NCBI GenBank assembly: GCA_035528375.1
Contig: DATKYS010000072.1
Span: forward strand, 15,859 to 79,858
Direction: 5' to 3'
DNA: 64,000 bases
Source of the DNA: a bacterium
GTDB taxonomy: Bacteria; RBG-13-66-14
The notes under the pieces are model-generated. The model saw only the letters and a list, made by a program, of their open reading frames with translations, searched no databases and was not told the DNA's origin. Of the stretch, positions 1 to 64,000 are shown piece after piece. Position 1 is the first letter of the stretch. The number at the start of each line of letters is the position of its first letter. Position numbers and translations under genes: made by a program.

Positions 1-303
1 ATACTCGTCCACCGCGCGCACCGTTTTCTCCCAGACCGACTCGCCCCTCCCCGGCGCCGGGTCCGCGATCGGTACTTCCCAGATACCCCAGTACTGGCCC
101 AGGGGCGGCAGGACGCCGGTTTTTCCCTCCCGCAGGAGGGGGAAGAGGGCCCGCGTCTCCCCGCCGGAGCTCACCTCGAAGAGCTCGACGGCGTCGCGAA
201 AAACCTCCCGGACGGCGTCCAGGTAATCGGTGAGGTAGTACGCGCCGAGGCCCATGAGTGTCGGCCTATCGCCCCTGAGAGCCCTGACTTCGAAATCGGC
301 CAT
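1..303 (-). CDS. N-terminal part of an unrecognised protein (possibly GNAT/FemAB-like)
   Basis: The first 101 codons read open from an ATG to the window edge, so the rest of the gene lies outside. The protein starts MADFEVRAL, has no signal peptide and no membrane segment. The stretch around residues 45-75 (ALFPLLREGKTGVLPPLGQY) has the rhythm of the first domain of FemAB/GNAT-like acyltransferases, where a short 'pl..r.g...l.PP..qy' turn is common. That is a weak resemblance only. An extended -10 promoter lies about 20 bases upstream, so this is probably the first gene of its transcript and diverges from thpR. Confidence 0.55.
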   Translation of the reverse strand, partial: MADFEVRALRGDRPTLMGLGAYYLTDYLDAVREVFRDAVELFEVSSGGETRALFPLLREGKTGVLPPLGQYWGIWEVPIADPAPGRGESVWEKTVRAVDEY

Positions 304-323
304 GCCCCCGCCTTTCGACCTCA

Positions 324-332
324 ATTATAGCA
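324..332 (-). promoter_or_regulatory. Extended -10 promoter for the leftmost gene
   Basis: On the minus strand the sequence reads TGC-TATAAT, a perfect extended -10. No good -35 is present at the usual distance. It lies about 21 bases before the start codon of the partial gene, and back to back with the thpR promoter. Confidence 0.55.
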
Positions 333-355
333 TTAAGGCGCGGGCACGCGCCCGA

Positions 356-384
356 TTGACCCAGGGCCGCCGGGATGCTAGGCT
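356..384 (+). promoter_or_regulatory. Sigma-70-type promoter of thpR
   Basis: TTGACC, a 17-base spacer ending in TGC, then TAGGCT. Transcription would start near 391, leaving a leader of about 27 bases with GGAGGA before the GTG start of thpR. Confidence 0.6.
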
Positions 385-417
385 TTACCCGTCGGTCAAC
401 CGTGGAGGAAAGACGCC

Positions 418-1005
418 GTGCGTCTCTTCGTGGCGGCGGAGATACCACCCGGGGTGCAGGAAAAACTTGCCGCGGTGCGGAGCGCCTCGCGCGACTCCGC
501 CTGGCGGTGGGTGGCGGCGGGGAACGTCCACCTGACGCTGAAATTCCTGGGGGAGACGGACGAGGGGCTGGTTCCACGGATAAAAGAAGCCCTGGCCGCG
601 GTCTGTCGTCCTCTCACTCCCTTCGAGCTCGGCCTGACCGGTCTGGGAACGCTCCCCCCCTCGCACCCCCCGGCGGAGGGGGACCGAAGGCCGCCGAGAC
701 CGCCGAGGGTCCTCTACGCCGGTCTGGACCGGGGGACGGTCGAGCTGCGGAGGCTGTCGCTGGGCGTCGAGGATGTTATGGTCGCTCTCGGTTTTCAAAA
801 GGAGAGGCGCCTCTTTACGCCCCACGCCACCCTGGCCCGGGTGCGCAAGGAGCAGCGCCCCCGGGACGCGGCGGAGCTTTTAGGGCGGTTCGAGGGTAAA
901 AGTTTCGGCGCCTGGCGCTGCGGGGGGGCGGTGCTCTTTTTGAGCGAGTTGGGCCCCGGCGGGGCGCGTTACACGGCGCTGGGAGAGTTTCCCTTCGGCG
1001 TATAA
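418..1005 (+). CDS. thpR: RNA 2',3'-cyclic phosphodiesterase (ThpR/LigT family)
   Basis: A 195-residue cytoplasmic protein of the 2H phosphoesterase superfamily. It carries both hallmark HxT motifs, HLT at residues 38-40 and HAT at 136-138, the two catalytic halves of the fold. Family members hydrolyse 2',3'-cyclic phosphate ends of RNA and can ligate tRNA halves in vitro. The N-terminus (MRLFVAAEIPP) is the standard family opening, which supports the GTG start, preceded by GGAGGA. A proline- and arginine-rich insert at about residues 80-98 is longer than usual. The gene is monocistronic and followed by a repeat-filled gap. Confidence 0.9.
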   Translation: MRLFVAAEIPPGVQEKLAAVRSASRDSAWRWVAAGNVHLTLKFLGETDEGLVPRIKEALAAVCRPLTPFELGLTGLGTLPPSHPPAEGDRRPPRPPRVLYAGLDRGTVELRRLSLGVEDVMVALGFQKERRLFTPHATLARVRKEQRPRDAAELLGRFEGKSFGAWRCGGAVLFLSELGPGGARYTALGEFPFGV

Positions 1006-1039
1006 ATTTAGCGGCCATCGCGGACCGCTTTTTCACCCC

Positions 1040-1225
1040 TCACCCCGGCTCGTTAAATGACCCGTCCCCTCTCCCTTTCAGTGGAGAGGCTCGCCTACGG
1101 GACGGGGTGAGGGTCGGGGTCAGGAACGTGAAAACGGCGGCCCGCAGAGGGGCCGCCCTACGTTTGGTATTCGATGGTCATTGGCTTTTACTGCCGTAGG
1201 GGCGGGTGTCCACACCCGCCCGTAA
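1040..1225. repeat. Intergenic GC-rich palindromic repeats
   Basis: Three elements seen repeatedly in this window lie side by side: a degenerate CCCTCACCCC/GGGGTGAGGG arm pair around 1040-1115, a 'GGCGGCCCGCAGAGGGGCCGCC' type palindrome at 1136-1162, and a 'GTAGGGGCGGGTGTCCACACCCGCC' type palindrome at 1195-1222. They sit between the 3' ends of convergent thpR and fabG and could fold as hairpins. No coding sequence is seen here. Confidence 0.7.
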
Positions 1226-1254
1226 TAATTCACCGTCAATGCCAACGAAACGGT

Positions 1255-1989
1255 TTACATGACCATCCCGCCGTCTATGTTGATTATCTGTCCGGTGACG
1301 TAATCCGCCGCGGGGGAGCAGAGGAAGGCGATAACCGCCGCCACGTCCTCGGGCGTCCCGGGCCGCCCCAGGGGGACGGCGGTCAGGAAGGCCTTCTTCA
1401 CCTCTTCGGGCAGGCCGGCGGTCATCTCGGTCTCGATGAAACCCGGGGCCACGGCGTTGACGGTGATCCCGCGCCCGCCCAGCTCCTTGGCCAGGCTCTT
1501 GGTCAGTCCCAGGAGCCCCGACTTGCTGGCGGCGTAGTTGGCCTGCCCCACGTTGCCGGTGAGGCCCACCACGCTGGTGACGTTGACGATGCGGCCCCTG
1601 CGCGCCTTCTGCATCGGGCGGACCACGGCCTTGCAGCAGTTATAGGCCCCGGTGAGGTTGACCCGCAGGACCAGGTCCCAGTCCTCGGGCCGCATGCGCA
1701 TGAGGAGGCCGTCGCGGGTTACGCCGGCGTTGTTGACCAAAACCTCGACGGTGCCGAAGGCCTTCGTCACTTCCTCGGCCGCGGCCTGGACGGCGTCGAA
1801 GTTTCCCACGTCCACGCCCCAGCCCTTCGCCCGTCCGCCCCCGGCGGTGATTTCCCCTGCGGTTCTCTCCGCCCCCGGGGCGTCGAGGTCCCAGACGGCG
1901 ACGGGGAACTCCCGCGCCAGCGCCCGGGCCACGGCTGCACCGATGCCGCGGGCCCCGCCGGTCACGATCGCCGCGCCTCTCTCTCCCAT
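1255..1989 (-). CDS. fabG: 3-oxoacyl-ACP reductase (SDR family)
   Basis: A 244-residue short-chain dehydrogenase/reductase expected to reduce 3-oxoacyl-ACP with NADPH in the fatty acid elongation cycle. Visible motifs: cofactor-binding TGGARGIG at 10-17, NNAG at 86-89, and the catalytic Ser139, Tyr152 and Lys156 (YAASK). The C-terminal QIINIDGGMVM is typical of FabG. The ATG at 1989 is chosen over an upstream in-frame start because TAGGAGGAAT directly precedes it. It is the last gene of a minus-strand operon, 8 bases after the preceding membrane protein gene. No other fab genes are nearby, so another SDR substrate cannot be excluded. Confidence 0.88.
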   Translation of the reverse strand: MGERGAAIVTGGARGIGAAVARALAREFPVAVWDLDAPGAERTAGEITAGGGRAKGWGVDVGNFDAVQAAAEEVTKAFGTVEVLVNNAGVTRDGLLMRMRPEDWDLVLRVNLTGAYNCCKAVVRPMQKARRGRIVNVTSVVGLTGNVGQANYAASKSGLLGLTKSLAKELGGRGITVNAVAPGFIETEMTAGLPEEVKKAFLTAVPLGRPGTPEDVAAVIAFLCSPAADYVTGQIINIDGGMVM

Positions 1990-1997
1990 GATTCCTC

Positions 1998-2660
1998 CTA
2001 AAGTCCCGACTCGTCCAACTCTACCTTGGCCTCGGCGAGGGACTTGCCCCAAAGGGCCAGCTCCTCCGCGGCCCGGGTCATGCGTTCCGACGCCTCCTCG
2101 CGGCTCAAGAGCAGAACTTCGGCGGCGGTGACGGCGGTCTGGTTGAGCATTTCCGCGAACCGCTCCACCTCGTCCAGGGCGGCGGCGACCATCTCCTCGG
2201 CCCGGTCGCTCGTTTTCCCGATGCGCCGGGCGTCGCGGTTGACACGGTCGGCGAGCCCCACGGCCCGCAGCCGCGAAGAAAGGGCGATCAGAGCCCGCAG
2301 CGCCTCCCGCCGGGCTTCCCCGATGAGCTCCTCGTCCAGGGTTTCCGTCTTTTCCCAGAAGTTGACGAACACCCGCTCGATGACGGCCAGGCGCGACCGG
2401 AAGCGGTGCGACAGGCCGCTGAAACCGGACAGCTCGCGCAGGACGGAGCGCGCGATGTGGACCGGGCGCCCCGTGGTCGCCGCGGACCAGACCACGTAGC
2501 CTATCACGGCGATGGCGAGGAGGCCGACGGAGGGCCAGAACCAGGCGAGGACGAGGCTGAAGATGACCGCCGTCCCCAGAAGAACGACCAGGAGCGTAAG
2601 CCGCGACGCACTCAGAAAAGCGCGTCGGAAAACCGCCTTCTTCTGCCAGGGCTCGAGCAT
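1998..2660 (-). CDS. Membrane-anchored helical protein of unknown function
   Basis: A 220-residue protein with two adjacent hydrophobic segments at about residues 20-42 and 45-60, followed by a long, charged, probably helical cytoplasmic domain rich in Arg, Glu and Ala. No catalytic motif is visible. The gene begins one base after the GT39-TPR gene stops and ends 8 bases before fabG, so it is an operon member. Its layout (two N-terminal membrane segments plus a helical tail) is like that of the protein at 25761-26525, but sequence similarity between them is not obvious by eye. Confidence 0.7.
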   Translation of the reverse strand: MLEPWQKKAVFRRAFLSASRLTLLVVLLGTAVIFSLVLAWFWPSVGLLAIAVIGYVVWSAATTGRPVHIARSVLRELSGFSGLSHRFRSRLAVIERVFVNFWEKTETLDEELIGEARREALRALIALSSRLRAVGLADRVNRDARRIGKTSDRAEEMVAAALDEVERFAEMLNQTAVTAAEVLLLSREEASERMTRAAEELALWGKSLAEAKVELDESGL

Positions 2661-2661
2661 T

Positions 2662-4584
2662 TTAAAAACTCCAGATTTCGCCGCCGAAATAGTCGGCCAG
2701 GAAAAACTCCCGCGCCGCCTCCGGCAGCCGCCCCTGCGCCTCGTACACCTTTCCCAGAAGACGATGCGCGGCGGAAAAGCGGGGCCGCCGGTTCACCGCC
2801 TCCTCGAACTGCCCGGCCGCATCATCGTACCGGCCGAGCGCCCGGAGCGCCATCCCGTAGGCCATCCGCGCGGGGATGAAGTCGGGGTCGGCCTCGACGG
2901 CCCGCGAGTAGAGCGAAAGGTACTCCTCCGGGGGGGAGGTCCCCGTCCTCTGGAGGAGCGCCGCCAGGTCGTAGAGGGCGTCGGCGTAGTCGGGGGCAAT
3001 CTCCACCGCTCGCCTAAAGTCCTCGAGCCGCCCTTCGGCGTCGCCCAGGCGGCCCCGCACCGCGCCCCGGCGTTGGTAGGTCTCGGCGTCGTCGGGGTGG
3101 ATCTCCAGGGCCCGATTGTACAGGACGAGCGCCTCGGTGGAAAGCCCCCGCTTCTCGAGGGCCAGCCCGGCGTAGAATTCTCCCGAGAAGCCGTCTTCCG
3201 CCGGCACCACGGGCGCCAGGGTCAGCCCCAGACAGACCAGGAGCAGGACCCAGGGCAGGATGCTAAGCCGGGCCTTTTTGTCCCTGACCATGCGGATCAG
3301 ATGGGCGACGAAACCGGCGCCGAGGAGCGCCATGACCGGCAAAAGCGGCATCCTGTACCGGCTGGTGACGAAGAAGGCGACGACCCCGACGATGTAGGTG
3401 ACGGCGAAGGCGACGAGGATGGTGAGCCCGCGCCCCGCGCCGGGATTTGCCAGCATCCGCCCGCGGTCGCGGCCCAGGGCGGTCACGAGCCCGGCCAGGC
3501 CGAAGGGCGCCGCCAGCCACCAGCGCAGCGGGTTGAACCGGAGCCACAGGCTCTGACCCCGCGCCCAGCCGATGTTCACGTTGCTGGAGACGTCCGCCGC
3601 GTTGAAGAACCCCAGGGCCTTCTTGAAGAACAACCCGATTGCCCGTCCGGGGGACGCAAAGACGGCGTCCAGGCCCCGGGCGTACCAGTAAGAACCGTCG
3701 GCCAGCCCCCCCGCGCCGCCGAGGTCCGAATCGCCCGCGAGCCGACGCCAGGCCATCCCCGGAGGCACGGACGAGAAGCCGTCCGCCTCCGGGCCGTTGC
3801 CGATGAAGAAGTTCACCCCCCCGTTGGCGCTCACCAGAACGAATTTCCCCGACTCGAAGAGGTTGTGGAGGGTGGCCGGGAGGATGACCGCCAGCGCCAG
3901 GCCCAGTGGGATGAGCGCGGCGGCCAGGGCCCGCTTCCACGAATAATTTTCGTCGCGCAGGCCGTAAAATAACCCCAGCGCAGCCGCCACCGGCAGGAAC
4001 AGGAGCAGATTGGGCCGGGCCAGCGCGCCGAATCCCAGGGCGATTCCGGCCCAGATGAGCCTCCCCCTCCGCGCCTCCCAGTCGAGACCCTCCTCCCAGG
4101 CGTTGACGAAGAGTGCCAGGGAGACCAGGTACGTCAGGGTCTCCAGCGTGACGGAGAGGGCCTGCTCCTCGAAGAAGGGGCCGAGGTCGTAGAGGGCGAC
4201 GAAGAGCGCGGCGGCGAAGGCCGGTGTGCGGCCGAATAATTTCTTCCCCCACAGGAAGGTCAGCGCGACGATTCCCAGACCCAGAAGGGTGTTGAAAATG
4301 TGCGCGGCGACGAGGGACTTGCCGCCCGCCGAGGAGTAGAGGTCGGTCAGGAACCAGACGTAGAGCGGCGGTTTGAAGTATGGACCGCCGGGCAGCGCGG
4401 CCCCCTCGGACCCCAGCCGCGCCAGAAAGCTGTGGTAGCCGGCGTCTATTATCGGGAAGTGGTAGAGCGGCGAGCCCGAGTAATCGAAGGCGTAGAGAAC
4501 CCGCGCCGCCAGGGCGACCAGGATGAGCGCCAACAACAGCTTGGCGTCCCGCCTGAAATCGCTGCTGACGAGCCGCTCGGTCAT
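2662..4584 (-). CDS. GT39-type membrane glycosyltransferase with C-terminal TPR domain
   Basis: A 640-residue protein of the dolichyl-phosphate-mannose/ArnT glycosyltransferase group. The N-terminal part has about ten hydrophobic segments and an early acidic motif (IDAGYHSFLA, about residue 44) in the position where GT39 enzymes carry the catalytic Asp in the first periplasmic loop, followed by a FKPPLYVW segment typical of the family. From about residue 475 it changes into at least four tetratricopeptide repeats (for example ALVLYNRALEIHPDDAETY). Known relatives move a sugar from a polyprenyl-phosphate donor onto protein or lipid; the acceptor is unknown here. The ATG at 4584 overlaps the stop of the NicO gene. 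Confidence 0.8.
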   Translation of the reverse strand: MTERLVSSDFRRDAKLLLALILVALAARVLYAFDYSGSPLYHFPIIDAGYHSFLARLGSEGAALPGGPYFKPPLYVWFLTDLYSSAGGKSLVAAHIFNTLLGLGIVALTFLWGKKLFGRTPAFAAALFVALYDLGPFFEEQALSVTLETLTYLVSLALFVNAWEEGLDWEARRGRLIWAGIALGFGALARPNLLLFLPVAAALGLFYGLRDENYSWKRALAAALIPLGLALAVILPATLHNLFESGKFVLVSANGGVNFFIGNGPEADGFSSVPPGMAWRRLAGDSDLGGAGGLADGSYWYARGLDAVFASPGRAIGLFFKKALGFFNAADVSSNVNIGWARGQSLWLRFNPLRWWLAAPFGLAGLVTALGRDRGRMLANPGAGRGLTILVAFAVTYIVGVVAFFVTSRYRMPLLPVMALLGAGFVAHLIRMVRDKKARLSILPWVLLLVCLGLTLAPVVPAEDGFSGEFYAGLALEKRGLSTEALVLYNRALEIHPDDAETYQRRGAVRGRLGDAEGRLEDFRRAVEIAPDYADALYDLAALLQRTGTSPPEEYLSLYSRAVEADPDFIPARMAYGMALRALGRYDDAAGQFEEAVNRRPRFSAAHRLLGKVYEAQGRLPEAAREFFLADYFGGEIWSF

Positions 4585-5357
4585 CAGAGGTAGTTGAAGG
4601 AGTACAGGAGTAGGTAGCCGCCCACGCCCAGGACCACCACCGGCCCGGCCCACCAGAGGAAGCGGTACAGCCTCCCCCAGAACGTTTCGCCCCGGAAGCG
4701 GCCCGACAGGCGCTCCACGGTTTTTGAGAAGAAGACCGCCAGGAGGGCCACCGCGATCATCGTCACGGCGATGCCCAGGCTGTAGAAGGCCAGGGCGACC
4801 AGGGGGTCGGCCAGCTCGTCGAAAAGCTCGGTCGCCGCCGAGTTGCCGAAGTAGATCAGCAAGGCCCCCCGGCACGGCACGATTCCGCCGGAAACGCCCA
4901 GGGCGACCAGGCGCTTGATCGAGCGGGGATCGTCGTCCCCCGCGGCCCAGGCGGGGAGGTGGACGTGGTCATGCCCGTGATGGTGGTCCGATTCCACCGC
5001 ATCGCCGTGGTGGTCCACCACCCCGTGTCGCCGGGCGTGCTGCCGAATCCGCTCCCGGAGCATCCACACGCCGACCCCGATGACCAGCGAGGCGCCGACG
5101 ACGGAGGTGATGCCCTGCAGGAGGGTGTCGTCCACGAGGTTCCCGGCGAGCTTCACCGCCAGGGCGATGGCGTAGACGACGACGGTGTGCGTGGCGGCGG
5201 CGACGAGCCCCAGGATGACCGCGTCGAGGGCGGCGCGGGCGGGCTTCCGGCCCGGGGTGCTCCCGACCATGTAGGCGGAGATGATCGCCTTGCCGTGACC
5301 GGGCTGGAGGGCGTGGCCGGCGCCCCAGCCGAAATAGAAGAGGAGTTGGAGGAACAT
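4584..5357 (-). CDS. NicO-family nickel/cobalt transporter
   Basis: A 257-residue membrane protein with about six hydrophobic segments. The N-terminal HALQPGHGKA motif is the signature of the NicO/RcnA family, which moves Ni2+ or Co2+ across the inner membrane. A cytoplasmic loop at about residues 110-140 is packed with histidines (DHHGDAVESDHHHGHDHVH), typical metal-buffering sequence. A second family motif, GGIVPCRGAL, is present at about 160. The first hydrophobic segment is short, so the protein may lack part of the usual N-terminus. Start and stop overlap with cinA and the GT39 gene as TGATG, suggesting coupled translation. Uptake versus export cannot be told from sequence. Confidence 0.82.
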   Translation of the reverse strand: MFLQLLFYFGWGAGHALQPGHGKAIISAYMVGSTPGRKPARAALDAVILGLVAAATHTVVVYAIALAVKLAGNLVDDTLLQGITSVVGASLVIGVGVWMLRERIRQHARRHGVVDHHGDAVESDHHHGHDHVHLPAWAAGDDDPRSIKRLVALGVSGGIVPCRGALLIYFGNSAATELFDELADPLVALAFYSLGIAVTMIAVALLAVFFSKTVERLSGRFRGETFWGRLYRFLWWAGPVVVLGVGGYLLLYSFNYL

Positions 5358-6691
5358 CAGTCGGCAAGCCTTCGGCGTAGGGTGTCCAGGGCGTGAATGA
5401 CCGTCCGGCGGCGGACGAGGTCCCGGTCACCGGTGAGCTTTAGCTGTCGCGTAAAGAGGAAGTGCGGACCCTCGTGGGTTTGGGTCCGCTGCAGGTCACC
5501 CAGGAGCCTGCCCCGCTCGGGCGGCCAGTCGTCCAGGGTGCGCGGGTGCTGGGCCAGGCCGACGAACACCGTCCCGACCGGCTTTTCAGCCGAACCGCCT
5601 CCCGGTCCGGCCACGCCGGTGGTGGAGAGGGCGACGTCGCACCCCAGGGCGTCGAGGGCGCCCAGGGCCATGGCCGCCGCCGTCTCGCGGCTCACCGCCC
5701 CGTGCCTTTCCAAAATTGCGTTCGGGACGCAGAGGAGCTTGATTTTAATCGCGTTGGAGTAGGCGATGACGCCGCCGACGTAGTAGTCCGAGCTGCCGGG
5801 GACGTCGGTGAGCCAGTCCCCGATGCCGCCGCCGGTGCAGCTCTCGGCGGTGCCCAGGGAGAGGCCCAGCTCCCGCAGCCTCGCGCCCACCGCTCCCGAC
5901 AATGTGTCCGAGTCGCGACCGTACACGCAGCCGCCGACCGCCGCCTCGATCCCCTTCACCAGTTGCGCGAACCGCTCTTCGGCCGACGGGTTCTCGCCGG
6001 TCAAAAAGCGTGTCAGGCGCAGGTCCACCAGGCCGTGGCGCGGGAGGAAGGCCAGGGCGATGCCGGCCTCGTCCAGCTTCCCGGGCATCCCGGCGTCCTC
6101 CAGGCGCTGCGACAGGACGCTTTCGGAGACGCCCACGGTGCGGACGGTTCGCTTCAGCCGGGCGAGGGGTGTATCCGTGAGCGCACGGACGGCCTCGCGG
6201 ATGCCCGCCCCCCAGAGCTCGCGGACCTCCCGGGGCACGCCGGGGAGGAGGCAGACGTGACCGCCGCCGACGGCGACGAGCTGTCCCGGAGCCGTGCCCG
6301 AGGGATTGTAAACGATTACCGCGCCTTCCATGCGGCGGAACTGGCTCTCGTTGATGGCGGGCATCTCGATGGCGCGCCGGGCGAAAACCTCCCGCACCCG
6401 CCGGGCCTGCTCGGGGTCCACGACAAGATTTTGGGAAAATTCCGCGGCCACCGCGTCCAGGGTGATGTCGTCCCGGGTGGGCCCCAGGCCGCCGGTGGTG
6501 ATTACCAGTCCGGCCTCCCCGAGCCCGAGACGAATTGCCCCCGCGATGGCGGCCGCGTCGTCGGGGACGGTGTGCCGCGCGCTGACACGGACCCCGAGCG
6601 CGTTCAACTCCTGAGCCAGGAAGGCCGAGTTGGTGTCCAGCGTGTCGCCGGAAAGAATCTCGTTGCCGATGGTGACTATCACCGCGCGCAC
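5357..6691 (-). CDS. cinA: CinA family protein (MoaB-like domain plus nicotinamide-nucleotide amidase)
   Basis: About 444 residues with the two usual CinA domains: an N-terminal MoaB/molybdopterin-binding-like domain (VTIGNEILSGDTLDTN, then TTGGLGPTRDDIT) and a C-terminal PncC-type domain (GTAESCTGGGIG, then STTGVAGPGGGS) which in relatives deamidates nicotinamide mononucleotide. The GTG at 6691 is preferred because AGAAGGAGA precedes it and the protein then starts like other CinA proteins (MRAVIVTIGNE). An ATG at 6712 that overlaps the upstream stop as ATGA is the alternative and would add seven residues. It is translationally coupled to the NicO gene. Confidence 0.9.
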   Translation of the reverse strand: MRAVIVTIGNEILSGDTLDTNSAFLAQELNALGVRVSARHTVPDDAAAIAGAIRLGLGEAGLVITTGGLGPTRDDITLDAVAAEFSQNLVVDPEQARRVREVFARRAIEMPAINESQFRRMEGAVIVYNPSGTAPGQLVAVGGGHVCLLPGVPREVRELWGAGIREAVRALTDTPLARLKRTVRTVGVSESVLSQRLEDAGMPGKLDEAGIALAFLPRHGLVDLRLTRFLTGENPSAEERFAQLVKGIEAAVGGCVYGRDSDTLSGAVGARLRELGLSLGTAESCTGGGIGDWLTDVPGSSDYYVGGVIAYSNAIKIKLLCVPNAILERHGAVSRETAAAMALGALDALGCDVALSTTGVAGPGGGSAEKPVGTVFVGLAQHPRTLDDWPPERGRLLGDLQRTQTHEGPHFLFTRQLKLTGDRDLVRRRTVIHALDTLRRRLAD

Positions 6692-6708
6692 GGGGTCTCC
6701 TTCTCTTT

Positions 6709-7530
6709 TCATGCACCGGCCTCGGCGTCTTCGGGGGCAGGTTCCTCGGTTTCGGTTTCAGTCGGAGCCGGCTCGTCCTCGGCGGCGTCATCCTCCGGCA
6801 TCTCAACAACGACCGCTTTCCGGGCGGGGCGTCCATACTCGGCCCGCTCCGCAAAGCCACCGGGCCAGCGGACGGACCAGGGCCAACCGGTATCGTCCAG
6901 GTAAAAGGCGAACCCCTGTGGCTCGACCAAAACTTCGAGGCACGGGCGCACGCCCCAGGCCGTCTCCACGTCTTTCCGGCCCCCGACGGTGATTTCCAGG
7001 TCGTAATCGGTGCCCTGGCGCAGATCCCGGGCGGGTAGCCGGTACTCTTCCCCGTCCGCGAGCGCGCAGCCGGCGAGAATCATGGCGATGACGCCCACCG
7101 ACGGCCCGTCGGTGAGCACGTCGGCGCGGCGGGTCAGGCCCGGACGACCCACGGCCCGCTCCTCGACCCCCGGGGACGGGTGAACGGTCAGGGTCACCAG
7201 GCCGGGGAGGAGGAGGCCCTCGCTCCAGCCCGCGCCGGTTTCGAGCCAAAAATCCGTCCGCCACCGACCCGAGCGGCAGGTAAGTGTCTCGCGGCCCAGG
7301 TAGTACGGGTCCGCGTCGCCGAACGGCTCGCCGAACGGCTCGCCGAAGCATTCCAGGACGATCGGCTCGACCGTGTCCGGCGGGAGGCGGTGCTGCGGTT
7401 CGTGATTCACCGCCGGGACGCTCGTACACAGATTGACCGGCGCCTCACCGGGCACGGGCGACGGTCCGTCGCAGCCGGTTATGAGCGTAGCGGCGAAGCC
7501 CAGAACGACCGATGTCTTTATGGTCCGCAC
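6709..7530 (-). CDS. Predicted lipoprotein of unknown function
   Basis: About 273 residues. The GTG at 7530 gives a classic lipoprotein signal peptide (VRTIKTSVVLGFAATLITGC) with lipobox ITGC; in-frame starts further upstream would bury this signal. The mature part is beta-rich, contains several cysteines, and ends in an acidic tail of Glu, Pro, Thr and Asp (residues 245-273) that looks disordered. No domain is recognised. It is the first gene of the minus-strand operon ending at fabG, with a clear promoter just upstream, and diverges from metG. A short duplication (FGEPFGEPFGDADP) sits near residue 65. Confidence 0.7.
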   Translation of the reverse strand: MRTIKTSVVLGFAATLITGCDGPSPVPGEAPVNLCTSVPAVNHEPQHRLPPDTVEPIVLECFGEPFGEPFGDADPYYLGRETLTCRSGRWRTDFWLETGAGWSEGLLLPGLVTLTVHPSPGVEERAVGRPGLTRRADVLTDGPSVGVIAMILAGCALADGEEYRLPARDLRQGTDYDLEITVGGRKDVETAWGVRPCLEVLVEPQGFAFYLDDTGWPWSVRWPGGFAERAEYGRPARKAVVVEMPEDDAAEDEPAPTETETEEPAPEDAEAGA

Positions 7531-7538
7531 GACTGCGG

Positions 7539-7567
7539 ATTCTAGCACAGCTCCCCGGGGCGGACAA
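7539..7567 (-). promoter_or_regulatory. Promoter of the lipoprotein-cinA-fabG operon
   Basis: On the minus strand: TTGTCC, a 17-base spacer ending in TGC, then TAGAAT. It lies just before the GTG at 7530, so the leader is very short, at most a few bases. It is the only good promoter seen for the six genes down to 1255. Confidence 0.6.
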
Positions 7568-7639
7568 GGCGACGTGGACGCGCGGGTTGTGGTAAACTTT
7601 GCGTTTGCACTGCACCGTGGAGTACCTACGGGGAATTTC

Positions 7640-9715
7640 ATGGAAAAAATTCTCGTCACCAGCGCCCTTCCCTACGCCAACGGCCCGCTCCACGTGGGGC
7701 AGCTCGCCGGCGCCTACCTCCCCGCCGACATCTTCGTCCGCTACCACCGCCGGCTGGGGAACGACGTAGTCTACGTCTGCGGCTCCGACGAGCACGGCGT
7801 GGCCATCACCCTGGCCGCCGACGCCCAGGGTACCACGCCCCGGGCCATCGTGGACTACCACCACCCGCGCCTGAAGCGCACCTTCGAGAGGCTCGACTTC
7901 TCACTGGACTGCTACGGGCGCACATCCTCGCCCATCCACCACGACACGGCGCAGAAGTTCTTCACCGTCCTTCACGACGCCGGTTTCCTCTACACCAAGA
8001 CCGTGGAGCAGTTCTACGACGCGAGTGTGGATCGCTGGCTGCCGGACCGTTACGTGGAGGGCACCTGCCCCCACTGCGGCGCGGAGAACGCCCGGGGGGA
8101 CGAGTGCGAGAGCTGCGGGCGGTGGATCGAGGCCCGGACCCTCGTCGAGCCTCGGAGCAAGCTGACCGGCAGCGCCCCCGAGCTTCGAGAGACGACCCAC
8201 TGGTACTTCCGGCTCTCCGGCCTCGAGGAGGAGGTCCGGCACTGGATCGAGGCGCGGGACGCCGCGGTGGGCTGGAAGGACAACGTGCTCAACTACTGCC
8301 GCTCCTGGTTCAAGGAGGGGCTGAAGGACCGCCCGGTGACCCGCGACCTGAACTGGGGCGTCCCGGTCCCCCTACCGGGGGCGGAGGGCAAGGTCATCTA
8401 CGTCTGGTTCGAGAACGTCCTGGGCTACGTCTCCAACGCCAAGGAATGGGCGGCGGAGCACGGGAGACCCGAGGCCTGGCGCGCGTTCTGGCTCAACCCC
8501 GACTGCCGCCTGTTCCACTTCATCGGCAAGGACAACATCGTCTTCCACGCCATTCTCTTCCCCGCGATGATTTTCGCCTACAACCGGTCCGTGCCCGAGA
8601 CCGAGCGTTTCGTCCTGCCCGAGAACGTGCCGGCCAACGAGTTCCTGAACATCGAGGGCAAGAAGCTCTCCACCAGCCGCAACTGGGCCGTGTGGGTGGA
8701 CGACGTGCTGGACGCCTTCCCCGTTTGCTACCTACGCTATTACATGACCTTCTGCCTGCCCGAGACCCGGGACACCGATTTCAGCTGGGACGAGTTCGGT
8801 GAGCGGGTGAACTCCGAACTGGCCGATATCTACGGCAATCTGGTCCACCGGACGCTGGTGTTCATCCACCGTTACTTCTCGGGTGTCGTTCCCGATCCGG
8901 GAAAGCCCGATGACGCGGCGCGGGCGCTGGAAAGCGAGGTGGCCCGCCTGGTGGGCGAGGTGGCCCGCAGCATCGAGGGGTTCCGCTTCCGGGAGGCGGC
9001 CAAGCTGATGATGGACGTGGCCCGGGCCGGCAACAAGTACTTCGACGACGAGCGTCCCTGGGTCACCCGCAAGGATGACCTCCCGGCCTGCGCCCGGACG
9101 ATGTACCATCTTTACCAGACCCTGGCGTCCCTGGCCATCGTGAGCAGTCCCTTCATCCCGGCGTCGGCGGCCCGGCTGGCCGGGCAGCTCGGCGTCGCCC
9201 CGGCCTTCGAAGGCTGGGGATGGGACGACGCCGCGCGCGGAGACCTCGTTCCCGCGGGAACGAAGCTCGGCGAAATCGCCGTCCTCTTCGTAAAAATCGA
9301 GCCGGAGGAGATAGAAAAGCAGCGGGCAAAGCTGGGACGCCCGCTGGACGTTTCGGAGGAAAATGTGAACGTTCTGCCCCTGTCGGACGCGCTTTTGGAG
9401 TACGCCGATTTCGAGCGGCTGGACCTGCGCGTGGGAAAGGTGCTCGCGGCCGAACGGGTGCCCAAGACGGACAAGCTCCTCCGCCTGGAGGTGGACCTCG
9501 GGGCGGAGAAGCGGACCATCGTGGCCGGCATCGCCCTGCACTACGCGCCCGAGGAACTCCCCGGTCGGCTCATCGTCGTCCTGGTGAACCTGAAGCCGGT
9601 AACGCTCCGGGGCGTGGAGAGCCGGGGGATGCTCCTGGCCGCCACGGAAGACGGCGGCGGGCTGCGTCTTTTGACCCTGGACGGCGACATCCCCCCGGGT
9701 TCCAAGGTGTCGTGA
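7640..9715 (+). CDS. metG: Methionyl-tRNA synthetase with C-terminal tRNA-binding domain
   Basis: A 691-residue class I aminoacyl-tRNA synthetase that charges tRNA-Met. The HIGH-type motif is HVGQ at 18-21, the KMSKS-type loop is KLSTS at about 341-346, and a zinc knuckle with four cysteines (CPHCGAE...CESC) lies at about 142-159, typical of the MetG1 type. The last ~110 residues form an EMAP-II/OB-fold tRNA-binding domain (DFERLDLRVGKVLAAERVP...), the appended dimerising form. The start at MEKILVTSALPYANG matches the family N-terminus; the open frame continues upstream without support. First gene of a plus-strand run reaching 15713. Confidence 0.97.
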   Translation: MEKILVTSALPYANGPLHVGQLAGAYLPADIFVRYHRRLGNDVVYVCGSDEHGVAITLAADAQGTTPRAIVDYHHPRLKRTFERLDFSLDCYGRTSSPIHHDTAQKFFTVLHDAGFLYTKTVEQFYDASVDRWLPDRYVEGTCPHCGAENARGDECESCGRWIEARTLVEPRSKLTGSAPELRETTHWYFRLSGLEEEVRHWIEARDAAVGWKDNVLNYCRSWFKEGLKDRPVTRDLNWGVPVPLPGAEGKVIYVWFENVLGYVSNAKEWAAEHGRPEAWRAFWLNPDCRLFHFIGKDNIVFHAILFPAMIFAYNRSVPETERFVLPENVPANEFLNIEGKKLSTSRNWAVWVDDVLDAFPVCYLRYYMTFCLPETRDTDFSWDEFGERVNSELADIYGNLVHRTLVFIHRYFSGVVPDPGKPDDAARALESEVARLVGEVARSIEGFRFREAAKLMMDVARAGNKYFDDERPWVTRKDDLPACARTMYHLYQTLASLAIVSSPFIPASAARLAGQLGVAPAFEGWGWDDAARGDLVPAGTKLGEIAVLFVKIEPEEIEKQRAKLGRPLDVSEENVNVLPLSDALLEYADFERLDLRVGKVLAAERVPKTDKLLRLEVDLGAEKRTIVAGIALHYAPEELPGRLIVVLVNLKPVTLRGVESRGMLLAATEDGGGLRLLTLDGDIPPGSKVS

Positions 9716-9735
9716 AGCGTTGAACGTGGTGCGGC

Positions 9736-10383
9736 GTGACGATCGAAACCGTCGAATCGGTGGTGCGATGGATCGGCGCGGCGGCGGCGCTGGTGTTCTT
9801 GACGGTCGCAGTGGTCGGATTGGTCGTGACGAGGAACCGGCCCTCGGGGCGGACCGTCGGAAAGGTCCGACGTTGGTCGCCGCTATTTGCGCTGGTTTTT
9901 CTCGTTTTCATCGGCGCGTGCGTCTTTTTGTGGAAACCGATTCCGTTGAAGCTCACGTCCGGCTTCAGCGCGGCGGCTCTGGCCTTGGGTGCGCTCCTTT
10001 TTTTCCCGGGGTTGGCCCTGTACGTCCGGGGTCGGTTCGCAATCGGAGATATGTTCGGCACCTCGAGCACTTCCGGTGCCGAGCTGTACGGCGATCACAG
10101 GCTGGTGACCCGCGGACCCTTCGCCCTGGTGCGTCATCCCATGTATCTGGGGCTGATCCTCGCCGTCATCGGAGGATTGCTCGTCTACCGAACCTGGACG
10201 TTCGCGCTGTTACTCGTCTTTATCGTTGTGCTTCCCCTTCGTGCCCGCCGCGAGGAGCAGGTTTTGGCCGCCGAATTCGGCGGCGATTGGGAGGAGTACC
10301 GACGGGGGGTTCCGGCTTTCATCCCCTTTCGCTTTAAAGGGCGTGATTCGACCTTGAACAAGGGTGACCATGAAGGGGGTTGA
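9736..10383 (+). CDS. Isoprenylcysteine carboxyl methyltransferase (ICMT/NnrU-like) family membrane protein
   Basis: About 215 residues with five or so hydrophobic segments. The C-terminal half shows the family signature: HRLVTRGPFALVRHPMYLG followed by RAREEEQ-like acidic/basic residues and FGGDWEEYRRGVPAF. In this family these conserved residues bind S-adenosylmethionine and the enzymes methylate lipids or prenylated substrates; the substrate here is unknown. The start is a GTG 20 bases after metG and lacks a clear ribosome-binding site. The 3' end overlaps the ilvC start by 14 bases. Context with prenyl-lipid kinases downstream fits a lipid substrate, by inference. Confidence 0.78.
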   Translation: MTIETVESVVRWIGAAAALVFLTVAVVGLVVTRNRPSGRTVGKVRRWSPLFALVFLVFIGACVFLWKPIPLKLTSGFSAAALALGALLFFPGLALYVRGRFAIGDMFGTSSTSGAELYGDHRLVTRGPFALVRHPMYLGLILAVIGGLLVYRTWTFALLLVFIVVLPLRARREEQVLAAEFGGDWEEYRRGVPAFIPFRFKGRDSTLNKGDHEGG

Positions 10384-11377
10384 AAGGCGCGAGGTCCTCT
10401 TCGAGCAGGATTGCCCCGCTCTGGACCTGGGCCGGGTGGCCGTTCTCGGCTTCGGCAACCAGGGCCGGGCCCACGCCCTGAACCTGCGCGACGCGGGCGC
10501 GGACGTGGCGGTCGCCCTGCGCGCGGGCTCACCGAGCGCCGAGGTCGCCCGCGGGGAGCGTTTACACGTCTGTTCTCCGGGAGAGGCCGTCGGAGCCGAC
10601 GTGCTGGTCTGGGCGATTCCCGACGAGGCCGTCCCCGACGCCGCTTCGTCTTTCAAGAAAATAAAAGACGGTCAGCTCTGGCTCTTCCTCCACGGCCTGG
10701 CCGTGACCTGGGGCTGGGTCGTCCCTCCGGGAAACGCGGATGTCGCCCTCCTCGCCCCCCAGGGTCCCGGCGCGGCGTTGAGGGGGCTCTTCCTGGCGGG
10801 GAAGGGCCTGCCGGGGGCCCTGGCCGTCGAGCGGGATTCCACCGGGACGGCGGAAGAGCGGCTGCTGGCCTACGCCCGGGCGGTGGGGTGCGCCAGGGGC
10901 GGTCTCCTCTGGACCACCTTCCGCGAGGAGACCGTGGTGGACCACTTCGGGGAGCAGGCCGTGCTGTGCGGCGGCGTCCCGACGCTGGTCCGGGCGGCCT
11001 GGGACACCTTAGTCGGGGCCGGGCACGACCCGCGCCTGGCCTACATCGAGTGCATGATGCAACTCAAGCTCCTGGCCGATCTGATGTACGAGCGCGGAAC
11101 GGCGGGGATGCGGGGCGCGATATCGGGTACGGCGCTCTTCGGCGCGGCGACCGGCGGCGATGATGTGATCGGGGCGGAGACCAAAAAACGGCTCAGGGCG
11201 CTTTTAGAAAAAATCGAATCGGGCGCCTTTGCCGACCGCTGGCTCGCCGAATCCGGGAAACCGGACTGGCCCCGGGAAAGGGAACGCATCCTCGGCGGTG
11301 CGGACCCCTTCGAGGAGGCCGGCCGCTGGGTGCGCGAGAATCTTCGCTGGCCCGGTCTGGGCGGGGAGAACAGATGA
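10370..11377 (+). CDS. ilvC: Ketol-acid reductoisomerase (class I)
   Basis: About 335 residues. Rossmann motif GFGNQGRAHALNLRDAG lies near residues 26-42. The catalytic core shows the two metal-binding blocks: EETVVDHFGEQAVLCGG near 185-201 and LAYIECMMQLKLLADLMY near 221-238, with the expected Asp and Glu residues. Length fits class I enzymes that convert acetolactate to dihydroxyisovalerate in valine, leucine and isoleucine synthesis. The ATG at 10370 is chosen; a GTG two codons upstream is possible. No other branched-chain amino acid genes are in the window, and the gene overlaps neighbours on both sides. Some normally invariant positions look altered (RGAISGTALFGA), so activity should not be taken for granted. 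Confidence 0.87.
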   Translation: MKGVERREVLFEQDCPALDLGRVAVLGFGNQGRAHALNLRDAGADVAVALRAGSPSAEVARGERLHVCSPGEAVGADVLVWAIPDEAVPDAASSFKKIKDGQLWLFLHGLAVTWGWVVPPGNADVALLAPQGPGAALRGLFLAGKGLPGALAVERDSTGTAEERLLAYARAVGCARGGLLWTTFREETVVDHFGEQAVLCGGVPTLVRAAWDTLVGAGHDPRLAYIECMMQLKLLADLMYERGTAGMRGAISGTALFGAATGGDDVIGAETKKRLRALLEKIESGAFADRWLAESGKPDWPRERERILGGADPFEEAGRWVRENLRWPGLGGENR

Positions 11378-12078
11378 CCGTACAACTGCCCGTCACGCCG
11401 CCGATTCCCCAGATATACTCCATCGCGTACATAATCGCCTACGTGTTCCTGGTGGTGGGCGTCGTCGAGCAGTTCCGCTCCAGGGGCGTCATCTCCGACC
11501 TCTCGTCGCGGAACATCGTGGGTCTGGGCGTGGTCCCCTGCACCCTGGCCGCTCCCTGGCTCTTCACCGACTGGTACTGGGTGCTGGCGGCGTCGGTGCT
11601 CTTCCTCGTGTTGAGCGCCCTCTCGATGAAGTTCGGCCTGCTCTCGAGCGTGGACGCGGAGAAGGGGCGGTTCGGCGGCGTGGCGATGGCCATCGTGCTG
11701 TGCGTCTCGGTTTTCATCGGCTGGTTCTTCACCGACCCGGGGCGGGGTATCGAGCTTCGACCCCTCGCCGCCTTCTGCGTCTTCCCCTCCTCCGTGGCCG
11801 ACAGCCTCGCCGCCATGGTGGGCCGGCGATACGGCAAGGGAGAGCTCCGGCGCAATCGCTCGAAGATAGGCACCGCGGCCGGGATGCTGGGGGGCGTCGC
11901 GGCCTTCGTAATCGTGAACGTTATCTTCGGGTTCACCGGTTGGCTTTCCTACATCCTCGCCGTGGGCTTCGGGGCGCTCGTCGGTCTAGCCGAGCTGATA
12001 AGCCCGGTTCAGCTCGACAACCTCGTTACGGGCGTCGTGGCCGGCGTGGGCGGTTACCTCATCCTCACCCTGGGGTAA
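11374..12078 (+). CDS. Dolichol/phytol kinase-like membrane protein (paralogue A)
   Basis: A 234-residue membrane protein with about seven hydrophobic segments. It aligns by eye with the next gene along its whole length (for example DWYW/DWYF, ADSLAAMVGRRYGK/GDGLAAVFGHKWGK, KIGT/LVGT, DNLVT/DNLLI). In the CTP-dependent polyprenol kinase family the GDG...G...GK..G block is conserved; here the first Gly is Ala (VADSLAA), while the Asp is kept. The start ATGA overlaps the ilvC stop. It may phosphorylate an isoprenoid alcohol or diacylglycerol, or have lost activity. Confidence 0.7.
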   Translation: MTVQLPVTPPIPQIYSIAYIIAYVFLVVGVVEQFRSRGVISDLSSRNIVGLGVVPCTLAAPWLFTDWYWVLAASVLFLVLSALSMKFGLLSSVDAEKGRFGGVAMAIVLCVSVFIGWFFTDPGRGIELRPLAAFCVFPSSVADSLAAMVGRRYGKGELRRNRSKIGTAAGMLGGVAAFVIVNVIFGFTGWLSYILAVGFGALVGLAELISPVQLDNLVTGVVAGVGGYLILTLG

Positions 12079-12090
12079 GAAGGAGGCTCC

Positions 12091-12789
12091 ATGAACCAGT
12101 GGGTTTCCCTGGCCGTCTCCTACGCGGCCGTCTTCGCGGTCATCGGCACGGCGGGCGTCCTGGCCAGGAAGGAAAAAATCTCCGGCGAGGCGGCGCGGAA
12201 AGTCATCCACATCGGGGTGAGCAACTGGATCATCCTCGCCCTGTTCATCTTCCGCGACTGGTACTTCGCGATAGCAGGCCCGCTCTCCTTCATCGTCATC
12301 AACTACGTCTCCTGGAAGCTCGACCTCTTCAAGGGGATGGAATCGGGGGACAAGAGCCCGGGCACGGTGTTCTTCTCCGTCAGCCTCTCGATTCTCACCT
12401 GGCACTTCTGGTGGCTGGCGAACATCGGCGCCGGCGATTTCCGCTACGCGGCCGTCATGGGGATACTCGTCCTGGGGTGGGGCGACGGGCTCGCGGCGGT
12501 TTTCGGCCACAAGTGGGGGAAGACGAAGCTTTTCGGCCAGAAAAGCCTCGTCGGTACGCTGACGATGTTCGTCACGAGCGCCGTCGTGGTTTTTTTGGTT
12601 CTGACCCTCGTCGGGGCGCACGACCTTTTGACCAACGTCCTGTTGGCCCTCGGCCTGGGCGCCCTGGGGACGCTGACGGAGCTCTTCCTCCCCGGGGGCT
12701 GGGACAATCTCCTGATCCCCCTGGTCGTGTCATACGCCTACTACGGCTGGTTTTGGCTGTGCAATCTCGCCGCGGGCGGCGTTTTCTGA
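12091..12789 (+). CDS. Dolichol/phytol kinase-like membrane protein (paralogue B)
   Basis: A 232-residue membrane protein of the SEC59/phytol kinase/diacylglycerol kinase-like family (CTP-dependent lipid alcohol kinases). Family features seen: RKVIHIG near residues 36-42 and the block WGDGLAAVFGHKWGKTKLFGQKS near 131-153. About seven membrane segments. AGGAGG precedes the ATG by five bases. With UbiA, UppS and PAP2 proteins encoded elsewhere in the window, a role in recycling a polyprenol or making a polyprenyl phosphate is reasonable, but is an inference. Confidence 0.8.
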   Translation: MNQWVSLAVSYAAVFAVIGTAGVLARKEKISGEAARKVIHIGVSNWIILALFIFRDWYFAIAGPLSFIVINYVSWKLDLFKGMESGDKSPGTVFFSVSLSILTWHFWWLANIGAGDFRYAAVMGILVLGWGDGLAAVFGHKWGKTKLFGQKSLVGTLTMFVTSAVVVFLVLTLVGAHDLLTNVLLALGLGALGTLTELFLPGGWDNLLIPLVVSYAYYGWFWLCNLAAGGVF

Positions 12790-12829
12790 TAGAATTGGTT
12801 GACTGATACGTTTCGTCCCGGAGTGACCC

Positions 12830-13711
12830 TTGATCGTAGGCTTCTTCTCCGACATACACGCCAACCTCGACGCCCTGGCGATGGTGCTGGACCACCTCCG
12901 GCGCCTGGAGGTGAACGCCCTCTACTGCGGCGGCGACATCGTCGGTTACGGCGCCTGCCCAAACGAGTGCCTGAACATCGTCCGCTACGCCGAGGGGGAC
13001 AAGCGGGTTTCCAAAAAGCAGGTCCTCGAGCACCTCGCCTCCACCGATGTGAGCGACCCCGAGCGCCTGGTCTCCTTCCTGACCCAGACCACCACCGTGA
13101 CGGTGAAGGGGAACCACGACCACGTCGCCATAACCCCCGGCGCCGAGTACCTCTTCAACTCCTTCGCCGCGAGGGCGATTCTTTGGACCCGCGAGGTGAT
13201 TTCCCGCGAGAACGTGGACTACATTTCCGCGCTCCCCATGGGCATGGACGCGGGCGAGGACGGTCAGCCCATACGGCACAAAAAGTCGAAGACCGTCCTT
13301 TTCCGGATGGTCCACGCCAGCCCACACGAACCGGAGCGCTGGCACTACCTGTTGAACCGGCGCGAGATAGAGCGGGCCTTCAACGCCCTGGAAGTGGGTT
13401 TCTGCTTCATCGGGCACAGCCACCAGCCGGTCATCTTCGAGCAGCACGAGGACGGCTACGTGGAGGTCATCACCGAGGAGGAGCACGTCCCGAGCATCTT
13501 CCGCCGCTACATCATCAACATGGGGAGCGTGGGCCAGTCCCGGGACGGAAACCCGAAGAGCTGCTGCGCCACCCTGGAGTTCACCCCCGGCTTCCGCAAC
13601 CTGATGATTCGCCTGCACCGCGTGTCCTACGACATACCGCGGGCCGCGGAGCGTATCATCTCCGCCGGGCTGCCCGAGGAGCTGGGCGGCCGGCTCCTGC
13701 ACGGCATTTGA
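12830..13711 (+). CDS. Metallophosphoesterase (calcineurin-like)
   Basis: A 293-residue cytoplasmic protein with the full set of metallophosphoesterase motifs: SDIHAN at about 7-12, GGDIVGYG at 36-43, GNHDH at about 92-96, and GHSHQP at about 197-202. These ligate a two-metal centre. Proteins of this layout are usually phosphodiesterases of unknown substrate. The start is TTG with GGAG seven bases upstream; the protein then begins MIVGFFSDIHAN exactly like its family. Its stop overlaps the start of the CoA-binding protein gene. Confidence 0.85.
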   Translation: MIVGFFSDIHANLDALAMVLDHLRRLEVNALYCGGDIVGYGACPNECLNIVRYAEGDKRVSKKQVLEHLASTDVSDPERLVSFLTQTTTVTVKGNHDHVAITPGAEYLFNSFAARAILWTREVISRENVDYISALPMGMDAGEDGQPIRHKKSKTVLFRMVHASPHEPERWHYLLNRREIERAFNALEVGFCFIGHSHQPVIFEQHEDGYVEVITEEEHVPSIFRRYIINMGSVGQSRDGNPKSCCATLEFTPGFRNLMIRLHRVSYDIPRAAERIISAGLPEELGGRLLHGI

Positions 13712-14112
13712 GCCGGGAAGCCATAGCCGCGTTCTTCCGCTCGAAGGTCATCGCCGTGGCCGGGGCCAGCCGCGACGAACGGAAATACGGTTACAGGGTC
13801 TACCGTAGGTTGAATGGGTCCGGAAGGTACACGGTCTACCCGGTGAACCCGCGGACCGACGAGATTGACGGCGACCGGTGCTATCCGACGCTGGCCGCGC
13901 TCCCGGAAAGGCCCGACGCGGTGATATTCATCACCCCGCCCCCGAGGACCGCCGCGTTGATGCGGGAGGCACTGGGGCTGGGGGTAAGAATTTTCTGGAT
14001 GCAGCCGGGCGCCGACGGCCCCGAAGCGGTCCGCATGGCCGAGGAGGCCGGGGCCCACTTGGTCCGCGGTCGTTGCGTCCTGGTGACCGATCCCGAGGAG
14101 TATTTGACGTAA
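13708..14112 (+). CDS. CoA-binding domain protein (YccU type)
   Basis: About 134 residues forming one Rossmann-like CoA-binding domain: SKVIAVAGASRDERKYGYRVYRRL near residues 10-33, YPVNPR near 41, and DAVIFITPP near 70. It belongs to the small stand-alone CoA_binding family (PF13380-type), whose biological role is largely unknown. The TTG at 13708 overlaps the preceding stop and gives a normal family length; no clear ribosome-binding site is seen, which agrees with translational coupling. The stop overlaps the start of the radical SAM gene (TAATG). Confidence 0.8.
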   Translation: MSREAIAAFFRSKVIAVAGASRDERKYGYRVYRRLNGSGRYTVYPVNPRTDEIDGDRCYPTLAALPERPDAVIFITPPPRTAALMREALGLGVRIFWMQPGADGPEAVRMAEEAGAHLVRGRCVLVTDPEEYLT

Positions 14113-15713
14113 TGAAAAAGGGCTCGCTGGACTTCGTCCTGGTGGGAGCGGCGGCGGCGGTCGGCCTCGCCCTGCTCCTCGTCGGCCTGTTCGTACCCTT
14201 CGGCCCCGAGGAGGGCCGGATGGTCGCCGAGAGCGGACCGGGGGGCGTCGTCAACTGGCTCTTCATCGGCTTCGGCGTCGCGGGGCTCGGCGCTTCAATC
14301 GTCCTTCTGCTCCTGGCGCTGCGCCGTCGGCGACAGGTGGCCGATCCCGACCACCCCGCCCGGCACCACCTCGTCGAATCCTTCCTCAAGAGGCCCGAGC
14401 CGCTCAAGCCCGGCATCTACCACCTGCGCTCCGGCGACGCAATGGAGGGCTACCGGGTCCACCTGCGCATCGAACCCAACGGCAACGGCACCCTGGTGGT
14501 CAACGCCGCGAAAATCATCCACCTGAACCAGACCGCCGCCGAGTACGCCAAGCTCATCGTCGAGGAACGCACGCCCCGGGACGCCGTCCGGGAGATAACC
14601 GCCCGGTACAACGTCCCCAAAAAGATCGCCCTCGCCGATTACCGGGAAATCCAGGGAATCATCACCGAGCTGGCACGCGGCGGTGACGTCTGCCCCGTGA
14701 CCTACCTCGACCTCGACCGCTACGAGCCGTTCAGCGTGGAGACATTCGCCCCCTACCGGGTGGACCTCGTTCTCACTTACGCCTGCAACGCGGACTGCGG
14801 CCACTGCTACGTGGCCCCCGAGCGCCGGAACAAACCATCGTTGGTCAAGGAGGACTGGCGCCGGGTCATGGAAAAACTCTGGGCGGTCGGGGTGCCCCAC
14901 GTGACCTTCACCGGCGGCGAGGCCACTCTTTACCCCCACCTGCGCGAGCTGATCGAGTACGCCGAGGACATCGGCCTGGTGACGGGTCTTTTAACCAACG
15001 GGCGGAAGCTGGCCGATAAGGACTACCTGGCCGGGCTGGTGGAGGTGGGGCTGGACCACGCACAGATAACGCTGGAGAGCTGCGACGAGGCGGTGCACGA
15101 CGCCATGGTGGGGGCTCCCGGGGCCTGGAGGGAAACGGTGCAGGGCATCAAAAACGCCCTGGCGCAGCCGCTCTACGTCCTGACCAACACGACGATCACC
15201 CGGCGCAACGCCGACCACGTCCGCCGGACGGTGGAGTTCCTGGCCGACCTGGGACTCTCCCAGGTGGCGGCCAACGGGATGATCCACTCCGGGAAGGGGA
15301 AGGGAAATCCCGACGCCCTGACCGAGGCCGAGCTTGCGCCGTACGTGGAGGAGTTTTTCAACGCCGCCGTCTCGCGCGGCCTGAACTTCCTCTGGTACAC
15401 CCCGACGCGCTACGAGGAGCTCAACCCGCTCGAGCTGGGCGTGGGTATAAAGACCTGCTCCGCCGCGAGGTACAACCTGGCCGTGGAGCCCGACGGCGAC
15501 GTGCTGCCCTGCCAGAGCTACTTCGAGGTTATGGGCAACATCCTCACCGACGACTGGGCGAAAATCTGGAACAGCCCCCTGGCGGTGAGCCTGCGCAACA
15601 GGGAGTGGGTCCCCGACGAGTGCCGCGGGTGCGCCGAATTCCCCCTGTGCGGCGGCGGCTGTCCACTGCTCCTGCAGGAGGACGGGAACGTCATATGCAG
15701 CGCGCCGGCGTAA
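14112..15713 (+). CDS. Membrane-tethered radical SAM/SPASM protein with PqqD-like region
   Basis: A 533-residue protein in four parts. Two membrane segments at about 10-30 and 48-68 anchor it. Residues ~95-190 resemble a PqqD-like peptide-binding domain (TLVVNAAKIIHLNQTAAEYAKLI). The radical SAM core starts at ~215 with CNADCGHC (Cys about 225, 229, 232) and contains TFTGGEATLYP. The C-terminus is a SPASM/twitch region with at least six cysteines (IKTCSAARYNLAVEPDGD, LPCQSY, CRGCAEFPLCGGGC). Relatives modify ribosomally made peptides or mature enzymes. No precursor peptide is seen next to it. It ends the metG run and abuts a strong terminator. Confidence 0.85.
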   Translation: MKKGSLDFVLVGAAAAVGLALLLVGLFVPFGPEEGRMVAESGPGGVVNWLFIGFGVAGLGASIVLLLLALRRRRQVADPDHPARHHLVESFLKRPEPLKPGIYHLRSGDAMEGYRVHLRIEPNGNGTLVVNAAKIIHLNQTAAEYAKLIVEERTPRDAVREITARYNVPKKIALADYREIQGIITELARGGDVCPVTYLDLDRYEPFSVETFAPYRVDLVLTYACNADCGHCYVAPERRNKPSLVKEDWRRVMEKLWAVGVPHVTFTGGEATLYPHLRELIEYAEDIGLVTGLLTNGRKLADKDYLAGLVEVGLDHAQITLESCDEAVHDAMVGAPGAWRETVQGIKNALAQPLYVLTNTTITRRNADHVRRTVEFLADLGLSQVAANGMIHSGKGKGNPDALTEAELAPYVEEFFNAAVSRGLNFLWYTPTRYEELNPLELGVGIKTCSAARYNLAVEPDGDVLPCQSYFEVMGNILTDDWAKIWNSPLAVSLRNREWVPDECRGCAEFPLCGGGCPLLLQEDGNVICSAPA

Positions 15714-15741
15714 AAAAGGTGGGATGGCCCCACCTTTTTTT
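15712..15741. terminator. Bidirectional rho-independent terminator
   Basis: A near-perfect hairpin with AAAAAAGGTGGG pairing to CCCACCTTTTTT around a five-base loop. The A and T runs make it work in both directions, which suits the convergent radical SAM and minus-strand secreted-protein genes. Confidence 0.9.
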
Positions 15742-15764
15742 ATCATCCGATGGACCGACACGCG

Positions 15765-16295
15765 TCACGCACCACCGTGTTCCCCGATGGTGGCGAGGGC
15801 GTCGAGAACCACCTCCCGGAAGGCCTCGGCTTTATCCTCGTGACAGTAGCAGTCCACGTGGACGAGGTTTTTCCCGACGAGGAGCAGGCTGTCCAGGTTG
15901 TAGTACCCGAAGTTGAAGTAGTCGGCGGAGGCGATGGGAACACCCTTGGCGCTCGTCCGGTTGTATCCGCCCCAGCGGAAGGCGGGCCCCCGGTCGCCCG
16001 CGGTTATGGCCCGGCGGAGATCTGCGAGCATGTCCCCCAGGAAGGCGTTGGCGTCGCCGTCGTAGAAGGACGTTATCTCCTCGATGCTGTGCCCGGGCTC
16101 CCCCACGGGGTAGATGTAAATGACGCCCAGCGCCTCGCCTTCGGGCCTGAGCAGCAGGACGTGACCCGCCTGGTAGGCGTAGAGCTCCGTTCCATCGGGC
16201 TCGTCGAGGTCCACCTTCAGCCCGTCCAGGTCAAGCGTCAGGGCCGAGACGGGGAGGGACGCCAGGAGCAGCAGGTAGAGCGAGCGGTGGAGCAT
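15765..16295 (-). CDS. Secreted protein of unknown function
   Basis: 176 residues with a Sec signal peptide (MLHRSLYLLLLASLPVSALT, likely cleaved near residue 19). The mature protein is soluble, mixed alpha/beta, with one pair of close cysteines (DCYC near 149). No domain is recognised. A clear promoter lies 33-61 bases upstream, so it is transcribed alone and ends at the shared terminator with the radical SAM gene. Confidence 0.65.
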   Translation of the reverse strand: MLHRSLYLLLLASLPVSALTLDLDGLKVDLDEPDGTELYAYQAGHVLLLRPEGEALGVIYIYPVGEPGHSIEEITSFYDGDANAFLGDMLADLRRAITAGDRGPAFRWGGYNRTSAKGVPIASADYFNFGYYNLDSLLLVGKNLVHVDCYCHEDKAEAFREVVLDALATIGEHGGA

Positions 16296-16327
16296 CTTTT
16301 AAAAACCTCCGGTGGGATTTTCTTCGT

Positions 16328-16356
16328 ATTATAATCCGCCGGCGGCGCGAAACCAA
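16328..16356 (-). promoter_or_regulatory. Promoter of the secreted protein at 15765-16295
   Basis: On the minus strand: TTGGTT, 17-base spacer, TATAAT. The -10 region ATTATAAT is nearly palindromic and also gives a TATAAT on the plus strand at 16330-16335, facing the CsdA-like gene, though without a matching -35 there. Confidence 0.65.
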
Positions 16357-16391
16357 GACGTCAAATCGAGCGGGAAAATCAAGGAGAGGCT

Positions 16392-17792
16392 TTGCGAATT
16401 TCTCTGGATAACATCCGCGAGCACATAGTCGGATGGGATAAAAAGGTCCCCCTGGCCACGGGCGGCACGCGGCGCTACGTCTATCTGGACAACGCCGCCA
16501 GCACACCGGCCCTGGCCCCGGTGCGGGACAAGGTGAACGAGCTCATCGGCTGGTACTCCTCGATCCACCGCGGCACCGGCTTCAAGAGCGCCGTGGCCAC
16601 CCACGCCTACGAGCGGGCCCGGCAGGTGATACTCGACCTCGTCGGCGCCGGGGAAAACGACTACATCGCCGTCTTCAGCTCCAACACCACCGAGGCGCTC
16701 AACAAGCTGGCCTGCTCTCTGGGCTATCCCGAGGACCCAGTGGTTCTGGTGAGCCCGCTGGAGCACCACTCCAACGATCTGCCCTGGCGGCGGTACGCCG
16801 AACTGGCGTACCTCCCCATTTCCGCGGGAGGCGTCGTTGACCTGGCCGCCACCCGCAGACTCGTGGAGAGCCTCGCCGACCGTCTGGCTCTGATTGCGGT
16901 CACCGGGGCGAGCAACGTGACGGGCCTGCTGGTCCCGGTTCACGAGCTGGCGAAGATAGCCCACGCGAACGGGGTGAGGATTCTGGTGGACGGCGCCCAG
17001 CTCGCTCCGCACCTGCCACTCAGCGTGGACCCGGGCGAGCCGGGGGCGCATCTCGACTACGTCGTCATCGCCGGGCACAAGATGTACGCCCCCTACGGCG
17101 GCGCGGCGCTCATCGGTCGGAGGGACGCCCTCGAGGCCTGCGGTCCGGCCTGCCGGGGCGGCGGCACGGTGAAGCTCGTCACCCGCGACGACGTCGTGTG
17201 GGCCGACATGCCCGACCGGCTGGAGCCGGGCACGCCCAACTTCGTCGGCGCGGTCGCCATGGCGGTGGCGGCTAAAACGCTCGAGACGCTGGGTTACGAC
17301 GCGATTCGACGTCGAGAGAACGAGATGACGAAACGGCTGCTGGAAGGTTTGCTCGCGGTGCCCGGCATTACAATCTACGGCTCGTCCGACACGACCGCGC
17401 TCGACGGGCGGTTGGGGGTGGTCAGCTTCAACCTCGACGGGATACCGCACCAGCTCGTCGCCGCCGTTCTGGCCTTCGAGGGCGGCATCGGGGTCCGCAA
17501 CGGCTGCTTCTGCGCCCAGCCCTACGTCGCGGAGCTTCTGGGGTTGGGAAGGGAGGAATTCGCCCGGCTGGCGGGGGAGATGCTGACCGACGGCGACCGA
17601 CGCCGGATACCCGGCATGGTGCGGGCCAGCCTTGGTATCTACAATGATGAAGAGGATGTAGACCACTTCCTCGCCGAGCTCGCGCGCCTGGCGGAAAAAG
17701 GCCCACGGCTCGACTACACGCAGGACACGGCCACCGGCGCCTTCCACCCCGAGGGCTACGCACCCGATCTCGATCGCCACTTCGTCCTCTGA
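16392..17792 (+). CDS. Aminotransferase class V / cysteine desulfurase-like enzyme
   Basis: A 466-residue PLP enzyme. Visible features: YLDNAASTPA near 30, SSNTTEALN near 95-103, EHHSND near 121, DGAQ near 199, the PLP-binding lysine in AGHKMYAPYGG near 224, and a cysteine loop VRNGCFCAQPYV near 374 in the place of the catalytic cysteine of CsdA/SufS-type enzymes. It is longer than SufS (about 406) with extra sequence near the C-terminus. It may release sulfur from cysteine or act as another class V transferase. No SufE or other suf/isc gene is adjacent. Start is TTG preceded by AAGGAGAGG. Confidence 0.8.
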   Translation: MRISLDNIREHIVGWDKKVPLATGGTRRYVYLDNAASTPALAPVRDKVNELIGWYSSIHRGTGFKSAVATHAYERARQVILDLVGAGENDYIAVFSSNTTEALNKLACSLGYPEDPVVLVSPLEHHSNDLPWRRYAELAYLPISAGGVVDLAATRRLVESLADRLALIAVTGASNVTGLLVPVHELAKIAHANGVRILVDGAQLAPHLPLSVDPGEPGAHLDYVVIAGHKMYAPYGGAALIGRRDALEACGPACRGGGTVKLVTRDDVVWADMPDRLEPGTPNFVGAVAMAVAAKTLETLGYDAIRRRENEMTKRLLEGLLAVPGITIYGSSDTTALDGRLGVVSFNLDGIPHQLVAAVLAFEGGIGVRNGCFCAQPYVAELLGLGREEFARLAGEMLTDGDRRRIPGMVRASLGIYNDEEDVDHFLAELARLAEKGPRLDYTQDTATGAFHPEGYAPDLDRHFVL

Positions 17793-17815
17793 CGCCGCCG
17801 CGTCCGGTAAACTAT

Positions 17816-17843
17816 TGGGGGTGCGCGATGGGCGCACCCCTTT
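17816..17843 (+). terminator. Rho-independent terminator after the CsdA-like gene
   Basis: GGGGGTGCGC-GATG-GGCGCACCCC followed by TTT. Placed 24 bases after the stop and just before the next promoter. Confidence 0.75.
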
Positions 17844-17855
17844 CCGCGACTGCGG

Positions 17856-17883
17856 TTGACGTTCCCCTCAAGGTTCGTATATT
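17856..17883 (+). promoter_or_regulatory. Sigma-70-type promoter of the small secreted protein
   Basis: TTGACG, a 16-base spacer, TATATT. Transcription would begin near 17890, giving a leader of about 42 bases that includes the GGAAGGGAGGG ribosome-binding site. Confidence 0.7.
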
Positions 17884-17931
17884 ATGTATCAATCACTGAA
17901 ACGGGAGAGAAACCGGAGGAAGGGAGGGACG

Positions 17932-18261
17932 ATGTACGTTGTGCGAAAGTGGGCTGTTCTGCTGCTGCTCCTTACCCTCGTCCTGGGCGCCTGGGCCGAG
18001 GTGAAGCAGTACGAGGTGACACTCACCCTGACCAGCGAACAGATCAAGTCCGTAAAGGGGGGCTACGGGCGGACCGTCGCCGTCAAATTCACCGCGGCCC
18101 AGCTCACCGCCATCCGGGATGTCCTGCCTGAGTTCGACTTGACCGAGATGACGCTGACCTCCTCGCTCCTGGGGCGGAGCAACCAGATTCTGCTCGTCAT
18201 CAAGGCTTTCGACGACCCGCGCGGACGGTTATTCGAGGCCAACCCGCAGCCGTCGCCGTAG
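17932..18261 (+). CDS. Small secreted protein of unknown function
   Basis: 109 residues: a signal peptide (MYVVRKWAVLLLLLTLVLGAWAE, cleavage expected after about residue 22) and a ~87-residue mature domain that looks alpha/beta and has no cysteine. The ATG at 17932 follows GGAAGGGAGGG closely; an upstream in-frame ATG at 17884 would put charged residues before the signal and lies at the promoter. It stands alone, between a terminator and a repeat field. Not recognised as a known family. Confidence 0.65.
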   Translation: MYVVRKWAVLLLLLTLVLGAWAEVKQYEVTLTLTSEQIKSVKGGYGRTVAVKFTAAQLTAIRDVLPEFDLTEMTLTSSLLGRSNQILLVIKAFDDPRGRLFEANPQPSP

Positions 18262-18500
18262 GCATTCGGGCTGCTTTATAATGGTGTAGGGCGGCCCCTC
18301 TGCGGGCCGCCGCGAATAACCCCCCTCCCTGGACAATTCCTAGTTGCGATGATGTAGGGGCCGACCGACGGCGCGCCGTTTAGGTCGGTTGAGCGGGCGA
18401 CCGTGGAGGACTCGTCCTACCAGTCGCCCCTACGGATAGGATTCGCGACTTGCCGACGTAGGGGCGGGTCTCCTTACCCGCCCGCCTGCCACCGAACACC

Positions 18501-18560
18501 AAATGAAGGGCGGGGATTTTAACCGAGCGAAGCGAGCTATGCCCCTGGTAAATCCCCGCC
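18501..18560. repeat. 60-base nested palindromic repeat, copy 1
   Basis: Outer arms GGCGGGGATTT and AAATCCCCGCC enclose an inner palindrome-like core GAGCGAAGCGAGC. Identical to the copy at 18735-18794 at 59 of 60 positions. A run of T follows this copy only. Confidence 0.85.
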
Positions 18561-18734
18561 GTTTTTTACCCCTCTACCCGACCCGTAGGCGCGCCTTCCC
18601 CCAAAGGGGGGAGGGAGAATAAAGCAGCCCTCACCCCCGGTCCACGCCTCGCAGACCTTTGTAGGAGTAGCGAAAATTGCGGGCCGACCTGAAGGTCGGC
18701 CCCTACGAAGGCTTCGCAGACGGGCTGTGGTGTT

Positions 18735-18794
18735 AAATGAAGGGCGGGGATTTTAACCGAGCGAAGCGAGCTATGCCCCTGGCAAATCCCCGCC
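18735..18794. repeat. 60-base nested palindromic repeat, copy 2
   Basis: Same as copy 1 except for one T-to-C change in CTGGCAAATC. The two copies are 234 bases apart in direct orientation. Core-less versions of the outer arms occur at about 22746-22779 and 57197-57230. Confidence 0.85.
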
Positions 18795-18856
18795 GCGCTT
18801 TACCCCTCACCCTCACCCCCGACCACTCCTCACAGGCCCCTTCCTGGGGCAGACGC

Positions 18857-19480
18857 TCACAGGGCGATGCCGAAGAGGAGGGAAAATCCGCCGACCTGGG
18901 CCAACTCGCCGCTCCAGGCCAGCTCCAGCCGCAGCTCGGCGTTCAGGCGGAAGTTTTTCTCGCGGAAGAAGTCCAGTCCGGCGGCCAGGTGGGGCATGAA
19001 TAAAAGCTCGGTGAATCCGTCCTCGCGGCCGCCCCCGGCCAGCAGCCGCTCACCCATGTTGAAGATGGTGAAACCCACGCCGCCGCCCACGTAGGGGCTG
19101 AAATTTTCCCCAAACTCATAGTACGCGCCCAGGGAGAAGGGCACGACGAGGAAGCTCGGTGTGTTGTCGAAATCCGGGTTGTTATCCACCTCGCCCAGGT
19201 AGAGGCCCAGCGTGGCCATGGCCTTCCAGTCGCCGCCCTCGAGGTTGACGAGGCCTTCGAAGCGCCAGGCCAGCGAATCGAAGTGGAGGTAGTTTTCCTG
19301 GGAGAAGGGGAGGAAGAAGCCGAAGCGACCGCCGTAGTAAATCCCCGTGGCGACGTCGGTCACGCCGGTCACCCCGGCGGGGATGACGATGTGCCCGGGC
19401 GTTCCGGGCAGGACCTCGTCTTCGGCCGCGAGGGCGACGAGCGCCGACAGCAGGAGGACTGCACAGACGAGGCGGGACAT
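18857..19480 (-). CDS. Outer-membrane beta-barrel protein
   Basis: 207 residues with a signal peptide (MSRLVCAVLLLSALVALAAE). The mature part alternates hydrophobic and polar residues in many short strands (YYGGRFGFFLP, FSPYVGGGVGFTIF, FRLNAELRLELAW) and ends FSLLFGIAL, close to the aromatic/hydrophobic C-terminal signature of outer-membrane barrels. About eight strands are expected, as in OmpA/OmpW-like small barrels. Function unknown. It has its own promoter (19508-19536) and AAGGAGAG before the ATG. Confidence 0.72.
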   Translation of the reverse strand: MSRLVCAVLLLSALVALAAEDEVLPGTPGHIVIPAGVTGVTDVATGIYYGGRFGFFLPFSQENYLHFDSLAWRFEGLVNLEGGDWKAMATLGLYLGEVDNNPDFDNTPSFLVVPFSLGAYYEFGENFSPYVGGGVGFTIFNMGERLLAGGGREDGFTELLFMPHLAAGLDFFREKNFRLNAELRLELAWSGELAQVGGFSLLFGIAL

Positions 19481-19507
19481 GGCTCTCCTTGTGAGCGAAT
19501 CGTCACA

Positions 19508-19536
19508 AGTGTAGCCGGGGACGGGCCCTTTCGCAA
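19508..19536 (-). promoter_or_regulatory. Promoter of the beta-barrel gene
   Basis: On the minus strand: TTGCGA, 17-base spacer ending GGC, TACACT. It immediately follows the terminator of the upstream gene. Confidence 0.65.
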
Positions 19537-19537
19537 G

Positions 19538-19559
19538 AAAAAAGCGGGCTCAGGCCCGC
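19538..19559 (-). terminator. Rho-independent terminator of the yajC-buk-PGI/PMI operon
   Basis: Minus-strand hairpin GCGGGC-CTGA-GCCCGC followed by TTTTTT. The stop codon TGA of the PGI/PMI gene is inside the loop, so the hairpin overlaps the end of the coding region. Confidence 0.8.
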
Positions 19560-20515
19560 CTCTTGAACTCCTCGATCCGGGTGACGGGACCCGGTTCCAC
19601 ATTCCGCTCCCGCGCCAGGGCCAGGGAGAGGAGGTCTCCACGGAGGACCAGCCCCAGGGCGGCGGTCAGCGGTTCGGGACCCTCTCCTTTGAGAAAGATG
19701 GTTTGAACGCCGTCACGGAGGACCTCGTCCAGCGGCGGTGCGTCGGTCAGTGTCAGGCAGAGGCGTCGAGGCGGCTCGCCCGGTCCGGCGCCCTCTATCT
19801 CGTTGTGGGCCAGCTCGGGCAGCGTGCCGGACCAGGCGTACATCTTGGCGTTCTCGTTCAACTGTTGCTTCAGGCGCACCGCGGCGGCGGCGGTTAGCGG
19901 GCAGGTGCCGTAGACGACCAGGGGGCGGTCCTTCAACTTCCGGGCCAGCTCCTCGATGTCGGTGTAACCGCCGGCGGAGAGCCCGTCGCGCAGACGCTTC
20001 AGCGCCGCGACGACTTTCCCCGACTCCCAAAGTTTTTCGCCGGTCAGCCGCTCCACGGCGTGCAGGCCGGTGCCCAGGAGGAAGCCGAAGGCGGCCCGGG
20101 GCGGCATTCCGCCGGGCACGGTGAGGAGGGGCAGACCCTTTTCCGTTAAAAACGCGCCGAGCTTCCCGCCGGTGGAAATGCCGACCACCGCGGCGCCGCT
20201 ATCCATCCCCTCCCGGAGCGTGGCCAGAGTTTCCGCAGTCTCGCCGGAATGGGAAATCGCCAGCAGGGCGTCGTCACGGGAGAGCCAACTCGGGACCCCC
20301 GACCAGGGCCAGGGGATGACGGGGGTGCTGTTTTTATGGGACAGTGCTTCGAGGAATTTGGCGGAAACGCCGCTGCCGCCCATTCCGGCGACGAGGACGC
20401 GCCCGGGCGGGCGTTTCGGAGCACGGAGGCCGTCCAGCCCCGGAGCCTCGTAGGCGAGCTGTTCGGGCAGGCTTTCGGCCCACCGCCGCATCTGCGCCGC
20501 CGTCGCCCCGACCAT
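19550..20515 (-). CDS. Bifunctional phosphoglucose/phosphomannose isomerase
   Basis: About 321 residues, SIS-domain family. Motifs: VAGMGGSGVSAK near 41-52, AISHSGETAETL near 86-97, and the C-terminal catalytic block LPELAHNEIEG with its His near 236-246. Family members, mainly in archaea and some bacteria, interconvert glucose-6-phosphate, mannose-6-phosphate and fructose-6-phosphate. The ATG at 20515 is chosen; an in-frame GTG at 20542 lies inside a GC-rich hairpin and is less likely. It is the last gene of the yajC-buk operon. Confidence 0.83.
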   Translation of the reverse strand: MVGATAAQMRRWAESLPEQLAYEAPGLDGLRAPKRPPGRVLVAGMGGSGVSAKFLEALSHKNSTPVIPWPWSGVPSWLSRDDALLAISHSGETAETLATLREGMDSGAAVVGISTGGKLGAFLTEKGLPLLTVPGGMPPRAAFGFLLGTGLHAVERLTGEKLWESGKVVAALKRLRDGLSAGGYTDIEELARKLKDRPLVVYGTCPLTAAAAVRLKQQLNENAKMYAWSGTLPELAHNEIEGAGPGEPPRRLCLTLTDAPPLDEVLRDGVQTIFLKGEGPEPLTAALGLVLRGDLLSLALARERNVEPGPVTRIEEFKRRA

Positions 20516-20536
20516 GCCGTTCCCCGGTAGTTTTAA

Positions 20537-20555
20537 GGGCACCCGGCGGGTGCCC
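20537..20555 (-). terminator. Hairpin between buk and the isomerase gene
   Basis: GGGCACCC-GCC-GGGTGCCC followed on the minus strand by TTAAAA. The T run is short, so it may be an attenuator or an RNA-stabilising stem rather than a full terminator. Confidence 0.4.
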
Positions 20556-20573
20556 CGTGGGATTCAATAAAAG

Positions 20574-21644
20574 CTACTTGTAGACCTTCGACTTCTCCTC
20601 GCCGCGCAGGACACGGAGAGTTCCACGCGCCAGGGCTCCCATCTCGTCCTCGCCCGGATAGACGATAACTTCGCCCAGCCATTTTATCCGCGGCAGGAGC
20701 AGATCCGCAAAGGGTTTGCTCTTGGCGATCCCGCCGGTGATGACCACGGCGTCGGGCTTGCCTCCCAGGGCGGCGGCCATGGCGCCGCACTCCTTGGCCA
20801 CCTGGTACGCCATGGCGTCGAGCACGCGCTTGGAGTTCTTGTCGCCCGCCTCCACCCGGCGGTCTATCTCGAACATGTCGTCGGTGCCCAGGTAAGCCAC
20901 GAGCCCGCCCTGGCCCACGACCCGGTTCTTGAGCTCGGCGGCTGAGTATTTGCCGGAGAAGCAGAGCTTGATCAGGCCGGTTGTGGGCAGGCCGCCCGCG
21001 CGCTGGGGGGAGAAGGGTCCACCGTCGTTGGCGTTGTTCACGTCAATCATCTTCCCCCGGCGATGCGCGGAGACACTGATGCCGGTACCCAGGTGGGCGA
21101 TTACCAGGTTCAGCTTATCGTAGGGCTTCTTCAGCTTTTCGGCCGCCCGGCGGGCGACGGCCTTGAGGTTCAGGGCGTGGGAGAGGGACTTGCGCTCCAG
21201 CTCCGGCAGGCCGCTCAGCCGCGCCACGTCGTCGAACTCGTCCACGCTCACCGGGTCAACGATGAAGGCCGGGATGCCGTGGGGCTTGGCTATCTCGAAA
21301 GCCAGAAGGCTGCCGAGGTTGCTGGCGTGCTCGGCGGCCACTTTGCCCGTGAGCACGTCCGAGACCATCGCCTTGTTGACCTTGTACGTGCCCGAGACCA
21401 TGGGCTTGAAAGCCCCGCCCCGGCCCACCGTCGCGTCGAGGTCCTTCGGGGAGAGGCCGATTTTGCCCAAAACCTCGAGGATGAGGTTCTTGCGGTACTC
21501 GAGCTGGTCCAGGATGCTCGAAAAAGACGAGAGTTGGTCGTCGTGGTGCCTGACCACCTCGCTGAAGCTCATCTTCTCGCCGTCGTATACGGCGATCTTG
21601 GTCGAGGTGGCACCGGGGTTGATCACGAGTATCTTTTCAGCCAT
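20574..21644 (-). CDS. buk: Butyrate kinase
   Basis: 356 residues of the acetokinase (ASKHA) family. It opens with ILVINPGATSTKIAVYDGE, the phosphate-binding first block, and has AHLGTGISVSAHRRGKMIDVNN and GDGGPFSPQRAG-like blocks (here NDGGPFSPQRAGGLPTTGL) diagnostic of butyrate kinase over acetate kinase. It makes butyrate and ATP from butyryl phosphate, or works on branched-chain acyl phosphates. No phosphate butyryltransferase gene is adjacent. The ATG at 21644 is selected because the protein then begins MAEKILVINPG; TGAGGAAGGG lies upstream. Confidence 0.92.
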   Translation of the reverse strand: MAEKILVINPGATSTKIAVYDGEKMSFSEVVRHHDDQLSSFSSILDQLEYRKNLILEVLGKIGLSPKDLDATVGRGGAFKPMVSGTYKVNKAMVSDVLTGKVAAEHASNLGSLLAFEIAKPHGIPAFIVDPVSVDEFDDVARLSGLPELERKSLSHALNLKAVARRAAEKLKKPYDKLNLVIAHLGTGISVSAHRRGKMIDVNNANDGGPFSPQRAGGLPTTGLIKLCFSGKYSAAELKNRVVGQGGLVAYLGTDDMFEIDRRVEAGDKNSKRVLDAMAYQVAKECGAMAAALGGKPDAVVITGGIAKSKPFADLLLPRIKWLGEVIVYPGEDEMGALARGTLRVLRGEEKSKVYK

Positions 21645-21692
21645 CTCACGCCCTTCCTCAGTTGCCGGTCGGTCACCGGTCAAAGGTGGGAG

Positions 21693-22040
21693 CTACTCGG
21701 CCGAACGGTCCTTGGAAATCACCTGGGCGATGGAGCTCTTCAGAAACTCGAGCTTCACGTCGCCCGAGACGCGGATGGTCACCGAGTCCTCCCGGTCGTC
21801 CACCCCCACGACGGTGCCCTTCAGGCCGCCGATGGTCACCACGCGGTCGCCTTTGGTGACGGCGCTGAGCATGGCCTGTTTCTGTTTCTCCTTCTTGCGC
21901 TGGGGCATGATGATCAGGAAGTAGAAGATGGCGATGACGATGACGAAGGGGAGGATGAGGCCGAGGATTCCCCCGCCGCCGTCGCCACCCTCTCCGCCGC
22001 CTCCGCCTCCCGAGAGCGCGTAAACCAGATGTGTGAACAA
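21693..22040 (-). CDS. yajC: Sec translocon accessory subunit YajC
   Basis: 115 residues. A single membrane segment (LILPFVIVIAIFYFLIIMPQ) is followed by QRKKEKQKQAMLSAVTKGDRVVTIGGLKGTVVGV, the canonical YajC sequence. It associates with SecDF and SecYEG at the inner membrane. Before the membrane segment is a low-complexity glycine run (about 11 of 16 residues Gly), which is unusual. The start is TTG with GAGGAG six bases upstream. secD and secF are not next to it, unlike the usual order. Confidence 0.92.
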   Translation of the reverse strand: MFTHLVYALSGGGGGGEGGDGGGGILGLILPFVIVIAIFYFLIIMPQRKKEKQKQAMLSAVTKGDRVVTIGGLKGTVVGVDDREDSVTIRVSGDVKLEFLKSSIAQVISKDRSAE

Positions 22041-22092
22041 GGGTTACTCTCCTCTGACCGGTGGGCTTGAGACGTTAACTCGCAACCGCCGA

Positions 22093-22121
22093 AGTGTAGC
22101 AAACCCTCAACTTACGGTCAA
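22093..22121 (-). promoter_or_regulatory. Promoter of the yajC-buk operon
   Basis: On the minus strand: TTGACC, a 17-base spacer ending TGC, TACACT. It is divergent from, and only 10 bases away from, the promoter at 22132. Confidence 0.75.
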
Positions 22122-22131
22122 CTCCCCAAGC

Positions 22132-22160
22132 TTGTCAGCCGGCGGGGGGGTGTGTAAGAT
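22132..22160 (+). promoter_or_regulatory. Promoter of the small membrane protein at 22212
   Basis: TTGTCA, 17-base spacer, TAAGAT; start expected near 22167. Confidence 0.65.
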
Positions 22161-22211
22161 AACGGCAATTATCATGTCCTCCCGCCTCCACCGACGGAGG
22201 AGCCGGCCGAT

Positions 22212-22667
22212 ATGTGCAGACTGCCCGCGGTTCTGCTAATGCTGCTCCTGGCCGTCGTCTACGCCGATCCCCTGCCGGTTCCCGAGGTGTACGGCGAAAC
22301 CGAGGAAATGCCGGCTCCCGAGCGCTACTCGTGGGAGGCGGGCCTTTTAGGCAACCTCGTCCCCGGGCTGGGTTACTTCCTCATCGAGGAACCGATCTGG
22401 GGCGTCGTGGAGATCGGCCTAGTGGGAGGCGGAGTAGCCCTGATGATCATCGGGGCGAACCAAACCGGATCACTGGCCGGGTTCGACGAGATATTATTCG
22501 GCGCGTGTATCATGAACACCGCTTACCTGGGCGGCCTGATCCACGCCCCGCTCCTGGCATTGGAAAAGAACGAGCGGCTGGAATACGCCCTCTATCTCTC
22601 CCCGGGTCTGGGCGTCTCCGGCGACGGCGAGTTCTATCCCACGCTGAGCCTGGCGCTGCGTTTTTAA
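22212..22667 (+). CDS. Small exported or membrane protein of unknown function
   Basis: 151 residues: N-terminal signal or anchor (MCRLPAVLLMLLLAVVYAD), then three moderately hydrophobic stretches (LLGNLVPGLGYFLIEEPIWGVVEIG, VALMIIGANQ, ACIMNTAYLGGLIHAPLLAL). The 'NLVPGLGYFLIEEPIWGV' stretch resembles small proteins annotated as DUF5683-like or outer membrane associated, but I cannot name the family with confidence. The ATG follows GGAGCCGGCCGAT, and a good promoter lies upstream. Transcribed alone. Confidence 0.65.
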   Translation: MCRLPAVLLMLLLAVVYADPLPVPEVYGETEEMPAPERYSWEAGLLGNLVPGLGYFLIEEPIWGVVEIGLVGGGVALMIIGANQTGSLAGFDEILFGACIMNTAYLGGLIHAPLLALEKNERLEYALYLSPGLGVSGDGEFYPTLSLALRF

Positions 22668-22960
22668 GGCTCACCGGGCTTACCTAAGGGGCGACAGTTT
22701 CCCTCTCCCCGTCGGAGAGGGACCTAAGGTGAGGGCTGCCTTATAAAACGGCGGGGATTACAATCCCCTCCCTACATCTTAGGCAAGGCGGTGGGATTGA
22801 ATCGCCCGCGGGTGTGGACACCCGCCCCTACGTTTTTCAAACGACGGCGATCAACGAGGGCCGACGTAGGGGCCGACCGACGGCGCGCCGTTTAGATCGG
22901 ACCGAGGCGGCGCTAAACAGACTGAATTCCCAAATTGCAGCGGGGAGCCTCCCCCCTCAG
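22668..22960. repeat. Intergenic repeat field upstream of fhs
   Basis: Contains a CCCTCTCCCCGTCGG/AGAGGG arm pair near 22700-22735, the core-less GGCGGGGATT...AATCCCC element near 22746-22779, a GGGTGTGGACACCC palindrome at 22805-22832, and a 'TAGGGGCCGACCGACGGCGCGC' element at 22866-22902. About 120 further bases up to the fhs start show no gene or clear promoter. Confidence 0.75.
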
Positions 22961-23081
22961 TGCCGTTGAAATGGCATGGCCCTCGGTCGGCCCCGGAGAG
23001 CGCCCTTGTTTTTTAACCCGAATCTATACCATGATTACGGGCGTATCGGCCGCACGCGGTCGTCTTAAATGCAGGTGTCTC

Positions 23082-24755
23082 ATGCCCTTCCCGCCCGACA
23101 TAGAAATCGCCCAGGCGGCGAAGCCGCGGCCCATCGCCGAGGTCGCGGCCGGACTGGGCCTCGGGCCCGACGACCTCGACCTCTACGGTCGGGGCAAGGC
23201 CAAGGTCCACAACCACGCCCTCCGCAGATTCCAGGGTAGTATCGGCAAGCTCGTCCTGGTCTCCGCCATCACCCCCACCCCGGCGGGCGAGGGCAAGACC
23301 ACGGTGACCATCGGCCTGGCCCAGGGACTGGCCAAGCTGGGCGAGAAGGCGGCCTGCGCCCTGCGCGAGCCCTCCCTGGGGCCGATATTCGGCGTGAAAG
23401 GCGGCGCCGCCGGCGGCGGATACTCCCAGGTCATCCCCATGGAGGACATCAACCTCCACTTCACCGGCGACATCCACGCGGTCACCTCGGCGCACAACCT
23501 GTTGGCCGCGGCCCTGGACAACCATCTCTTTCGGGGCGACGCGAGCGGGCTGGACCCCCGCACCGTGACCTACCGCCGCGTGGTGGACATGAACGACCGC
23601 GAGCTGCGGGACATCGTCATCGGCCTCGGCGGCCGGACCCAGGGCGTGCCGCGGGAGTCCGGCTTCGACATCACCGCCGCCAGCGAGGTCATGGCCATCC
23701 TCTGCCTGGCGGAGGATTTCGAGGACCTGAAACGCCGCCTGGGGAGCATCCTCCTCGGCATGACTTACGACGGCAAGCCGGTGCTGGCCAAGGAGATAGG
23801 TGTTGCGGGCGCCATGACGATGCTGTTGAAGCACGCCATTCGGCCCAACCTGGTGCAGACCCTCGAGGGCGTTCCCGCCTTCATCCACGGCGGCCCCTTC
23901 GCCAACATCGCCCACGGCTGCAATTCGGTCCTCGCCACCCGCATGGCCCTGGCCTTCAGCGACTGGGGGATCACCGAGGCCGGCTTCGGCTTCGATTTGG
24001 GCGCGGAGAAGTTCTTCGACATCAAGTGCGTCTCCGGCAAATTCTGCCCCAGCCTGGTGGTCCTGGTGGCCACCTGCCGGGCGCTGAAGATGCACGGCGG
24101 AGTGAAGAAGCGGGACCTGGCCGAGCCCAACCCCGAAGCCCTGGCCCGCGGCCTGCCCAACCTGGAGAAGCACCTGGAGAATATAAAGAAGTTCGGGCTG
24201 CCGTCCGTGGTCTGTGTAAACCGCTTCTTCTCCGACACCGAGGAGGAGATGCGCGTCGTCCTGGACCGTTGCCGGGAGCTGGGGGTCCCCGCCGCCGTGG
24301 GCGAGGGCTTTGCCAAGGGCGGCGACGGGATGCTCGAGTTGGCCGAGCTGGTCCGGGAAAGCGCCCGGGATTGCACGGGTGACTTCAAGCCGCTCTACGA
24401 CTGGAGCTGGCCCGTCGAGAAGAAAATCTACACCGTGGCCCACGAAATCTACGGCGCCGAGCACGTGGACTACACGTCCAAGGCGAAGCGCGACCTGAAA
24501 ACCATCGAGGACTTCGGCTACTCCGGGCTGCCGGTCTGCATCGCCAAGACGCAGAATTCCCTCTCGGACAACCCGGTGCTCCTGGGGCGCCCCAAGGACT
24601 TCGTGGTGACGGTGCGGGAGATTCAGATCGCCGCGGGGGCCGGGTTCGTCGTCCCGCTCACCGGGGACATCCTGCGCATGCCGGGCCTGCCCAAGGATCC
24701 GGCGGCAGTGCACATGGACATTGACCTGGACGGCAACATCACCGGGCTGTTTTAG
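23082..24755 (+). CDS. fhs: Formate--tetrahydrofolate ligase
   Basis: 557 residues, the normal length. It activates formate on tetrahydrofolate with ATP, in the methyl branch of the Wood-Ljungdahl pathway or in one-carbon and purine metabolism. Seen: TPTPAGEGKTT near 60-70 (nucleotide-binding loop), REPSLGPIFGVKGGAAGGGYSQV split across ~90-112, FTGDIHAVTSAHNLL near 127, and the C-terminal GAGFVVPLTGDI...MPGLPK. The ATG at 23082 gives the family N-terminus (DIEIAQAAK); the frame is open upstream without support. Other pathway genes are not in the window. Confidence 0.96.
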   Translation: MPFPPDIEIAQAAKPRPIAEVAAGLGLGPDDLDLYGRGKAKVHNHALRRFQGSIGKLVLVSAITPTPAGEGKTTVTIGLAQGLAKLGEKAACALREPSLGPIFGVKGGAAGGGYSQVIPMEDINLHFTGDIHAVTSAHNLLAAALDNHLFRGDASGLDPRTVTYRRVVDMNDRELRDIVIGLGGRTQGVPRESGFDITAASEVMAILCLAEDFEDLKRRLGSILLGMTYDGKPVLAKEIGVAGAMTMLLKHAIRPNLVQTLEGVPAFIHGGPFANIAHGCNSVLATRMALAFSDWGITEAGFGFDLGAEKFFDIKCVSGKFCPSLVVLVATCRALKMHGGVKKRDLAEPNPEALARGLPNLEKHLENIKKFGLPSVVCVNRFFSDTEEEMRVVLDRCRELGVPAAVGEGFAKGGDGMLELAELVRESARDCTGDFKPLYDWSWPVEKKIYTVAHEIYGAEHVDYTSKAKRDLKTIEDFGYSGLPVCIAKTQNSLSDNPVLLGRPKDFVVTVREIQIAAGAGFVVPLTGDILRMPGLPKDPAAVHMDIDLDGNITGLF

Positions 24756-24756
24756 C

Positions 24757-25656
24757 GTGGACCGCGCCGACCATGTCACCTACTCCCCCCGGTTCGTCAA
24801 CCGCATCCGTGAGCTCCACCGGGGGATGGAAGGCTGGCCCCGTTATGCGCGGTACATCGAGGAGCACCTGGAAGGTCCGGACAGCCGCGTGGTCCGCTTC
24901 ACCGAACGGCTCCTGCCCGAGATAGAGTTCTTCTGCGGGCCGCTAGACTCCAAACGTGTGTTGGACTTCGGCTGCGGCACGGGAGCCAGCACGGTCGCCC
25001 TGGCCTGCCGGGCCGGAGAGGTCCACGCTTACGACATTGACCGCGAGGCCCTGGACATCTGCAGGCTACGCCTGAGTGAGCACGGCCTCGCCGACCGGGT
25101 GGCGATCCTGGACGACCCCGAGGACGCCGGAGGGAGGTACGACCTGATCCTTCTCTCCGGGGTCGTCGAGCACATCCCCTCGAGCGAGACCGGTCTGCGG
25201 AGGGACGTCCTGCGGCGGGTCTTCGGGCTCCTCGCGCCTGGCGGCTTCCTTTACGTCAACGAGACCCCCAACCGGCTGTGGCCCATTGACTTCCACACGA
25301 CCGGGCTCGCGGGGATTCCCTGGACGCGGCCGGGCTCGCCCTGGGCGCACCGCCGGGCCGTGAGGCGCGGGCGTTATTCCCCGACGGAGCGGCTGAGCCC
25401 GGGGCCGCGCGGGTTGGAGGAAGCCGGAGCCTGGGGGTCCACCTGGTGGGAAATCAAAGGTTGCCTGCGCGGGCTGCCCTGGCGGTCGGTCAACCTCCTG
25501 CCCGGTTGGGATTCCCACGTCCACCACCCGCCCGGGGGCCCGCTGAGACGGGTGGTCGAAGCGCTGCTGTACTTCGCCGTGGCGCGGCCGGCGCGCGTAC
25601 CGCTGACCGCCTTCACCCCGTTCATCAGCAACCTGGTTATGCAACGGTCGGGATGA
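24757..25656 (+). CDS. Class I SAM-dependent methyltransferase
   Basis: About 299 residues. Motif I (VLDFGCGTGAST near 68-79), an acidic residue ending beta-2 (AYDIDREALDIC near 92-103) and the post-I block DLILLSGVVEHI near 130 are clear. After about residue 185 the protein carries an unassigned extension rich in Arg, Pro and Trp ending in a hydrophobic segment. The substrate is unknown. The GTG start lies one base after the fhs stop, so it is likely co-transcribed with fhs although no functional link is evident. Confidence 0.82.
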   Translation: MDRADHVTYSPRFVNRIRELHRGMEGWPRYARYIEEHLEGPDSRVVRFTERLLPEIEFFCGPLDSKRVLDFGCGTGASTVALACRAGEVHAYDIDREALDICRLRLSEHGLADRVAILDDPEDAGGRYDLILLSGVVEHIPSSETGLRRDVLRRVFGLLAPGGFLYVNETPNRLWPIDFHTTGLAGIPWTRPGSPWAHRRAVRRGRYSPTERLSPGPRGLEEAGAWGSTWWEIKGCLRGLPWRSVNLLPGWDSHVHHPPGGPLRRVVEALLYFAVARPARVPLTAFTPFISNLVMQRSG

Positions 25657-25760
25657 ACCGGAACGGAAAGTGTCCGCGGCTGACCGGGAGAACACCGTCC
25701 CGGCCGCCGTCGTCAACGGCCGGGCTCAAACGATTGTGACCCCAAGATAACGGAGGCACC

Positions 25761-26525
25761 TTGGTCCGACTCACCGCCCGCCTGCGTAGGGTCATCCGGC
25801 GCCGGTTTTTCAAGGACGAGGAGAAACGCAAGCGGGTCACCACCGCGTTGTCCCTTCTCCCCGCGGCCTTATTCATCGGATACATGGGTTTAATCTTGCT
25901 GGAAACTTTATGGGTCGCAGTGGGGACGATCGGTGCCGGGATACTCGTCGTCATCTTCGTCTACGCGAAGGTTTTTTCGGATCGCGTCCTGCGGGTGAGC
26001 CTGCTCTTCGTGGAAATCGAGGAGCACTGGCTTGCCTTCAACGAGAGGATAGACAAGAATCCCGCCGGACCGCGATTCAAGGAGATAAGTTCGGGGTACG
26101 AGACGATAGTCAAACGGTTCAAGGAGATAGATACGAAACCCGTGGAGCTCGAGCCGCTGGTGGACGAGGTTTATACGGGCGCCGTCGCCCTGGCCGGAGA
26201 ATGGCTGCGCCAGGACAAGGTGTACAAGTTCTACGAGCGCTCCAGGGACATAGACTCGAAGCCCTTGGCAGAAAAGGCCTGGCGTCTGTTGACCAATCTG
26301 GTCGAGCGCACCAACGACTTCGCCGGGCTGGTGGACCGACTTTCCGAGGCGTCGAACCGCCTGGAGGCCTTCGAGCTGGAGAGCGAGGTGGCGCAGGAGT
26401 TCGGCACCGCGGGCTCCGGCACCGCCGTGGATTTCTCCCCCATCACCGCCCTGGTGGACGACCTGCGCGATTGGAGCAGGTGCCTGACCGCGACCCAGGA
26501 GGAGTTCGACGGGGAAGAGCTTTAA
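25761..26525 (+). CDS. Membrane-anchored helical protein, first gene of an unknown cassette
   Basis: 254 residues. A basic N-terminus (about ten Arg/Lys in the first 27) is followed by two membrane segments (LLPAALFIGYMGLILLETLW and VGTIGAGILVVIFVYAKVF) and a ~190-residue helical, charged cytoplasmic region. No recognisable motif. Start is TTG with CGGAGG four bases upstream. The next two genes follow at 36 bases and 0 bases, so the three look like one unit. Its overall layout is like the protein at 1998-2660. Confidence 0.68.
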   Translation: MVRLTARLRRVIRRRFFKDEEKRKRVTTALSLLPAALFIGYMGLILLETLWVAVGTIGAGILVVIFVYAKVFSDRVLRVSLLFVEIEEHWLAFNERIDKNPAGPRFKEISSGYETIVKRFKEIDTKPVELEPLVDEVYTGAVALAGEWLRQDKVYKFYERSRDIDSKPLAEKAWRLLTNLVERTNDFAGLVDRLSEASNRLEAFELESEVAQEFGTAGSGTAVDFSPITALVDDLRDWSRCLTATQEEFDGEEL

Positions 26526-26561
26526 CCGTTCGGGTCGTGAAAAAGCGACGAGAGGAGAGGC

Positions 26562-27212
26562 ATGGGCAGTTACGACGCGAAGGCGCACGCGGACACCATC
26601 GAATACTACCGCCTGACGCTGGAGGCCCGGAAGCGGGACCCCCACGCGGTGGAGGCGGCGAAGGCGGACGCCGAAACCCTCGAGATGGTCAAGAAGACCC
26701 CGGACCTCATCGAGATGAACCGGCAGTTCATGGAGGGCGGTCTTTCCTTCCGGCTCGGCCGGGCCATGGCGGTGGACGGCGCCCGCTTCCAGGCGGAAGT
26801 GTACGCCGAGATGAAGTTGGACGAGCTGGCCGGGATCTGGAACGCTCGGGCCGACGCTATTTCCAAGGCCGCCGATTTCAACGAGATAGACTCCGTCTCC
26901 GCCCGGTTCGCCGGAGACGAGTCGAAGATTTTAGAAAAAATCAGCCGCACCAAGACACTGATGGACGAGATCGCGGAGAGCACGTTCTTCGTCAGCGCCG
27001 CCAAGCCGGGCTCCGAGCTCTCCGAGAGCACCCAGACCAAGCTGGAGGCCGGTCTGAAGGAGCTCGCCGAGCGCAACCCCGGCGGGCGCTTCCCCGACCT
27101 GTTGAAGCTCCCCTGGATTCGCAACCGCTTCACCTACACCGACGCGCAGATCGAGCGGCTGGTGGAAATCTTCGCTCATGTCAACGCCGAATGTCTCGGG
27201 GGGAGGTTTTAA
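26562..27212 (+). CDS. Cytoplasmic helical protein, second gene of an unknown cassette
   Basis: 216 residues, no signal peptide or membrane segment, no cysteine until position ~211. It is mostly alpha-helical, rich in Ala, Glu, Lys and Met. The N-terminal sequence MGSYDAKAHADTIEYYRLTLEARKRDP-type helices continue to about residue 150. GAGAGGAGAGG precedes the ATG. Its stop codon directly abuts the start of the 505-residue protein, and the join ...GGRF-stop-ATG without spacing suggests strict co-expression. I do not recognise a family. Confidence 0.68.
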   Translation: MGSYDAKAHADTIEYYRLTLEARKRDPHAVEAAKADAETLEMVKKTPDLIEMNRQFMEGGLSFRLGRAMAVDGARFQAEVYAEMKLDELAGIWNARADAISKAADFNEIDSVSARFAGDESKILEKISRTKTLMDEIAESTFFVSAAKPGSELSESTQTKLEAGLKELAERNPGGRFPDLLKLPWIRNRFTYTDAQIERLVEIFAHVNAECLGGRF

Positions 27213-28730
27213 ATGGACGCCGCCGTCAAACAGATGGTAGACGGGATGAAGATGGGCCTGGACGCACAGTCGTCCATGATTTCCGACAAGAAGCTCCTCG
27301 AGCCGGTGCGCGAGGTCGTCGCCCGCATGGAGGCCATCGGAAACGAGCCCGGGATGGACATCATCAAGTTCCAGGACCGGATGCAGTCCGAGGGCCTCAT
27401 GGAGAAGTACGGCAACGCCATGGTCAAGCTCTCCGAGGTCCAGACGGCCGGTATGGACCAGAAAATAAACGAGATGGAACAGGCGGAGAAGGTTTTAGGG
27501 CCGGTGGACCTGGCCACCCTCGACATCACCGACCTGGAAATCGTCCTCAAGCCGCACCGCATGGTTTACGACACCTCGGTCAGGGACAACGCACAGCTTC
27601 CCCACCAGAAGAAGGCCTACGAGGCGCTCTTCGCCCTGGCCGGGGAGTGCACGACGATTCCCGAGTTCAACCGCCGCTCGCTCGCCGAGGGGCATCAAGA
27701 CCATCTGGGGCAGGCGGCCACCTGGGACGCCAACATGGGCTCCTTCAACGTCGAGATTACCCACCATCAGCCCGACATGATCACCTGGGCCTTGAACGCC
27801 CTTGAGATCACCCGGGACTACCCCTTCCCGATGAACCTGGTCTACGCCCTGAACAAGAACTCGTACGAGAACGAGCTGACCCTGGCCCGGCGCGAGAACG
27901 CGCTGCGGCCCTTCACCTGCTTCACCGACGCCCTGGGCGAGTACATGCTGTGGGCCCACCTCCACACCGAGGAGCAGCGGCGGAAGATACACGTCCTCCT
28001 GGGTTATTCCGGAGAGTTCAACGGCTGGGAGATGGACGAGGCTTTCTACCGGCCCTACGTCCGCCGGCGGATGGAGATGGGCCAGGAGCACATCGCCAAG
28101 GAGCAGGGACCGGACTACCTCGGCCTGACCGCCATGCTGCGCGCCGGCTGGCACATGGACGCCAGGTACACCCCCGAGGAGAAGAAGGCGTTCGGCGATT
28201 TCAAGAACTTTCCCAAGCCCGATCCCCTGCCGTACCCCTACCGCACCGGCCCGGTGGGCGGGGTGGAGCTCGTCCTTCCCGAGCCGGCCTTCGCCACTCC
28301 CTTCGATTCACCGTATCAGGTCAAGGTCATCCTGACCAACCACGGCGCCGAGCCGCGCACCCTGGATACGACCAAGGGCCTGCGCTGCTGGGTCTTCCGC
28401 GGCGAGGGGAAGCCCGTCGTCATGAAGACCGACGTCAACCTGCCCGGTCAACTGGCGCCCGGCCAGAGCGTGACCTTCGAGGGCGATCTCTTCGCCTGGG
28501 GCCTGCCCAAGGTGGAGGAGCTGATGCTGGTCGCCTTCGATGTCGGCGTAGGCGGGGATTTCGCCTGCGACCTGGCACAGAAGCACTCCGACCCCAACTC
28601 GCTCACCCCCTTTACCTTCGCCGATTACCTTCTGGAGCCGTTCCAGGGCGGGACGGCTGCGGCGCCGGTCTTCGTCATGCCCCACCGCCCCGTGCCGGCG
28701 TATCCGTTCCCCATTCCGCTTACCGGGTAA
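27213..28730 (+). CDS. Large cytoplasmic protein of unknown function, third gene of the cassette
   Basis: 505 residues, soluble, no signal peptide. Residues 1-120 are helical and methionine-rich (MDAAVKQMVDGMKMGLDAQSS), residues ~120-340 are a mixed domain rich in aromatic and His residues (for example ITHHQPDM, EFNGWEMDEAFYRPYVRRRM), and residues ~350-475 look like a beta-sandwich (YQVKVILTNHGAEPRTLDTT, then LAPGQSVTFEGDLFAW), reminiscent of BsuPI/Ig-like domains. The last 40 residues are Pro- and Ala-rich. I know no family with this order. Its N-terminal helices may be related to those of the preceding gene. Confidence 0.7.
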   Translation: MDAAVKQMVDGMKMGLDAQSSMISDKKLLEPVREVVARMEAIGNEPGMDIIKFQDRMQSEGLMEKYGNAMVKLSEVQTAGMDQKINEMEQAEKVLGPVDLATLDITDLEIVLKPHRMVYDTSVRDNAQLPHQKKAYEALFALAGECTTIPEFNRRSLAEGHQDHLGQAATWDANMGSFNVEITHHQPDMITWALNALEITRDYPFPMNLVYALNKNSYENELTLARRENALRPFTCFTDALGEYMLWAHLHTEEQRRKIHVLLGYSGEFNGWEMDEAFYRPYVRRRMEMGQEHIAKEQGPDYLGLTAMLRAGWHMDARYTPEEKKAFGDFKNFPKPDPLPYPYRTGPVGGVELVLPEPAFATPFDSPYQVKVILTNHGAEPRTLDTTKGLRCWVFRGEGKPVVMKTDVNLPGQLAPGQSVTFEGDLFAWGLPKVEELMLVAFDVGVGGDFACDLAQKHSDPNSLTPFTFADYLLEPFQGGTAAAPVFVMPHRPVPAYPFPIPLTG

Positions 28731-28777
28731 ATTGCGTTTGCCGATGGACATACCAGGCGGAGGTCCGGCCTCCGCCA

Positions 28778-28806
28778 TTGATTACCGCACCCGGCTGGGG
28801 TAAAAT
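28778..28806 (+). promoter_or_regulatory. Promoter of the MntA-HepT genes
   Basis: TTGATT, 17-base spacer, TAAAAT; start expected near 28813, twelve bases before the mntA start codon. Confidence 0.65.
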
Positions 28807-28824
28807 GGGCTTCAGGAGGCGGAG

Positions 28825-29139
28825 ATGGACGGCATAACTGTAGACCAGCGTCGGCTCGATGCCCTGTGCCGCCGGTGGAGAATCGTTGAGTTGGCGCTCT
28901 TTGGCTCTTTTCTACGCGGCGACGATACTAAAGAGAGCGACGTGGACCTGTTGGTGACCTTCGATCCCGAAGCCGGTTGGTCGCTTTTCGATTTCGTCGA
29001 ACTGCAGGACGAACTCTCCAGTCTGCTTGGGCGAAAGGTGGACCTGGTGAGCCGCCGGGGTTTAGAACGCAGCCTAAACCCCATCCGGCCGAAGGAAATC
29101 TTGTCAACGGCGAGGGTAATCTATGCCTGCGAGGGATAG
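28825..29139 (+). CDS. mntA: MntA-type nucleotidyltransferase antitoxin
   Basis: 104 residues of the minimal nucleotidyltransferase (MNT) family. The active-site pattern GSF-LRGDD...SDVDLLV is complete (Gly27, Ser28, Asp39, Asp41). In characterised MNT-HEPN pairs this enzyme adds AMP to a tyrosine near the HepT active site and so neutralises the RNase. GGAGGCGGAG precedes the ATG. It overlaps the hepT gene by 17 bases, the usual arrangement. Located between the unknown cassette and an ABC ATPase. Confidence 0.85.
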   Translation: MDGITVDQRRLDALCRRWRIVELALFGSFLRGDDTKESDVDLLVTFDPEAGWSLFDFVELQDELSSLLGRKVDLVSRRGLERSLNPIRPKEILSTARVIYACEG

Positions 29140-29491
29140 AAGTCATCTGTTCGACATTCTCGGGGCCCTGAATTCCATCCGGGCCTTTATTGCCGGCGTG
29201 GACCACGATTCCTTCGTGAAGAACGACATGTTGCTGTCGGCGGTCATCCGCAAGCTGGAAATCCTCGGCGAAGCGACAAAGCGCCTATCGCCTGAGTTTC
29301 GCTCCGCCCACCCCGGTGTACCCTGGACGATGATGTCAGGTATGAAGGACGTCTTAATCCACGATTACGACCAGGTGGATGTGGAGCTCGTTTGGAAAAC
29401 GGTATCGTACGAGGCGGACGAGACGAGGCGGATGGTAGAGAAACTTATCGGCGAAGGGGACCCGGACTCCGGTAGCATGCCAAATGATTAA
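29123..29491 (+). CDS. hepT: HepT-like HEPN domain toxin (DUF86), variant active site
   Basis: 122 residues, all-helical HEPN/DUF86 domain. Toxins of this family are RNases with an RxxxxHxY motif. Here the motif region reads GMKDVLIHDYD: the His80 and Tyr82 are present but the arginine is replaced by Lys75 and the usual Asn by Asp76. The tyrosine expected to be AMPylated by MntA is kept. Whether the lysine form is catalytically active cannot be told from sequence. Its last 8 bases overlap the next gene. Confidence 0.83.
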   Translation: MPARDRSHLFDILGALNSIRAFIAGVDHDSFVKNDMLLSAVIRKLEILGEATKRLSPEFRSAHPGVPWTMMSGMKDVLIHDYDQVDVELVWKTVSYEADETRRMVEKLIGEGDPDSGSMPND

Positions 29492-30584
29492 CGACGACAC
29501 GGCCCCCGTCATCGAATCCGAGGGGCTGACCAAGGTTTTTCGCGTATTCCGGCGCCGGTCCGGCATCGGGGGCGCCATCGTCAACCTCTTCAAGCGCGAG
29601 TATGAAGAGATCCGGGCCGTGGACGGGGTGAGCTTCGCCATCCAGCCCGGGGAGATTCTCGGCTACATCGGCCCCAACGGCGCGGGCAAATCCACCACCA
29701 TCAAGATGCTCTGCGGCATCATCCGCCCCACCGAGGGAAGCTGCCGCGTCCTGGGCCGTGACCCCCACCGCCAGCGCGTGGCCAACGCCCGGGAAATCGG
29801 CGTCATGTTCGGCCAGCGCTCCCAGCTCTGGTGGGACATCGCCGTTCAGGAGAGCTTCCGGCTGCTGGAGAAAATCTACGAGGTTCCGCGTGACGAGTTC
29901 AAAAAGAACCTGGACTTCTTCATCGAGGTGCTGGAGCTGGGAGACCTGTTACGCCTGCCGGTGCGCAAGCTCTCCCTGGGCCAGCGGGTGCGGTGCGAGC
30001 TGGCCGGGACCCTTCTGCACAACCCCCGGGTCGTGTACCTGGACGAGCCCACCATCGGCCTCGACGTCTCGGTGAAGCAGCGCATCCGGGAGTTCCTCTC
30101 CCACGTGGCCACCGAGCGCCGGACCACCGTCATGCTCACCACCCACGACCTGGCGGACATCGAGCGGCTGGCGAAGCGTATAATGATAATTGACCGGGGG
30201 AGGATCATCTACGACGGGCCGCTGACGGAGTTCAAGCGGACATTCGGTCGCCGGCGGGTCGTGTACCTGGATACGGAAGGTCCGGCGTCGCTGGATGCCG
30301 CGGAGCTGGCGGCCGCCCTCGCCATCCCCCGCGAGGCTTTGGAGGTGCGGCTGGGGGAGCGCAACGGGCTGTCGGTGGGGTTCGACCCGAAGGAGACGAC
30401 GGCCAAGGAGGTCATCGCCGCCTGCCTCACCCGCCTGACCGTCCGCGACCTGACGATCAGCGAGCCGAAGATAGAGAGCATCGTCCGGCACATTTACGAC
30501 GACCGCATGGACAACTACCCCCACGATGCCGATCCGATGGCCCGGACCGCCGGGCGGCGCGCGGGACGGCGGCGACGGATATGA
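29484..30584 (+). CDS. ABC-2 type transporter ATP-binding protein (orphan)
   Basis: 366 residues, NatA/COG4586-like. Walker A is GPNGAGKST near 62-70, the Q-loop region GQRSQLWW near 111, signature LSLGQR near 166, Walker B VVYLDEPTIGLD near 185-196, and H-loop TTHDLAD near 219. The first 40 residues carry the long loop before GVSF that is typical of this subgroup, and the last ~110 residues are a regulatory tail. The usual pair of ABC-2 permease genes is missing downstream. The ATG overlaps the hepT stop by 8 bases. Confidence 0.85.
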   Translation: MINDDTAPVIESEGLTKVFRVFRRRSGIGGAIVNLFKREYEEIRAVDGVSFAIQPGEILGYIGPNGAGKSTTIKMLCGIIRPTEGSCRVLGRDPHRQRVANAREIGVMFGQRSQLWWDIAVQESFRLLEKIYEVPRDEFKKNLDFFIEVLELGDLLRLPVRKLSLGQRVRCELAGTLLHNPRVVYLDEPTIGLDVSVKQRIREFLSHVATERRTTVMLTTHDLADIERLAKRIMIIDRGRIIYDGPLTEFKRTFGRRRVVYLDTEGPASLDAAELAAALAIPREALEVRLGERNGLSVGFDPKETTAKEVIAACLTRLTVRDLTISEPKIESIVRHIYDDRMDNYPHDADPMARTAGRRAGRRRRI

Positions 30585-30632
30585 ACGGAAGCCAGCTCGG
30601 ACGATAGTCCATTCCAAAATCTAAGGAGCACG

Positions 30633-31361
30633 ATGCGCAAAGCTCTCTGCGTATGGCTGGCGGCGGCGGGCGCCGCGTCGGCCCTGCCCGTCCCCGGCGC
30701 GCAGACGACGGGCATGGACCCCTTCGTCCGCCTGATAGTCACCGTGGGGGTCATCCTGGTTTTTGCGCTCCTGACCTGGTTCATCCTCGGGCGGCTGGTG
30801 AAGCTGCGCAACGAGATGGCCGAGGAGAAGGCCTGCGGCCACGCGGCCAAGCTGGTGGCGGAGATGCTCATCGCCGGGGCGCCGCTGGGCTACGAGGTGG
30901 TCGAGGAGCTCATAGATTCCTGCCGACGGGAGTACAAGGTCCCGCTGACGCGCCTGACCGTGGCCGACCTGTTGGAGGACGTGCAGGCGCGGGTGCTGAT
31001 GGACGAGCTGCTCACGCCGCGGCTGAAGGGGGAGTACCTCGAGGAGCTGCGGCGGCATCTGGACGAGGCCCAGAAGCGCGACGCCCGGCCGGCCAAGAAG
31101 ACGGAGACCGTGAAGGGCAAGCTCAAGGAGTCGCTCTCCGAGATGAAAGCCGCCCTGGAGGCGGGGGACGTGGAGAAGGCCAAGGTGATTTTCGTGAACA
31201 TAAAAAAGGCGGCCTTCGAGGTGTACCGCTTCGGCGCGGCCTTCAACCCGCTCTACGACGCCCTGGCCCTGGCCCGCAAGCACCCGCGGGTGGCGCTCTT
31301 CGGCGCCGTCATCTACTTCGGCCTCTTCCTGTTCACCCTGTTGACGGTCTGGAGCATGTGA
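30633..31361 (+). CDS. Membrane protein with coiled helical core, unknown function
   Basis: 242 residues: a signal-like N-terminus (MRKALCVWLAAAGAASALPVPG), a membrane segment at ~32-52 (LIVTVGVILVFALLTWFIL), a long charged helical region with a Lys/Glu-rich stretch near 150-175, and a final membrane segment (VALFGAVIYFGLFLFTLLTVW). It is not an ABC-2 permease (too few membrane segments). AAGGAGCACG precedes the ATG. It follows the ABC ATPase by 48 bases and could be its partner, but this is only positional inference. Confidence 0.65.
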   Translation: MRKALCVWLAAAGAASALPVPGAQTTGMDPFVRLIVTVGVILVFALLTWFILGRLVKLRNEMAEEKACGHAAKLVAEMLIAGAPLGYEVVEELIDSCRREYKVPLTRLTVADLLEDVQARVLMDELLTPRLKGEYLEELRRHLDEAQKRDARPAKKTETVKGKLKESLSEMKAALEAGDVEKAKVIFVNIKKAAFEVYRFGAAFNPLYDALALARKHPRVALFGAVIYFGLFLFTLLTVWSM

Positions 31362-31587
31362 GGCTGCTGTTCAGCGGGAGGTGCGTCATCCAGGCGCGTA
31401 GAACGGGTCATTGGAGTGCGGAGGATAAACTTATCTTTAGAGATTATTCAGCACAGCGGATGAGGGGGGCTGTAGCCCTAAAAGGAATGCCCCTCCCGGG
31501 GCACTCCTCCGCTAACCCATTCGGGTTATCCACCTCTAGCCGACTGGATTGTCCGTATACTACCATAACCCCAAAGGCTAAAGCGGG

Positions 31588-32157
31588 ATGGATTTCAGTA
31601 GGTTAGTAGACAGTAGGCATTCCTGCCGCGCCTTCGACCCGGACCGCCCGGTGCCGGAGGATTTGATTACCCGGTGTCTCCGGGCGGCGCAACTGGCACC
31701 CAGCGCCTGCAACGCCCAGCCCTGGCGATTCGTCGTGGTCACCGAGGCGGATAAACGGCGACTGATTTGCGACGAGGCCCTGGGCGGCATGGTGCCGAAC
31801 AGATGGGCCGCGGACGCCCCGGTCCTCGTGGTCCTGGCGGCGGTCAGAAAGCTCGGCATCGCGCGCCTCGGCGAGGGCATCAAGGACATCCCCTATCATT
31901 TGATGGACTGCGGCGCGGCGGGCGAGCACCTCGTCCTGGAGGCCACGGAGCTGGGGCTGGCCACCTGCTGGCTCGGTTGGTTCAAGGAGAAACCGCTCAG
32001 AAAACTCATCCACGCGCCGGGGTCCTGGAAGCTCCTGGCCATCATCGCCCTCGGCTGGCCCGCGGAAAGTTGGGAGCCCGCGAAGCGTAGCCGGGTGGAA
32101 CTCGGAGAGGCGGCCTTCCGCGGAGACGCCGGTACGCCGTGGAGCGTGGAGGGGTAG
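31588..32157 (+). CDS. Nitroreductase family protein
   Basis: 189 residues, FMN-dependent nitroreductase fold. Family features: the N-terminal RHSCRAFDPDRPV with the FMN-contacting arginines, APSACNAQPWRFVVV near 37-51, DCGAAGEHLVLEATELGLATCWLGWF near 107-132, and a C-terminal IIALGWPAE. Small proteins of this group reduce nitro compounds, quinones or enoates with NAD(P)H; the natural substrate is unknown. The 226 bases upstream hold a hairpin (GGAATGCCCC/GGGGCACTCC) and a possible TATACT -10 but no convincing -35. Confidence 0.88.
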   Translation: MDFSRLVDSRHSCRAFDPDRPVPEDLITRCLRAAQLAPSACNAQPWRFVVVTEADKRRLICDEALGGMVPNRWAADAPVLVVLAAVRKLGIARLGEGIKDIPYHLMDCGAAGEHLVLEATELGLATCWLGWFKEKPLRKLIHAPGSWKLLAIIALGWPAESWEPAKRSRVELGEAAFRGDAGTPWSVEG

Positions 32158-32160
32158 CTT

Positions 32161-32649
32161 ATGAATATGGACGGCGTAATCACCCGATGGGTGGAGAGGA
32201 TACAGGTCAAACTCGACGAGCTTTTACCGAAAAAACCCAACGAGGAGGAGTTCCGCCAGGCGATTCACCCGCTCCTGGCGGCTTTCTGCGCCGAATTCGG
32301 GGTCCGCGCCGAGATTTCCGACGGGTACACCCTGTCCACCGGCCGGAACGATTCCGCCTTCAACCGCGTCGTCGTCGGATACCCACATCCGGGATATCTC
32401 AGCCTGAACTTCACCCGGGCGACGGATTACGCCATCGGAGACTTTCTGGGATACCTCCACCGGCTGGCCGAGGACGAAACGAGCGGGATTCGGCGTCTGG
32501 CCGGAGCGCTCTTCGACGGTCGCTGCATCGTATTCGTCCAGTGCATAGACGGGGATTGGCGGGAGGATTACATCGCCGAGGTAGACCGGGGCACCCTGGA
32601 GCGGCTGCTGATTATGCTTTTGGGGACCGCGCCGGGCGGCGACCGTTAG
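32161..32649 (+). CDS. Orphan N-terminal nuclease-like domain of a restriction-modification protein
   Basis: 162 residues. From about residue 50 the pattern 'YTLSTGRNDSAFNRVVVGYPHPG ... AIGDFLGYLHRLAE ... RLAGALFDGRCIVFVQ' (written here in pieces) follows the N-terminal endonuclease-like domain found in front of Eco57I-type methylases and related restriction enzymes. There the core reads GR.D....R.v.EyE.PG; here the catalytic Glu position is Gly (VVGY), so the site looks dead. The methylase part is absent: the gene stops and AT-rich DNA follows. Probably a remnant, or a re-purposed small protein. Starts 3 bases after the nitroreductase. Confidence 0.55.
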   Translation: MNMDGVITRWVERIQVKLDELLPKKPNEEEFRQAIHPLLAAFCAEFGVRAEISDGYTLSTGRNDSAFNRVVVGYPHPGYLSLNFTRATDYAIGDFLGYLHRLAEDETSGIRRLAGALFDGRCIVFVQCIDGDWREDYIAEVDRGTLERLLIMLLGTAPGGDR

Positions 32650-32713
32650 TCGTGGAAAGACCTGTTAATTAGTAGTGTTACAAAGAAGGCGAAAGTTTTT
32701 TTTGTATTTATAT

Positions 32714-32742
32714 TTGACAGAAAGCCCTTTTATCTCTAAACT
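32714..32742 (+). promoter_or_regulatory. Strong sigma-70-type promoter of the CsgG-FlgT-barrel gene
   Basis: Perfect TTGACA, 17-base spacer, TAAACT, set in AT-rich DNA (32685-32765). Start expected near 32749, leader of about 28 bases with GGAGGG before the GTG. Confidence 0.75.
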
Positions 32743-32776
32743 TACTGTGATTTATAACTTTTCTTACGGAGGGTAT

Positions 32777-34018
32777 GTGCGCAGGGTACTGATTTTCGTG
32801 TTTCTACTCGCTGCCGGCTCACTGGGTGCGGAGAAGATAAAGCTCGCCTTCATCGGTCTGGATGCTGCGGGAGTCAGTGAGTCCGCGGCGGCGGGGATTG
32901 CGGATGCAATCCTGGATACCCTGATCAATACCCACCGTTTCGACGTGGTCGAACGGGAAAAGCTTGCGGCCATACTCGAGGAGCAGGCCCTGACATTATC
33001 GGGGTGCACGTCAACCGAGTGCATCGTGGAGGTCGGCCAGTTGGCCGGTGCCGATAAAGTCCTCGTCGGAAAGGTTTCCCAGGTGGGAAGCATCTACACC
33101 TTAACCTTGCGTTTAGCGGACATAACAACCGGTAAATTAGAATATTCGGACTCCGCCGATGCCATAAACGTGGAATATCTTGTTAACGAAGGGCGTTCGA
33201 TCGTGCAACGGTTCGCCGACAGCATCCCGGTGACGGGTAAGGTTATCGGCGTGGATAAAGGCATAATAAAGGTGAATCTGGGTACGCAGGAAAACCTGAG
33301 CCCAGGCGATGAGCTCGAGGTTTACCGGATTGGCGAAGAATACTACGACCCGGAAACGGGTTTACTCGTAGGGCATGACATTATCGAATTGGGTAAGGCG
33401 GTTGTCTCCCGCGTTATTGAAGCGGCCTTATCGGAAGCCAAGCTGAGGGGGGAATTCGAAGTCACGACCGGCGACAGGGTACGTTTAGCTGGAATCACCA
33501 GTACAAGCGGATATAGACGTGAAATTACATTAGATGAATTCCAAATCCATCTCGGCGGGGGATACCCCTTTATCGGAGATTTCTCCATCGCCTACTCCAG
33601 TCGGGGAGAAGGCTACTTCGGTCTGTCGGTGGCCACTATATTAATGGATAAGGGTATCGGCTTGGACCCTGACAAGTACGTCGCGCGGTCGGGATCACCG
33701 ATGCTTACACTGGACTACGATTTCTATTTCGGCCGTATCTTTCGGGTGTATGCAGGTCTCGGAGCTGGAATATTCATCAGATTCGGCGAAGACGACTCCA
33801 CGTTACTCTTCATAGGCAAGGCAAAGGCTGGTGTGGAGTACCGTTTCTCTTCCTGGTTGGGGGTAAGCATCGGTGCCGATTACTACCCATTCATCGGCAG
33901 CCCCGGGCAGCCACAGATAACCAGCCCGGGCGGCACGGGCAGCACGGACAATCAAAGTGGGATTATATGGTTCGGAAAGGCTCTTAACACGCGGATCGGC
34001 GTCGAGTTCTACCTCTAA
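32777..34018 (+). CDS. CsgG-like / FlgT C-terminal-like / beta-barrel composite envelope protein
   Basis: 413 residues. Signal peptide (VRRVLIFVFLLAAGSLGAE). Residues ~20-165 match a CsgG-type domain (AAAGIADAILDTLINTHRFDVVEREKL, then LAGADKVLVGKVSQVG). Residues ~170-250 match the FlgT C-terminal domain (GKVIGVDKGIIKVNLG, SPGDELEVYRIGEE). From ~265 to the end the sequence looks like an eight-stranded outer-membrane barrel ending in RIGVEFYL, a proper barrel C-terminus. The order suggests a periplasmic sensor or assembly factor tied to its own barrel. GTG start; base composition is lower in GC than neighbours. Confidence 0.72.
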   Translation: MRRVLIFVFLLAAGSLGAEKIKLAFIGLDAAGVSESAAAGIADAILDTLINTHRFDVVEREKLAAILEEQALTLSGCTSTECIVEVGQLAGADKVLVGKVSQVGSIYTLTLRLADITTGKLEYSDSADAINVEYLVNEGRSIVQRFADSIPVTGKVIGVDKGIIKVNLGTQENLSPGDELEVYRIGEEYYDPETGLLVGHDIIELGKAVVSRVIEAALSEAKLRGEFEVTTGDRVRLAGITSTSGYRREITLDEFQIHLGGGYPFIGDFSIAYSSRGEGYFGLSVATILMDKGIGLDPDKYVARSGSPMLTLDYDFYFGRIFRVYAGLGAGIFIRFGEDDSTLLFIGKAKAGVEYRFSSWLGVSIGADYYPFIGSPGQPQITSPGGTGSTDNQSGIIWFGKALNTRIGVEFYL

Positions 34019-34052
34019 CGGTTTGCACAGGCGTTATTCACAGGAGTACGGG

Positions 34053-35153
34053 ATGAAGAGGTACAGCGGACTCATCTTTATCATTATCTCCGCGGTCCTG
34101 GCTTTTTCGCTGGGTTGTGTCAGCGACCTTTTGGGTTTGCTCGGAGAACAAAAACTCTCGGAGTGGCAGATAGAGACCGTGGATTCGGGTGGCTTCACTT
34201 CTCTGGCGCTGGATTCTTTCGACAACCCCCACATTTCTTATTACGACGACTACAACGGAAATCTCAAGTACGCCTGGTGGGACGGAACCGTCTGGCAGAT
34301 CGAGACCGTGGACTCGGCGGATTACGTGGGTATGTACACCTCCCTGGCGCTGGATTCCTTGGACTACCCCCACATTACTTATTACGACGGCATCAACGGT
34401 AATCTCAAATACGCCTGGTGGGACGGAACCGTCTGGCAGATCGAGACCGTGGACTCGGCGGATTACGTGGGTATGTACACCTCCCTGGCGCTGGATTCCT
34501 CCGACAACCCCCACATTTCTTATTACGACGGATACAACGGTGATCTCAAATACGCCCGCTGGAACGGTGCCGCCTGGCATATTGAGACCGTGGACTCGGT
34601 GGGATACAGTGGCGGTTACACCTCCCTGGCGTTGGATTCCTCCGACTATCCGTTCATATCATATTCTTATGAGGATGATTATGAAGGAAACTGTTATGTC
34701 AAATGCGCCCGCTGGGACGGCGCCGTCTGGCAGATTGAGACCGTGGATTCAGCGGGAATTGAAGGCGGTTACGCCTCCCTGGCGCTGGATTCCTTGGATT
34801 ACCCCCACATTTCTTATTACGACAGCAACGATAATGTTCTCAAATACGCCCATTGGGACGGCGCCGGATGGCAGACCGAGATCGTGGGGTCATGGGGAGC
34901 GGAGTATCTTACCGGGACCAACACATCCCTGGCGCTGGATTCCTCCGACTACCCCCACATCTCTTATATTGCTGAGTACCAGGGTTACCTCAATTACGCC
35001 CGCTGGGACGGCGAAACCTGGCAAATTGAGACCGTGGACTCGGCGGGAAACAGCACCAGCTACACCTCACTGGCGCTGGATTCCTTGGACAACCCCCACA
35101 TTTCTTATTACATCTACAACACCGGTGAGCTCAAATACGCTCACGGGGAGTGA
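34053..35153 (+). CDS. Lipoprotein with seven WQIETVDS-type repeats (predicted beta-propeller)
   Basis: 366 residues. The ATG at 34053 gives a lipoprotein signal (MKRYSGLIFIIISAVLAFSLGC). The rest is seven repeats of about 45-50 residues, each beginning W(Q/H)(I/T)E.V.S and containing SLALDS.D.PHISYYD and LKYA.WDG. Seven repeats fit a seven-bladed beta-propeller facing outwards or into the periplasm. Repeats two and three are almost identical in DNA with a period of 141 bases, a sign of recent duplication. Follows the CsgG-barrel gene by 34 bases with GGAGTACGGG before the start, so probably one operon. Binding partner unknown. Confidence 0.75.
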   Translation: MKRYSGLIFIIISAVLAFSLGCVSDLLGLLGEQKLSEWQIETVDSGGFTSLALDSFDNPHISYYDDYNGNLKYAWWDGTVWQIETVDSADYVGMYTSLALDSLDYPHITYYDGINGNLKYAWWDGTVWQIETVDSADYVGMYTSLALDSSDNPHISYYDGYNGDLKYARWNGAAWHIETVDSVGYSGGYTSLALDSSDYPFISYSYEDDYEGNCYVKCARWDGAVWQIETVDSAGIEGGYASLALDSLDYPHISYYDSNDNVLKYAHWDGAGWQTEIVGSWGAEYLTGTNTSLALDSSDYPHISYIAEYQGYLNYARWDGETWQIETVDSAGNSTSYTSLALDSLDNPHISYYIYNTGELKYAHGE

Positions 35154-35197
35154 TGCGGATTCGGAGGGGATGTTTACAGAGGCCGGCGACGATAAGA

Positions 35198-35217
35198 CAA
35201 GGGGCTTGAGCCCCTTG
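35198..35217 (+). terminator. Hairpin after the seven-repeat lipoprotein gene
   Basis: CAAGGGG-CTTGAG-CCCCTTG, followed by TTCATTA. The stem is good but the T run is weak. Confidence 0.45.
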
Positions 35218-35259
35218 TTCATTACTGAGAGCTGAAAGGTTTACTCTGTGGGGCCATGT

Positions 35260-35294
35260 AATAAAAGCGGGAGCGCATCCCGCCTTCTTTATTA
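35260..35294. terminator. Probable bidirectional terminator
   Basis: AATAAAA, then GCGGGA-GCGCA-TCCCGC, then CTTCTTTATT. It lies between convergent genes (the repeat lipoprotein and the secreted protein at 35351). Confidence 0.6.
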
Positions 35295-35350
35295 CCCCTC
35301 TCCCTAGCCCGTGCCTCGCAGGCCTCCCCAGAGGGGCGAGGGGATTAAAA

Positions 35351-36034
35351 CTACCGGGCCTGGACCAACACCCGGATGGCGGTGCCCGGGAAAACCACGT
35401 TCTCCACGTACTCGCCGTACTCGTCCAGGTAATCCGTCTCCACCCAGCCGTTGTCTATCCCCTGCTGGGCCTGGTAGTCATCCCAGTCGGCGATGTCCAC
35501 GTCGTCGTCCCACTCGTCGCCTCCCGGGTACTGCCAGTCGGTGAGGGACATGACGTTCCCGGAGGTTTTCTCCGCGTACCAGGCGAAGAAGAGGAAGTAA
35601 GTCCCCTCGTCCTCCGGGGCGTTGAGGTTCAGGGTCACATCGAAGGTGGCCTTCCCGGAGGGGATGTTTATGGTGATTTCCCAATAACTCGACTTGTGGT
35701 CGCCGAAGCTGGGGGTGGCGGCCAGGGGGGCGGTGCTGGATGAGGAGCCGGCGTTGTAGGTCTCCAGGGTGACCAGGCCGACGATGTTCTCGCCGGGGGC
35801 CACAGTCAGGACGGGATCGGACGGGTCGAGGTCCTGCTCGTTCACCAGGGCGGAGACCAGTGTGCAGGTGGAGGTTTCGGTCTCCGAGGGGCCGGTGGGG
35901 TCGTCGCAGCCGAAGTTGGGGAATGTGCAGCCTACGATGGGCGCTTCGTCCGAAGCCCCTCCCACCAGTTGGGGCCCCGCGAGGAGCAGCACGGTGAGGA
36001 GGAAGAGGTAGAAGGACGCAGGCCGGTTCTTCAA
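35351..36034 (-). CDS. Secreted protein of unknown function
   Basis: 227 residues with a signal peptide (MKNRPASFYLFLLTVLLLAGPQLVGGAS). The mature protein is beta-rich and acidic; two cysteine pairs occur early (GCTFPNFGCDD, STCTL). The middle (WEITINIPSGKATFDVTLNLNAPEDEGTYFLFFAWY, given as a description of an Ig-like strand pattern) suggests an immunoglobulin-like fold. Asp/Tyr/Glu-rich C-terminal section (about 165-215) may bind calcium. No family recognised. It has its own strong promoter. Confidence 0.65.
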   Translation of the reverse strand: MKNRPASFYLFLLTVLLLAGPQLVGGASDEAPIVGCTFPNFGCDDPTGPSETETSTCTLVSALVNEQDLDPSDPVLTVAPGENIVGLVTLETYNAGSSSSTAPLAATPSFGDHKSSYWEITINIPSGKATFDVTLNLNAPEDEGTYFLFFAWYAEKTSGNVMSLTDWQYPGGDEWDDDVDIADWDDYQAQQGIDNGWVETDYLDEYGEYVENVVFPGTAIRVLVQAR

Positions 36035-36060
36035 GATGACTCCGCGGACGTGTGCACCAC

Positions 36061-36089
36061 TAGCTTATGAGCGACGGGGCGCATTGTCA
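36061..36089 (-). promoter_or_regulatory. Strong promoter of the secreted protein at 35351-36034
   Basis: On the minus strand: perfect TTGACA, 17-base spacer, TAAGCT. It sits in the short gap after the rseP stop, so the secreted gene can be expressed apart from the rseP operon. Confidence 0.75.
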
Positions 36090-36100
36090 AGGCTCCGTCT

Positions 36101-37417
36101 TTAGAAGAAGACGCGCTTCAGATCGGAATAGAGGGCGTAAAGCAGGAGGAAGCCCAGCAGCACGATACCGATGTACTGTATCCTCTGACGCACCTTCAGT
36201 GACAGGGGCCGGCCGCGGACCGCCTCCACGACCAGGAGCGTGACCATCCCCCCGTCCAGCATGGGAATCGGCAGGGTGTTCATGATGCCCAGCATGACCG
36301 AGAGGAGGGCGACGAAGCGCAGGAACACGCTGAGGCCCGCCTCGGCCATCTTACCCGAGACGGAGGCGATGGCGATGGGTCCCCCGATGGCTTCCGAGGC
36401 TGGTATGCGCTGGGCCAGGAGGAGGTAGAGGACGGTGTAGAACTCGAGGGCCGCGGAGAAGGTTTCGTCCGCCGATTGCCCGAGGGCGCCGAAGAGCCCC
36501 GGGGCCATGTGTCGCACCTCGCCGCCAAGAGTGAACGCCCGTTCGTCGAGATGATCGAGAGGGACGTCCAGGGCGAAGCTTTTCCCGCCGCGCTGGAAGG
36601 CGACGGTAACTTCGACTGGCGGATTTTCCATCTTTTTCAGCTCGTCCAGGCGCGCCGTGTAATCGTCGGCGCTCGCCACCGGGGTGCCCGCCAGCGACTG
36701 TATCCGGTCTCCCACTCGGAAGCCCAGGTCCTCCCCCGGGGGGTAGAGGGCGCTCACCACCGGCTCGAGGTGGACCCGGACGCCGACCTGGGCGAAGCCG
36801 GTCTCGGGGTTCACCCAGGGGGTCAGGGTGAGCTCCCGTCTCGCGCCATCCCGCTCGACGTCGAAGGTCAACTCTTCCCCCGTGTGGAGGGTGATGCGGC
36901 GGCTGAGCTCGCTCCAGTCAGTGATGGGCTCGCCGTCCACGGCGACGACGAGGTCCCCGGGCAGGAGTCCGGCCCGCGAGGCGGGACTGGGCTTACCCTC
37001 GGGCAGTTCCCCGATGACCTCCCCGATTACCGGCTCGAGGTGGAGCTCGTCGTAACCGCCCAGGTTGACGGCGAAGTTTAAAAGGAGCGCCAGGACGACG
37101 TTGGCCAGCGGGCCCGAGAGGTAGACGATGATCCTCTTCCAGGCCGGGGTGGAGTTGATGTGGGTGGGCTCGGCGGACAACGGGTTCTCGGCGGCGTCTC
37201 CCGCCAGGCGGACGTAACCGCCGATCGGCACGAGGGAGAGACAGTAGTCGGTCTCACCGCGCCGGATGCCGAAAAGGCGCTTGCCGATGCCGATGGAGAA
37301 TCGCTGGACGCCGATACCGAGGATTTTCGCGGCGACGAGGTGCCCAAACTCGTGGACAGCCACCACCAGCCCGAAGGAGATTACGAACCCGAGGATGTCG
37401 AAGAAGATGCCTTGCAA
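36101..37417 (-). CDS. rseP: Site-2 protease RseP (intramembrane zinc metalloprotease)
   Basis: 438 residues. The zinc motif HEFGH is at 22-26 in the first membrane segment, and the LDGG motif (PIPMLDGGMV near 386-395) supplies the third ligand. Between them are periplasmic PDZ-type regions (GLLPGDLVVAVDGEPITDW near 150, and a second near 225). RseP enzymes cut anti-sigma factors and signal-peptide remnants inside the membrane. Last gene of the uppS-cdsA-dxr-rseP operon, an order widely conserved in bacteria. Confidence 0.95.
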   Translation of the reverse strand: MQGIFFDILGFVISFGLVVAVHEFGHLVAAKILGIGVQRFSIGIGKRLFGIRRGETDYCLSLVPIGGYVRLAGDAAENPLSAEPTHINSTPAWKRIIVYLSGPLANVVLALLLNFAVNLGGYDELHLEPVIGEVIGELPEGKPSPASRAGLLPGDLVVAVDGEPITDWSELSRRITLHTGEELTFDVERDGARRELTLTPWVNPETGFAQVGVRVHLEPVVSALYPPGEDLGFRVGDRIQSLAGTPVASADDYTARLDELKKMENPPVEVTVAFQRGGKSFALDVPLDHLDERAFTLGGEVRHMAPGLFGALGQSADETFSAALEFYTVLYLLLAQRIPASEAIGGPIAIASVSGKMAEAGLSVFLRFVALLSVMLGIMNTLPIPMLDGGMVTLLVVEAVRGRPLSLKVRQRIQYIGIVLLGFLLLYALYSDLKRVFF

Positions 37418-37439
37418 TGCCTTAGGGGGGTGGCGGTAT

Positions 37440-38585
37440 TTACAATCCGCGATTCACGAGCGCGGCCGCCCGCTCCTTCGCGGCGTCCAGGGCGGAGCGA
37501 ACCTCGCCCAGGGTGGTGTACCCCGGCGCGCCCAATTCGTCCAAAACGCGCTCCAGGACGCGCGGTATGTCGGTGAACCGGATTCTCTCCGTCAGAAAGG
37601 CCTCCACGGCGACCTCGTCGGCGGCGGAGAGGTGCGCCGGCGCCAGGCCGCCCGCGGAGAGCGCCCGCCGGGCCAGACCCAACGCCGGAAAACGGTTCTC
37701 GTCAACCGGGAAGAACTCGAGTCCGTCCGTCTGTGTCAGGTCGAGTCTCGGCGCGGGGCCCGCGACCCGGTCCGGGTGGGTCAGGGCGTACTGGATCGGC
37801 AGGAGCATGTCGGGCCGACCGAGCTGGCCCAGCACGGAGCCGTCGGCGAACTCCACCAGGCTGTGCACCACGGACTGGGGATGGACGAGCACCTCTACGT
37901 CGTGGATTCCGAAGAGCCAGTGGGCCTCGATGAGCTCCAGCCCCTTGTTGAAGAGGGTGGCCGAGTCCACGGTTATCTTGGCCCCCATGCTCCAGTTGGG
38001 GTGGCGGAGGGCCTCGCTGGGGGTTACGTCCGTCAGATCGGATCGGTTCAGGAAGGGGCCGCCCGAGGCGGTGATGATGAGCCGGGCGACCTCGCTCCGG
38101 GGGCGGTCGCCCAGGCACTGCCAGATGGCCGAGTGCTCCGAATCTATGGGGAGCAGCTCCACATCGTGCTCTTTGACGGCTTCGATGAAGAGCGACCCGG
38201 CGGCGACCAGAACTTCTTTGTTGGCCAGGGCCACGTCCATGCCGGAGCGGACGGCTTCGTAGGTCGCCTCGAGAGCCACGGAACCGGAGCTGGCGGCGAC
38301 GAAAGTGTCCGCCCCGTCCACCCGGGCGAGCTTTAAGAGGCCCTCGGTCCCCGACGCGACCTCGGTTCCGAATCCAGCCGTCTTCTTCGCCAAAGCCTCC
38401 GCGGCGGGTTCGTCGAAGAGGAAGGCCAGACGCGGCCTGAACTCCTCGATTTGGGCGAAAACCTCCTCGACCTCGTCCAGGGCCCCCAGGGCGACGACCG
38501 GAAACCCGAGGGACCGCGCGACGGTGAGCGTCTTGAGTCCGATGGAGCCGGTCGAGCCGAGAATGGAGAGCGTCCGTTTACGCAT
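37440..38585 (-). CDS. dxr: 1-deoxy-D-xylulose 5-phosphate reductoisomerase
   Basis: 381 residues, normal length. NADPH-binding GSTGSIG at 10-16; ALANKEVLVAAG near 115-126; the metal and substrate loop DSEHSAIWQCL near 147; SGGPFL near 175; and NWSMGAKITVDSATLFNKGLELIEAH near 197-222 (a diagnostic block). Catalyses the committed step of the MEP isoprenoid pathway. Followed directly by rseP (22 bases) and preceded by cdsA (6 bases). Confidence 0.96.
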   Translation of the reverse strand: MRKRTLSILGSTGSIGLKTLTVARSLGFPVVALGALDEVEEVFAQIEEFRPRLAFLFDEPAAEALAKKTAGFGTEVASGTEGLLKLARVDGADTFVAASSGSVALEATYEAVRSGMDVALANKEVLVAAGSLFIEAVKEHDVELLPIDSEHSAIWQCLGDRPRSEVARLIITASGGPFLNRSDLTDVTPSEALRHPNWSMGAKITVDSATLFNKGLELIEAHWLFGIHDVEVLVHPQSVVHSLVEFADGSVLGQLGRPDMLLPIQYALTHPDRVAGPAPRLDLTQTDGLEFFPVDENRFPALGLARRALSAGGLAPAHLSAADEVAVEAFLTERIRFTDIPRVLERVLDELGAPGYTTLGEVRSALDAAKERAAALVNRGL

Positions 38586-38591
38586 GGAAAA

Positions 38592-39434
38592 TCAGCCCAG
38601 GGTGCCGTTCCAGAGTCCGATGTGTTGGAGACTTATCAGATAGAGGCATACTGCGGGCATGACCAGAAGGAAGCTGTCCAGCCGGTCCAGGAGGCCGCCG
38701 TGGCCGGGTACGATGCTGCCGGTGTCTTTCAGCCCCGCGTCGCGTTTGATCGCCGAGACGGCCAGATCGCCCAGGAGGGCCGCCAGCGCGACCACCACAC
38801 CTAGAATGAGGATGTATCTCCCCCGGATACCGGCGTTCAAGAGGTAGGTTTCGAGGGTCAAGGCGCCGCCTGCGGCCAGAACGACGCCGGCGACGAGCCC
38901 CTCCACGGTCTTTTTCGGTGACAGATGCGGGGCGAGCTGATGCCTGCCGAAGAGTGAGCCGACGATGTAGGCCCCGGTGTCCGCGATCCAGAGCGCGGCC
39001 AGGGTAACCACCAGCAGCGGCCCACCCCGGGTCCCATGTCCCAGAAGCACCGCCGCCCCCGTCCCCAGGCCCAGGTAGAACGAGGTGAGGACACTGCGGG
39101 CGAAAATTTCCAGCGCGCCCTCGTACCGACGCCGCAGAACCGTCAGCGCGTTGACCAGCACCGCGGCCAGGGACCCGTAGGCCAGGCCCTCGACCCCGCG
39201 GAACCAGGCGCCGGCCAGAATGACCAGGGCGCCCAGGCCGCTCAGGAAGGGATCGGCCGCCTTTCCCTTCTCCCGGGTCAGGTTGCGCATTTCGTACACG
39301 CCGCCGATGACGCACAGACCCATCAGGATGACCCAGCGCCAGGTGGAGCCGTACCAGGCGCAGAAGAGAAAAACACCGGCCCAGACCAAGCCGGAAAGGG
39401 TTCGTAAAAGGAAATTCGGAGCTTTTTCTTCCAT
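38592..39434 (-). CDS. cdsA: Phosphatidate cytidylyltransferase
   Basis: 280 residues, about eight membrane segments. The CDP-diacylglycerol synthase signature SAIKRDAGLKDTGSIVPGHGGLLDRLDS is present near 231-258 (key residues Lys, Asp, Gly-His-Gly-Gly and Asp). Also seen is SPKKTVEGLVAG near 175. Makes CDP-diacylglycerol from phosphatidate and CTP for phospholipid synthesis at the inner membrane. The start ATG codes MEEKAPNFLLRTLSG. Operon with uppS, dxr and rseP. Confidence 0.94.
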   Translation of the reverse strand: MEEKAPNFLLRTLSGLVWAGVFLFCAWYGSTWRWVILMGLCVIGGVYEMRNLTREKGKAADPFLSGLGALVILAGAWFRGVEGLAYGSLAAVLVNALTVLRRRYEGALEIFARSVLTSFYLGLGTGAAVLLGHGTRGGPLLVVTLAALWIADTGAYIVGSLFGRHQLAPHLSPKKTVEGLVAGVVLAAGGALTLETYLLNAGIRGRYILILGVVVALAALLGDLAVSAIKRDAGLKDTGSIVPGHGGLLDRLDSFLLVMPAVCLYLISLQHIGLWNGTLG

Positions 39435-39505
39435 GACCGCGTACCGCGCAGTTTAATCGAAGTTTACGTCAAAATCCACCACGCCCGGTTCCCTGACGGT
39501 GAGCG

Positions 39506-40384
39506 TCAGGTGGTAGGCGCCCGCCGCCCCTTATCCCCGCCGACGCCGCCGAAGCGGCGTTCCCGCCCCTCGTAGTCCTTGAGCGCCAGGTAGAGCTCCT
39601 CCCGGGAAAAATCGGGCCAGAAGACCTCGGTGAGGTAGAGCTCGGCGTAGGCTATCTGCCAGAGCAGGAAATCGGACACGCGCAGCTCGCCCGAGGTCCG
39701 AATCAACAGGTCCACCTCGGGCTGACCGGCGGTGTAGAGCCTTTGGGCGAAGGCGTCCTCGTCCACGGGACCGGCGGGTAGCGTCCCCTGCCTCTCCTCC
39801 TCCAGGAGCCGGTTGACCGCGCCCAGAATCTCCTTCCGGCCGCCGTAGCTCACCGCCAGGTTGAGGTTGAGCCCGGTGTTCTTGGCCGTCATCTCTTCGT
39901 CCCCGCGGGCGGCCTCACGCACCGCCTCGGGGAGCATACCCCGCTCGCCGAGTGCCCGGAAGCGGATGTTGGAGTACATCATCTCCCCGAGCTCGCTCTT
40001 GAGGTACTTGACCAACAGGCGCATCAGGGCGTCCACCTCGACCTTGGGGCGCTTCCAGTTGTCCAGGCTGAAGGCGTAGAGGGTAAGCGACTCGATTAAC
40101 AAGTCGCCGCAGGCCCGGGTGATGTCCTTGGCCCGCTCCATGCCGCGGCGGTGGCCGAAGATGCGCGGCTTGCCCCGGGCGGCGGCCCAGCGGCCGTTAC
40201 CGTCCATGATTATCGCCACGTGGCGCGGGAGCCGCGTGAAGCGCGGGACCTCGGGCTTCTGGCTCTGGGTGTCGAAACGGGGCAAGGGCTTTTTCGAAGG
40301 GTCGAGGGCGTAGGCAGTATATCGGTCGAAACGCTGGACTGTCAAGGGAATGTCGGCCGCGGCTTTTCTCCCGGAACTGAACAC
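39506..40384 (-). CDS. uppS: Undecaprenyl diphosphate synthase (cis-prenyltransferase)
   Basis: 292 residues as drawn. The catalytic block HVAIIMDGNGRWA (Asp61) and GHRRGMERAKDI are clear, with YAFSLDNWKRP near 113 and the C-terminal LIRTSGELRVSDFLLWQIAYAE near 225-246. It condenses farnesyl diphosphate with isopentenyl diphosphate to make the undecaprenyl carrier for peptidoglycan and O-antigen. The N-terminal ~50 residues are longer than in most relatives; the GTG at 40384 is used but a shorter start (for example the TTG at 40285) is possible. About 70 bases separate it from cdsA. Confidence 0.92.
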   Translation of the reverse strand: MFSSGRKAAADIPLTVQRFDRYTAYALDPSKKPLPRFDTQSQKPEVPRFTRLPRHVAIIMDGNGRWAAARGKPRIFGHRRGMERAKDITRACGDLLIESLTLYAFSLDNWKRPKVEVDALMRLLVKYLKSELGEMMYSNIRFRALGERGMLPEAVREAARGDEEMTAKNTGLNLNLAVSYGGRKEILGAVNRLLEEERQGTLPAGPVDEDAFAQRLYTAGQPEVDLLIRTSGELRVSDFLLWQIAYAELYLTEVFWPDFSREELYLALKDYEGRERRFGGVGGDKGRRAPTT

Positions 40385-40518
40385 GGTCCGCTTCTCATCG
40401 GCTGGGTGGAGTATGACGCCGACACGCCGGACATCCTCGAAACGTCCTGGTGACGCCGTTTTTCTACGACCGAAGGGCGGCCCGACGACCGCCTTTTCAT
40501 TTTGATGACTTCAGTCTG

Positions 40519-40546
40519 TTGACGCCTGAAAAACGGCCTGTAAAAT
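40519..40546 (+). promoter_or_regulatory. Promoter of the DUF3892 gene
   Basis: TTGACG, 16-base spacer, TAAAAT; start near 40553. A GGGCGG...CCGCC-TTTT hairpin lies just upstream (about 40474-40498) and could terminate readthrough from the left. Confidence 0.65.
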
Positions 40547-40585
40547 CATAATAGTCTGAGTGTGTATCACAGTAAAGGAGGAGAA

Positions 40586-40885
40586 ATGGCGAAGTGGGCG
40601 GATTACCTCATCTCCTGCTGCACCTACGAGGAGGGACACATCGAGAAGGTGGGGGTGCGGGAACACTCGAACGGGGGCGTGGGGTCCGCAACAACGCGGA
40701 CCCGTTCATGGGTGCTGGGCAGAATGGACGCGGGATACTCCTTCTGCACGATAACGAAGGACAGTGATGGAGAGTGGCGTAAAGGTGCGCTGGTCCACAT
40801 CGTGACGGTCAACGGGAAACGCTACCTGCGCACGGACGCCAACTACAGAGAAAGCGATAATCTGGGCGAGCTGCCGGAATGCTGA
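40586..40885 (+). CDS. DUF3892 domain protein
   Basis: 99 residues. It follows the DUF3892 pattern: ADYLISCCTY near the start, HIEKVGVREH, then YSFCTITKDSDGEWRKGALVHIVTVNGKRYLRTDANYRESDNLGELP split along residues 50-97. The family is small, cytoplasmic and of unknown function. AAAGGAGG lies six bases before the ATG. Monocistronic with its own promoter. Confidence 0.75.
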   Translation: MAKWADYLISCCTYEEGHIEKVGVREHSNGGVGSATTRTRSWVLGRMDAGYSFCTITKDSDGEWRKGALVHIVTVNGKRYLRTDANYRESDNLGELPEC

Positions 40886-41172
40886 GACGTTTTTAGGGTC
40901 AGGCGTTCGGTTGACTTTGCCGGCACCCCGTGGTAAACATGGGGTGTCATTTTAAAGGGACTCGCCCATGTATCGCGTCTTCCACCACAACGCTCTGACC
41001 CCCCACGGCGCCCGGGCCCGCCGGTTGCGCCGCCTCGCCCGTTTCTCCGATTCCGAGCCCCCCGCATAGCTTCAAAAATTTCCACCCCACCCCTTTCAAA
41101 GATTGGGTCCGCATCCGGGGGCAAGGGGTAAACCCCTTGTCTCCACTGGACCGCATCCGCACGGAGCGAAGC

Positions 41173-42504
41173 ATGGACAGGAAAAAGGTCATCATCATGG
41201 GGGCCGCGGGGCGCGACTTTCACAACTTCAACACCTTCTTCCGCAAGAATCCCGCCTACGAGGTCGTGGCCTTCACCGCCGCCCAGATTCCCGACATCGA
41301 GGGCCGCCGTTACCCCCCGGAGCTCTCGGGGGAGCTTTACCCCGACGGCATCCCCATCCACGAGGAACAGGCGCTGCCCCGCCTGATCAAGGACCTGGGC
41401 GTGGACTTCGTCGTCTTCGCCTACTCGGACGTCTCCCATTCCTACGTCATGCACCGGGCCGGCCTGGTCAACGCCGCCGGGGCAAGCTTTTTACTACTGG
41501 GCGGCCCCGCGGTGACCCTGGAGAGTTCCAAGCCGGTCATCGCCGTCTGCGCGGTCCGGACCGGATGCGGCAAGAGCCAGACCAGCCGCCGGATAATAGA
41601 CCTCCTCCAGGCCGCCGGAAAAAGGGTCGTCGCCGTCCGCCACCCCATGCCCTACGGCGATTTGGCGAAACAGCGGGTGCAGCGCTACGCCGAGCTCGCC
41701 GACCTGGAGGCCCACGAGTGCACCATCGAGGAGATGGAGGAGTACGAGCCGCACATCGCCGCGGGCAACCTCATCTACGCCGGCGTGGATTACGAGGCGA
41801 TTCTGCGCGAGGCGGAGAAGGAGGCCGACGTCATCATCTGGGACGGCGGCAACAACGACACGTCGTTCTACCGAGCCGATCTGACCGTGGTGGTGACGGA
41901 CCCCTTCCGGGCGGGGGACGAGCTCTCCTACTACCCCGGCGAGACGAACCTGCGCCTGGCCGACGTGATAGTCATCAACAAGCTGGGGGCCGTGCCCCCG
42001 GAGAAGCTGGCCCTCCTGCGGGAGAACATCCGCGCCACGAATCCCGGGGCCGTGGTGGTCGAGGCGGCCAGCCCGATCTTCGTGGACGACCCGACGGTCA
42101 TCACCGGGAAGCGGGTGCTGGTCATCGAGGACGGCCCGACGCTCACCCACGGTGGGATGAAGTTCGGGGCCGGGACGGCGGCGGCGGAGAGGTTCGGCGC
42201 GGCGGAGCTCATTGACCCGCGCCGGTGGGCCGTGGGCAGTATCGCCGAAACCTTTGACAAGTACCCCGGAATCGGAGTACTCCTGCCCGCCATGGGTTAC
42301 GGCTCGGCCCAGGTCGAGGACCTGGAGGCAACGATCAAAGGGATGGTCAAGGACGAGGCCATAGACTCCGTGGTCGTCGGGACGCCGATAAACCTCGGGC
42401 GCCTCGTAAAAATCCCCTGCCCCTCGACGCGGGTGCGCTACGAGCTCCAGGAGATAGGGCGACCGACCCTGGAGGATGTTCTGCGGGAGCGGGCGTTCAT
42501 CTGA
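41173..42504 (+). CDS. GTPase/ATPase of the cyclic 2,3-diphosphoglycerate synthetase family (COG2403-like)
   Basis: 443 residues. The N-terminus is a Rossmann-like domain (VIIMGAAGRDFHNFNTFFR), followed by a P-loop (AVRTGCGKSQTSRRI near 138-152), an NxxD-like specificity motif (VIVINKLG near 270) and DGGNNDTSFYRADL near 233. This is the layout of the archaeal cyclic 2,3-DPG synthetase family, which also occurs in bacteria where the product is unproven. Start ATG follows CGGAGCGAAG. No related gene is adjacent. The 287 bases before it contain a GGGGTAAACCCC hairpin and no gene. Confidence 0.8.
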   Translation: MDRKKVIIMGAAGRDFHNFNTFFRKNPAYEVVAFTAAQIPDIEGRRYPPELSGELYPDGIPIHEEQALPRLIKDLGVDFVVFAYSDVSHSYVMHRAGLVNAAGASFLLLGGPAVTLESSKPVIAVCAVRTGCGKSQTSRRIIDLLQAAGKRVVAVRHPMPYGDLAKQRVQRYAELADLEAHECTIEEMEEYEPHIAAGNLIYAGVDYEAILREAEKEADVIIWDGGNNDTSFYRADLTVVVTDPFRAGDELSYYPGETNLRLADVIVINKLGAVPPEKLALLRENIRATNPGAVVVEAASPIFVDDPTVITGKRVLVIEDGPTLTHGGMKFGAGTAAAERFGAAELIDPRRWAVGSIAETFDKYPGIGVLLPAMGYGSAQVEDLEATIKGMVKDEAIDSVVVGTPINLGRLVKIPCPSTRVRYELQEIGRPTLEDVLRERAFI

Positions 42505-42544
42505 GACGAAAGAGACGGGCGACCCCGAGGTCATCGAACACCGG

Positions 42545-42715
42545 ATGTAGGGCGGCCCCGTACGACGAGTCCTCTGCGGGCCGCCGCATGGATTTCCCTC
42601 TCCCCGTGGGAGAGGGCCGGGGTGAGGGCTTCCGCTGGTCCCCTACCCCCTCTGGGGGGAGGGTCAGGGTGAGGGGTAAAAAAACGGGCGGGTGTGGACA
42701 CCCGCCCCTACGTCA
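42545..42715. repeat. Intergenic repeats next to a flavodoxin remnant
   Basis: A 'GTAGGGCGGCCCC...TCTGCGGGCCGCC' palindrome at 42547-42587 carries a 13-base insert (GTACGACGAGTCC) in its centre that other copies lack. It is followed by two CCCTCTCCCC/GGTGAGGG-type arm pairs (42596-42676) and a GGGCGGGTGTGGACACCCGCCC palindrome at 42685-42712. Confidence 0.75.
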
Positions 42716-42719
42716 CCTG

Positions 42720-42914
42720 CCGGTACTCACCCTCACCCGGCGAACCGAGGATGACGCCCCCCGATTCCAGAAAATCGTCCTGGACGATGGCGGATACGTC
42801 CTTCAACACACAGGCGACTTCCTCGACCTCGCGCACGCCCTCGGCCACGGCCTCGGCCAGGGCCCGGGTGTTTCCGGACTTCTAGAAATAGCCCACCGGA
42901 ACCTGTATTTTCAC
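42720..42914 (-). pseudogene. Flavodoxin-like gene remnant
   Basis: Read on the minus strand from a GTG at 42914 that overlaps the PAP2 stop (GTGA), the frame gives KIQVPVGYF, a TAG stop, then KSGNTRALAEAVAEGVREVE and VILGSPG. The GNTRALAE block is the FMN phosphate loop of flavodoxin/WrbA-type proteins and ILGSP is the next conserved block. The frame is broken by the in-frame stop and the gene is cut off where the intergenic repeat begins, so only ~60 codons of a normal ~150 remain. Confidence 0.6.
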
Positions 42915-43489
42915 TCCTTCTTCCTCTGCGTCTTAATCAGTTTTTCAATCCAGCCGGTCAAGAACCAGCAGCCGAGGGCGACCAGGCTCCCCCAGACCAT
43001 CCCGGCCAGAACGTCCGTGGGCCAGTGCACCCCGAGGTACACACGGCTCAAGCCCACCAGGAGGGCCAGGGGGTAGGCGCCCCAGGCCAGCCTCTTATCA
43101 CCTAATGTGGCCACCAGGGCCCAGGCGAAGAGGTTCGCCGCGTGGAGACTGGGCAGGGAGCCCACGTTCGCCGCGTGGACCACCCAGCCAAAACTCCCGG
43201 CGGGCAGGGCGTAGCAGGGTCGCATACGAGCGAAGAATGGCTTTAAAACGCGGTAGCCGATGAGATCGGAGAGTCCCACGGCCAGGATGAGGGCCGCGAT
43301 CACGCGCAGGGCCCCCCACCTTTTTGTGTAGAGGAACCAGGCGCAGACGACGAGCCCCAGGGCGATGCCGAACCACCGGTTCGTCACAACGGTGAAGAGC
43401 CCGTCGAGGAATGGGTTCCCCGCCGAGTTGAGCGCCCGGAAGAGGGCCAGGTCGAATCGGTCGTAATAAGCGGTGAGCTTTTCCAGCAT
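42911..43489 (-). CDS. PAP2 family membrane phosphatase
   Basis: 192 residues, six hydrophobic segments. The three phosphatase motifs are present: KPFFARMRP near 87-95, SLPSLHAA near 112-119, and SRVYLGVHWPTDV near 152-164 with the catalytic His. Relatives dephosphorylate undecaprenyl diphosphate, phosphatidate or similar lipids at the outer face of the inner membrane. Downstream member of the DUF169-GT9 operon (18-base gap to GT9). The C-terminal tail is basic (KLIKTQRKKE). Confidence 0.87.
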   Translation of the reverse strand: MLEKLTAYYDRFDLALFRALNSAGNPFLDGLFTVVTNRWFGIALGLVVCAWFLYTKRWGALRVIAALILAVGLSDLIGYRVLKPFFARMRPCYALPAGSFGWVVHAANVGSLPSLHAANLFAWALVATLGDKRLAWGAYPLALLVGLSRVYLGVHWPTDVLAGMVWGSLVALGCWFLTGWIEKLIKTQRKKE

Positions 43490-43507
43490 GGGCCGAACGA
43501 CCGTTCT

Positions 43508-44503
43508 TTATGCGCCGATGAGCGTCCAGCAGGCTTCCATGACGTTCTCGACGATAATCTCGGCGAGGCAGGCCAGGTCCCGGCGGCGGGGGCAACGCTC
43601 CAGGCCGTTCTTGGTGCAGGGTCGGCAATCCATCTCCCGCTCCAGGACCCGCACGTGCGCCCCGCGGGGAAAGTAGCCGAGTTGGCGGGTCGTCGGGCCG
43701 AAGAGGGCTACGGTGGGCGTCCCCACGGCCGTCGCCAGGTGCGTGAGCCCGGTATCGTTGCCCACGACGGCGGCGCAGCGTTGGAGTAAGGCGGCCGTAT
43801 CCGTAAGCTCCCGCCGACCTGCGAACGACACGGCCCCGGGGCCGATCTCCGCGGCGATGGAGTCGCAGAGCCCGGCGTCGTCGGGGCCGCCGAAGAGGAG
43901 GCAGGTCCCGCCGAATCTTTTCGTCAACCGGCTCCCCAACTCGGCGAAGTGCGGCCAGCTTTTGTTCCAGGAGCTGGCCACCGGTATCAGCCCCCACAGG
44001 GGAGGGGTGATTTCCGCCAGCGGGGTGTCGGCTATATGCAGAGATTCTCCCGGCGGGTGAACGTCCGGCGGGTCGCCGTCGTCGGTCAGCCCCAGCCTGG
44101 CCCCGACCTCGATGCACACCGCGGGCTGGTCGCCCCGGTTCTTTAACAAATCCAGCTTGAAGACGATCAAAAGCCAGCGCCGCAGCGTCGCCTTGTGAAT
44201 CCGAAGAACCCTGCCCGGTCGCGCCATCCGGGCCAGGGGAATCGAGCGCAGGTTCTTGTGCAAATCGAAGACGGCGTCGTAGCGTTCCCCGCGCAGCCGC
44301 CGACCGGTTTCCAACAGGGGCGCCGATTCATCGAAGCGGAGAACGCGGTCCACGGCGGGATGCGACGCGATGAGCCCGGCGTAGAGCGCCTTCGTCAGGA
44401 AGTGAACCTCGGCCTCGGGGAACCGCCGACGCAGGGCGCGCAGGAACGGCGTCGTCAGAATCACGTCGCCCATGGAGGACAGGCGGATGACCAGAAACTT
44501 CAT
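43508..44503 (-). CDS. Glycosyltransferase family 9 (heptosyltransferase-like)
   Basis: About 331 residues, GT-B fold. It starts MKFLVIRLSSMGDVILTTPFLRALR, the family's N-terminal signature, and has LIPVASSWNKSWP near 165 and VGNDTGLTHLATAVGTPTVALFGPT near 243-267, the sugar-nucleotide pocket. Relatives add heptose or other sugars to LPS core, so an outer membrane glycolipid is likely, by inference. A cysteine group near the C-terminus (DCRPCTKNGLERCP) is common in ADP-heptose transferases. The start overlaps the DUF169 stop as ATGA. Confidence 0.88.
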   Translation of the reverse strand: MKFLVIRLSSMGDVILTTPFLRALRRRFPEAEVHFLTKALYAGLIASHPAVDRVLRFDESAPLLETGRRLRGERYDAVFDLHKNLRSIPLARMARPGRVLRIHKATLRRWLLIVFKLDLLKNRGDQPAVCIEVGARLGLTDDGDPPDVHPPGESLHIADTPLAEITPPLWGLIPVASSWNKSWPHFAELGSRLTKRFGGTCLLFGGPDDAGLCDSIAAEIGPGAVSFAGRRELTDTAALLQRCAAVVGNDTGLTHLATAVGTPTVALFGPTTRQLGYFPRGAHVRVLEREMDCRPCTKNGLERCPRRRDLACLAEIIVENVMEACWTLIGA

Positions 44504-45303
44504 CTCTTCCGTTTCCGCAGGGCGGTCAGTTTCCGCCAGGTGGTCCGCTCCAGGAAGCTCCCCGGGACGTCGCGGTCCATTTCCCAAAACATCCGCCAGG
44601 GAACGGAGAAGGTCAGGTAGCGGTCGCCTATCAGGGCGTTGACGCACAACCTCGCGGAGAGGTCCGTCAGGCCGACGACGGCCCGCGGCGTTTCCCGCTC
44701 CGCCTCGCGGTAGACGTGGATGCCTATCTGGTGACAGCCGGCGCCCATCGGAATGATTACGTTGTCCGCGGTCCCCCGGCCGTAGTTGGCCAGAACGACC
44801 AGGGCGGAGAGCTGGTCCGGGTCGGCCAGGACGGTCACGGATAGTGGCTCGTCGTCCGGCTGGACGGTGGAGAGCGGCCGGAGGACCACGTACCTTTGAA
44901 AAATCTCTACGGCCGGCAGCTCCTTGACGAAGAGCTTCACCAGCTCTGGGTTTTTGAGGTAACGCTCGCCGTCGAGGAAGTCATCGCTCATCCCGGCTTC
45001 CGACAGGCCCAACTCCTTCAAATGGGGGCGGTTGCCGGTGGAGAGGAAGCGGTAGAAACCCTCCTCGCCGCCGGGCATGTGTGAAACGCCTTTTGCGAAT
45101 CCCAGGCCGATGAGCCCGCCCCGGCAGGACACCGTGTCACTTTCCAGGGCGACCGTTTCCCCCCGGGCCGCGTCCACCAGATAGCGCATCACGCAGGCCC
45201 TGCCTTTACTCGGCGTCCGGGCTCCGGGGGGCGCCTCGTCGGCGAGGGATAGCGCCACCGGCTGGTATTCCAACCCGAGCGCCCGGGCGAGCACGCTGTC
45301 CAT
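44500..45303 (-). CDS. DUF169 family protein
   Basis: 267 residues. The N-terminus (LGLEYQPVALSLADEAP), CVMRYLVDAARGETVAL near 37-53, CRGGLIGLGFA near 60-70, and the later GCHQIG near 189 and LTFSVPWRMF near 231 follow the DUF169 pattern. The conserved cysteines suggest metal or cluster binding; the role is unknown. GGAGGT precedes the ATG. First gene of the DUF169-GT9-PAP2 unit. Confidence 0.82.
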   Translation of the reverse strand: MDSVLARALGLEYQPVALSLADEAPPGARTPSKGRACVMRYLVDAARGETVALESDTVSCRGGLIGLGFAKGVSHMPGGEEGFYRFLSTGNRPHLKELGLSEAGMSDDFLDGERYLKNPELVKLFVKELPAVEIFQRYVVLRPLSTVQPDDEPLSVTVLADPDQLSALVVLANYGRGTADNVIIPMGAGCHQIGIHVYREAERETPRAVVGLTDLSARLCVNALIGDRYLTFSVPWRMFWEMDRDVPGSFLERTTWRKLTALRKRKR

Positions 45304-45439
45304 ACCGTTTTACCTCCACCCTGAACGCGCACGGGGAAATACAGACGAACATCAGTAAGAGGTTGGTAAGACCGATGTGGTAAAAAACTCCAAAATCCAT
45401 TAGTTGCCCATGTCCAAGCCGAAGGGCTGAGCGACGAAG

Positions 45440-45618
45440 GACGGTTAAAGGGTGCCGTAATCCCGCAGGGCGTAGATGGGAACGTAGGCTAGCCAGCGCA
45501 GAGCCATCAGCGGCAATCACAAGCCGTTGAGACGCTCGAGGGCCTCCCCGTTCCTGGCGACACCCCGGGGGTCGAACACGGCGCGGAACAAAAGGGCGAC
45601 GGCGGCGGGGTGGCGCAT
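45440..45618 (-). pseudogene. Coding-like remnant downstream of DUF1003
   Basis: Immediately after the DUF1003 stop, an ATG at 45618 opens a 33-codon frame (MRHPAAVALLFRAVFDPRGV...) that ends at 45517. In the next frame a hydrophobic stretch follows (PLMALRWLAYVPIYALRDYG, to 45445). Together they look like one degraded protein with a frameshift, but the family is not recognised. Amino acid choice looks protein-like, yet nothing more supports it. Confidence 0.3.
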
Positions 45619-45621
45619 CGT

Positions 45622-46365
45622 TCAGCGGGCCGGACCGTCTTCACCGGCTCGACCGGTGGTCTCACCCTTCAGCTTGACCAGCTCCTCCATCAGGTCCGTC
45701 TGGACCTCCTGGATTTCCAGGAGGCGCTGCCACTGGTGGTGGATGATGTGGTCCAGCCGCTCGCCCAGGGAGCGAATCTCTATCTCGCTCTTGAGGTTGA
45801 CCTCGTAGTCGCGCTGGGAGTGCAGTCGGTCCTTGGCGGCCTGGCGGTTCTGGCTCATCATGATTATCGGCGCCTGGATGGCCGCCAGGCAGGAGAGCAC
45901 CAGGTTCAACAGGATGAAGGGGTAGGGATCGAAGGGGCGACTCATGAGCAGAAAGGCGTTCAGACCGATCCACCCCAGGAGAATCGTGAAGAAGATGATG
46001 ATGAACCGCCAACTCCCGCCGAAGGAGGCGATTTTGTCCGCCGTCCGCTGGCCCAGGGTCAGCCTGCCCTCGAACTCCTCGTTGACGTCCTTGCTCAGGA
46101 GCTCCTGGTGGCTCAGGCTGCGCACGACGTTGGCCTCGAGGTCGGTGAGCTCGCCGAGGTCGCTCTGGATCAGGCGCTCCACGTAGAGCGCCCGGTAGCG
46201 GTTGAGGTCGTCGTTGCAGATGGGCTGGGACGGGTCCCAGTCGGGATGGTCTTTTTTAATGAGCTCCACCAGGCTGGGGCGCACCGCCTCCCCGGGCACC
46301 AACTCGGCGGCGGGAAGCCGTCGGCCGCAGACGGGGCAGACGTCGTCCGGTTTCACGGCGGGCAT
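45622..46365 (-). CDS. DUF1003 family membrane protein
   Basis: 247 residues. An N-terminal CPVCG zinc-knuckle-like segment and a ~100-residue region precede the DUF1003 domain: GSWRFIIIFFTILLGWIGLNAF, then FDPYPFILLNLVLSCLAAIQAPIIMMSQNRQAAKDR (quoted in parts), two membrane segments, and a helical tail. Function unknown. Sixteen bases after the DUF4159 gene, so probably co-transcribed. The next ~300 bases (45304-45621) hold only the remnant above. Confidence 0.87.
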   Translation of the reverse strand: MPAVKPDDVCPVCGRRLPAAELVPGEAVRPSLVELIKKDHPDWDPSQPICNDDLNRYRALYVERLIQSDLGELTDLEANVVRSLSHQELLSKDVNEEFEGRLTLGQRTADKIASFGGSWRFIIIFFTILLGWIGLNAFLLMSRPFDPYPFILLNLVLSCLAAIQAPIIMMSQNRQAAKDRLHSQRDYEVNLKSEIEIRSLGERLDHIIHHQWQRLLEIQEVQTDLMEELVKLKGETTGRAGEDGPAR

Positions 46366-46380
46366 GGCTTATCCTCCGTC

Positions 46381-47040
46381 TCAGTGGGTCAGGGCGTAGA
46401 TGATGATGTTGACGCCCATCTCGAGGGCCGCCTCGCGGATTTCCCAGGGGTCCTTGTGCACCTCGGGGTCCTCCCAGCCGTCGCCCAGATCGCACTCGTG
46501 GGTGTAGAAGAGGACGAGCCGGCCGTTCCGAAAGATTCCGTAGCCCTGGGGCGGCTCGCCGTCGTGCTCGTGGACCTTGGGCAGACCTTCAACGAAATCG
46601 AAGAAGCAGTGGTAGATGGGGTGGTCGAAGGGGAGCAGGACGAGCTCCTCGTCGGGGTACAGGCGAAGAATCTCCCGGCGGATGTAGGGGTCCAGTCCGT
46701 AGTTGTCGTCTATGTGGAGAAAGCCGCCTCCGTCCAGGTAGCGGCGGAGCTGCTCCAGCTCCAGAGGGGTGAAGCTGACGTTGCCGTGGCCGGTGAGGTA
46801 AAGGTAGGGGTAGTCGAAGAGCTCGGGGGTCGCCGGCTCCACCACGACCTCGTCGGGGGCGACCTCCAGCCCCGTCGAATCGTGGAGGAATTTCAACAGG
46901 TTGGGCAGGGAGCTGGGGTCGGAGTACCAGTCTCCGCCGCCGCCGTAGTGCAGCCGGGCGATGGTGAAGACCGCCGGGGGCTCGGCCGCCTGGACCGTCG
47001 CCGCGAAGAGGAGCAGAATGTAAAATGCCGCCTTTCTCAT
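46381..47040 (-). CDS. DUF4159 domain secreted protein
   Basis: 219 residues with a signal peptide (MRKAAFYILLLFAATVQAAE). The rest matches DUF4159: FTIARLHYGGGGDWYSDP, YPYLYLTGHGNVSFTP, LRRYLDGGGFLHIDDN, then HPIYHCFFDF and YTHECDLGDGWED. Fold resembles glutamine-amidotransferase-like ThuA domains; role unknown. The ATG at 47040 gives the signal peptide; the open frame upstream is unsupported. No ribosome-binding site is visible and the -10 box lies only 10 bases before the start. Confidence 0.83.
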   Translation of the reverse strand: MRKAAFYILLLFAATVQAAEPPAVFTIARLHYGGGGDWYSDPSSLPNLLKFLHDSTGLEVAPDEVVVEPATPELFDYPYLYLTGHGNVSFTPLELEQLRRYLDGGGFLHIDDNYGLDPYIRREILRLYPDEELVLLPFDHPIYHCFFDFVEGLPKVHEHDGEPPQGYGIFRNGRLVLFYTHECDLGDGWEDPEVHKDPWEIREAALEMGVNIIIYALTH

Positions 47041-47049
47041 CCGGGGGGA

Positions 47050-47055
47050 ATTATA
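47050..47055 (-). promoter_or_regulatory. Candidate -10 box for the DUF4159 gene
   Basis: Perfect TATAAT on the minus strand, preceded by GGG and without a good -35. Initiation 6-7 bases downstream would fall about three bases before the start codon. Confidence 0.45.
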
Positions 47056-47103
47056 CCCGAAGACCGGGGAAAATTTCGCGAATCCCGCCGTGGGCGGCCA
47101 GGC

Positions 47104-47132
47104 TTTACAAAGGTACCGCATTGTGATAGTTT
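47104..47132 (+). promoter_or_regulatory. Candidate promoter of the HEAT-repeat lipoprotein gene
   Basis: TTTACA, 17-base spacer, TAGTTT; AAGGAGCATCC precedes the start codon 36 bases further on. Confidence 0.45.
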
Positions 47133-47167
47133 TAGCCGGTCCACTGCCATCTTTCCAAGGAGCATCC

Positions 47168-48649
47168 ATGTTGCGGTGTCTGTTTCTGGCGGCGTCTCTC
47201 GTTTTTCTATTCACGGGCTGCGGTGGACCCAGCCTGTCCGGCGCGGCGGCCGACCTGGAGGACAAGGGCAACGCCCCGGAAGTGCGCCTGGCGGCGGTGG
47301 ACGACCTCATCGCCACCGGCGACGCGGAGGCGGTAGCCCATCTGCACCGCGTTCTGGAGGACGAGGGAGAGGACCCGCGGATCCGGGCCAAAGCCGCGGG
47401 CGGGCTCGGCTCCTTCCAGAATCCCGACTCGGTTGATATTCTGGTCAAGGCTCTCGACGATCCCGACCCCGAGGTGCGCCGCCAGGCGGGACGCAGCCTG
47501 GTTCAGTTCGGCGAGCGGGCGGTGCAGCCGCTGATCCGCACCCTCGGCTTCACGCCCGAGGAATTGGATGACACGGAGCTCTACAACGCGGCCGAGGAGA
47601 GGCGCATCGCCGCCAGCCGCGCCCTGGTGGCCATCGGCGAGCCGTCCGTCGGCCCCCTGAACGCCGCCCTCGCCGAGTACGAGCGGGAGAGCTTCTACAA
47701 GGCCATGCTCGCCTTCGCCAACCCGAAGATGCCCCTTTACAAAGAGGTTACCGCCGCCATTCAGGGATACACACCCAATCCCGCCGAGGACTTCGCCGAC
47801 ACGAAGATAGACGGCGTGGGGCGCTTTTTGAACCGCATCGGCAACGAGAACGCCATCCCGCGCAAGTACATCACCCTGAGCCTCCAGTCGCTCCAGAAGC
47901 CGCCCCCCACGTACCTGGAGACCCTTCGTGCCGATTCCGCCTCGAACACGGCGCTGGAAGTCACCCAACGGGTGTTCGGGCAGCTCAAGATGAACGCCAT
48001 CAACGCCCTCATCACCAAGCGCGAGAGCGAGGACAGGGCCCTGCAGGTGATGTGCACCCACTATCTGGGCTACCTGGGCCTCACCGAGGCCACCACGGCC
48101 CTGGTGGACATCCTCGCCGACACCACCGAGTACGCCGGGCAGGACGTCAAGAAGGTCGCCCTCGAATCCCTGGGGCGGATAGGCACCGCCAAGGCGATTT
48201 CCGCGCTCTTCGACGCGCTGAAGTACCCCGACCTGCGCGAGACGGCGGCGGACATGCTCGAGGCCAACGGCGCCCCGGCGACGAAGCTCCTGTTGGCCAG
48301 GCTGTCGGACCCCGATCCCAAGCTCCGCGCCTTCGCCATCTGGTTCTTCGGCTACACGCAAAACCGGGACCTGCAACTGGCGGCCCTGCCGAAGCTTTTG
48401 GAAAATCTGACCCAGGAGGTCAAGGTTCTGCGGGAGAACGCCGCCGTGGCCCTGGGGAAGATGCCCGCCGTGGCCTTCGAGAAAGTCGCGGCCCTGGCCG
48501 CCGACGAGCGTCCCGAGGTGCGCCAGGCCGTGGCCATCGCCCTGGGCGAGATGGCCGTCCCCGAGGCCGGGCCATACCTTGACGAGCTGGCCGCGGACGG
48601 GAACGAAAACGTGGCCCAGTCGGCCCGGGAGGCGCTTTTGAGGCTGTAG
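47168..48649 (+). CDS. HEAT-repeat lipoprotein
   Basis: 493 residues. Lipoprotein signal peptide (MLRCLFLAASLVFLFTGC, lipobox FTGC) then a long series of ~30-residue HEAT/PBS-lyase-type repeats (for example VRLAAVDDLIATGDAEAVAHL, EVRRQAGRSLVQFGERAV, EVRQAVAIALGEMAVPEAG). A less regular middle (about 160-260) interrupts the array. Such superhelices are protein-binding scaffolds; here it would be tethered to a membrane facing the periplasm. Partner unknown. Followed by a terminator hairpin. Confidence 0.82.
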   Translation: MLRCLFLAASLVFLFTGCGGPSLSGAAADLEDKGNAPEVRLAAVDDLIATGDAEAVAHLHRVLEDEGEDPRIRAKAAGGLGSFQNPDSVDILVKALDDPDPEVRRQAGRSLVQFGERAVQPLIRTLGFTPEELDDTELYNAAEERRIAASRALVAIGEPSVGPLNAALAEYERESFYKAMLAFANPKMPLYKEVTAAIQGYTPNPAEDFADTKIDGVGRFLNRIGNENAIPRKYITLSLQSLQKPPPTYLETLRADSASNTALEVTQRVFGQLKMNAINALITKRESEDRALQVMCTHYLGYLGLTEATTALVDILADTTEYAGQDVKKVALESLGRIGTAKAISALFDALKYPDLRETAADMLEANGAPATKLLLARLSDPDPKLRAFAIWFFGYTQNRDLQLAALPKLLENLTQEVKVLRENAAVALGKMPAVAFEKVAALAADERPEVRQAVAIALGEMAVPEAGPYLDELAADGNENVAQSAREALLRL

Positions 48650-48670
48650 GGCTATGCGTGAACCGAATAA

Positions 48671-48697
48671 AAGGGATGCGACGGGGTCGCATCCCTT
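48671..48697 (+). terminator. Terminator-like hairpin
   Basis: AAGGGATGCGAC-GGG-GTCGCATCCCTT, a 12-pair stem with A-rich sequence before it and little T run after it. Lies 22 bases after the HEAT gene. Confidence 0.6.
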
Positions 48698-48775
48698 ATG
48701 AGTCATTGTAGCGTGCTGTGCCTAACGTGGAAACCATGCAAAAGTTTTGCCCTCGCCTAACGGCGGGGGAGTTTT

Positions 48776-49663
48776 TCATTCATCCAATGGCGGGGTAAGG
48801 TTCAGTCTTCCCACAGCTTCGGTTACATGTTCCGGCCAGATAAAGATACGGTTGTAGGGTTTCACCTTGTAGTAATTCTGAGGGTAGAATATCTCACGCG
48901 TGGTCATGTCAACGCAGAAGCGCTCGACCCATCCGTATTTCTCTTTTGAGGTTGACGTCTTGCCGGCCGTCAGTTTCTTGGTGACCTCATACAGCTTCAT
49001 GCACATCCGATACTCATAGCCTGGCACATAATGTTCTTCGGCCCACGCCCCCTTCTTCTTTTCAAAAGCTTCCCTCGCCGCCCGGTGAAGCATTTCGAGG
49101 TCAACGTGCTTTGGCAGGCTGGGATATATGGGAAATGATGCGGCCCAGCCAGATTCAACCATGAGAAGATTGAATGTTGCGCGTTGCCCGAGGGACATCG
49201 AGTCACGCTCTTTGGGGGTGTAGTAAGGAGAGACGTAGGCGAGTAGTCGTCCGTACTGGTCGTAGTGTTCATCTGCGGCCCACAGAAACACGTTACGTTT
49301 CTTTCCGTTCGATTTCGTCAGCTTCTCCTCGATTAACCCCTCGAATACCTTTTTTGCGGCCTCGCCCTGCGTCTTTTGAAGTGTGCCTGCGCTACCCGTT
49401 GCGAGTTTCGGAAGCAGATGTTGTGCCAGGCCTTCATTGACTGGCGACTTGCCTTCCATGATCCAGTCGGCTAACTGGGTCAGCTTTGGATCGTGGTTTG
49501 AGGGATTGCCCATATAATGGGTTTCAGGTGTGTCTATACTCAGCATCCGGATTGAGGTTAAAACCTTGGGGGTGTCCCCGTCGGTCAAACTCGAGTACCT
49601 CGTATCAGTCAGGGAATCGAGCTGGAATCCCATGGGGTCCCAGAATATTTTAACCTGAGACAT
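48776..49663 (-). CDS. Staphylococcal nuclease-like (thermonuclease) family protein
   Basis: 295 residues, no signal peptide. It keeps the SNase active-site pattern: IRMLSIDTPET with Arg39, Asp44 and Glu47, and YDQYGRLLAYV with Arg139, matching the catalytic Arg, Asp, Glu and Arg of the family. LMVESGWAASF near 168 is the last core block. There is a ~75-residue insertion between the two halves, and a C-terminal extension of ~90 residues with no known match. Base composition and codon use are clearly lower in GC than the neighbours, suggesting recent acquisition. AT-rich DNA borders its start. Confidence 0.78.
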   Translation of the reverse strand: MSQVKIFWDPMGFQLDSLTDTRYSSLTDGDTPKVLTSIRMLSIDTPETHYMGNPSNHDPKLTQLADWIMEGKSPVNEGLAQHLLPKLATGSAGTLQKTQGEAAKKVFEGLIEEKLTKSNGKKRNVFLWAADEHYDQYGRLLAYVSPYYTPKERDSMSLGQRATFNLLMVESGWAASFPIYPSLPKHVDLEMLHRAAREAFEKKKGAWAEEHYVPGYEYRMCMKLYEVTKKLTAGKTSTSKEKYGWVERFCVDMTTREIFYPQNYYKVKPYNRIFIWPEHVTEAVGRLNLTPPLDE

Positions 49664-49753
49664 GGCTGACCTCCCTATGTAAGCAGATGAGCGGTTGATA
49701 ATCTTCTTTTACGACTAAGTGAAGTTAAATTATTGTTAAAGAAGCCTTTTTTG

Positions 49754-50770
49754 TCAAGGGTACTTCAGGCCGAATTTGCGCCGGTAGTAGTGGCGGGTGA
49801 GGGCCAGCACGAGGATGAGGAAGGGCAGAAACCAGGGGAAGAGCGCGGCGGCCGCCAGGGCGAAAACGCCCGTCGTGGCCGTGTAGGATAGCTTGAGCCA
49901 CCTGCGTTTGCCGGTGAGCGCCGGGATGAAGAGCGGCAGGCTGATCCCCCCGGCGACGAGCGCCGGCCAGACGCCCCACAGGGCGGCCAGGGCCACGCAA
50001 CCCGCCATCAGGCCCAGGGCGATCCAGGCCACGGCCCGGACCCCGAAGACCACGGCGGAGGTTCGCTCGCCGGATTCGGCGTCGCCCTCGGTGTCCACCG
50101 CCGTGGTGTTGGCGAAGACGGCACCTACCGCGAGGACGTAGGGCAGGCAGATCGTCGGGAAACCCCAGGTGAAGGGCAGGACGACCACGTAGCCCACCGC
50201 CACGTTCAAAAATCCGTTCCCGAGCCCGTTGGCCAGGATGTCCAGGACCGGCCGCCCCTTGAGCTTGAAGGGCGGCGTGTTGTAGAGGAATCCCAACAGG
50301 ATGCTCACCAGGATGACCCACGTGTAGCCCGAATTCCAGAACCACAGGCAGCTCGCCAGGGCCAGCCCCTGGATGACCCCCTGGTACACCCAGGCCCTTT
50401 TTAAGGAGATGTAGCCGTCGCAGATCAGGTAGAGCTTGCGGTTGCGCCTGTCGGTTTGGCTGTCGTGAATCTGGTTGTTGACGTAGATGCCGCCGACGAG
50501 GAGGGAATAGGCGACGAAGACGACGGCGAGGTCGGGGGCGGGGTAGAGCTGGTCCAGCCAGCGGTAGGCGCCGATGAGGTCCAGGGCGTGGTAGTGACCC
50601 AGGAGTAGGAACAGCCAAACGGGGATGAGAATCATGGGGCGGAGGAGGAAGAAGTAGTCGAGGACGCAGAACCAGCGCGGCAGGCCGAGCCCGCGGTTGG
50701 TTTTGGGCCGGTCGAAGGGAACCTTTCCCTCCTCGTGGGGGTATTTACCCAATCCCCTCCCGGTCGGCAA
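49754..50770 (-). CDS. UbiA-family prenyltransferase
   Basis: About 338 residues, eight or nine membrane segments. The first Asp-rich motif is NNQIHDSQTDRRN near 99-111 and the second DTEGDAESG near 216-224. These bind the Mg-prenyl diphosphate. UbiA relatives attach prenyl chains to aromatic acids, chlorophyllide, glycerol phosphate or heme. The acceptor is unknown; no quinone or heme genes lie near. The start is uncertain: a TTG at 50770 or one at 50752, the latter right after GGGAGGGGA. A tRNA gene lies 30 bases upstream. Confidence 0.83.
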   Translation of the reverse strand: MPTGRGLGKYPHEEGKVPFDRPKTNRGLGLPRWFCVLDYFFLLRPMILIPVWLFLLLGHYHALDLIGAYRWLDQLYPAPDLAVVFVAYSLLVGGIYVNNQIHDSQTDRRNRKLYLICDGYISLKRAWVYQGVIQGLALASCLWFWNSGYTWVILVSILLGFLYNTPPFKLKGRPVLDILANGLGNGFLNVAVGYVVVLPFTWGFPTICLPYVLAVGAVFANTTAVDTEGDAESGERTSAVVFGVRAVAWIALGLMAGCVALAALWGVWPALVAGGISLPLFIPALTGKRRWLKLSYTATTGVFALAAAALFPWFLPFLILVLALTRHYYRRKFGLKYP

Positions 50771-50799
50771 AAAGCCGCCGAGACAGCGCAGCGGCGGGC

Positions 50800-50874
50800 T
50801 GGAGCGGGGTACCGGGATCGAACCGGCGACGTTCAGCTTGGGAAGCTGACATTCTACCGCTGAATTAACCCCGC
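50800..50874 (-). tRNA. tRNA-Gly (anticodon CCC)
   Basis: A complete cloverleaf on the minus strand: acceptor GCGGGGT pairing with ACCCCGC, D-arm with AGCGGTA loop, anticodon stem TCAGC/GCTGA with loop TTCCCAA (anticodon CCC), and T-arm GCCGG-TTCGATC-CCGGT. The discriminator base U and the CCA end are encoded. 75 bases. It has a good promoter and may be co-transcribed with the UbiA gene. Confidence 0.93.
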
Positions 50875-50883
50875 CTGGAACTA

Positions 50884-50912
50884 TTTATAGCACAGCCCCG
50901 ACACCGTGTAAA
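50884..50912 (-). promoter_or_regulatory. Promoter of tRNA-Gly (and possibly the UbiA gene)
   Basis: On the minus strand: TTTACA, a 17-base spacer ending TGC, TATAAA. Confidence 0.7.
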
Positions 50913-50929
50913 GCAATTTCAAATCCGTA

Positions 50930-50958
50930 TTGTAATAGACACCGGTTCCTGCTATACT
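50930..50958 (+). promoter_or_regulatory. Promoter of the 51-57 kb envelope cluster
   Basis: TTGTAA, a 17-base spacer ending TGC, TATACT. Start near 50965, so the first gene has a ~95-base leader. No other clear promoter is seen before 57.6 kb, so the six genes may form one operon. Confidence 0.65.
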
Positions 50959-51058
50959 TATCCAATTTGAGCGCAAGGCAACGTTCTGCCAAAAAATTTT
51001 TCAAATGCCAAAGCTCGGCCCTGCGAGCGCCGAGCGGAAGCCACCCAGGAGGGTAGAG

Positions 51059-51871
51059 ATGAAGAAGCTTTTAGCGCTAGTGGTGCTTATCCCGGTCCTG
51101 GTTCTTGCGCAGGATTGGGCCGGCGTCCAGCGCTCGACCTACGACCCGCAGACCCCCCAGGACAGGGGGGGCGTGGGCATCACGAACTGGGGCGAGCGGA
51201 CCATTTCGGCCACCGGCATCGGCGTCGTCTCCGACAACCCGGTCAACGCCGCCCGGGAACGCGCCAACGCCATGCGCGCCGCCAAGATAGTCGCCCTGCG
51301 CGACCTCCTCGAGCAGGTCAAGGGTGTTCAGATCAACTCCACCACCACCATCCAGAACTTCGAGACGGTGGACGACACCATCATCGCCCGCGTCTCCGGC
51401 GTCGTTCAGGGCGCGTACGAGGTGGGCAGCCCCCGCTACATGAGCGACGGCTCCATCGAGCGCACCTTCGCCATCAGCCTGGACGGTCAACTGGCCGACG
51501 CCGTCCTGACCGAAAACTACAACACCACGGTCCACCCCGGCGGCAGCGACAACACCGGCCTGATCATTGACGCATCGGGTCTGGGCGTCATGCCCGCCAT
51601 GAGCCCGAAAATCGTCAACCAGTCCGGCGATGTGCTCTACGGACCGATGAACGTGAGCCGCGATTACGCCGTATCCGTGGGCATCGTGGGCTACGCGCGC
51701 AGTGTGGACGAGGCCCGGGGCGGCGACCGCGTCGGGACCAATCCCATGGTCATCCGGGCGGTGAGCGTCACCGGCGCCGCCAAGTGCGACATCATCGTCA
51801 GCAACCCCGACGGCTCGAAGATTCCCTACGTGAGCGGCATCTCCGACTGCCGGGTGACGATCGTCCTTTAA
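51059..51871 (+). CDS. LPP20-like envelope protein
   Basis: 270 residues. Signal peptide MKKLLALVVLIPVLVLAQ (no lipobox). A short linker leads to an LPP20/FlgP-type domain: ERTISATGIGVVSDNPVNAARERANAMRAAKIVALRDLLEQV (a typical alternation of strand and Ala/Arg-rich helix, quoted in part) and later SPRYMSDGSIERTFAISLDG. The remaining ~100 residues are beta-rich with one Cys pair. In flagellated bacteria LPP20 proteins form rings around the basal body; here no flagellar gene is present. The ATG is preceded by AGGAGGGTAG. First gene of the cluster. Confidence 0.7.
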   Translation: MKKLLALVVLIPVLVLAQDWAGVQRSTYDPQTPQDRGGVGITNWGERTISATGIGVVSDNPVNAARERANAMRAAKIVALRDLLEQVKGVQINSTTTIQNFETVDDTIIARVSGVVQGAYEVGSPRYMSDGSIERTFAISLDGQLADAVLTENYNTTVHPGGSDNTGLIIDASGLGVMPAMSPKIVNQSGDVLYGPMNVSRDYAVSVGIVGYARSVDEARGGDRVGTNPMVIRAVSVTGAAKCDIIVSNPDGSKIPYVSGISDCRVTIVL

Positions 51872-51897
51872 GCAACTTTTCAGACGAAGGGATTACG

Positions 51898-53034
51898 ATG
51901 AAAAAGCTACTTATAGGGTTTGCCATCATCGCCCTGGTCTTATTCTCGGCGGGTTGCAAGAAGGGCGAAACCGCCATGGACACGCCGGAAACCCACGTGG
52001 CGGCCGGTCACAAATACCTGGAGAACCGCCAGTACGACGCCGCCATCGCCGCCTTCGAGAGGGCCATAGACCTCGACCACCGCTGCGCCTCCGCCTACTC
52101 CGGCATCGGCTACGTTTACCTGCGCCAGAGCGAGGACGCCACCGGCGAGACCCGCAAGGGGCTCTTGGACGACGCGGTGGACATGTTCGAGAAGGCGATG
52201 GGGCTCGACGTGGACGACATCTACGGCAAAATCGGCAAGGCCCGCGTCATGATAGAGCGGGGCGACGCCCGCAACGCGCGCCTACTGGCCAAGGCCGCCG
52301 CCCAGGAGGACAAGGAGAACATCGAGGGCGCGCTCTGGTGGGGCATCGCCGCCGGATGCGTCGGCGACTGGGACGAGGCCAATTACGCCCTGACCCGAGC
52401 CCTCGAGCTCGACCCGACGAACCCCGAGGTCCAGGATGCCTGGGACCGCCTCGCCGTGGCCAAGCGGCTGATGCAGGGCGTGGACGACCAGAATTACCGG
52501 GCCATCGCTTTCAACTACCGTATCGGCCGCGCCGACGCGGCGGCCCTCTTCGCCCGCGAGCTCGACCTGTCGCGCCTGGAGCGCCGGTCGGTGACGAGCT
52601 ACGGCGGCCCCGTTTTCGTCGGCCCCGGTGAGCCCGAAACCGGCGCCACCTCTTACTACGCCACCGACATCGCCGAGCACTGGGCCCTGCCCGAGATAAA
52701 CCTCTGCATCGAAACCGGCCTCATGGAGCCCTACCCCGACGGCAGCTTCCTGCCCGACGCCAAGCTGAACCGCTCCGAGTTCGCCATGCTGGCCGCCAAG
52801 GTGCTGTCCCTGACCACGGGCGACCCCGACCTCATGACCCGGGGCATAACCGGCGATAGCATCTTCAAGGACGTACGGGCGGACAACTTCGCCTACGGCG
52901 CCATCGTCGCCTGCACCAGCCGGGGGATTCTGGCCGGCGACCCCGACGGCTTCTTCCGGCCGCTGGACTTCATCACCGGGACCGACGCCGTGAGCGCCGT
53001 CCGCACCGTAGAGACCATCCTCGCCCACTACTAG
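51898..53034 (+). CDS. TPR and S-layer-homology (SLH) lipoprotein
   Basis: 378 residues. Lipoprotein signal MKKLLIGFAIIALVLFSAGC. Residues ~35-215 hold four or so TPRs (HKYLENRQYDAAIAAFERAI, ALTRALELDPTNPEV). Residues ~255-375 hold two SLH-type repeats (YATDIAEHWALPEINLCIETGLMEPYPDG, FKDVRADNFAYGAIVACTSRGILAGDPDG, quoted in part). SLH domains bind cell-wall polymers, so the protein could link a membrane to peptidoglycan. Starts 26 bases after the LPP20 gene. Confidence 0.78.
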   Translation: MKKLLIGFAIIALVLFSAGCKKGETAMDTPETHVAAGHKYLENRQYDAAIAAFERAIDLDHRCASAYSGIGYVYLRQSEDATGETRKGLLDDAVDMFEKAMGLDVDDIYGKIGKARVMIERGDARNARLLAKAAAQEDKENIEGALWWGIAAGCVGDWDEANYALTRALELDPTNPEVQDAWDRLAVAKRLMQGVDDQNYRAIAFNYRIGRADAAALFARELDLSRLERRSVTSYGGPVFVGPGEPETGATSYYATDIAEHWALPEINLCIETGLMEPYPDGSFLPDAKLNRSEFAMLAAKVLSLTTGDPDLMTRGITGDSIFKDVRADNFAYGAIVACTSRGILAGDPDGFFRPLDFITGTDAVSAVRTVETILAHY

Positions 53035-53116
53035 GATTTTCGGGGGGCGGCCCGGTCGCCCCCTTAGACGTTTTAACCTGGGGGCGGACGCGCCGCCCAA
53101 CGGCCGAGGAGTTACG

Positions 53117-54343
53117 ATGCGTACATTCCCCCTCATCTTGCTCGTAGGGGTTCTCTGCCTGGTCGGAGTGGTCCAGGCCCAGGACACCATCACCGTCCGG
53201 AGCACCGGCCTCGGCGTCATCTACTCGGGCGACATCGCCAAGGCCCGCGACGACGCCGTCAAGGACGCCCTCCGGAACGCCGTCGAGCAGCAGACCGGCA
53301 TGTTTCTGGACTCACAGACCATGGTGGAGATGTTCTCGACCCTGGAGGACTCCATCTACGCCCGAGCCACCGCCTACGTCCTCGGATACAATATCATCAG
53401 CGAGGGCTACGGCTCCTTCGAGAACTCCTACGAGGTCGAGGTGGAGTGCACCATCGCGCGTAGCATGCTCCAGGCCAAGCTCGACGATCTCGACGTGCGG
53501 ACCGTGACGGCCCTCATCGGCAACCCGCGGATAATGATCATCATCGAGGAGGAGAACATGCTGGAGGGCTACCACTACTACTGGTACGACTCCCTGGACA
53601 TGGGCACCACCGAGATGACGCTGCAGGAGATTTTCCTCGACAAGGATTTCCCGCTCGTGGACGCGCAGCAGGCGCGTCGCAACATTGACCGCGACATGGT
53701 CAAGGCCGCCCTCACCGGCGACCCCCTGGCCGCCGCCGAAATCGGCCTCCAGTACGGCGCCGAGTACGTGCTCACCGGGAAGGCCGTGGTCAAGGGTTCC
53801 GACATCGTGGCATACGGCGTCACCGCCGGGTCGGGGATGAAGTCCTACCAGGCCACCTGCAACATCAAGGTCTACGAGACCGACACCGCTACGCTGATCG
53901 CCTCCACCTCCAAGTCCGACAAGGCGGCCCATACCGACGACCTGGCCGGCGGCAACGAGGCGCTGCGCAAGGCGGCCAAGGCCGCTTCGGACGTCGTCAT
54001 CGGCCAGATCCTCAAGGACTGGTCCCGCCGCGCGGCCACCGGCTCCACGGTCCAGATGACCGTCTACAACGCCGACAACGCCACGCTGACCAAGCTCCAG
54101 ACCTGGCTCCGCGAGAGCATCCGCGGCGTGGAGAACATCATCGTGCGCAGCCACTTCGGCCTCACGGCCAAGCTGGAGATAGCCTCTGACTACGACGCGG
54201 CCCAGATCGCCAAGGAGATAAACTACAAGCCCCGCGCCGAGGGCGATTTCGAGGTCATCGTTTACGGTCAGACGCGCAACACGGTTGACATCGCCATCGC
54301 CCCCAAGGGCGAGACGCCGCCCAAAGAGGGCAGCACGGAATAA
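53117..54343 (+). CDS. FlgT-like envelope protein
   Basis: 408 residues with a signal peptide (MRTFPLILLVGVLCLVGVVQAQ). Residues ~24-115 fit the FlgT N-terminal/LPP20-like domain (VRSTGLGVIYSGDIAKARDDAVKDALRNAVEQQTG, then YVLGYNIISEGYG). Residues ~130-305 resemble a FlgT-middle/CsgG-like domain (LIGNPRIMIIIEEEN, GAEYVLTGKAVVKG). The C-terminal ~95 residues (VYNADNATLTKLQTWLRESIRGVENIIVRSHFG) look like a repeat of a ferredoxin-like alpha/beta domain. In Vibrio FlgT belongs to the H-ring of the flagellar motor; no flagellar gene is here. Confidence 0.7.
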   Translation: MRTFPLILLVGVLCLVGVVQAQDTITVRSTGLGVIYSGDIAKARDDAVKDALRNAVEQQTGMFLDSQTMVEMFSTLEDSIYARATAYVLGYNIISEGYGSFENSYEVEVECTIARSMLQAKLDDLDVRTVTALIGNPRIMIIIEEENMLEGYHYYWYDSLDMGTTEMTLQEIFLDKDFPLVDAQQARRNIDRDMVKAALTGDPLAAAEIGLQYGAEYVLTGKAVVKGSDIVAYGVTAGSGMKSYQATCNIKVYETDTATLIASTSKSDKAAHTDDLAGGNEALRKAAKAASDVVIGQILKDWSRRAATGSTVQMTVYNADNATLTKLQTWLRESIRGVENIIVRSHFGLTAKLEIASDYDAAQIAKEINYKPRAEGDFEVIVYGQTRNTVDIAIAPKGETPPKEGSTE

Positions 54344-54432
54344 TGCGGACGGCTTCACCGTGCTGACCGAGAGAGTTCCGTAACGGCGAAGCCCTTACGT
54401 GTAACCTTTTCAACTAGGCCTGGAGGCTTTCC

Positions 54433-55317
54433 ATGCGTAAAATCGTTCTCGCGACCCTGGTATTCGTGCTCAGCCTGGCCGTCGCCTCCTCCGCCATGGA
54501 CATGCGCAAGCGCATCGCCATCTCCGAGCTGGAGGACAAGGCCGGCAGCTCCTACAACGTGGGAACCGGACTGTCCGACGTGCTGGCCACCGCCCTGGTC
54601 AACTGCGGCAAGTTCCAGGTCTTCGAGCGGGAGCAGCTGGCCGCGATCATGAAGGAGCAGGCCCTGGGCACCACCGGCCTGGTGACCCCCCAGACCGCCC
54701 CGGAGATCGGCAAGCTCCTCGGCGTGCAGGCCATCGTCTACGGCGCGGTCACCGAGTTCTCCACCCAGAAGGACGAGGTCGGCCTCGGCACCTTCATGGG
54801 CGGCATCGGCTTCTCCCGCGTTACGGCCCGCGTCGGCCTCAACATCCGCATCATAGACACCGTCACCGGCGAGATCATCTTCAGCCACGAGGCCACCGGT
54901 GAGGAATCGGAGACCGGCGGCGTCCTGATGGTCCCCGGCATGATCATCGGCAAGGGCTCCGATTGGGACAACACCCTGGAGGGCAAGGCCGCCCGGCAGG
55001 CCATTGACGAAATCGTCAATGCCATCATCATCAAGCTCAAGGACGTACCCTGGACCGGAGCCGTGGTCAAGGCCGACGACGAGAAAGTCTACATCAACGC
55101 CGGCATGGACTCCGGCATCGAGACCGGCATGGAGTTCCGCATCTACCAGAAAGGCGAGGACCTCATAGACCCCGTCACCGGCATCTCCCTGGGCGCCGAG
55201 GAAACCCTCATCGGTACCGTGCAGGTGATGGAAGTCAAGGAGAAATACGCCATATGCCGGGCCGTGGCCGGTGGCGGTTTCTCCGCCCAGGACATCGTCC
55301 GGGAGAATACGTTCTGA
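54433..55317 (+). CDS. CsgG-like protein with FlgT C-terminal domain (paralogue 1)
   Basis: 294 residues. Signal peptide MRKIVLATLVFVLSLAVASSA. The CsgG domain covers ~25-190: RIAISELEDKAGSS, LSDVLATALVNCGKFQVFEREQL, GKLLGVQAIVYGAVTEFS. The C-terminal ~95 residues are an FlgT-C-like domain (GAVVKADDEKVYINAGMDSGIETGMEFRIYQKG). It aligns with the next gene (TLEGKAARQAIDEI / TLEGRASLGAVDKL and PWTG / PWSG), so the two arose by duplication. CsgG in curli systems forms a secretion pore, but CsgA, B, E or F are not visible nearby. CTGGAGGC precedes the ATG. Confidence 0.78.
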   Translation: MRKIVLATLVFVLSLAVASSAMDMRKRIAISELEDKAGSSYNVGTGLSDVLATALVNCGKFQVFEREQLAAIMKEQALGTTGLVTPQTAPEIGKLLGVQAIVYGAVTEFSTQKDEVGLGTFMGGIGFSRVTARVGLNIRIIDTVTGEIIFSHEATGEESETGGVLMVPGMIIGKGSDWDNTLEGKAARQAIDEIVNAIIIKLKDVPWTGAVVKADDEKVYINAGMDSGIETGMEFRIYQKGEDLIDPVTGISLGAEETLIGTVQVMEVKEKYAICRAVAGGGFSAQDIVRENTF

Positions 55318-55330
55318 CCCGATCCTTTGA

Positions 55331-56260
55331 ATGACCACGGGGCGGGCCGGGCGTATCCCTCCCGCCCCGGCTTTACGGCCGGAAAATCGGACTCGACCGA
55401 CGCGAAGATTTTACGGAACAATCGCGCTCCTCTCTCTGGCGGGCTGCCTCTTCACCCAGACCGCCTCCGCGCCGACGATAGACCGGCTCCTTGTGGTTGA
55501 TCTGCGGCCCGGGCTCGAGGTGACCGAGGAGCAGGCCCGCGGCCTGGAGGAGATGCTCGCCCAAAGGCTCGGCGAGCTGCCCGGGATTCTCCCACTGACA
55601 CGGAGGGACCTGGTCGTCGAGCTCGGAGGGACCGTCGCCCTGGGGACGGAATACCGGGAACCGGGCTCCCTGGAGCGACCGGTGCTCACCCTCCCGGCTC
55701 AACTGCGGGAGTTGGGCGTCCAGATATACCTGATCGGCGAGGTTCACAACTTCGGGCTCTCGGAGAGTTTTGGGGAGGTGGGGTTCCGCCGGGACGAGGC
55801 TGACGTCAGTCTCGAAATCCGGCTCTACCTGGCGCCCACCGGCGAGTTCATCACCGAAACACAGACCGAGCAGCTCCTCGCCCAGAGCAACACGAATCGC
55901 TGGCACCCCGGTATGGTCATCGGACCCAACGAGGAGTTCCTGGATACACTCGAGGGGCGTGCCTCCCTGGGAGCCGTGGACAAGCTGGCGGAGGACCTTG
56001 CACCAGCCTTCGAAAAGACACCCTGGTCGGGTTGGATAACCGATGTGGAAGGGGACAGGGTCATCCTTCCGATTGGCTTCGAGGAAAACGCCGCTCCGGG
56101 CGACATCTTCGTCATCTACACCCCCGCGAACGTCCGGGGGGAGCGGGGAAGCCGGATAGGCAGCGTGAGGATCGAGACCGTGGGACCGGGTGAGTCGCTG
56201 GCCGAGCCCATCTCCGGCGGCGGATTCCAGCCCGGACAACTGGCCGTGCAGGAACTGTAG
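55331..56260 (+). CDS. CsgG-like lipoprotein with FlgT C-terminal domain (paralogue 2)
   Basis: 309 residues. The lipobox is LSLAGC near residue 39, and the only available in-frame start (ATG 55331) leaves a long 27-residue basic n-region (RAGRIPPAPALRPENRTRPT), so export may be unusual or the start mis-set. The core resembles a diverged CsgG-type domain (LEEMLAQRLGELPGILPLTRRDLV), ending with an FlgT-C-like part (GWITDVEGDRVILPIGFEENAAPGDIFVIY) and a conserved terminal motif shared with the previous gene (SGGGFQPGQ / AGGGFSAQD). Follows it by 13 bases. Confidence 0.72.
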   Translation: MTTGRAGRIPPAPALRPENRTRPTRRFYGTIALLSLAGCLFTQTASAPTIDRLLVVDLRPGLEVTEEQARGLEEMLAQRLGELPGILPLTRRDLVVELGGTVALGTEYREPGSLERPVLTLPAQLRELGVQIYLIGEVHNFGLSESFGEVGFRRDEADVSLEIRLYLAPTGEFITETQTEQLLAQSNTNRWHPGMVIGPNEEFLDTLEGRASLGAVDKLAEDLAPAFEKTPWSGWITDVEGDRVILPIGFEENAAPGDIFVIYTPANVRGERGSRIGSVRIETVGPGESLAEPISGGGFQPGQLAVQEL

Positions 56261-56276
56261 CGGCGGGGGTTACAAG

Positions 56277-57026
56277 ATGATCAAACGGGCTTTTATACTC
56301 CTCTGCGCGACCCTCTTGACCGCCGCCCTGGCCGGGGCGGAGGTGACCTACATGGTGGGGAGCGTGAGCGTCTTCCGCGGGGGCGAGAGCTTCTCGGCCT
56401 CCCTCGGATCGCGCCTCAAGGGCGGGGACATCGTCCATACCGGGGACCGATCCCGAACGGAGATAGCCTTCGACGACGGCTCCCTCGTCCGCCTCTCGTC
56501 AAACTCCGATCTGACCATCGAGCGGTCGTCCACCAGCGGGCTGGCCACCAGCACGGTTGTCTCCTCCACGGGCGGCAGGCTGTGGTCCACCGTTACCCCC
56601 TTCACCGACCCCGCGAGCAACTACGTCGTCAAGACGCCGACGGCCACCGCGGCGTGCCGGGGGACCGTCTTCCGCACCGACGTTTACCCCGACACCTCGA
56701 CCCTTCTGCGCGTTTATGACGGCAGCGTCGAGCTGTGGAATCCCATGGCCGCCATCGAGGGCCCCATGTTCTGGGAGACCGAGGGTACCGAAGGCGAGGG
56801 GGAGTCCGGTGAGCGGTACGAGGTCGTCGGCCCGCACGAGGTCTCGGGACCTCACGAGGTGTCCGAAGAGCAGTGGACCCAGGTAATTCTGGGTGGGATG
56901 CAGCAGCTCTACATAGCGCCCGACGGCTCCGTGGCCGCCTCCGGGGAGTTCTCACCCGAGGACGAGCTGGAGCTGGACGAGTGGGTCACCTGGAACCATG
57001 AGCGCGACGCCGAGTTGGGCCGGTAA
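56277..57026 (+). CDS. FecR-domain protein
   Basis: 249 residues with a signal peptide (MIKRAFILLCATLLTAALAGAE). The FecR domain covers ~25-165: VTYMVGSVSVFRGGESFSASLGSRLKGGDIVHTGDRSRTEIAFDDGSLVRLSSNSDL (shown as fragments), then TPTATAACRGTVFRTDV. It is followed by a duplicated octapeptide-like motif (GPHEVSGPHEVS) and an acidic tail. FecR domains in the periplasm often bind glycans or regulate through sigma factors; no sigma factor gene is here. Its last ~15 bases lie in a 22-base direct repeat found again at 57101. Last gene of the cluster. Confidence 0.75.
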   Translation: MIKRAFILLCATLLTAALAGAEVTYMVGSVSVFRGGESFSASLGSRLKGGDIVHTGDRSRTEIAFDDGSLVRLSSNSDLTIERSSTSGLATSTVVSSTGGRLWSTVTPFTDPASNYVVKTPTATAACRGTVFRTDVYPDTSTLLRVYDGSVELWNPMAAIEGPMFWETEGTEGEGESGERYEVVGPHEVSGPHEVSEEQWTQVILGGMQQLYIAPDGSVAASGEFSPEDELELDEWVTWNHERDAELGR

Positions 57027-57590
57027 AGAGGGCCAACCATCATCCGGGCCACACGTTGGGCCGTTAAGGAAGACCGCCGTTATCAGAGCCGCGTGTCTCA
57101 GCCTGGGCCGGTAAAGAGGGCCAACCGTCCCCGGACCGTTTATTTCAATATGGGTTGGTCTGAGCCGGCCGGTTTTTGGTCGTCGTGCACATAAGTAGGG
57201 CGGGGATTTTAATCCCCGTCGTTTTTTTAAGGCAGCCTCCACCCCAAGGTGCGCTGACGTAGGGCGGCCCCTCTGCGGGCCGCCGCGGGCCGACCTAAAC
57301 GGCGCGCCGTGGTCGGCCCCTACGACGTTTAAAGAAACGGCCAACGATTCAGCGTAGGGGCGGGTGTCCACACCCGCCCGTTCGTTAATTCACCGCCGCG
57401 CTGCAAGATGTAGGGCGGGGGCTCCGTACCCTGCCCGGTTAACTTTTTAATATCCGACACTCACCCTAACCTTTAGGCGCACATCTCCCTAAAAGGGAGA
57501 GGGAAATATCGGGCCGACCTGAAGGTCGGCCCCTACGAGGGTTACGCGTGATCCACGCCTATCTGGTCGGGTCGGGTCCGAAACGGATGT
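57012..57590. repeat. Intergenic repeat field, no genes
   Basis: About 560 non-coding bases. A 22-base direct repeat (GGGCCGGTAAAGAGGGCCAA) occurs at 57017-57036 and at 57104-57123. Then come a core-less GGCGGGGATTTT...AATCCCC element (about 57197-57230), a GGGCGGCCCCTCTGCGGGCCGCC palindrome (57259-57284), a GGCCGACC...GGTCGGCCCC element (57285-57322), a GGGCGGGTGTCCACACCCGCC palindrome (57353-57381), a degenerate CCCTCAC/GGGAGAGGG arm pair (57460-57505) and a GGGCCGACCTGAAGGTCGGCCC palindrome (57510-57535). Confidence 0.8.
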
Positions 57591-57659
57591 GTGATCCCAA
57601 AAAGGGCCTTTCCGCCCGCGGGGCCGGCTTTCCCCCGGTCCCATCTTGTTTATAAATCG

Positions 57660-57668
57660 TGCTATACT
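57660..57668 (+). promoter_or_regulatory. Extended -10 promoter of the AI-2E family gene
   Basis: TGC-TATACT without a good -35. Start near 57675; the TTG start codon follows 24 bases later after GGAGGGGAG. Confidence 0.5.
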
Positions 57669-57698
57669 AGGTCACCGCAGCACGGAGGGGAGCGTCTC

Positions 57699-59000
57699 TT
57701 GACGGACAGGGAGCCGGACGACCACGACCTCATCCCGACCGACTATCCCAGGCGGCCGACCGGCAGGGTGCCGCTCTGGACGGTCATGGTCGTTTTCCTC
57801 GGCTTCCTGGGCCTGTTCGTGTACCTGGTTTGGCCGGTCGTCTCCCCCTTCGTGGTCTGGCTCGCCCTGGTGCTGATTCTGGTCCCCTTCGCCTATCACG
57901 ACTCGCGGGCCATCTCACTCATCGCCCTGGTTACCGTCGCCGGCGTCATCTACGGCGTATTCAACCTCTGGGACGCCTTCTTCCCCTTCGTCGTCGCCCT
58001 GTTTCTGGCCTTTCTCCTGGACCCGGCGGCGGATAAGGTGGATAAATTCATCCACCGCCTGGCCCGCCACGAGCACGCCGAGCCGCCGAAGGACCGGAAG
58101 GGTGGGCGGCTGCGCGCCGTCGCCGCGCTCACGGTCATCGTCGTGGCCGTCGGTTTTATCGTCGGATTGGCCCTGCTCCTGGTTCCCACGGTCCGGAACG
58201 ACATCGCCCGTCTGCGTGAGTTCGACTTCACCAGCCTGGTGGGTCGGGTGGAGCGGTGGTTGGACGGAATCGCCGGCGGCTCTCCCGAGCTTCGGGACGC
58301 GGTGCAATCGCTCACCGCCCGGCTCCAGACCGCCATCTCCGAGGCCATCCCCGACGTGGCGGTCCTCCTGGAGCGACTGTTGGCGAGCCTGGGCGACCTG
58401 GGGAATCTCGTATTAATCCCCATCTTCACCTTCCTCCTGTTGCGCGACGTGGACCGCTTCAAGAAGCGGCTGACCGACCTGGTCCCCCAGCGGCACCACG
58501 GGCGGGTGAAAGATTTCGGCGATGATGTGAACCGCGTCTTCGTGGGTTTCTTCCGTGCCAAGCTCGTCACCTGCGCCTTCATCGGGGTCGTGACCGGAGT
58601 CGGGCTGTGGCTCCTGGGGGTGCCCTTCTTCATCCCCCTGGCGGTCATCTCCGGAATACTGAACTTCATTCCCTTCCTCGGCCCGGTGGTGGCCGGGGCC
58701 GTGGCCGTGCCCATGGCATTCTTCACCCCGGATCCCGCCCCGACGATGCTTTTGACCCTGGCGCTCTACGTGGTGAGCTTCACCATCTCGGGCTACGTTC
58801 TCGACCCCCTGGTGGTGGGGAAGAAGGTGGGCCTCGGCGCGGTGCTCTTGATTCTCTCCGTGCTGGTCGGCCTGCAGTTCGGCATAGTCTGGGCCTTCCT
58901 GGCGGTGCCCATCGCGGCCGTGATCAAGGTCATCGCCCTGCAGGTGGAGCGCTTCTACCGCCGGAGCCCCATCTATCTGGGACTGGGTAAACCGGATTAG
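57699..59000 (+). CDS. AI-2E family transporter (permease)
   Basis: 433 residues, about eight membrane segments with a soluble middle section (~110-235). The C-terminal half shows the family pattern: FLLLRDVDRFKKRL, then FFIPLAVISGILNFIPFLGPVVAG and VLDPLVVGKKVGLGAVLLILSVLVGLQFGIVWAFLAVPIAAV, given here in parts. Members were named after autoinducer-2 export but most have unknown cargo. The first 35 residues are soluble (LTDREPDDHDLIPTDYPRR). The TTG at 57699 has a good ribosome-binding site. Monocistronic. Confidence 0.85.
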   Translation: MTDREPDDHDLIPTDYPRRPTGRVPLWTVMVVFLGFLGLFVYLVWPVVSPFVVWLALVLILVPFAYHDSRAISLIALVTVAGVIYGVFNLWDAFFPFVVALFLAFLLDPAADKVDKFIHRLARHEHAEPPKDRKGGRLRAVAALTVIVVAVGFIVGLALLLVPTVRNDIARLREFDFTSLVGRVERWLDGIAGGSPELRDAVQSLTARLQTAISEAIPDVAVLLERLLASLGDLGNLVLIPIFTFLLLRDVDRFKKRLTDLVPQRHHGRVKDFGDDVNRVFVGFFRAKLVTCAFIGVVTGVGLWLLGVPFFIPLAVISGILNFIPFLGPVVAGAVAVPMAFFTPDPAPTMLLTLALYVVSFTISGYVLDPLVVGKKVGLGAVLLILSVLVGLQFGIVWAFLAVPIAAVIKVIALQVERFYRRSPIYLGLGKPD

Positions 59001-59001
59001 T

Positions 59002-59030
59002 TTGACAAGCCCGGACCGCCGGTTTACCAT
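59002..59030 (+). promoter_or_regulatory. Promoter of the dehydratase-activase cluster
   Basis: Perfect TTGACA, 17-base spacer, TACCAT, immediately after the AI-2E gene stop. Start near 59037. Confidence 0.65.
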
Positions 59031-59064
59031 TACCGACCGCGTGTGTAGGTAATTGAGGAGTTCA

Positions 59065-60045
59065 ATGCGCATCGGGCTCCCCCGGACCCTCATCCTCTAC
59101 TACCGCTTCCTGCCGCTCGTGGCCACTTTCTTCCGCCGCCTCGGCGTCGAGCTGGTAGTCTCGCCCCCGAGCAACAAAGACCTCGTCGCCTGGGGGATTG
59201 CCTCGACGGTGGACGACGCCTGCCTGCCGCTCAAGGTGACTTTTGGGCACATCCACGCCCTCGAGGGCTCCGTGGATCACATCTTCCTCCCCCGCTTGGT
59301 CAGCCTGGAAACGGGATCATCCCTCTGCCCGAAGTTCATCGGCCTGCCGGACATGGTGAAGAGCTGCATTTCGGTAAACCTGCCGCTGATTTCGCCGGTG
59401 GCCGACGTGAACAAGGGTGCGGGTGGGATTCTGGAGACGCTGGGTGAGGCGGCCCGCCTGTTGGGGTTCGGCCCCGAGGAGACGGAAAAGGCCCTGGGCG
59501 CCGCCGAGAGGGCCCAGGCCGCCTTCCGCGCCGACTGCATCCAGGGAAAGGACCCCGCCGCGCTCCTGGAGTCCATCGAAAAGGAAAAGCCCTACGTCGC
59601 CCCCGAGGAGGGGGACGAGCTCGAGCTGCGGGTAATAGGCCGCTCCTACATCCTCTTCGACCCCTTCATCTCCCTGGATATTTTAGGGCGCCTGCGCGGA
59701 ATGGGCTGCCGGATTCTGACCCACGAGAGCGTGGACCACCAGACGCTGGACCGGGAACTGGGGAGTTACAAGCGCCCGCCCTACTGGACGCTGAGCCGGG
59801 AGATACTGGGAGCCGCCGGGTACTTCATGCGCCAGGAGGAGGTTGACGGGGTTTTCTACGTCCTGCCCTTCCAGTGCGGACCGGCCTCCATGCTGGAGAC
59901 GCTGGTGGAGGCCGTGGCGGCCAGGCACCCCCGGATGCCTTACACCTCCATCGTCCTCGACGAGCACACCGGTGAGGCGGGGCTCATGACGCGCCTGGAG
60001 GCGTTCCTGGACATGATTCGGCGCAAGAGGGACAGGCGTGCGTAA
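59065..60045 (+). CDS. 2-hydroxyacyl-CoA dehydratase activase-associated protein (DUF2229/COG3580-like), paralogue 1
   Basis: About 326 residues, cytoplasmic. It aligns with the protein at 60379 over most of its length: ACLPLK near residue 52, a second cysteine (SLCPKF), FQCGP near 272, and DEHTGEAGLMTRLEAF near the C-terminus followed by basic residues. Such proteins accompany HgdC-type activases in many anaerobes and probably hold an iron-sulfur cluster through these cysteines. GAGGAG precedes the ATG, and a TTG four codons upstream is possible. The substrate is unknown. First gene of the cluster. Confidence 0.78.
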   Translation: MRIGLPRTLILYYRFLPLVATFFRRLGVELVVSPPSNKDLVAWGIASTVDDACLPLKVTFGHIHALEGSVDHIFLPRLVSLETGSSLCPKFIGLPDMVKSCISVNLPLISPVADVNKGAGGILETLGEAARLLGFGPEETEKALGAAERAQAAFRADCIQGKDPAALLESIEKEKPYVAPEEGDELELRVIGRSYILFDPFISLDILGRLRGMGCRILTHESVDHQTLDRELGSYKRPPYWTLSREILGAAGYFMRQEEVDGVFYVLPFQCGPASMLETLVEAVAARHPRMPYTSIVLDEHTGEAGLMTRLEAFLDMIRRKRDRRA

Positions 60046-60250
60046 AATTAAAACGGTGAGCTACGCCGACGCCCTGCGGGCGTACCTGGGCTGGATAACG
60101 GAGGCGGAGGAGGAGGCACTGTCGCAGGAGGCCGAAGCGCTGCTGGAATGCAGGACTCAAATAGGCGAGGTACTGGGCGAAGATGTCACGGAAGACCTGG
60201 CCGTTCTCGACCGGCGCACATCGGCGAAGAGTTGGATCGTGACCAGATAG
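60038..60250 (+). CDS. Small protein of unknown function, possibly frameshifted
   Basis: 70 codons starting with GTG 8 bases before the end of the preceding gene (MRKIKTVSYADALRAYLGWI...). It is charged and probably helical and has one cysteine. The frame closes at 60250, but another frame continues to 60375 and ends in a protein-like stretch (EYPLKKLPVHVREVAEEL). Either a small protein plus non-coding DNA, or one ~110-residue gene with a frameshift (real or a sequencing error). No family is recognised. Confidence 0.4.
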   Translation: MRKIKTVSYADALRAYLGWITEAEEEALSQEAEALLECRTQIGEVLGEDVTEDLAVLDRRTSAKSWIVTR

Positions 60251-60378
60251 CTCCGACCTCGGCGTCCCCCTGGTGGTGGCGCGCAGGAGCCATCTCCCGG
60301 GGCGAGTATCCACTGAAAAAGCTCCCGGTTCATGTCCGGGAGGTGGCTGAGGAACTGTACTACGGGCGGAAGTAAGGC

Positions 60379-61485
60379 ATGATTCTGACCTTCCCCCACA
60401 TGGGCAACATGTACATCGCACTCCGGGTTCTTCTGGAGGCGCTGGGGCGCGAGTACGTCGTGCCGCCGCGGCCGTCGAAGCGGACCCTGGAGCTCGGCGT
60501 GCGCCACTCCCCGGAGACCGCCTGCCTCCCGCTGAAGATCAACCTTGGCGACTTCATCGAGGCGCTGAACCAGGGCGCGGACACCGTCCTGGTCATCGGC
60601 GGCGGCGGACCATGCCGCTTCGGCTACTACGGCATCATCCAGGAGCAGATTCTGCGGAACATGGGCTACGACGTGACTTTCTACTACTTCTCCCAGGACA
60701 CCAAGGAGGATTTCGTGGAGATGTTCCGCCACATCTCCAACGGTAAATCCCTCTTGACCATCTGGCGGGCGTTCAAATTCGGCCTGCGCAAACTTTCGGC
60801 CATCGAGCACGTCGAGGAGCTGACCCGGCAGGCGCGCCCGGTGTGCAAAAATCCCCGGGAGGCCGATAAGCTGCAGGACAAGTGCCTCCAGGCGGTGGAC
60901 GAAGCCGGGGGTTATTTAAAATTGTGGGCCATCGAACGGAGAGCAAGGCGCGAGTTCGCCGACCTGCCCCGGCGCGACATCCCCGAGGGCGGGCTCCTGC
61001 GCGTGGGCGTTGTGGGCGAGCTCTACGTAGTTCTCGAGCGTTTCGTCAACTTCGACCTGGAGAGGAAGCTCGGGCGCATGGGGGTGCTGGTCACGCGGCC
61101 GGTCTCCCTTTCGGCCTGGCTGCACCACAAGATGACCGTGGGCGGGACAAAGGAGGAGAACACCCGCGAGGTGGCAAAGGCCTTCGCCGGCGAGTACCTG
61201 GCGTACGACGCCGGCGGCGAGTCCCTCGTCACCGTGGGGCAGACGGTCCGACTGGCCGGGGAGGGCTACGACGGCATCGTGCATCTGATGCCCTTCACCT
61301 GCATGCCCGAGATAGTGGCCCAGAACATCCTTACGAGGGTCTCGGAAGAATGTAAAATACCGGTTATGACACTAATAATTGACGAGCACACCGCCGAGGC
61401 GGGGATAATGACCCGCCTGGAGGCCTTCGTGGACCTGATGGCCCGCAAGCGTTCCTTGGCGGTGCCGGCGCACCTGGCGGGGTAG
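60379..61485 (+). CDS. 2-hydroxyacyl-CoA dehydratase activase-associated protein (COG3581-like), paralogue 2
   Basis: 368 residues, cytoplasmic. Conserved blocks: TACLPLKINLGDFIEAL near 50, GPCRFGYYG near 77, MPFTCMPEIV near 312 and DEHTAEAGIMTRLEAFVDL near 338-356. Three of its cysteines match those of the protein at 59065, the pattern expected for a 4Fe-4S site as in the double-cubane cluster protein and dehydratase subunits. Likely receives electrons from the activase downstream at the cost of ATP. The acyl-CoA substrate, if any, is unknown. ATG at 60379 follows the frame end at 60375. Confidence 0.82.
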   Translation: MILTFPHMGNMYIALRVLLEALGREYVVPPRPSKRTLELGVRHSPETACLPLKINLGDFIEALNQGADTVLVIGGGGPCRFGYYGIIQEQILRNMGYDVTFYYFSQDTKEDFVEMFRHISNGKSLLTIWRAFKFGLRKLSAIEHVEELTRQARPVCKNPREADKLQDKCLQAVDEAGGYLKLWAIERRARREFADLPRRDIPEGGLLRVGVVGELYVVLERFVNFDLERKLGRMGVLVTRPVSLSAWLHHKMTVGGTKEENTREVAKAFAGEYLAYDAGGESLVTVGQTVRLAGEGYDGIVHLMPFTCMPEIVAQNILTRVSEECKIPVMTLIIDEHTAEAGIMTRLEAFVDLMARKRSLAVPAHLAG

Positions 61486-61489
61486 CAAC

Positions 61490-62470
61490 TTGGGCGAACA
61501 GCTGTTCATGGGTGTGGACGTCGGTTCGGTCAGCACGAATCTGGCCGTCATAGACCCACAGAGCCGGGTGGTGGAGAAGCTGTACCTGCGCACCCTGGGG
61601 CGGCCCATCGAGACGGTGCAGCGGGGACTCGCGGAGATGAGGGAACTTCTGGGCGACCGGACCGGCGACATCGCCGGGGTGGGGACAACGGGGTCGGCGC
61701 GGCAGCTCACCGCGGTCCTCGTCGGCGCCGATTCGGTCAAGAACGAGATAACGGCACACGCCATCGCGGCCTCGCTGGTCATCCCCGGCGTGCGTACCGT
61801 TTTCGAGATAGGCGGCCAGGATTCGAAAATCATCATTCTGCGCGACGGCATCGTGGTGGATTTCGCCATGAACACGGTCTGCGCCGCCGGTACCGGCTCC
61901 TTCCTGGACCAGCAGGCGGCCCGCCTGTCCATCCCCATCGAGGATTTCGGCGGCCACGCGCTGCGCTCCACCGCCCCGGTGCGCATCGCCGGCCGCTGCA
62001 CAGTTTTCGCCGAATCGGACATGATTCACAAGCAGCAGATCGGCCACACGACCGATGACATCATCGCCGGCCTCTGCGAGGCTCTGGTGCGCAACTACCT
62101 CAACAACATCGCCCGGGGCAAGGACATAAAGCCGCCCGTGGTCTTCCAGGGCGGGGTGGCGGCCAACCGAGGCATCAAGAGCGCCTTCGAGAGGCACCTG
62201 GGCTTCGAGGTCATCGTCCCTCCCTACCACGACGTCATGGGGGCCATCGGCGCCGCCCAGCTGGCCCTGGAGCGCGTGGCGGTCACCGGTTCCACCCGGT
62301 TCAAAGGCTTCCAGGCGGCGGAGTTCGAGTACAAAACCCTCGGCTTCGAGTGCGGCAACTGCCCCAACGTGTGCGAGGTGGTGGAGATACTCCAGAACGG
62401 GGTCGTCATCAGCCGCTGGGGGGACAAGTGCGGCCGGTATCAGGACCTCACCGTGGGGCGCAATTCATAA
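61490..62470 (+). CDS. Acyl-CoA dehydratase activase (BadF/HgdC-type ATPase)
   Basis: 326 residues of the ASKHA ATPase superfamily. MGVDVGSVSTNLAVID near 7-22 binds ATP; VGTTGSAR near 64; EIGGQDSKIIIL near 106-117; and NTVCAAGTGSF near 128-138 has the cysteine that in HgdC-type dimers shares a 4Fe-4S cluster with the second cysteine in IAGRCTVFAESD near 163. The C-terminus adds CGNCPNVCEV and DKCGRY cysteines not found in the shortest activases. It drives low-potential electron transfer with ATP hydrolysis. TTG start assumed; the ATG at 61508 is an alternative. Confidence 0.85.
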   Translation: MGEQLFMGVDVGSVSTNLAVIDPQSRVVEKLYLRTLGRPIETVQRGLAEMRELLGDRTGDIAGVGTTGSARQLTAVLVGADSVKNEITAHAIAASLVIPGVRTVFEIGGQDSKIIILRDGIVVDFAMNTVCAAGTGSFLDQQAARLSIPIEDFGGHALRSTAPVRIAGRCTVFAESDMIHKQQIGHTTDDIIAGLCEALVRNYLNNIARGKDIKPPVVFQGGVAANRGIKSAFERHLGFEVIVPPYHDVMGAIGAAQLALERVAVTGSTRFKGFQAAEFEYKTLGFECGNCPNVCEVVEILQNGVVISRWGDKCGRYQDLTVGRNS

Positions 62471-62471
62471 C

Positions 62472-62500
62472 TTGCATCGCAGTAACTTTTTATGGATAAT
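62472..62500 (+). promoter_or_regulatory. Promoter of the HU/IHF-like gene
   Basis: TTGCAT, 17-base spacer, GATAAT, starting just after the activase stop. Confidence 0.6.
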
Positions 62501-62534
62501 AAAACCGCTGGACCTCGCGGAAAGGAGTAGGGGA

Positions 62535-62834
62535 ATGACCAAGGCGGACCTCGCTCAACGGATCGCGAAAAAAACTCAATTAACGCTCAAACAGACCACG
62601 GAATTGATAAATGCGATCCTGGATATGATAACCGTTTCCCTGACGAAATCCGGAAAAGACGAAACCCTTTACCGGCAGCGCATCGAAATCCGGGGCTTCG
62701 GGACGTTCCGCCTGCGCAAGAAACGGGCCCGCCTGGCCCGCAACCCCCGCACCGGCGAGATGATCCGCGTCGCAGACAAGTGGGTCCCCCATTTCAAGCC
62801 CTCCAAGCAGTTGAAGTCCATCCTGCCCGATTAA
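62535..62834 (+). CDS. HU/IHF-family DNA-binding protein
   Basis: 99 residues. Sequence starts MTKADLAQRIAKKTQLTLKQTTELIN and has GFGTFRLRKKRARLARNPRTGEMI in the beta-arm region (residues ~56-79), with the RNPRTGE tip motif that enters the DNA minor groove. This is a nucleoid-associated architectural protein; whether HU- or IHF-like is not clear. The ATG at 62535 gives the family start; it has its own promoter. The activase cluster lies just upstream. Confidence 0.93.
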   Translation: MTKADLAQRIAKKTQLTLKQTTELINAILDMITVSLTKSGKDETLYRQRIEIRGFGTFRLRKKRARLARNPRTGEMIRVADKWVPHFKPSKQLKSILPD

Positions 62835-62863
62835 AAAAACGCAGTCAAAATCTCTCGCCTTTA

Positions 62864-62872
62864 TGCTATAGT
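62864..62872 (+). promoter_or_regulatory. Extended -10 promoter of the 30-residue basic protein gene
   Basis: TGC-TATAGT, with GTCAAA 17 bases upstream as a poor -35. Start near 62879. Confidence 0.5.
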
Positions 62873-62931
62873 CGGGCCCTCGTACGCCTGTTGGGCCCTT
62901 CATTTCAAAGCAAGATTCAAAGGGGTGGGAC

Positions 62932-63024
62932 TTGGGTTCTGGCAAGAAGCGCAAGAGGCAGAAGATAGCCACTCATAAAAGGAAGAAAAAGCGTCGTGCG
63001 GACCGTCACAAGAGGAAGAAGTAG
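62932..63024 (+). CDS. Tiny basic AURKAIP1/COX24-type (bS22/mS38-like) ribosomal protein
   Basis: Thirty residues, TTG start, read MGSGKKRKRQKIATHKRKKK and then RRADRHKRKK. More than half are Lys or Arg. It matches the very short bacterial proteins annotated as AURKAIP1/COX24 domain proteins, which are related to mitochondrial ribosomal protein mS38 and in some bacteria bind the small subunit (bS22). AAAGGGGTGGG precedes the start, a promoter lies about 60 bases upstream, and a strong terminator follows. Easily missed by automated gene finding because of its length and TTG start. Confidence 0.75.
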   Translation: MGSGKKRKRQKIATHKRKKKRRADRHKRKK

Positions 63025-63050
63025 GATACATAACCCTCATTATCAGACGT

Positions 63051-63080
63051 AACACCCCGGATTAACCGGGGTGTTTTAAA
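63051..63080 (+). terminator. Rho-independent terminator after the tiny basic protein gene
   Basis: AACACCCCGG-ATTAA-CCGGGGTGTT, then TTAAAAAATT. Ten-pair stem. Confidence 0.85.
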
Positions 63081-63310
63081 AAATTCTATATTCTATTCCT
63101 GGTAATTAATCCATACCTATTCTATGTACATTTACAAATAATTAATCTTGCATTTTCCCATGCTTTTAGTATTCATTTGGTTTTTTATTTTTCTATTTTT
63201 GCTAAAAGTTTTGGGATCGTCTTACCTAAACGGACCATTATCCGTGTTCATAACGCTAGAGACACGTTGATTGAGGAGTGTTATCCTGCCACAGATGTGA
63301 GGAGGCAAAA
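63081..63310. other. AT-rich stretch bordering a mobile element
   Basis: About 230 bases of strongly AT-rich DNA (runs of T, for example around 63175-63205), unlike the rest of the window. The last 60 bases (TTGATTGAGGAGTG... region) may be the left end of the insertion sequence, but the terminal repeat cannot be fixed because the right end is outside the window. No gene is seen. Confidence 0.5.
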
Positions 63311-64000
63311 GTGGCAGGAAAGGCGTCATCCGACCGGCACATCAAGTGCCCCCGTTGCAACTACCGTTGGCAGTACACGCTGGCCGATGGGCGCCGCAAG
63401 TGCAAACGATGCGGCAAGAAGTTCACCCACAGGCGTCAGCGGCGCGGGGTGTGCGCCAAGCAGCTCAAGGAGATCGCCCGGCTGTTCTGGCTGGGGGTGC
63501 CCGCAGCCGCGGCGGCCCGGGACCTGTCTCTCAACAACGTCACCGTTACCCGCTATTACAGACGGCTGCGCGAGCGGATTGCCACCGACCGCGAGGCCCA
63601 ACTGTCAAAGCTCCACGGGCACATCGAGGCCGACGAGTCCTACTTCGGTGGCGTGCGCAAGGGCAAACGCGGCCGGGGCGCCGCCGGGAAGGTGCCCGTC
63701 TTCGGCCTGTTGAAGCGCGGCGGCGAGGTCCGGGTTATCCTCCCCCGACGCTGCGACGGCGAGCAGCTCATCGGCGCAATCAGGGCCAACGTCGAGCTGG
63801 ACTCCATCGTTTACACCGACGGTTACTCGGCCTACAACAAGCTGTCGCTCAACGGGTTCCATCACGAGCGCGTCAATCACGGCGAGACCTTCTCCAACGG
63901 CCGCAGCCACATCAACGGCATCGAGAACTTCTGGGGCTACGCCAAGCGGCGGCTGAAGGTCTATCACGGCGGCTTCAAACGCAACTTCGACCTGTTCATC
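63311..64000 (+). mobile_element. IS1595-type transposase gene, 3' end cut by the window
   Basis: A GTG after GAGGAGGC opens a frame that runs to the window edge, giving 230 residues. An N-terminal zinc ribbon (CPRCNYRW...CKRCGKKF) is followed by a helix-turn-helix region and a DDE-type core: HIEADESYFGGVRKGKRGRG near 100-120, YTDGYSAYNKLS near 158, and INGIENFWGYAKRRLKVYHG near 202. These are the marks of IS1595/ISXO2-like transposases. The acidic residues look intact, so it may be active. Confidence 0.85.

Follow-up and report, generated by a model that had tools for sequence, protein, structure and literature searches.

A six-gene cluster encoding exported FlgP-, FlgT-, CsgG-, SLH- and FecR-type proteins in Candidatus Coatesbacteria, with ordered subsets in flagellated and non-flagellated lineages

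The stretch of DNA analysed here, referred to as the window, covers 64,000 nucleotides (positions 15859-79858) of contig C72 in the 2.63-Mb, 144-contig genome of a member of Candidatus Coatesbacteria, a group with further relatives in the genome collection (L080-L082). Six consecutive genes, all on the + strand, occupy positions 51059-57026 of the window and are preceded by a divergent tRNA-Gly gene (50800-50874). A preliminary description, made from the letters of the window, had presented them as co-directional genes for exported proteins behind one clear promoter. The open reading frames and signals bear out the first part: all six proteins feature an N-terminal hydrophobic export signal, and those of genes 2 (SAGC) and 5 (LAGC) carry lipobox-like cysteines. 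As to the second, a promoter-like site with an extended -10 (TG) is indeed present on the + strand at 50930-50958 (TTGTAA-17-TATACT, 9 of 12 positions matching), but the scan returned 2 sites against 1.0 expected in shuffled sequence, a count not above chance, and the promoter is therefore plausible rather than proven. A terminator-like stem-loop and its trailing T run occupy 57199-57220 on the same strand. None of the six genes matches any defence system in PADLOC, and a plasmid search with gene 3 as query gave no match.

Gene 1 (51059-51871) encodes a secreted protein to which profile and model matches assign an LPP20/FlgP-type SHS2 domain (D1) and a Tp0624-type second domain (D2). Its original LPP20 label does not follow from the single protein, which has no Pfam match at E<1, but finds partial support in its family, 13 of whose 23 members match LPP20 (PF02169, best 1.1e-6), and in profile matches to FlgP from Campylobacter (7.8e-18) and Vibrio (1.8e-11). 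The same profile matches Treponema pallidum Tp0624 end to end across the D1-D2 unit (profile positions 35-282 against 9-262 of PDB 5jir, E 8.5e-19), and a Foldseek search with the gene 1 model (pLDDT 72) returns Tp0624 as the best hit (3.5e-11) and FlgP as the second (2e-4). Whereas Tp0624 continues into a C-terminal OmpA-like D3, gene 1 stops after D2. The alignment of the profile with FlgP is ungapped across the hairpin segment that separates the SHS2 helix from the second strand, a place at which an insert is reported to correlate with ring formation in this family (PMC12222027). It is in the SHS2 domain and this segment that gene 1 resembles the Campylobacter FlgP basal disk (PDB 9hmf), from which it differs in being longer, in having D2 and in occurring without a flagellar motor.

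The first domain of gene 1 is homologous to that of gene 3 (53117-54343; profile comparison E 4e-18), a FlgT-like protein in which a FlgT_N/LPP20-type domain is followed by a TolB-N/CsgG-like middle domain and a third alpha-beta domain. Here too the initial label, FlgT, draws on the family rather than on the single sequence: gene 3 alone matches FlgT_N weakly (0.006), but 18 of its 25 family members match it, at best with 5.6e-12. With the gene 3 model (pLDDT 75), Foldseek places Vibrio FlgT first, in both the LPHT-ring structure (8e-11) and the crystal structure (3e-10). The middle domain aligns with TolB-N, CsgG, PelC and LpoB, and best with TolB, in VIA-align rows that mostly cover residues 117-309 of gene 3 and hardly sample its C-terminal domain. 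Normalised by query length, the Foldseek TM-scores fall in a low range (0.2-0.5), and we therefore keep all claims at the level of domains; the models of genes 1 and 3 are of medium confidence. In these terms gene 3 carries the N- and M-like domains of FlgT, the FlgT_C domain being found on gene 4. The cluster offers a partial parallel to the Vibrio H/T ring (FlgO, FlgP, FlgT; PDB 8z5n, 3w1e), with which it shares FlgP-type and FlgT-type subunits and the outer-membrane-side periplasmic location expected of its products; in contrast to that ring, it comes without a flagellum, has an extra D2 on gene 1, places FlgT_C on a CsgG protein and adds a TPR-SLH lipoprotein and a FecR protein.

The lipoprotein is the predicted product of gene 2 (51898-53034), in which TPR motifs are followed by SLH motifs. 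Both labels had been given correctly, the SLH Pfam model scoring 66 bits against a cut-off of 20.8 (E 2.3e-18) over two SLH stretches, and the lipobox cysteine is invariant across 15 orthologues. To judge by its sequence, a conserved RADxAALFxxEL stretch ahead of the two matches resembles the latter half of an initial, degenerate SLH motif, and the SLH region as a whole may bind the cell wall. Gene 2 encodes the only SLH protein detected in the host genome, which also encodes two OmpA-domain proteins; because of these, gene 2 is not the only likely tether of its host, and we rejected it as the sole outer-membrane tether.

Gene 4 (54433-55317) combines a CsgG domain, matched over the full Pfam model (4.6e-34), with a FlgT_C domain whose match (2.5e-4) falls below the curated cut-off. 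Profile searches likewise connect it to CsgG (5e-9), to LysM/FlgT_C proteins (7e-8), including TsaP (1e-6), and to LpoB (1e-4); it has neither a lipobox nor a LysM domain. Gene 5 (55331-56260, start uncertain) is a predicted lipoprotein that has diverged from its paralogue, gene 4 (9e-16), and has no Pfam match of its own, so that of the two CsgG-FlgT-C assignments made at the outset the first stands, within the limit given for FlgT_C, and the second holds only through paralogy. Gene 4 retains a segment equal in length to the first membrane hairpin of E. coli CsgG; it is shorter in gene 5 and in distant L048 and L052 proteins. Gene 6 (56277-57026) encodes a secreted protein with the FecR domain first recognised there (1.9e-14) and a WVxWNxERD tail kept in most of 12 orthologues; its FecR profile found no useful solved structure.

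Genes 3 and 6 also resemble the Leptospira lipoproteins LipL46 (6.5e-14, 51.4 bits against an NCBIfam cut-off of 400) and LipL45 (6e-16, 58.4 bits against 350), respectively, although both score far below these curated cut-offs. Such similarities belong to the chief rival of the scaffold that we propose below, namely an envelope maintenance or sensing set that forms no ring, in which LpoB/TolB/LipL-like periplasmic proteins, together with FecR, would monitor or regulate growth of the wall and outer membrane, CHASE2 sensors serving as readout in some lineages. It would account for the TolB-like middle domain of gene 3, for the fact that 15 of the 16 gene 4 family members match LpoB and 9 match TolB_N, and for the CHASE2 proteins that adjoin the cluster in several loci. 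These loci are a minority, however, gene 1 retains the FlgP hairpin segment, and gene 3 taken whole matches FlgT before all else, and we regard this reading as on balance unlikely.

Conservation of gene order, proposed early on as a check, is found in full within the cluster's own family and as ordered subsets across phyla. In the family, two genomes (G002, G003) have all six genes in order, and four others (G001, G004, G005, G006) keep the order, either broken by contig ends or with additional copies of CsgG. Further afield, the order 1-2-3-4-6 occurs in L039/L065 and in the Calditrichaceae locus L068, 1-2-3-6 in L041, L084 and L072, 1-2-3-6-CsgG in L042, 1-3-4-6-CsgG in L040 and L099, 1-2-3 in Raymondbacteria (L073), 1-2-6 in the delta-proteobacterial Olavius Delta 4 symbiont (L069), and 1-2 in Chitinivibrionales (L070) and SAR324 (L074); L064, L088, L090 and L091 hold rearranged sets. 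L039/L065 share survey family f79 with G228, a contig of which matches the Calditrichota record L066. Since the scan of the collection used a 5-row alignment, the 10-row one being too diverse, the 18 named loci are biased towards closer relatives. Many lineages carry only some members of the cluster, and not every part is therefore needed.

In a survey of 290 genomes, gene 1 lies within 10 kb of 26 of the 30 strong gene 2 matches, where random placement would give about 0.2, and the remaining four matches start less than 150 bases from a contig start; likewise, 15 of 17 strong gene 6 matches have gene 3 within 10 kb. The gene 2 and gene 6 profiles were partly built from linked loci, so part of this linkage arises by construction, but that between genes 1 and 2 is also present in 16 genomes used for neither the gene 1 nor the gene 2 profile. 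An all-against-all comparison of 297 neighbours revealed no conserved seventh partner, the widest group reaching 5 loci. This bears on a stand-alone secretion pore, in which a CsgG-type channel would export some substrate while the other proteins serve as periplasmic gate and anchor. The full-length CsgG domain of gene 4 and its hairpin-sized segment speak for such a channel, but gene 4 has no lipobox, the segment is shortened in gene 5, the compared neighbours include no conserved substrate gene, and genes 1 and 2 occur without CsgG in several loci; we consider an export function improbable. Gene 4 further departs from the curli channel CsgG in its added FlgT_C domain, and its host encodes neither CsgF nor curlin.

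The preliminary description had seen no flagellar or curli genes with the set, and this extends to the host genome, which has no flagellar or curli marker among those tested (FliG, CsgF, curlin). No FliG_C was detected in the 14 Coatesbacteria sampled, the host among them, flagellated control genomes being positive, and CsgF and curlin repeats were found in none of 20 cluster genomes, with a positive E. coli control. More broadly, FliG is present in 11 of the 30 gene-2-bearing genomes and in 113 of the 260 others, showing no association (Fisher p=0.56), with kinship considered only through the count of gene-2-bearing families, eight of which have FliG and eight do not. The closest approach to flagellar genes beyond the locus in relatives is a lone gene 1 homologue, unaccompanied by the other members of the set, which lies some 5 kb upstream of fliF, near fliF/fliG (G203, locus L098). 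Of the two outcomes that the preliminary description named as refuting its reading, loss of linkage in relatives and flagellar genes immediately beyond the locus, neither refuted it when checked. A flagellar role as a general explanation was rejected for want of association with FliG. As a vestige or component of the collar of a flagellar motor, the cluster would owe to that origin its FlgP and FlgT homology and the lone homologue near fliF/fliG, but its genes are well conserved in lineages that have no FliG and we know of no flagellar counterpart of the TPR-SLH and FecR parts; this origin is highly improbable.

The absence of a secretion ring applies to the window only, because one secretin is encoded elsewhere in the genome, on a contig other than that of the cluster. 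Together with the resemblance of the gene 4 FlgT_C domain to TsaP, the collar protein of the type IV pilus secretin, it brings in a TsaP-like accessory of a pilus or other secretin. TsaP, however, joins LysM to FlgT_C, whereas the cluster has no LysM; a separate gene of the LysM+FlgT_C type is located on another host contig (C49), the secretin likewise lies off the cluster's contig, and none of the loci inspected showed pilus genes. We consider such an accessory role very unlikely.

Kept together across distant phyla, with or without flagella, the set probably builds a cell-envelope structure of its own. Our preferred reading, put at roughly 45%, is that the cluster encodes one flagellum-independent periplasmic scaffold, associated with the outer membrane and fixed to the wall. 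The products of genes 1 and 3 would polymerise via SHS2 domains of the FlgP/FlgT type, yielding a collar comparable to the H-ring of Vibrio or the basal disk of Campylobacter. Those of genes 4 and 5 would supply a CsgG-type oligomer, located within the outer membrane or beneath it and joined to the collar by FlgT_C. The gene 2 lipoprotein could hold the assembly, its lipid inserted in the outer membrane and its SLH motifs in contact with the wall, and the gene 6 FecR protein may be an additional periplasmic partner. Several points weigh against the scaffold: proteins with the CsgG and LPP20 folds are also monomeric or non-ring-forming in other systems (LpoB, TolB, Lpp20, Tip-alpha), many lineages have partial sets, the models are of medium confidence with low whole-chain TM-scores, and tethering could be performed by the OmpA-domain proteins of the host. 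The suggestion of a stand-alone ring, pore or wall link made in the preliminary description is supported in part, as regards a linked set, independent of flagella and curli, with relatives that build rings or pores; assembly into one complex, a ring shape, a pore and wall binding are features that we infer.

All parts come from known families; their combination, spread and independence of flagella appear undescribed. In a literature search that did not extend to bioRxiv and reached few subscription journals, we found no paper joining three of the terms LPP20, FecR, CsgG, S-layer homology and FlgT, and none containing both Tp0624 and FlgP. Relatives of the flagellar collar, the curli pore and the pilus collar are here brought together as one linked module across phyla, whether flagella are present or not, a module with which one can test whether collars of this kind originated as general structures of the envelope. 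It is possible, if doubtful, that the cluster represents an envelope machine, widespread and so far undescribed, in which a free-standing collar of FlgP/FlgT-type subunits surrounds a CsgG-type channel and an SLH lipoprotein fastens the collar to the wall. In that case the FlgP/FlgT collar of flagella and the orphan D1-D2 unit of Tp0624 would both belong to an older, flagellum-independent structural kit. The six genes constitute a defined set available to express, delete or image, and the FlgP-like SHS2 domain followed by D2 in gene 1 places Tp0624, for whose D1-D2 unit no function was given on publication, in a family context.

Apart from the six-gene cluster, the window encodes a second, larger CsgG/LpoB-type protein of 447 aa (32675-34018, + strand; CsgG, 1.3e-10), and the gene on its 3' side specifies a protein whose sole match is a weak one to DUF7253. 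Additional CsgG/FlgT_C-type paralogues are found in sister genera, at loci L036 (1-1809), L037 (11679-13533) and L035 (4923-6262), where they are located within or adjoining the cluster; the L037 copy at 11679 features a lipobox. The stretch that follows the cluster in the window (57018-57560) is gene-poor and contains short segments resembling one another, such as GGGCCGGTAAAGAGGGCCAACC, which is present twice.

Elsewhere in the same Coatesbacteria genome, a separate TsaP-like gene combining LysM and FlgT_C (locus L053, 1817-2923, on contig C49) adjoins a divergent polysaccharide deacetylase gene, with no pilus genes adjacent; genes for a restriction enzyme of the Mrr type and for a DNA methylase come a few positions further along. 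The sole secretin found in this genome carries an AMIN domain (locus L104, 3839-6518, on contig C132) and is adjoined by an LptE gene.

Among the loci examined, the gene-1 family was seen close to flagellar genes in a single place, L098 of genome G203 (7029-15814), where a lone gene-1 homologue is followed by an EngA-type GTPase gene, and fliF and fliG lie about 5 kb downstream. In several lineages, CHASE2 sensor proteins repeatedly adjoin the cluster or gene-1 homologues, as at L072 (1-2151), which keeps cluster genes in the order 1-2-3-6, and at L077 (12168-14084); similar proteins are encoded at L076 and at L090, the latter with a rearranged gene set, and one of these CHASE2 sensors features an adenylate/guanylate cyclase domain.
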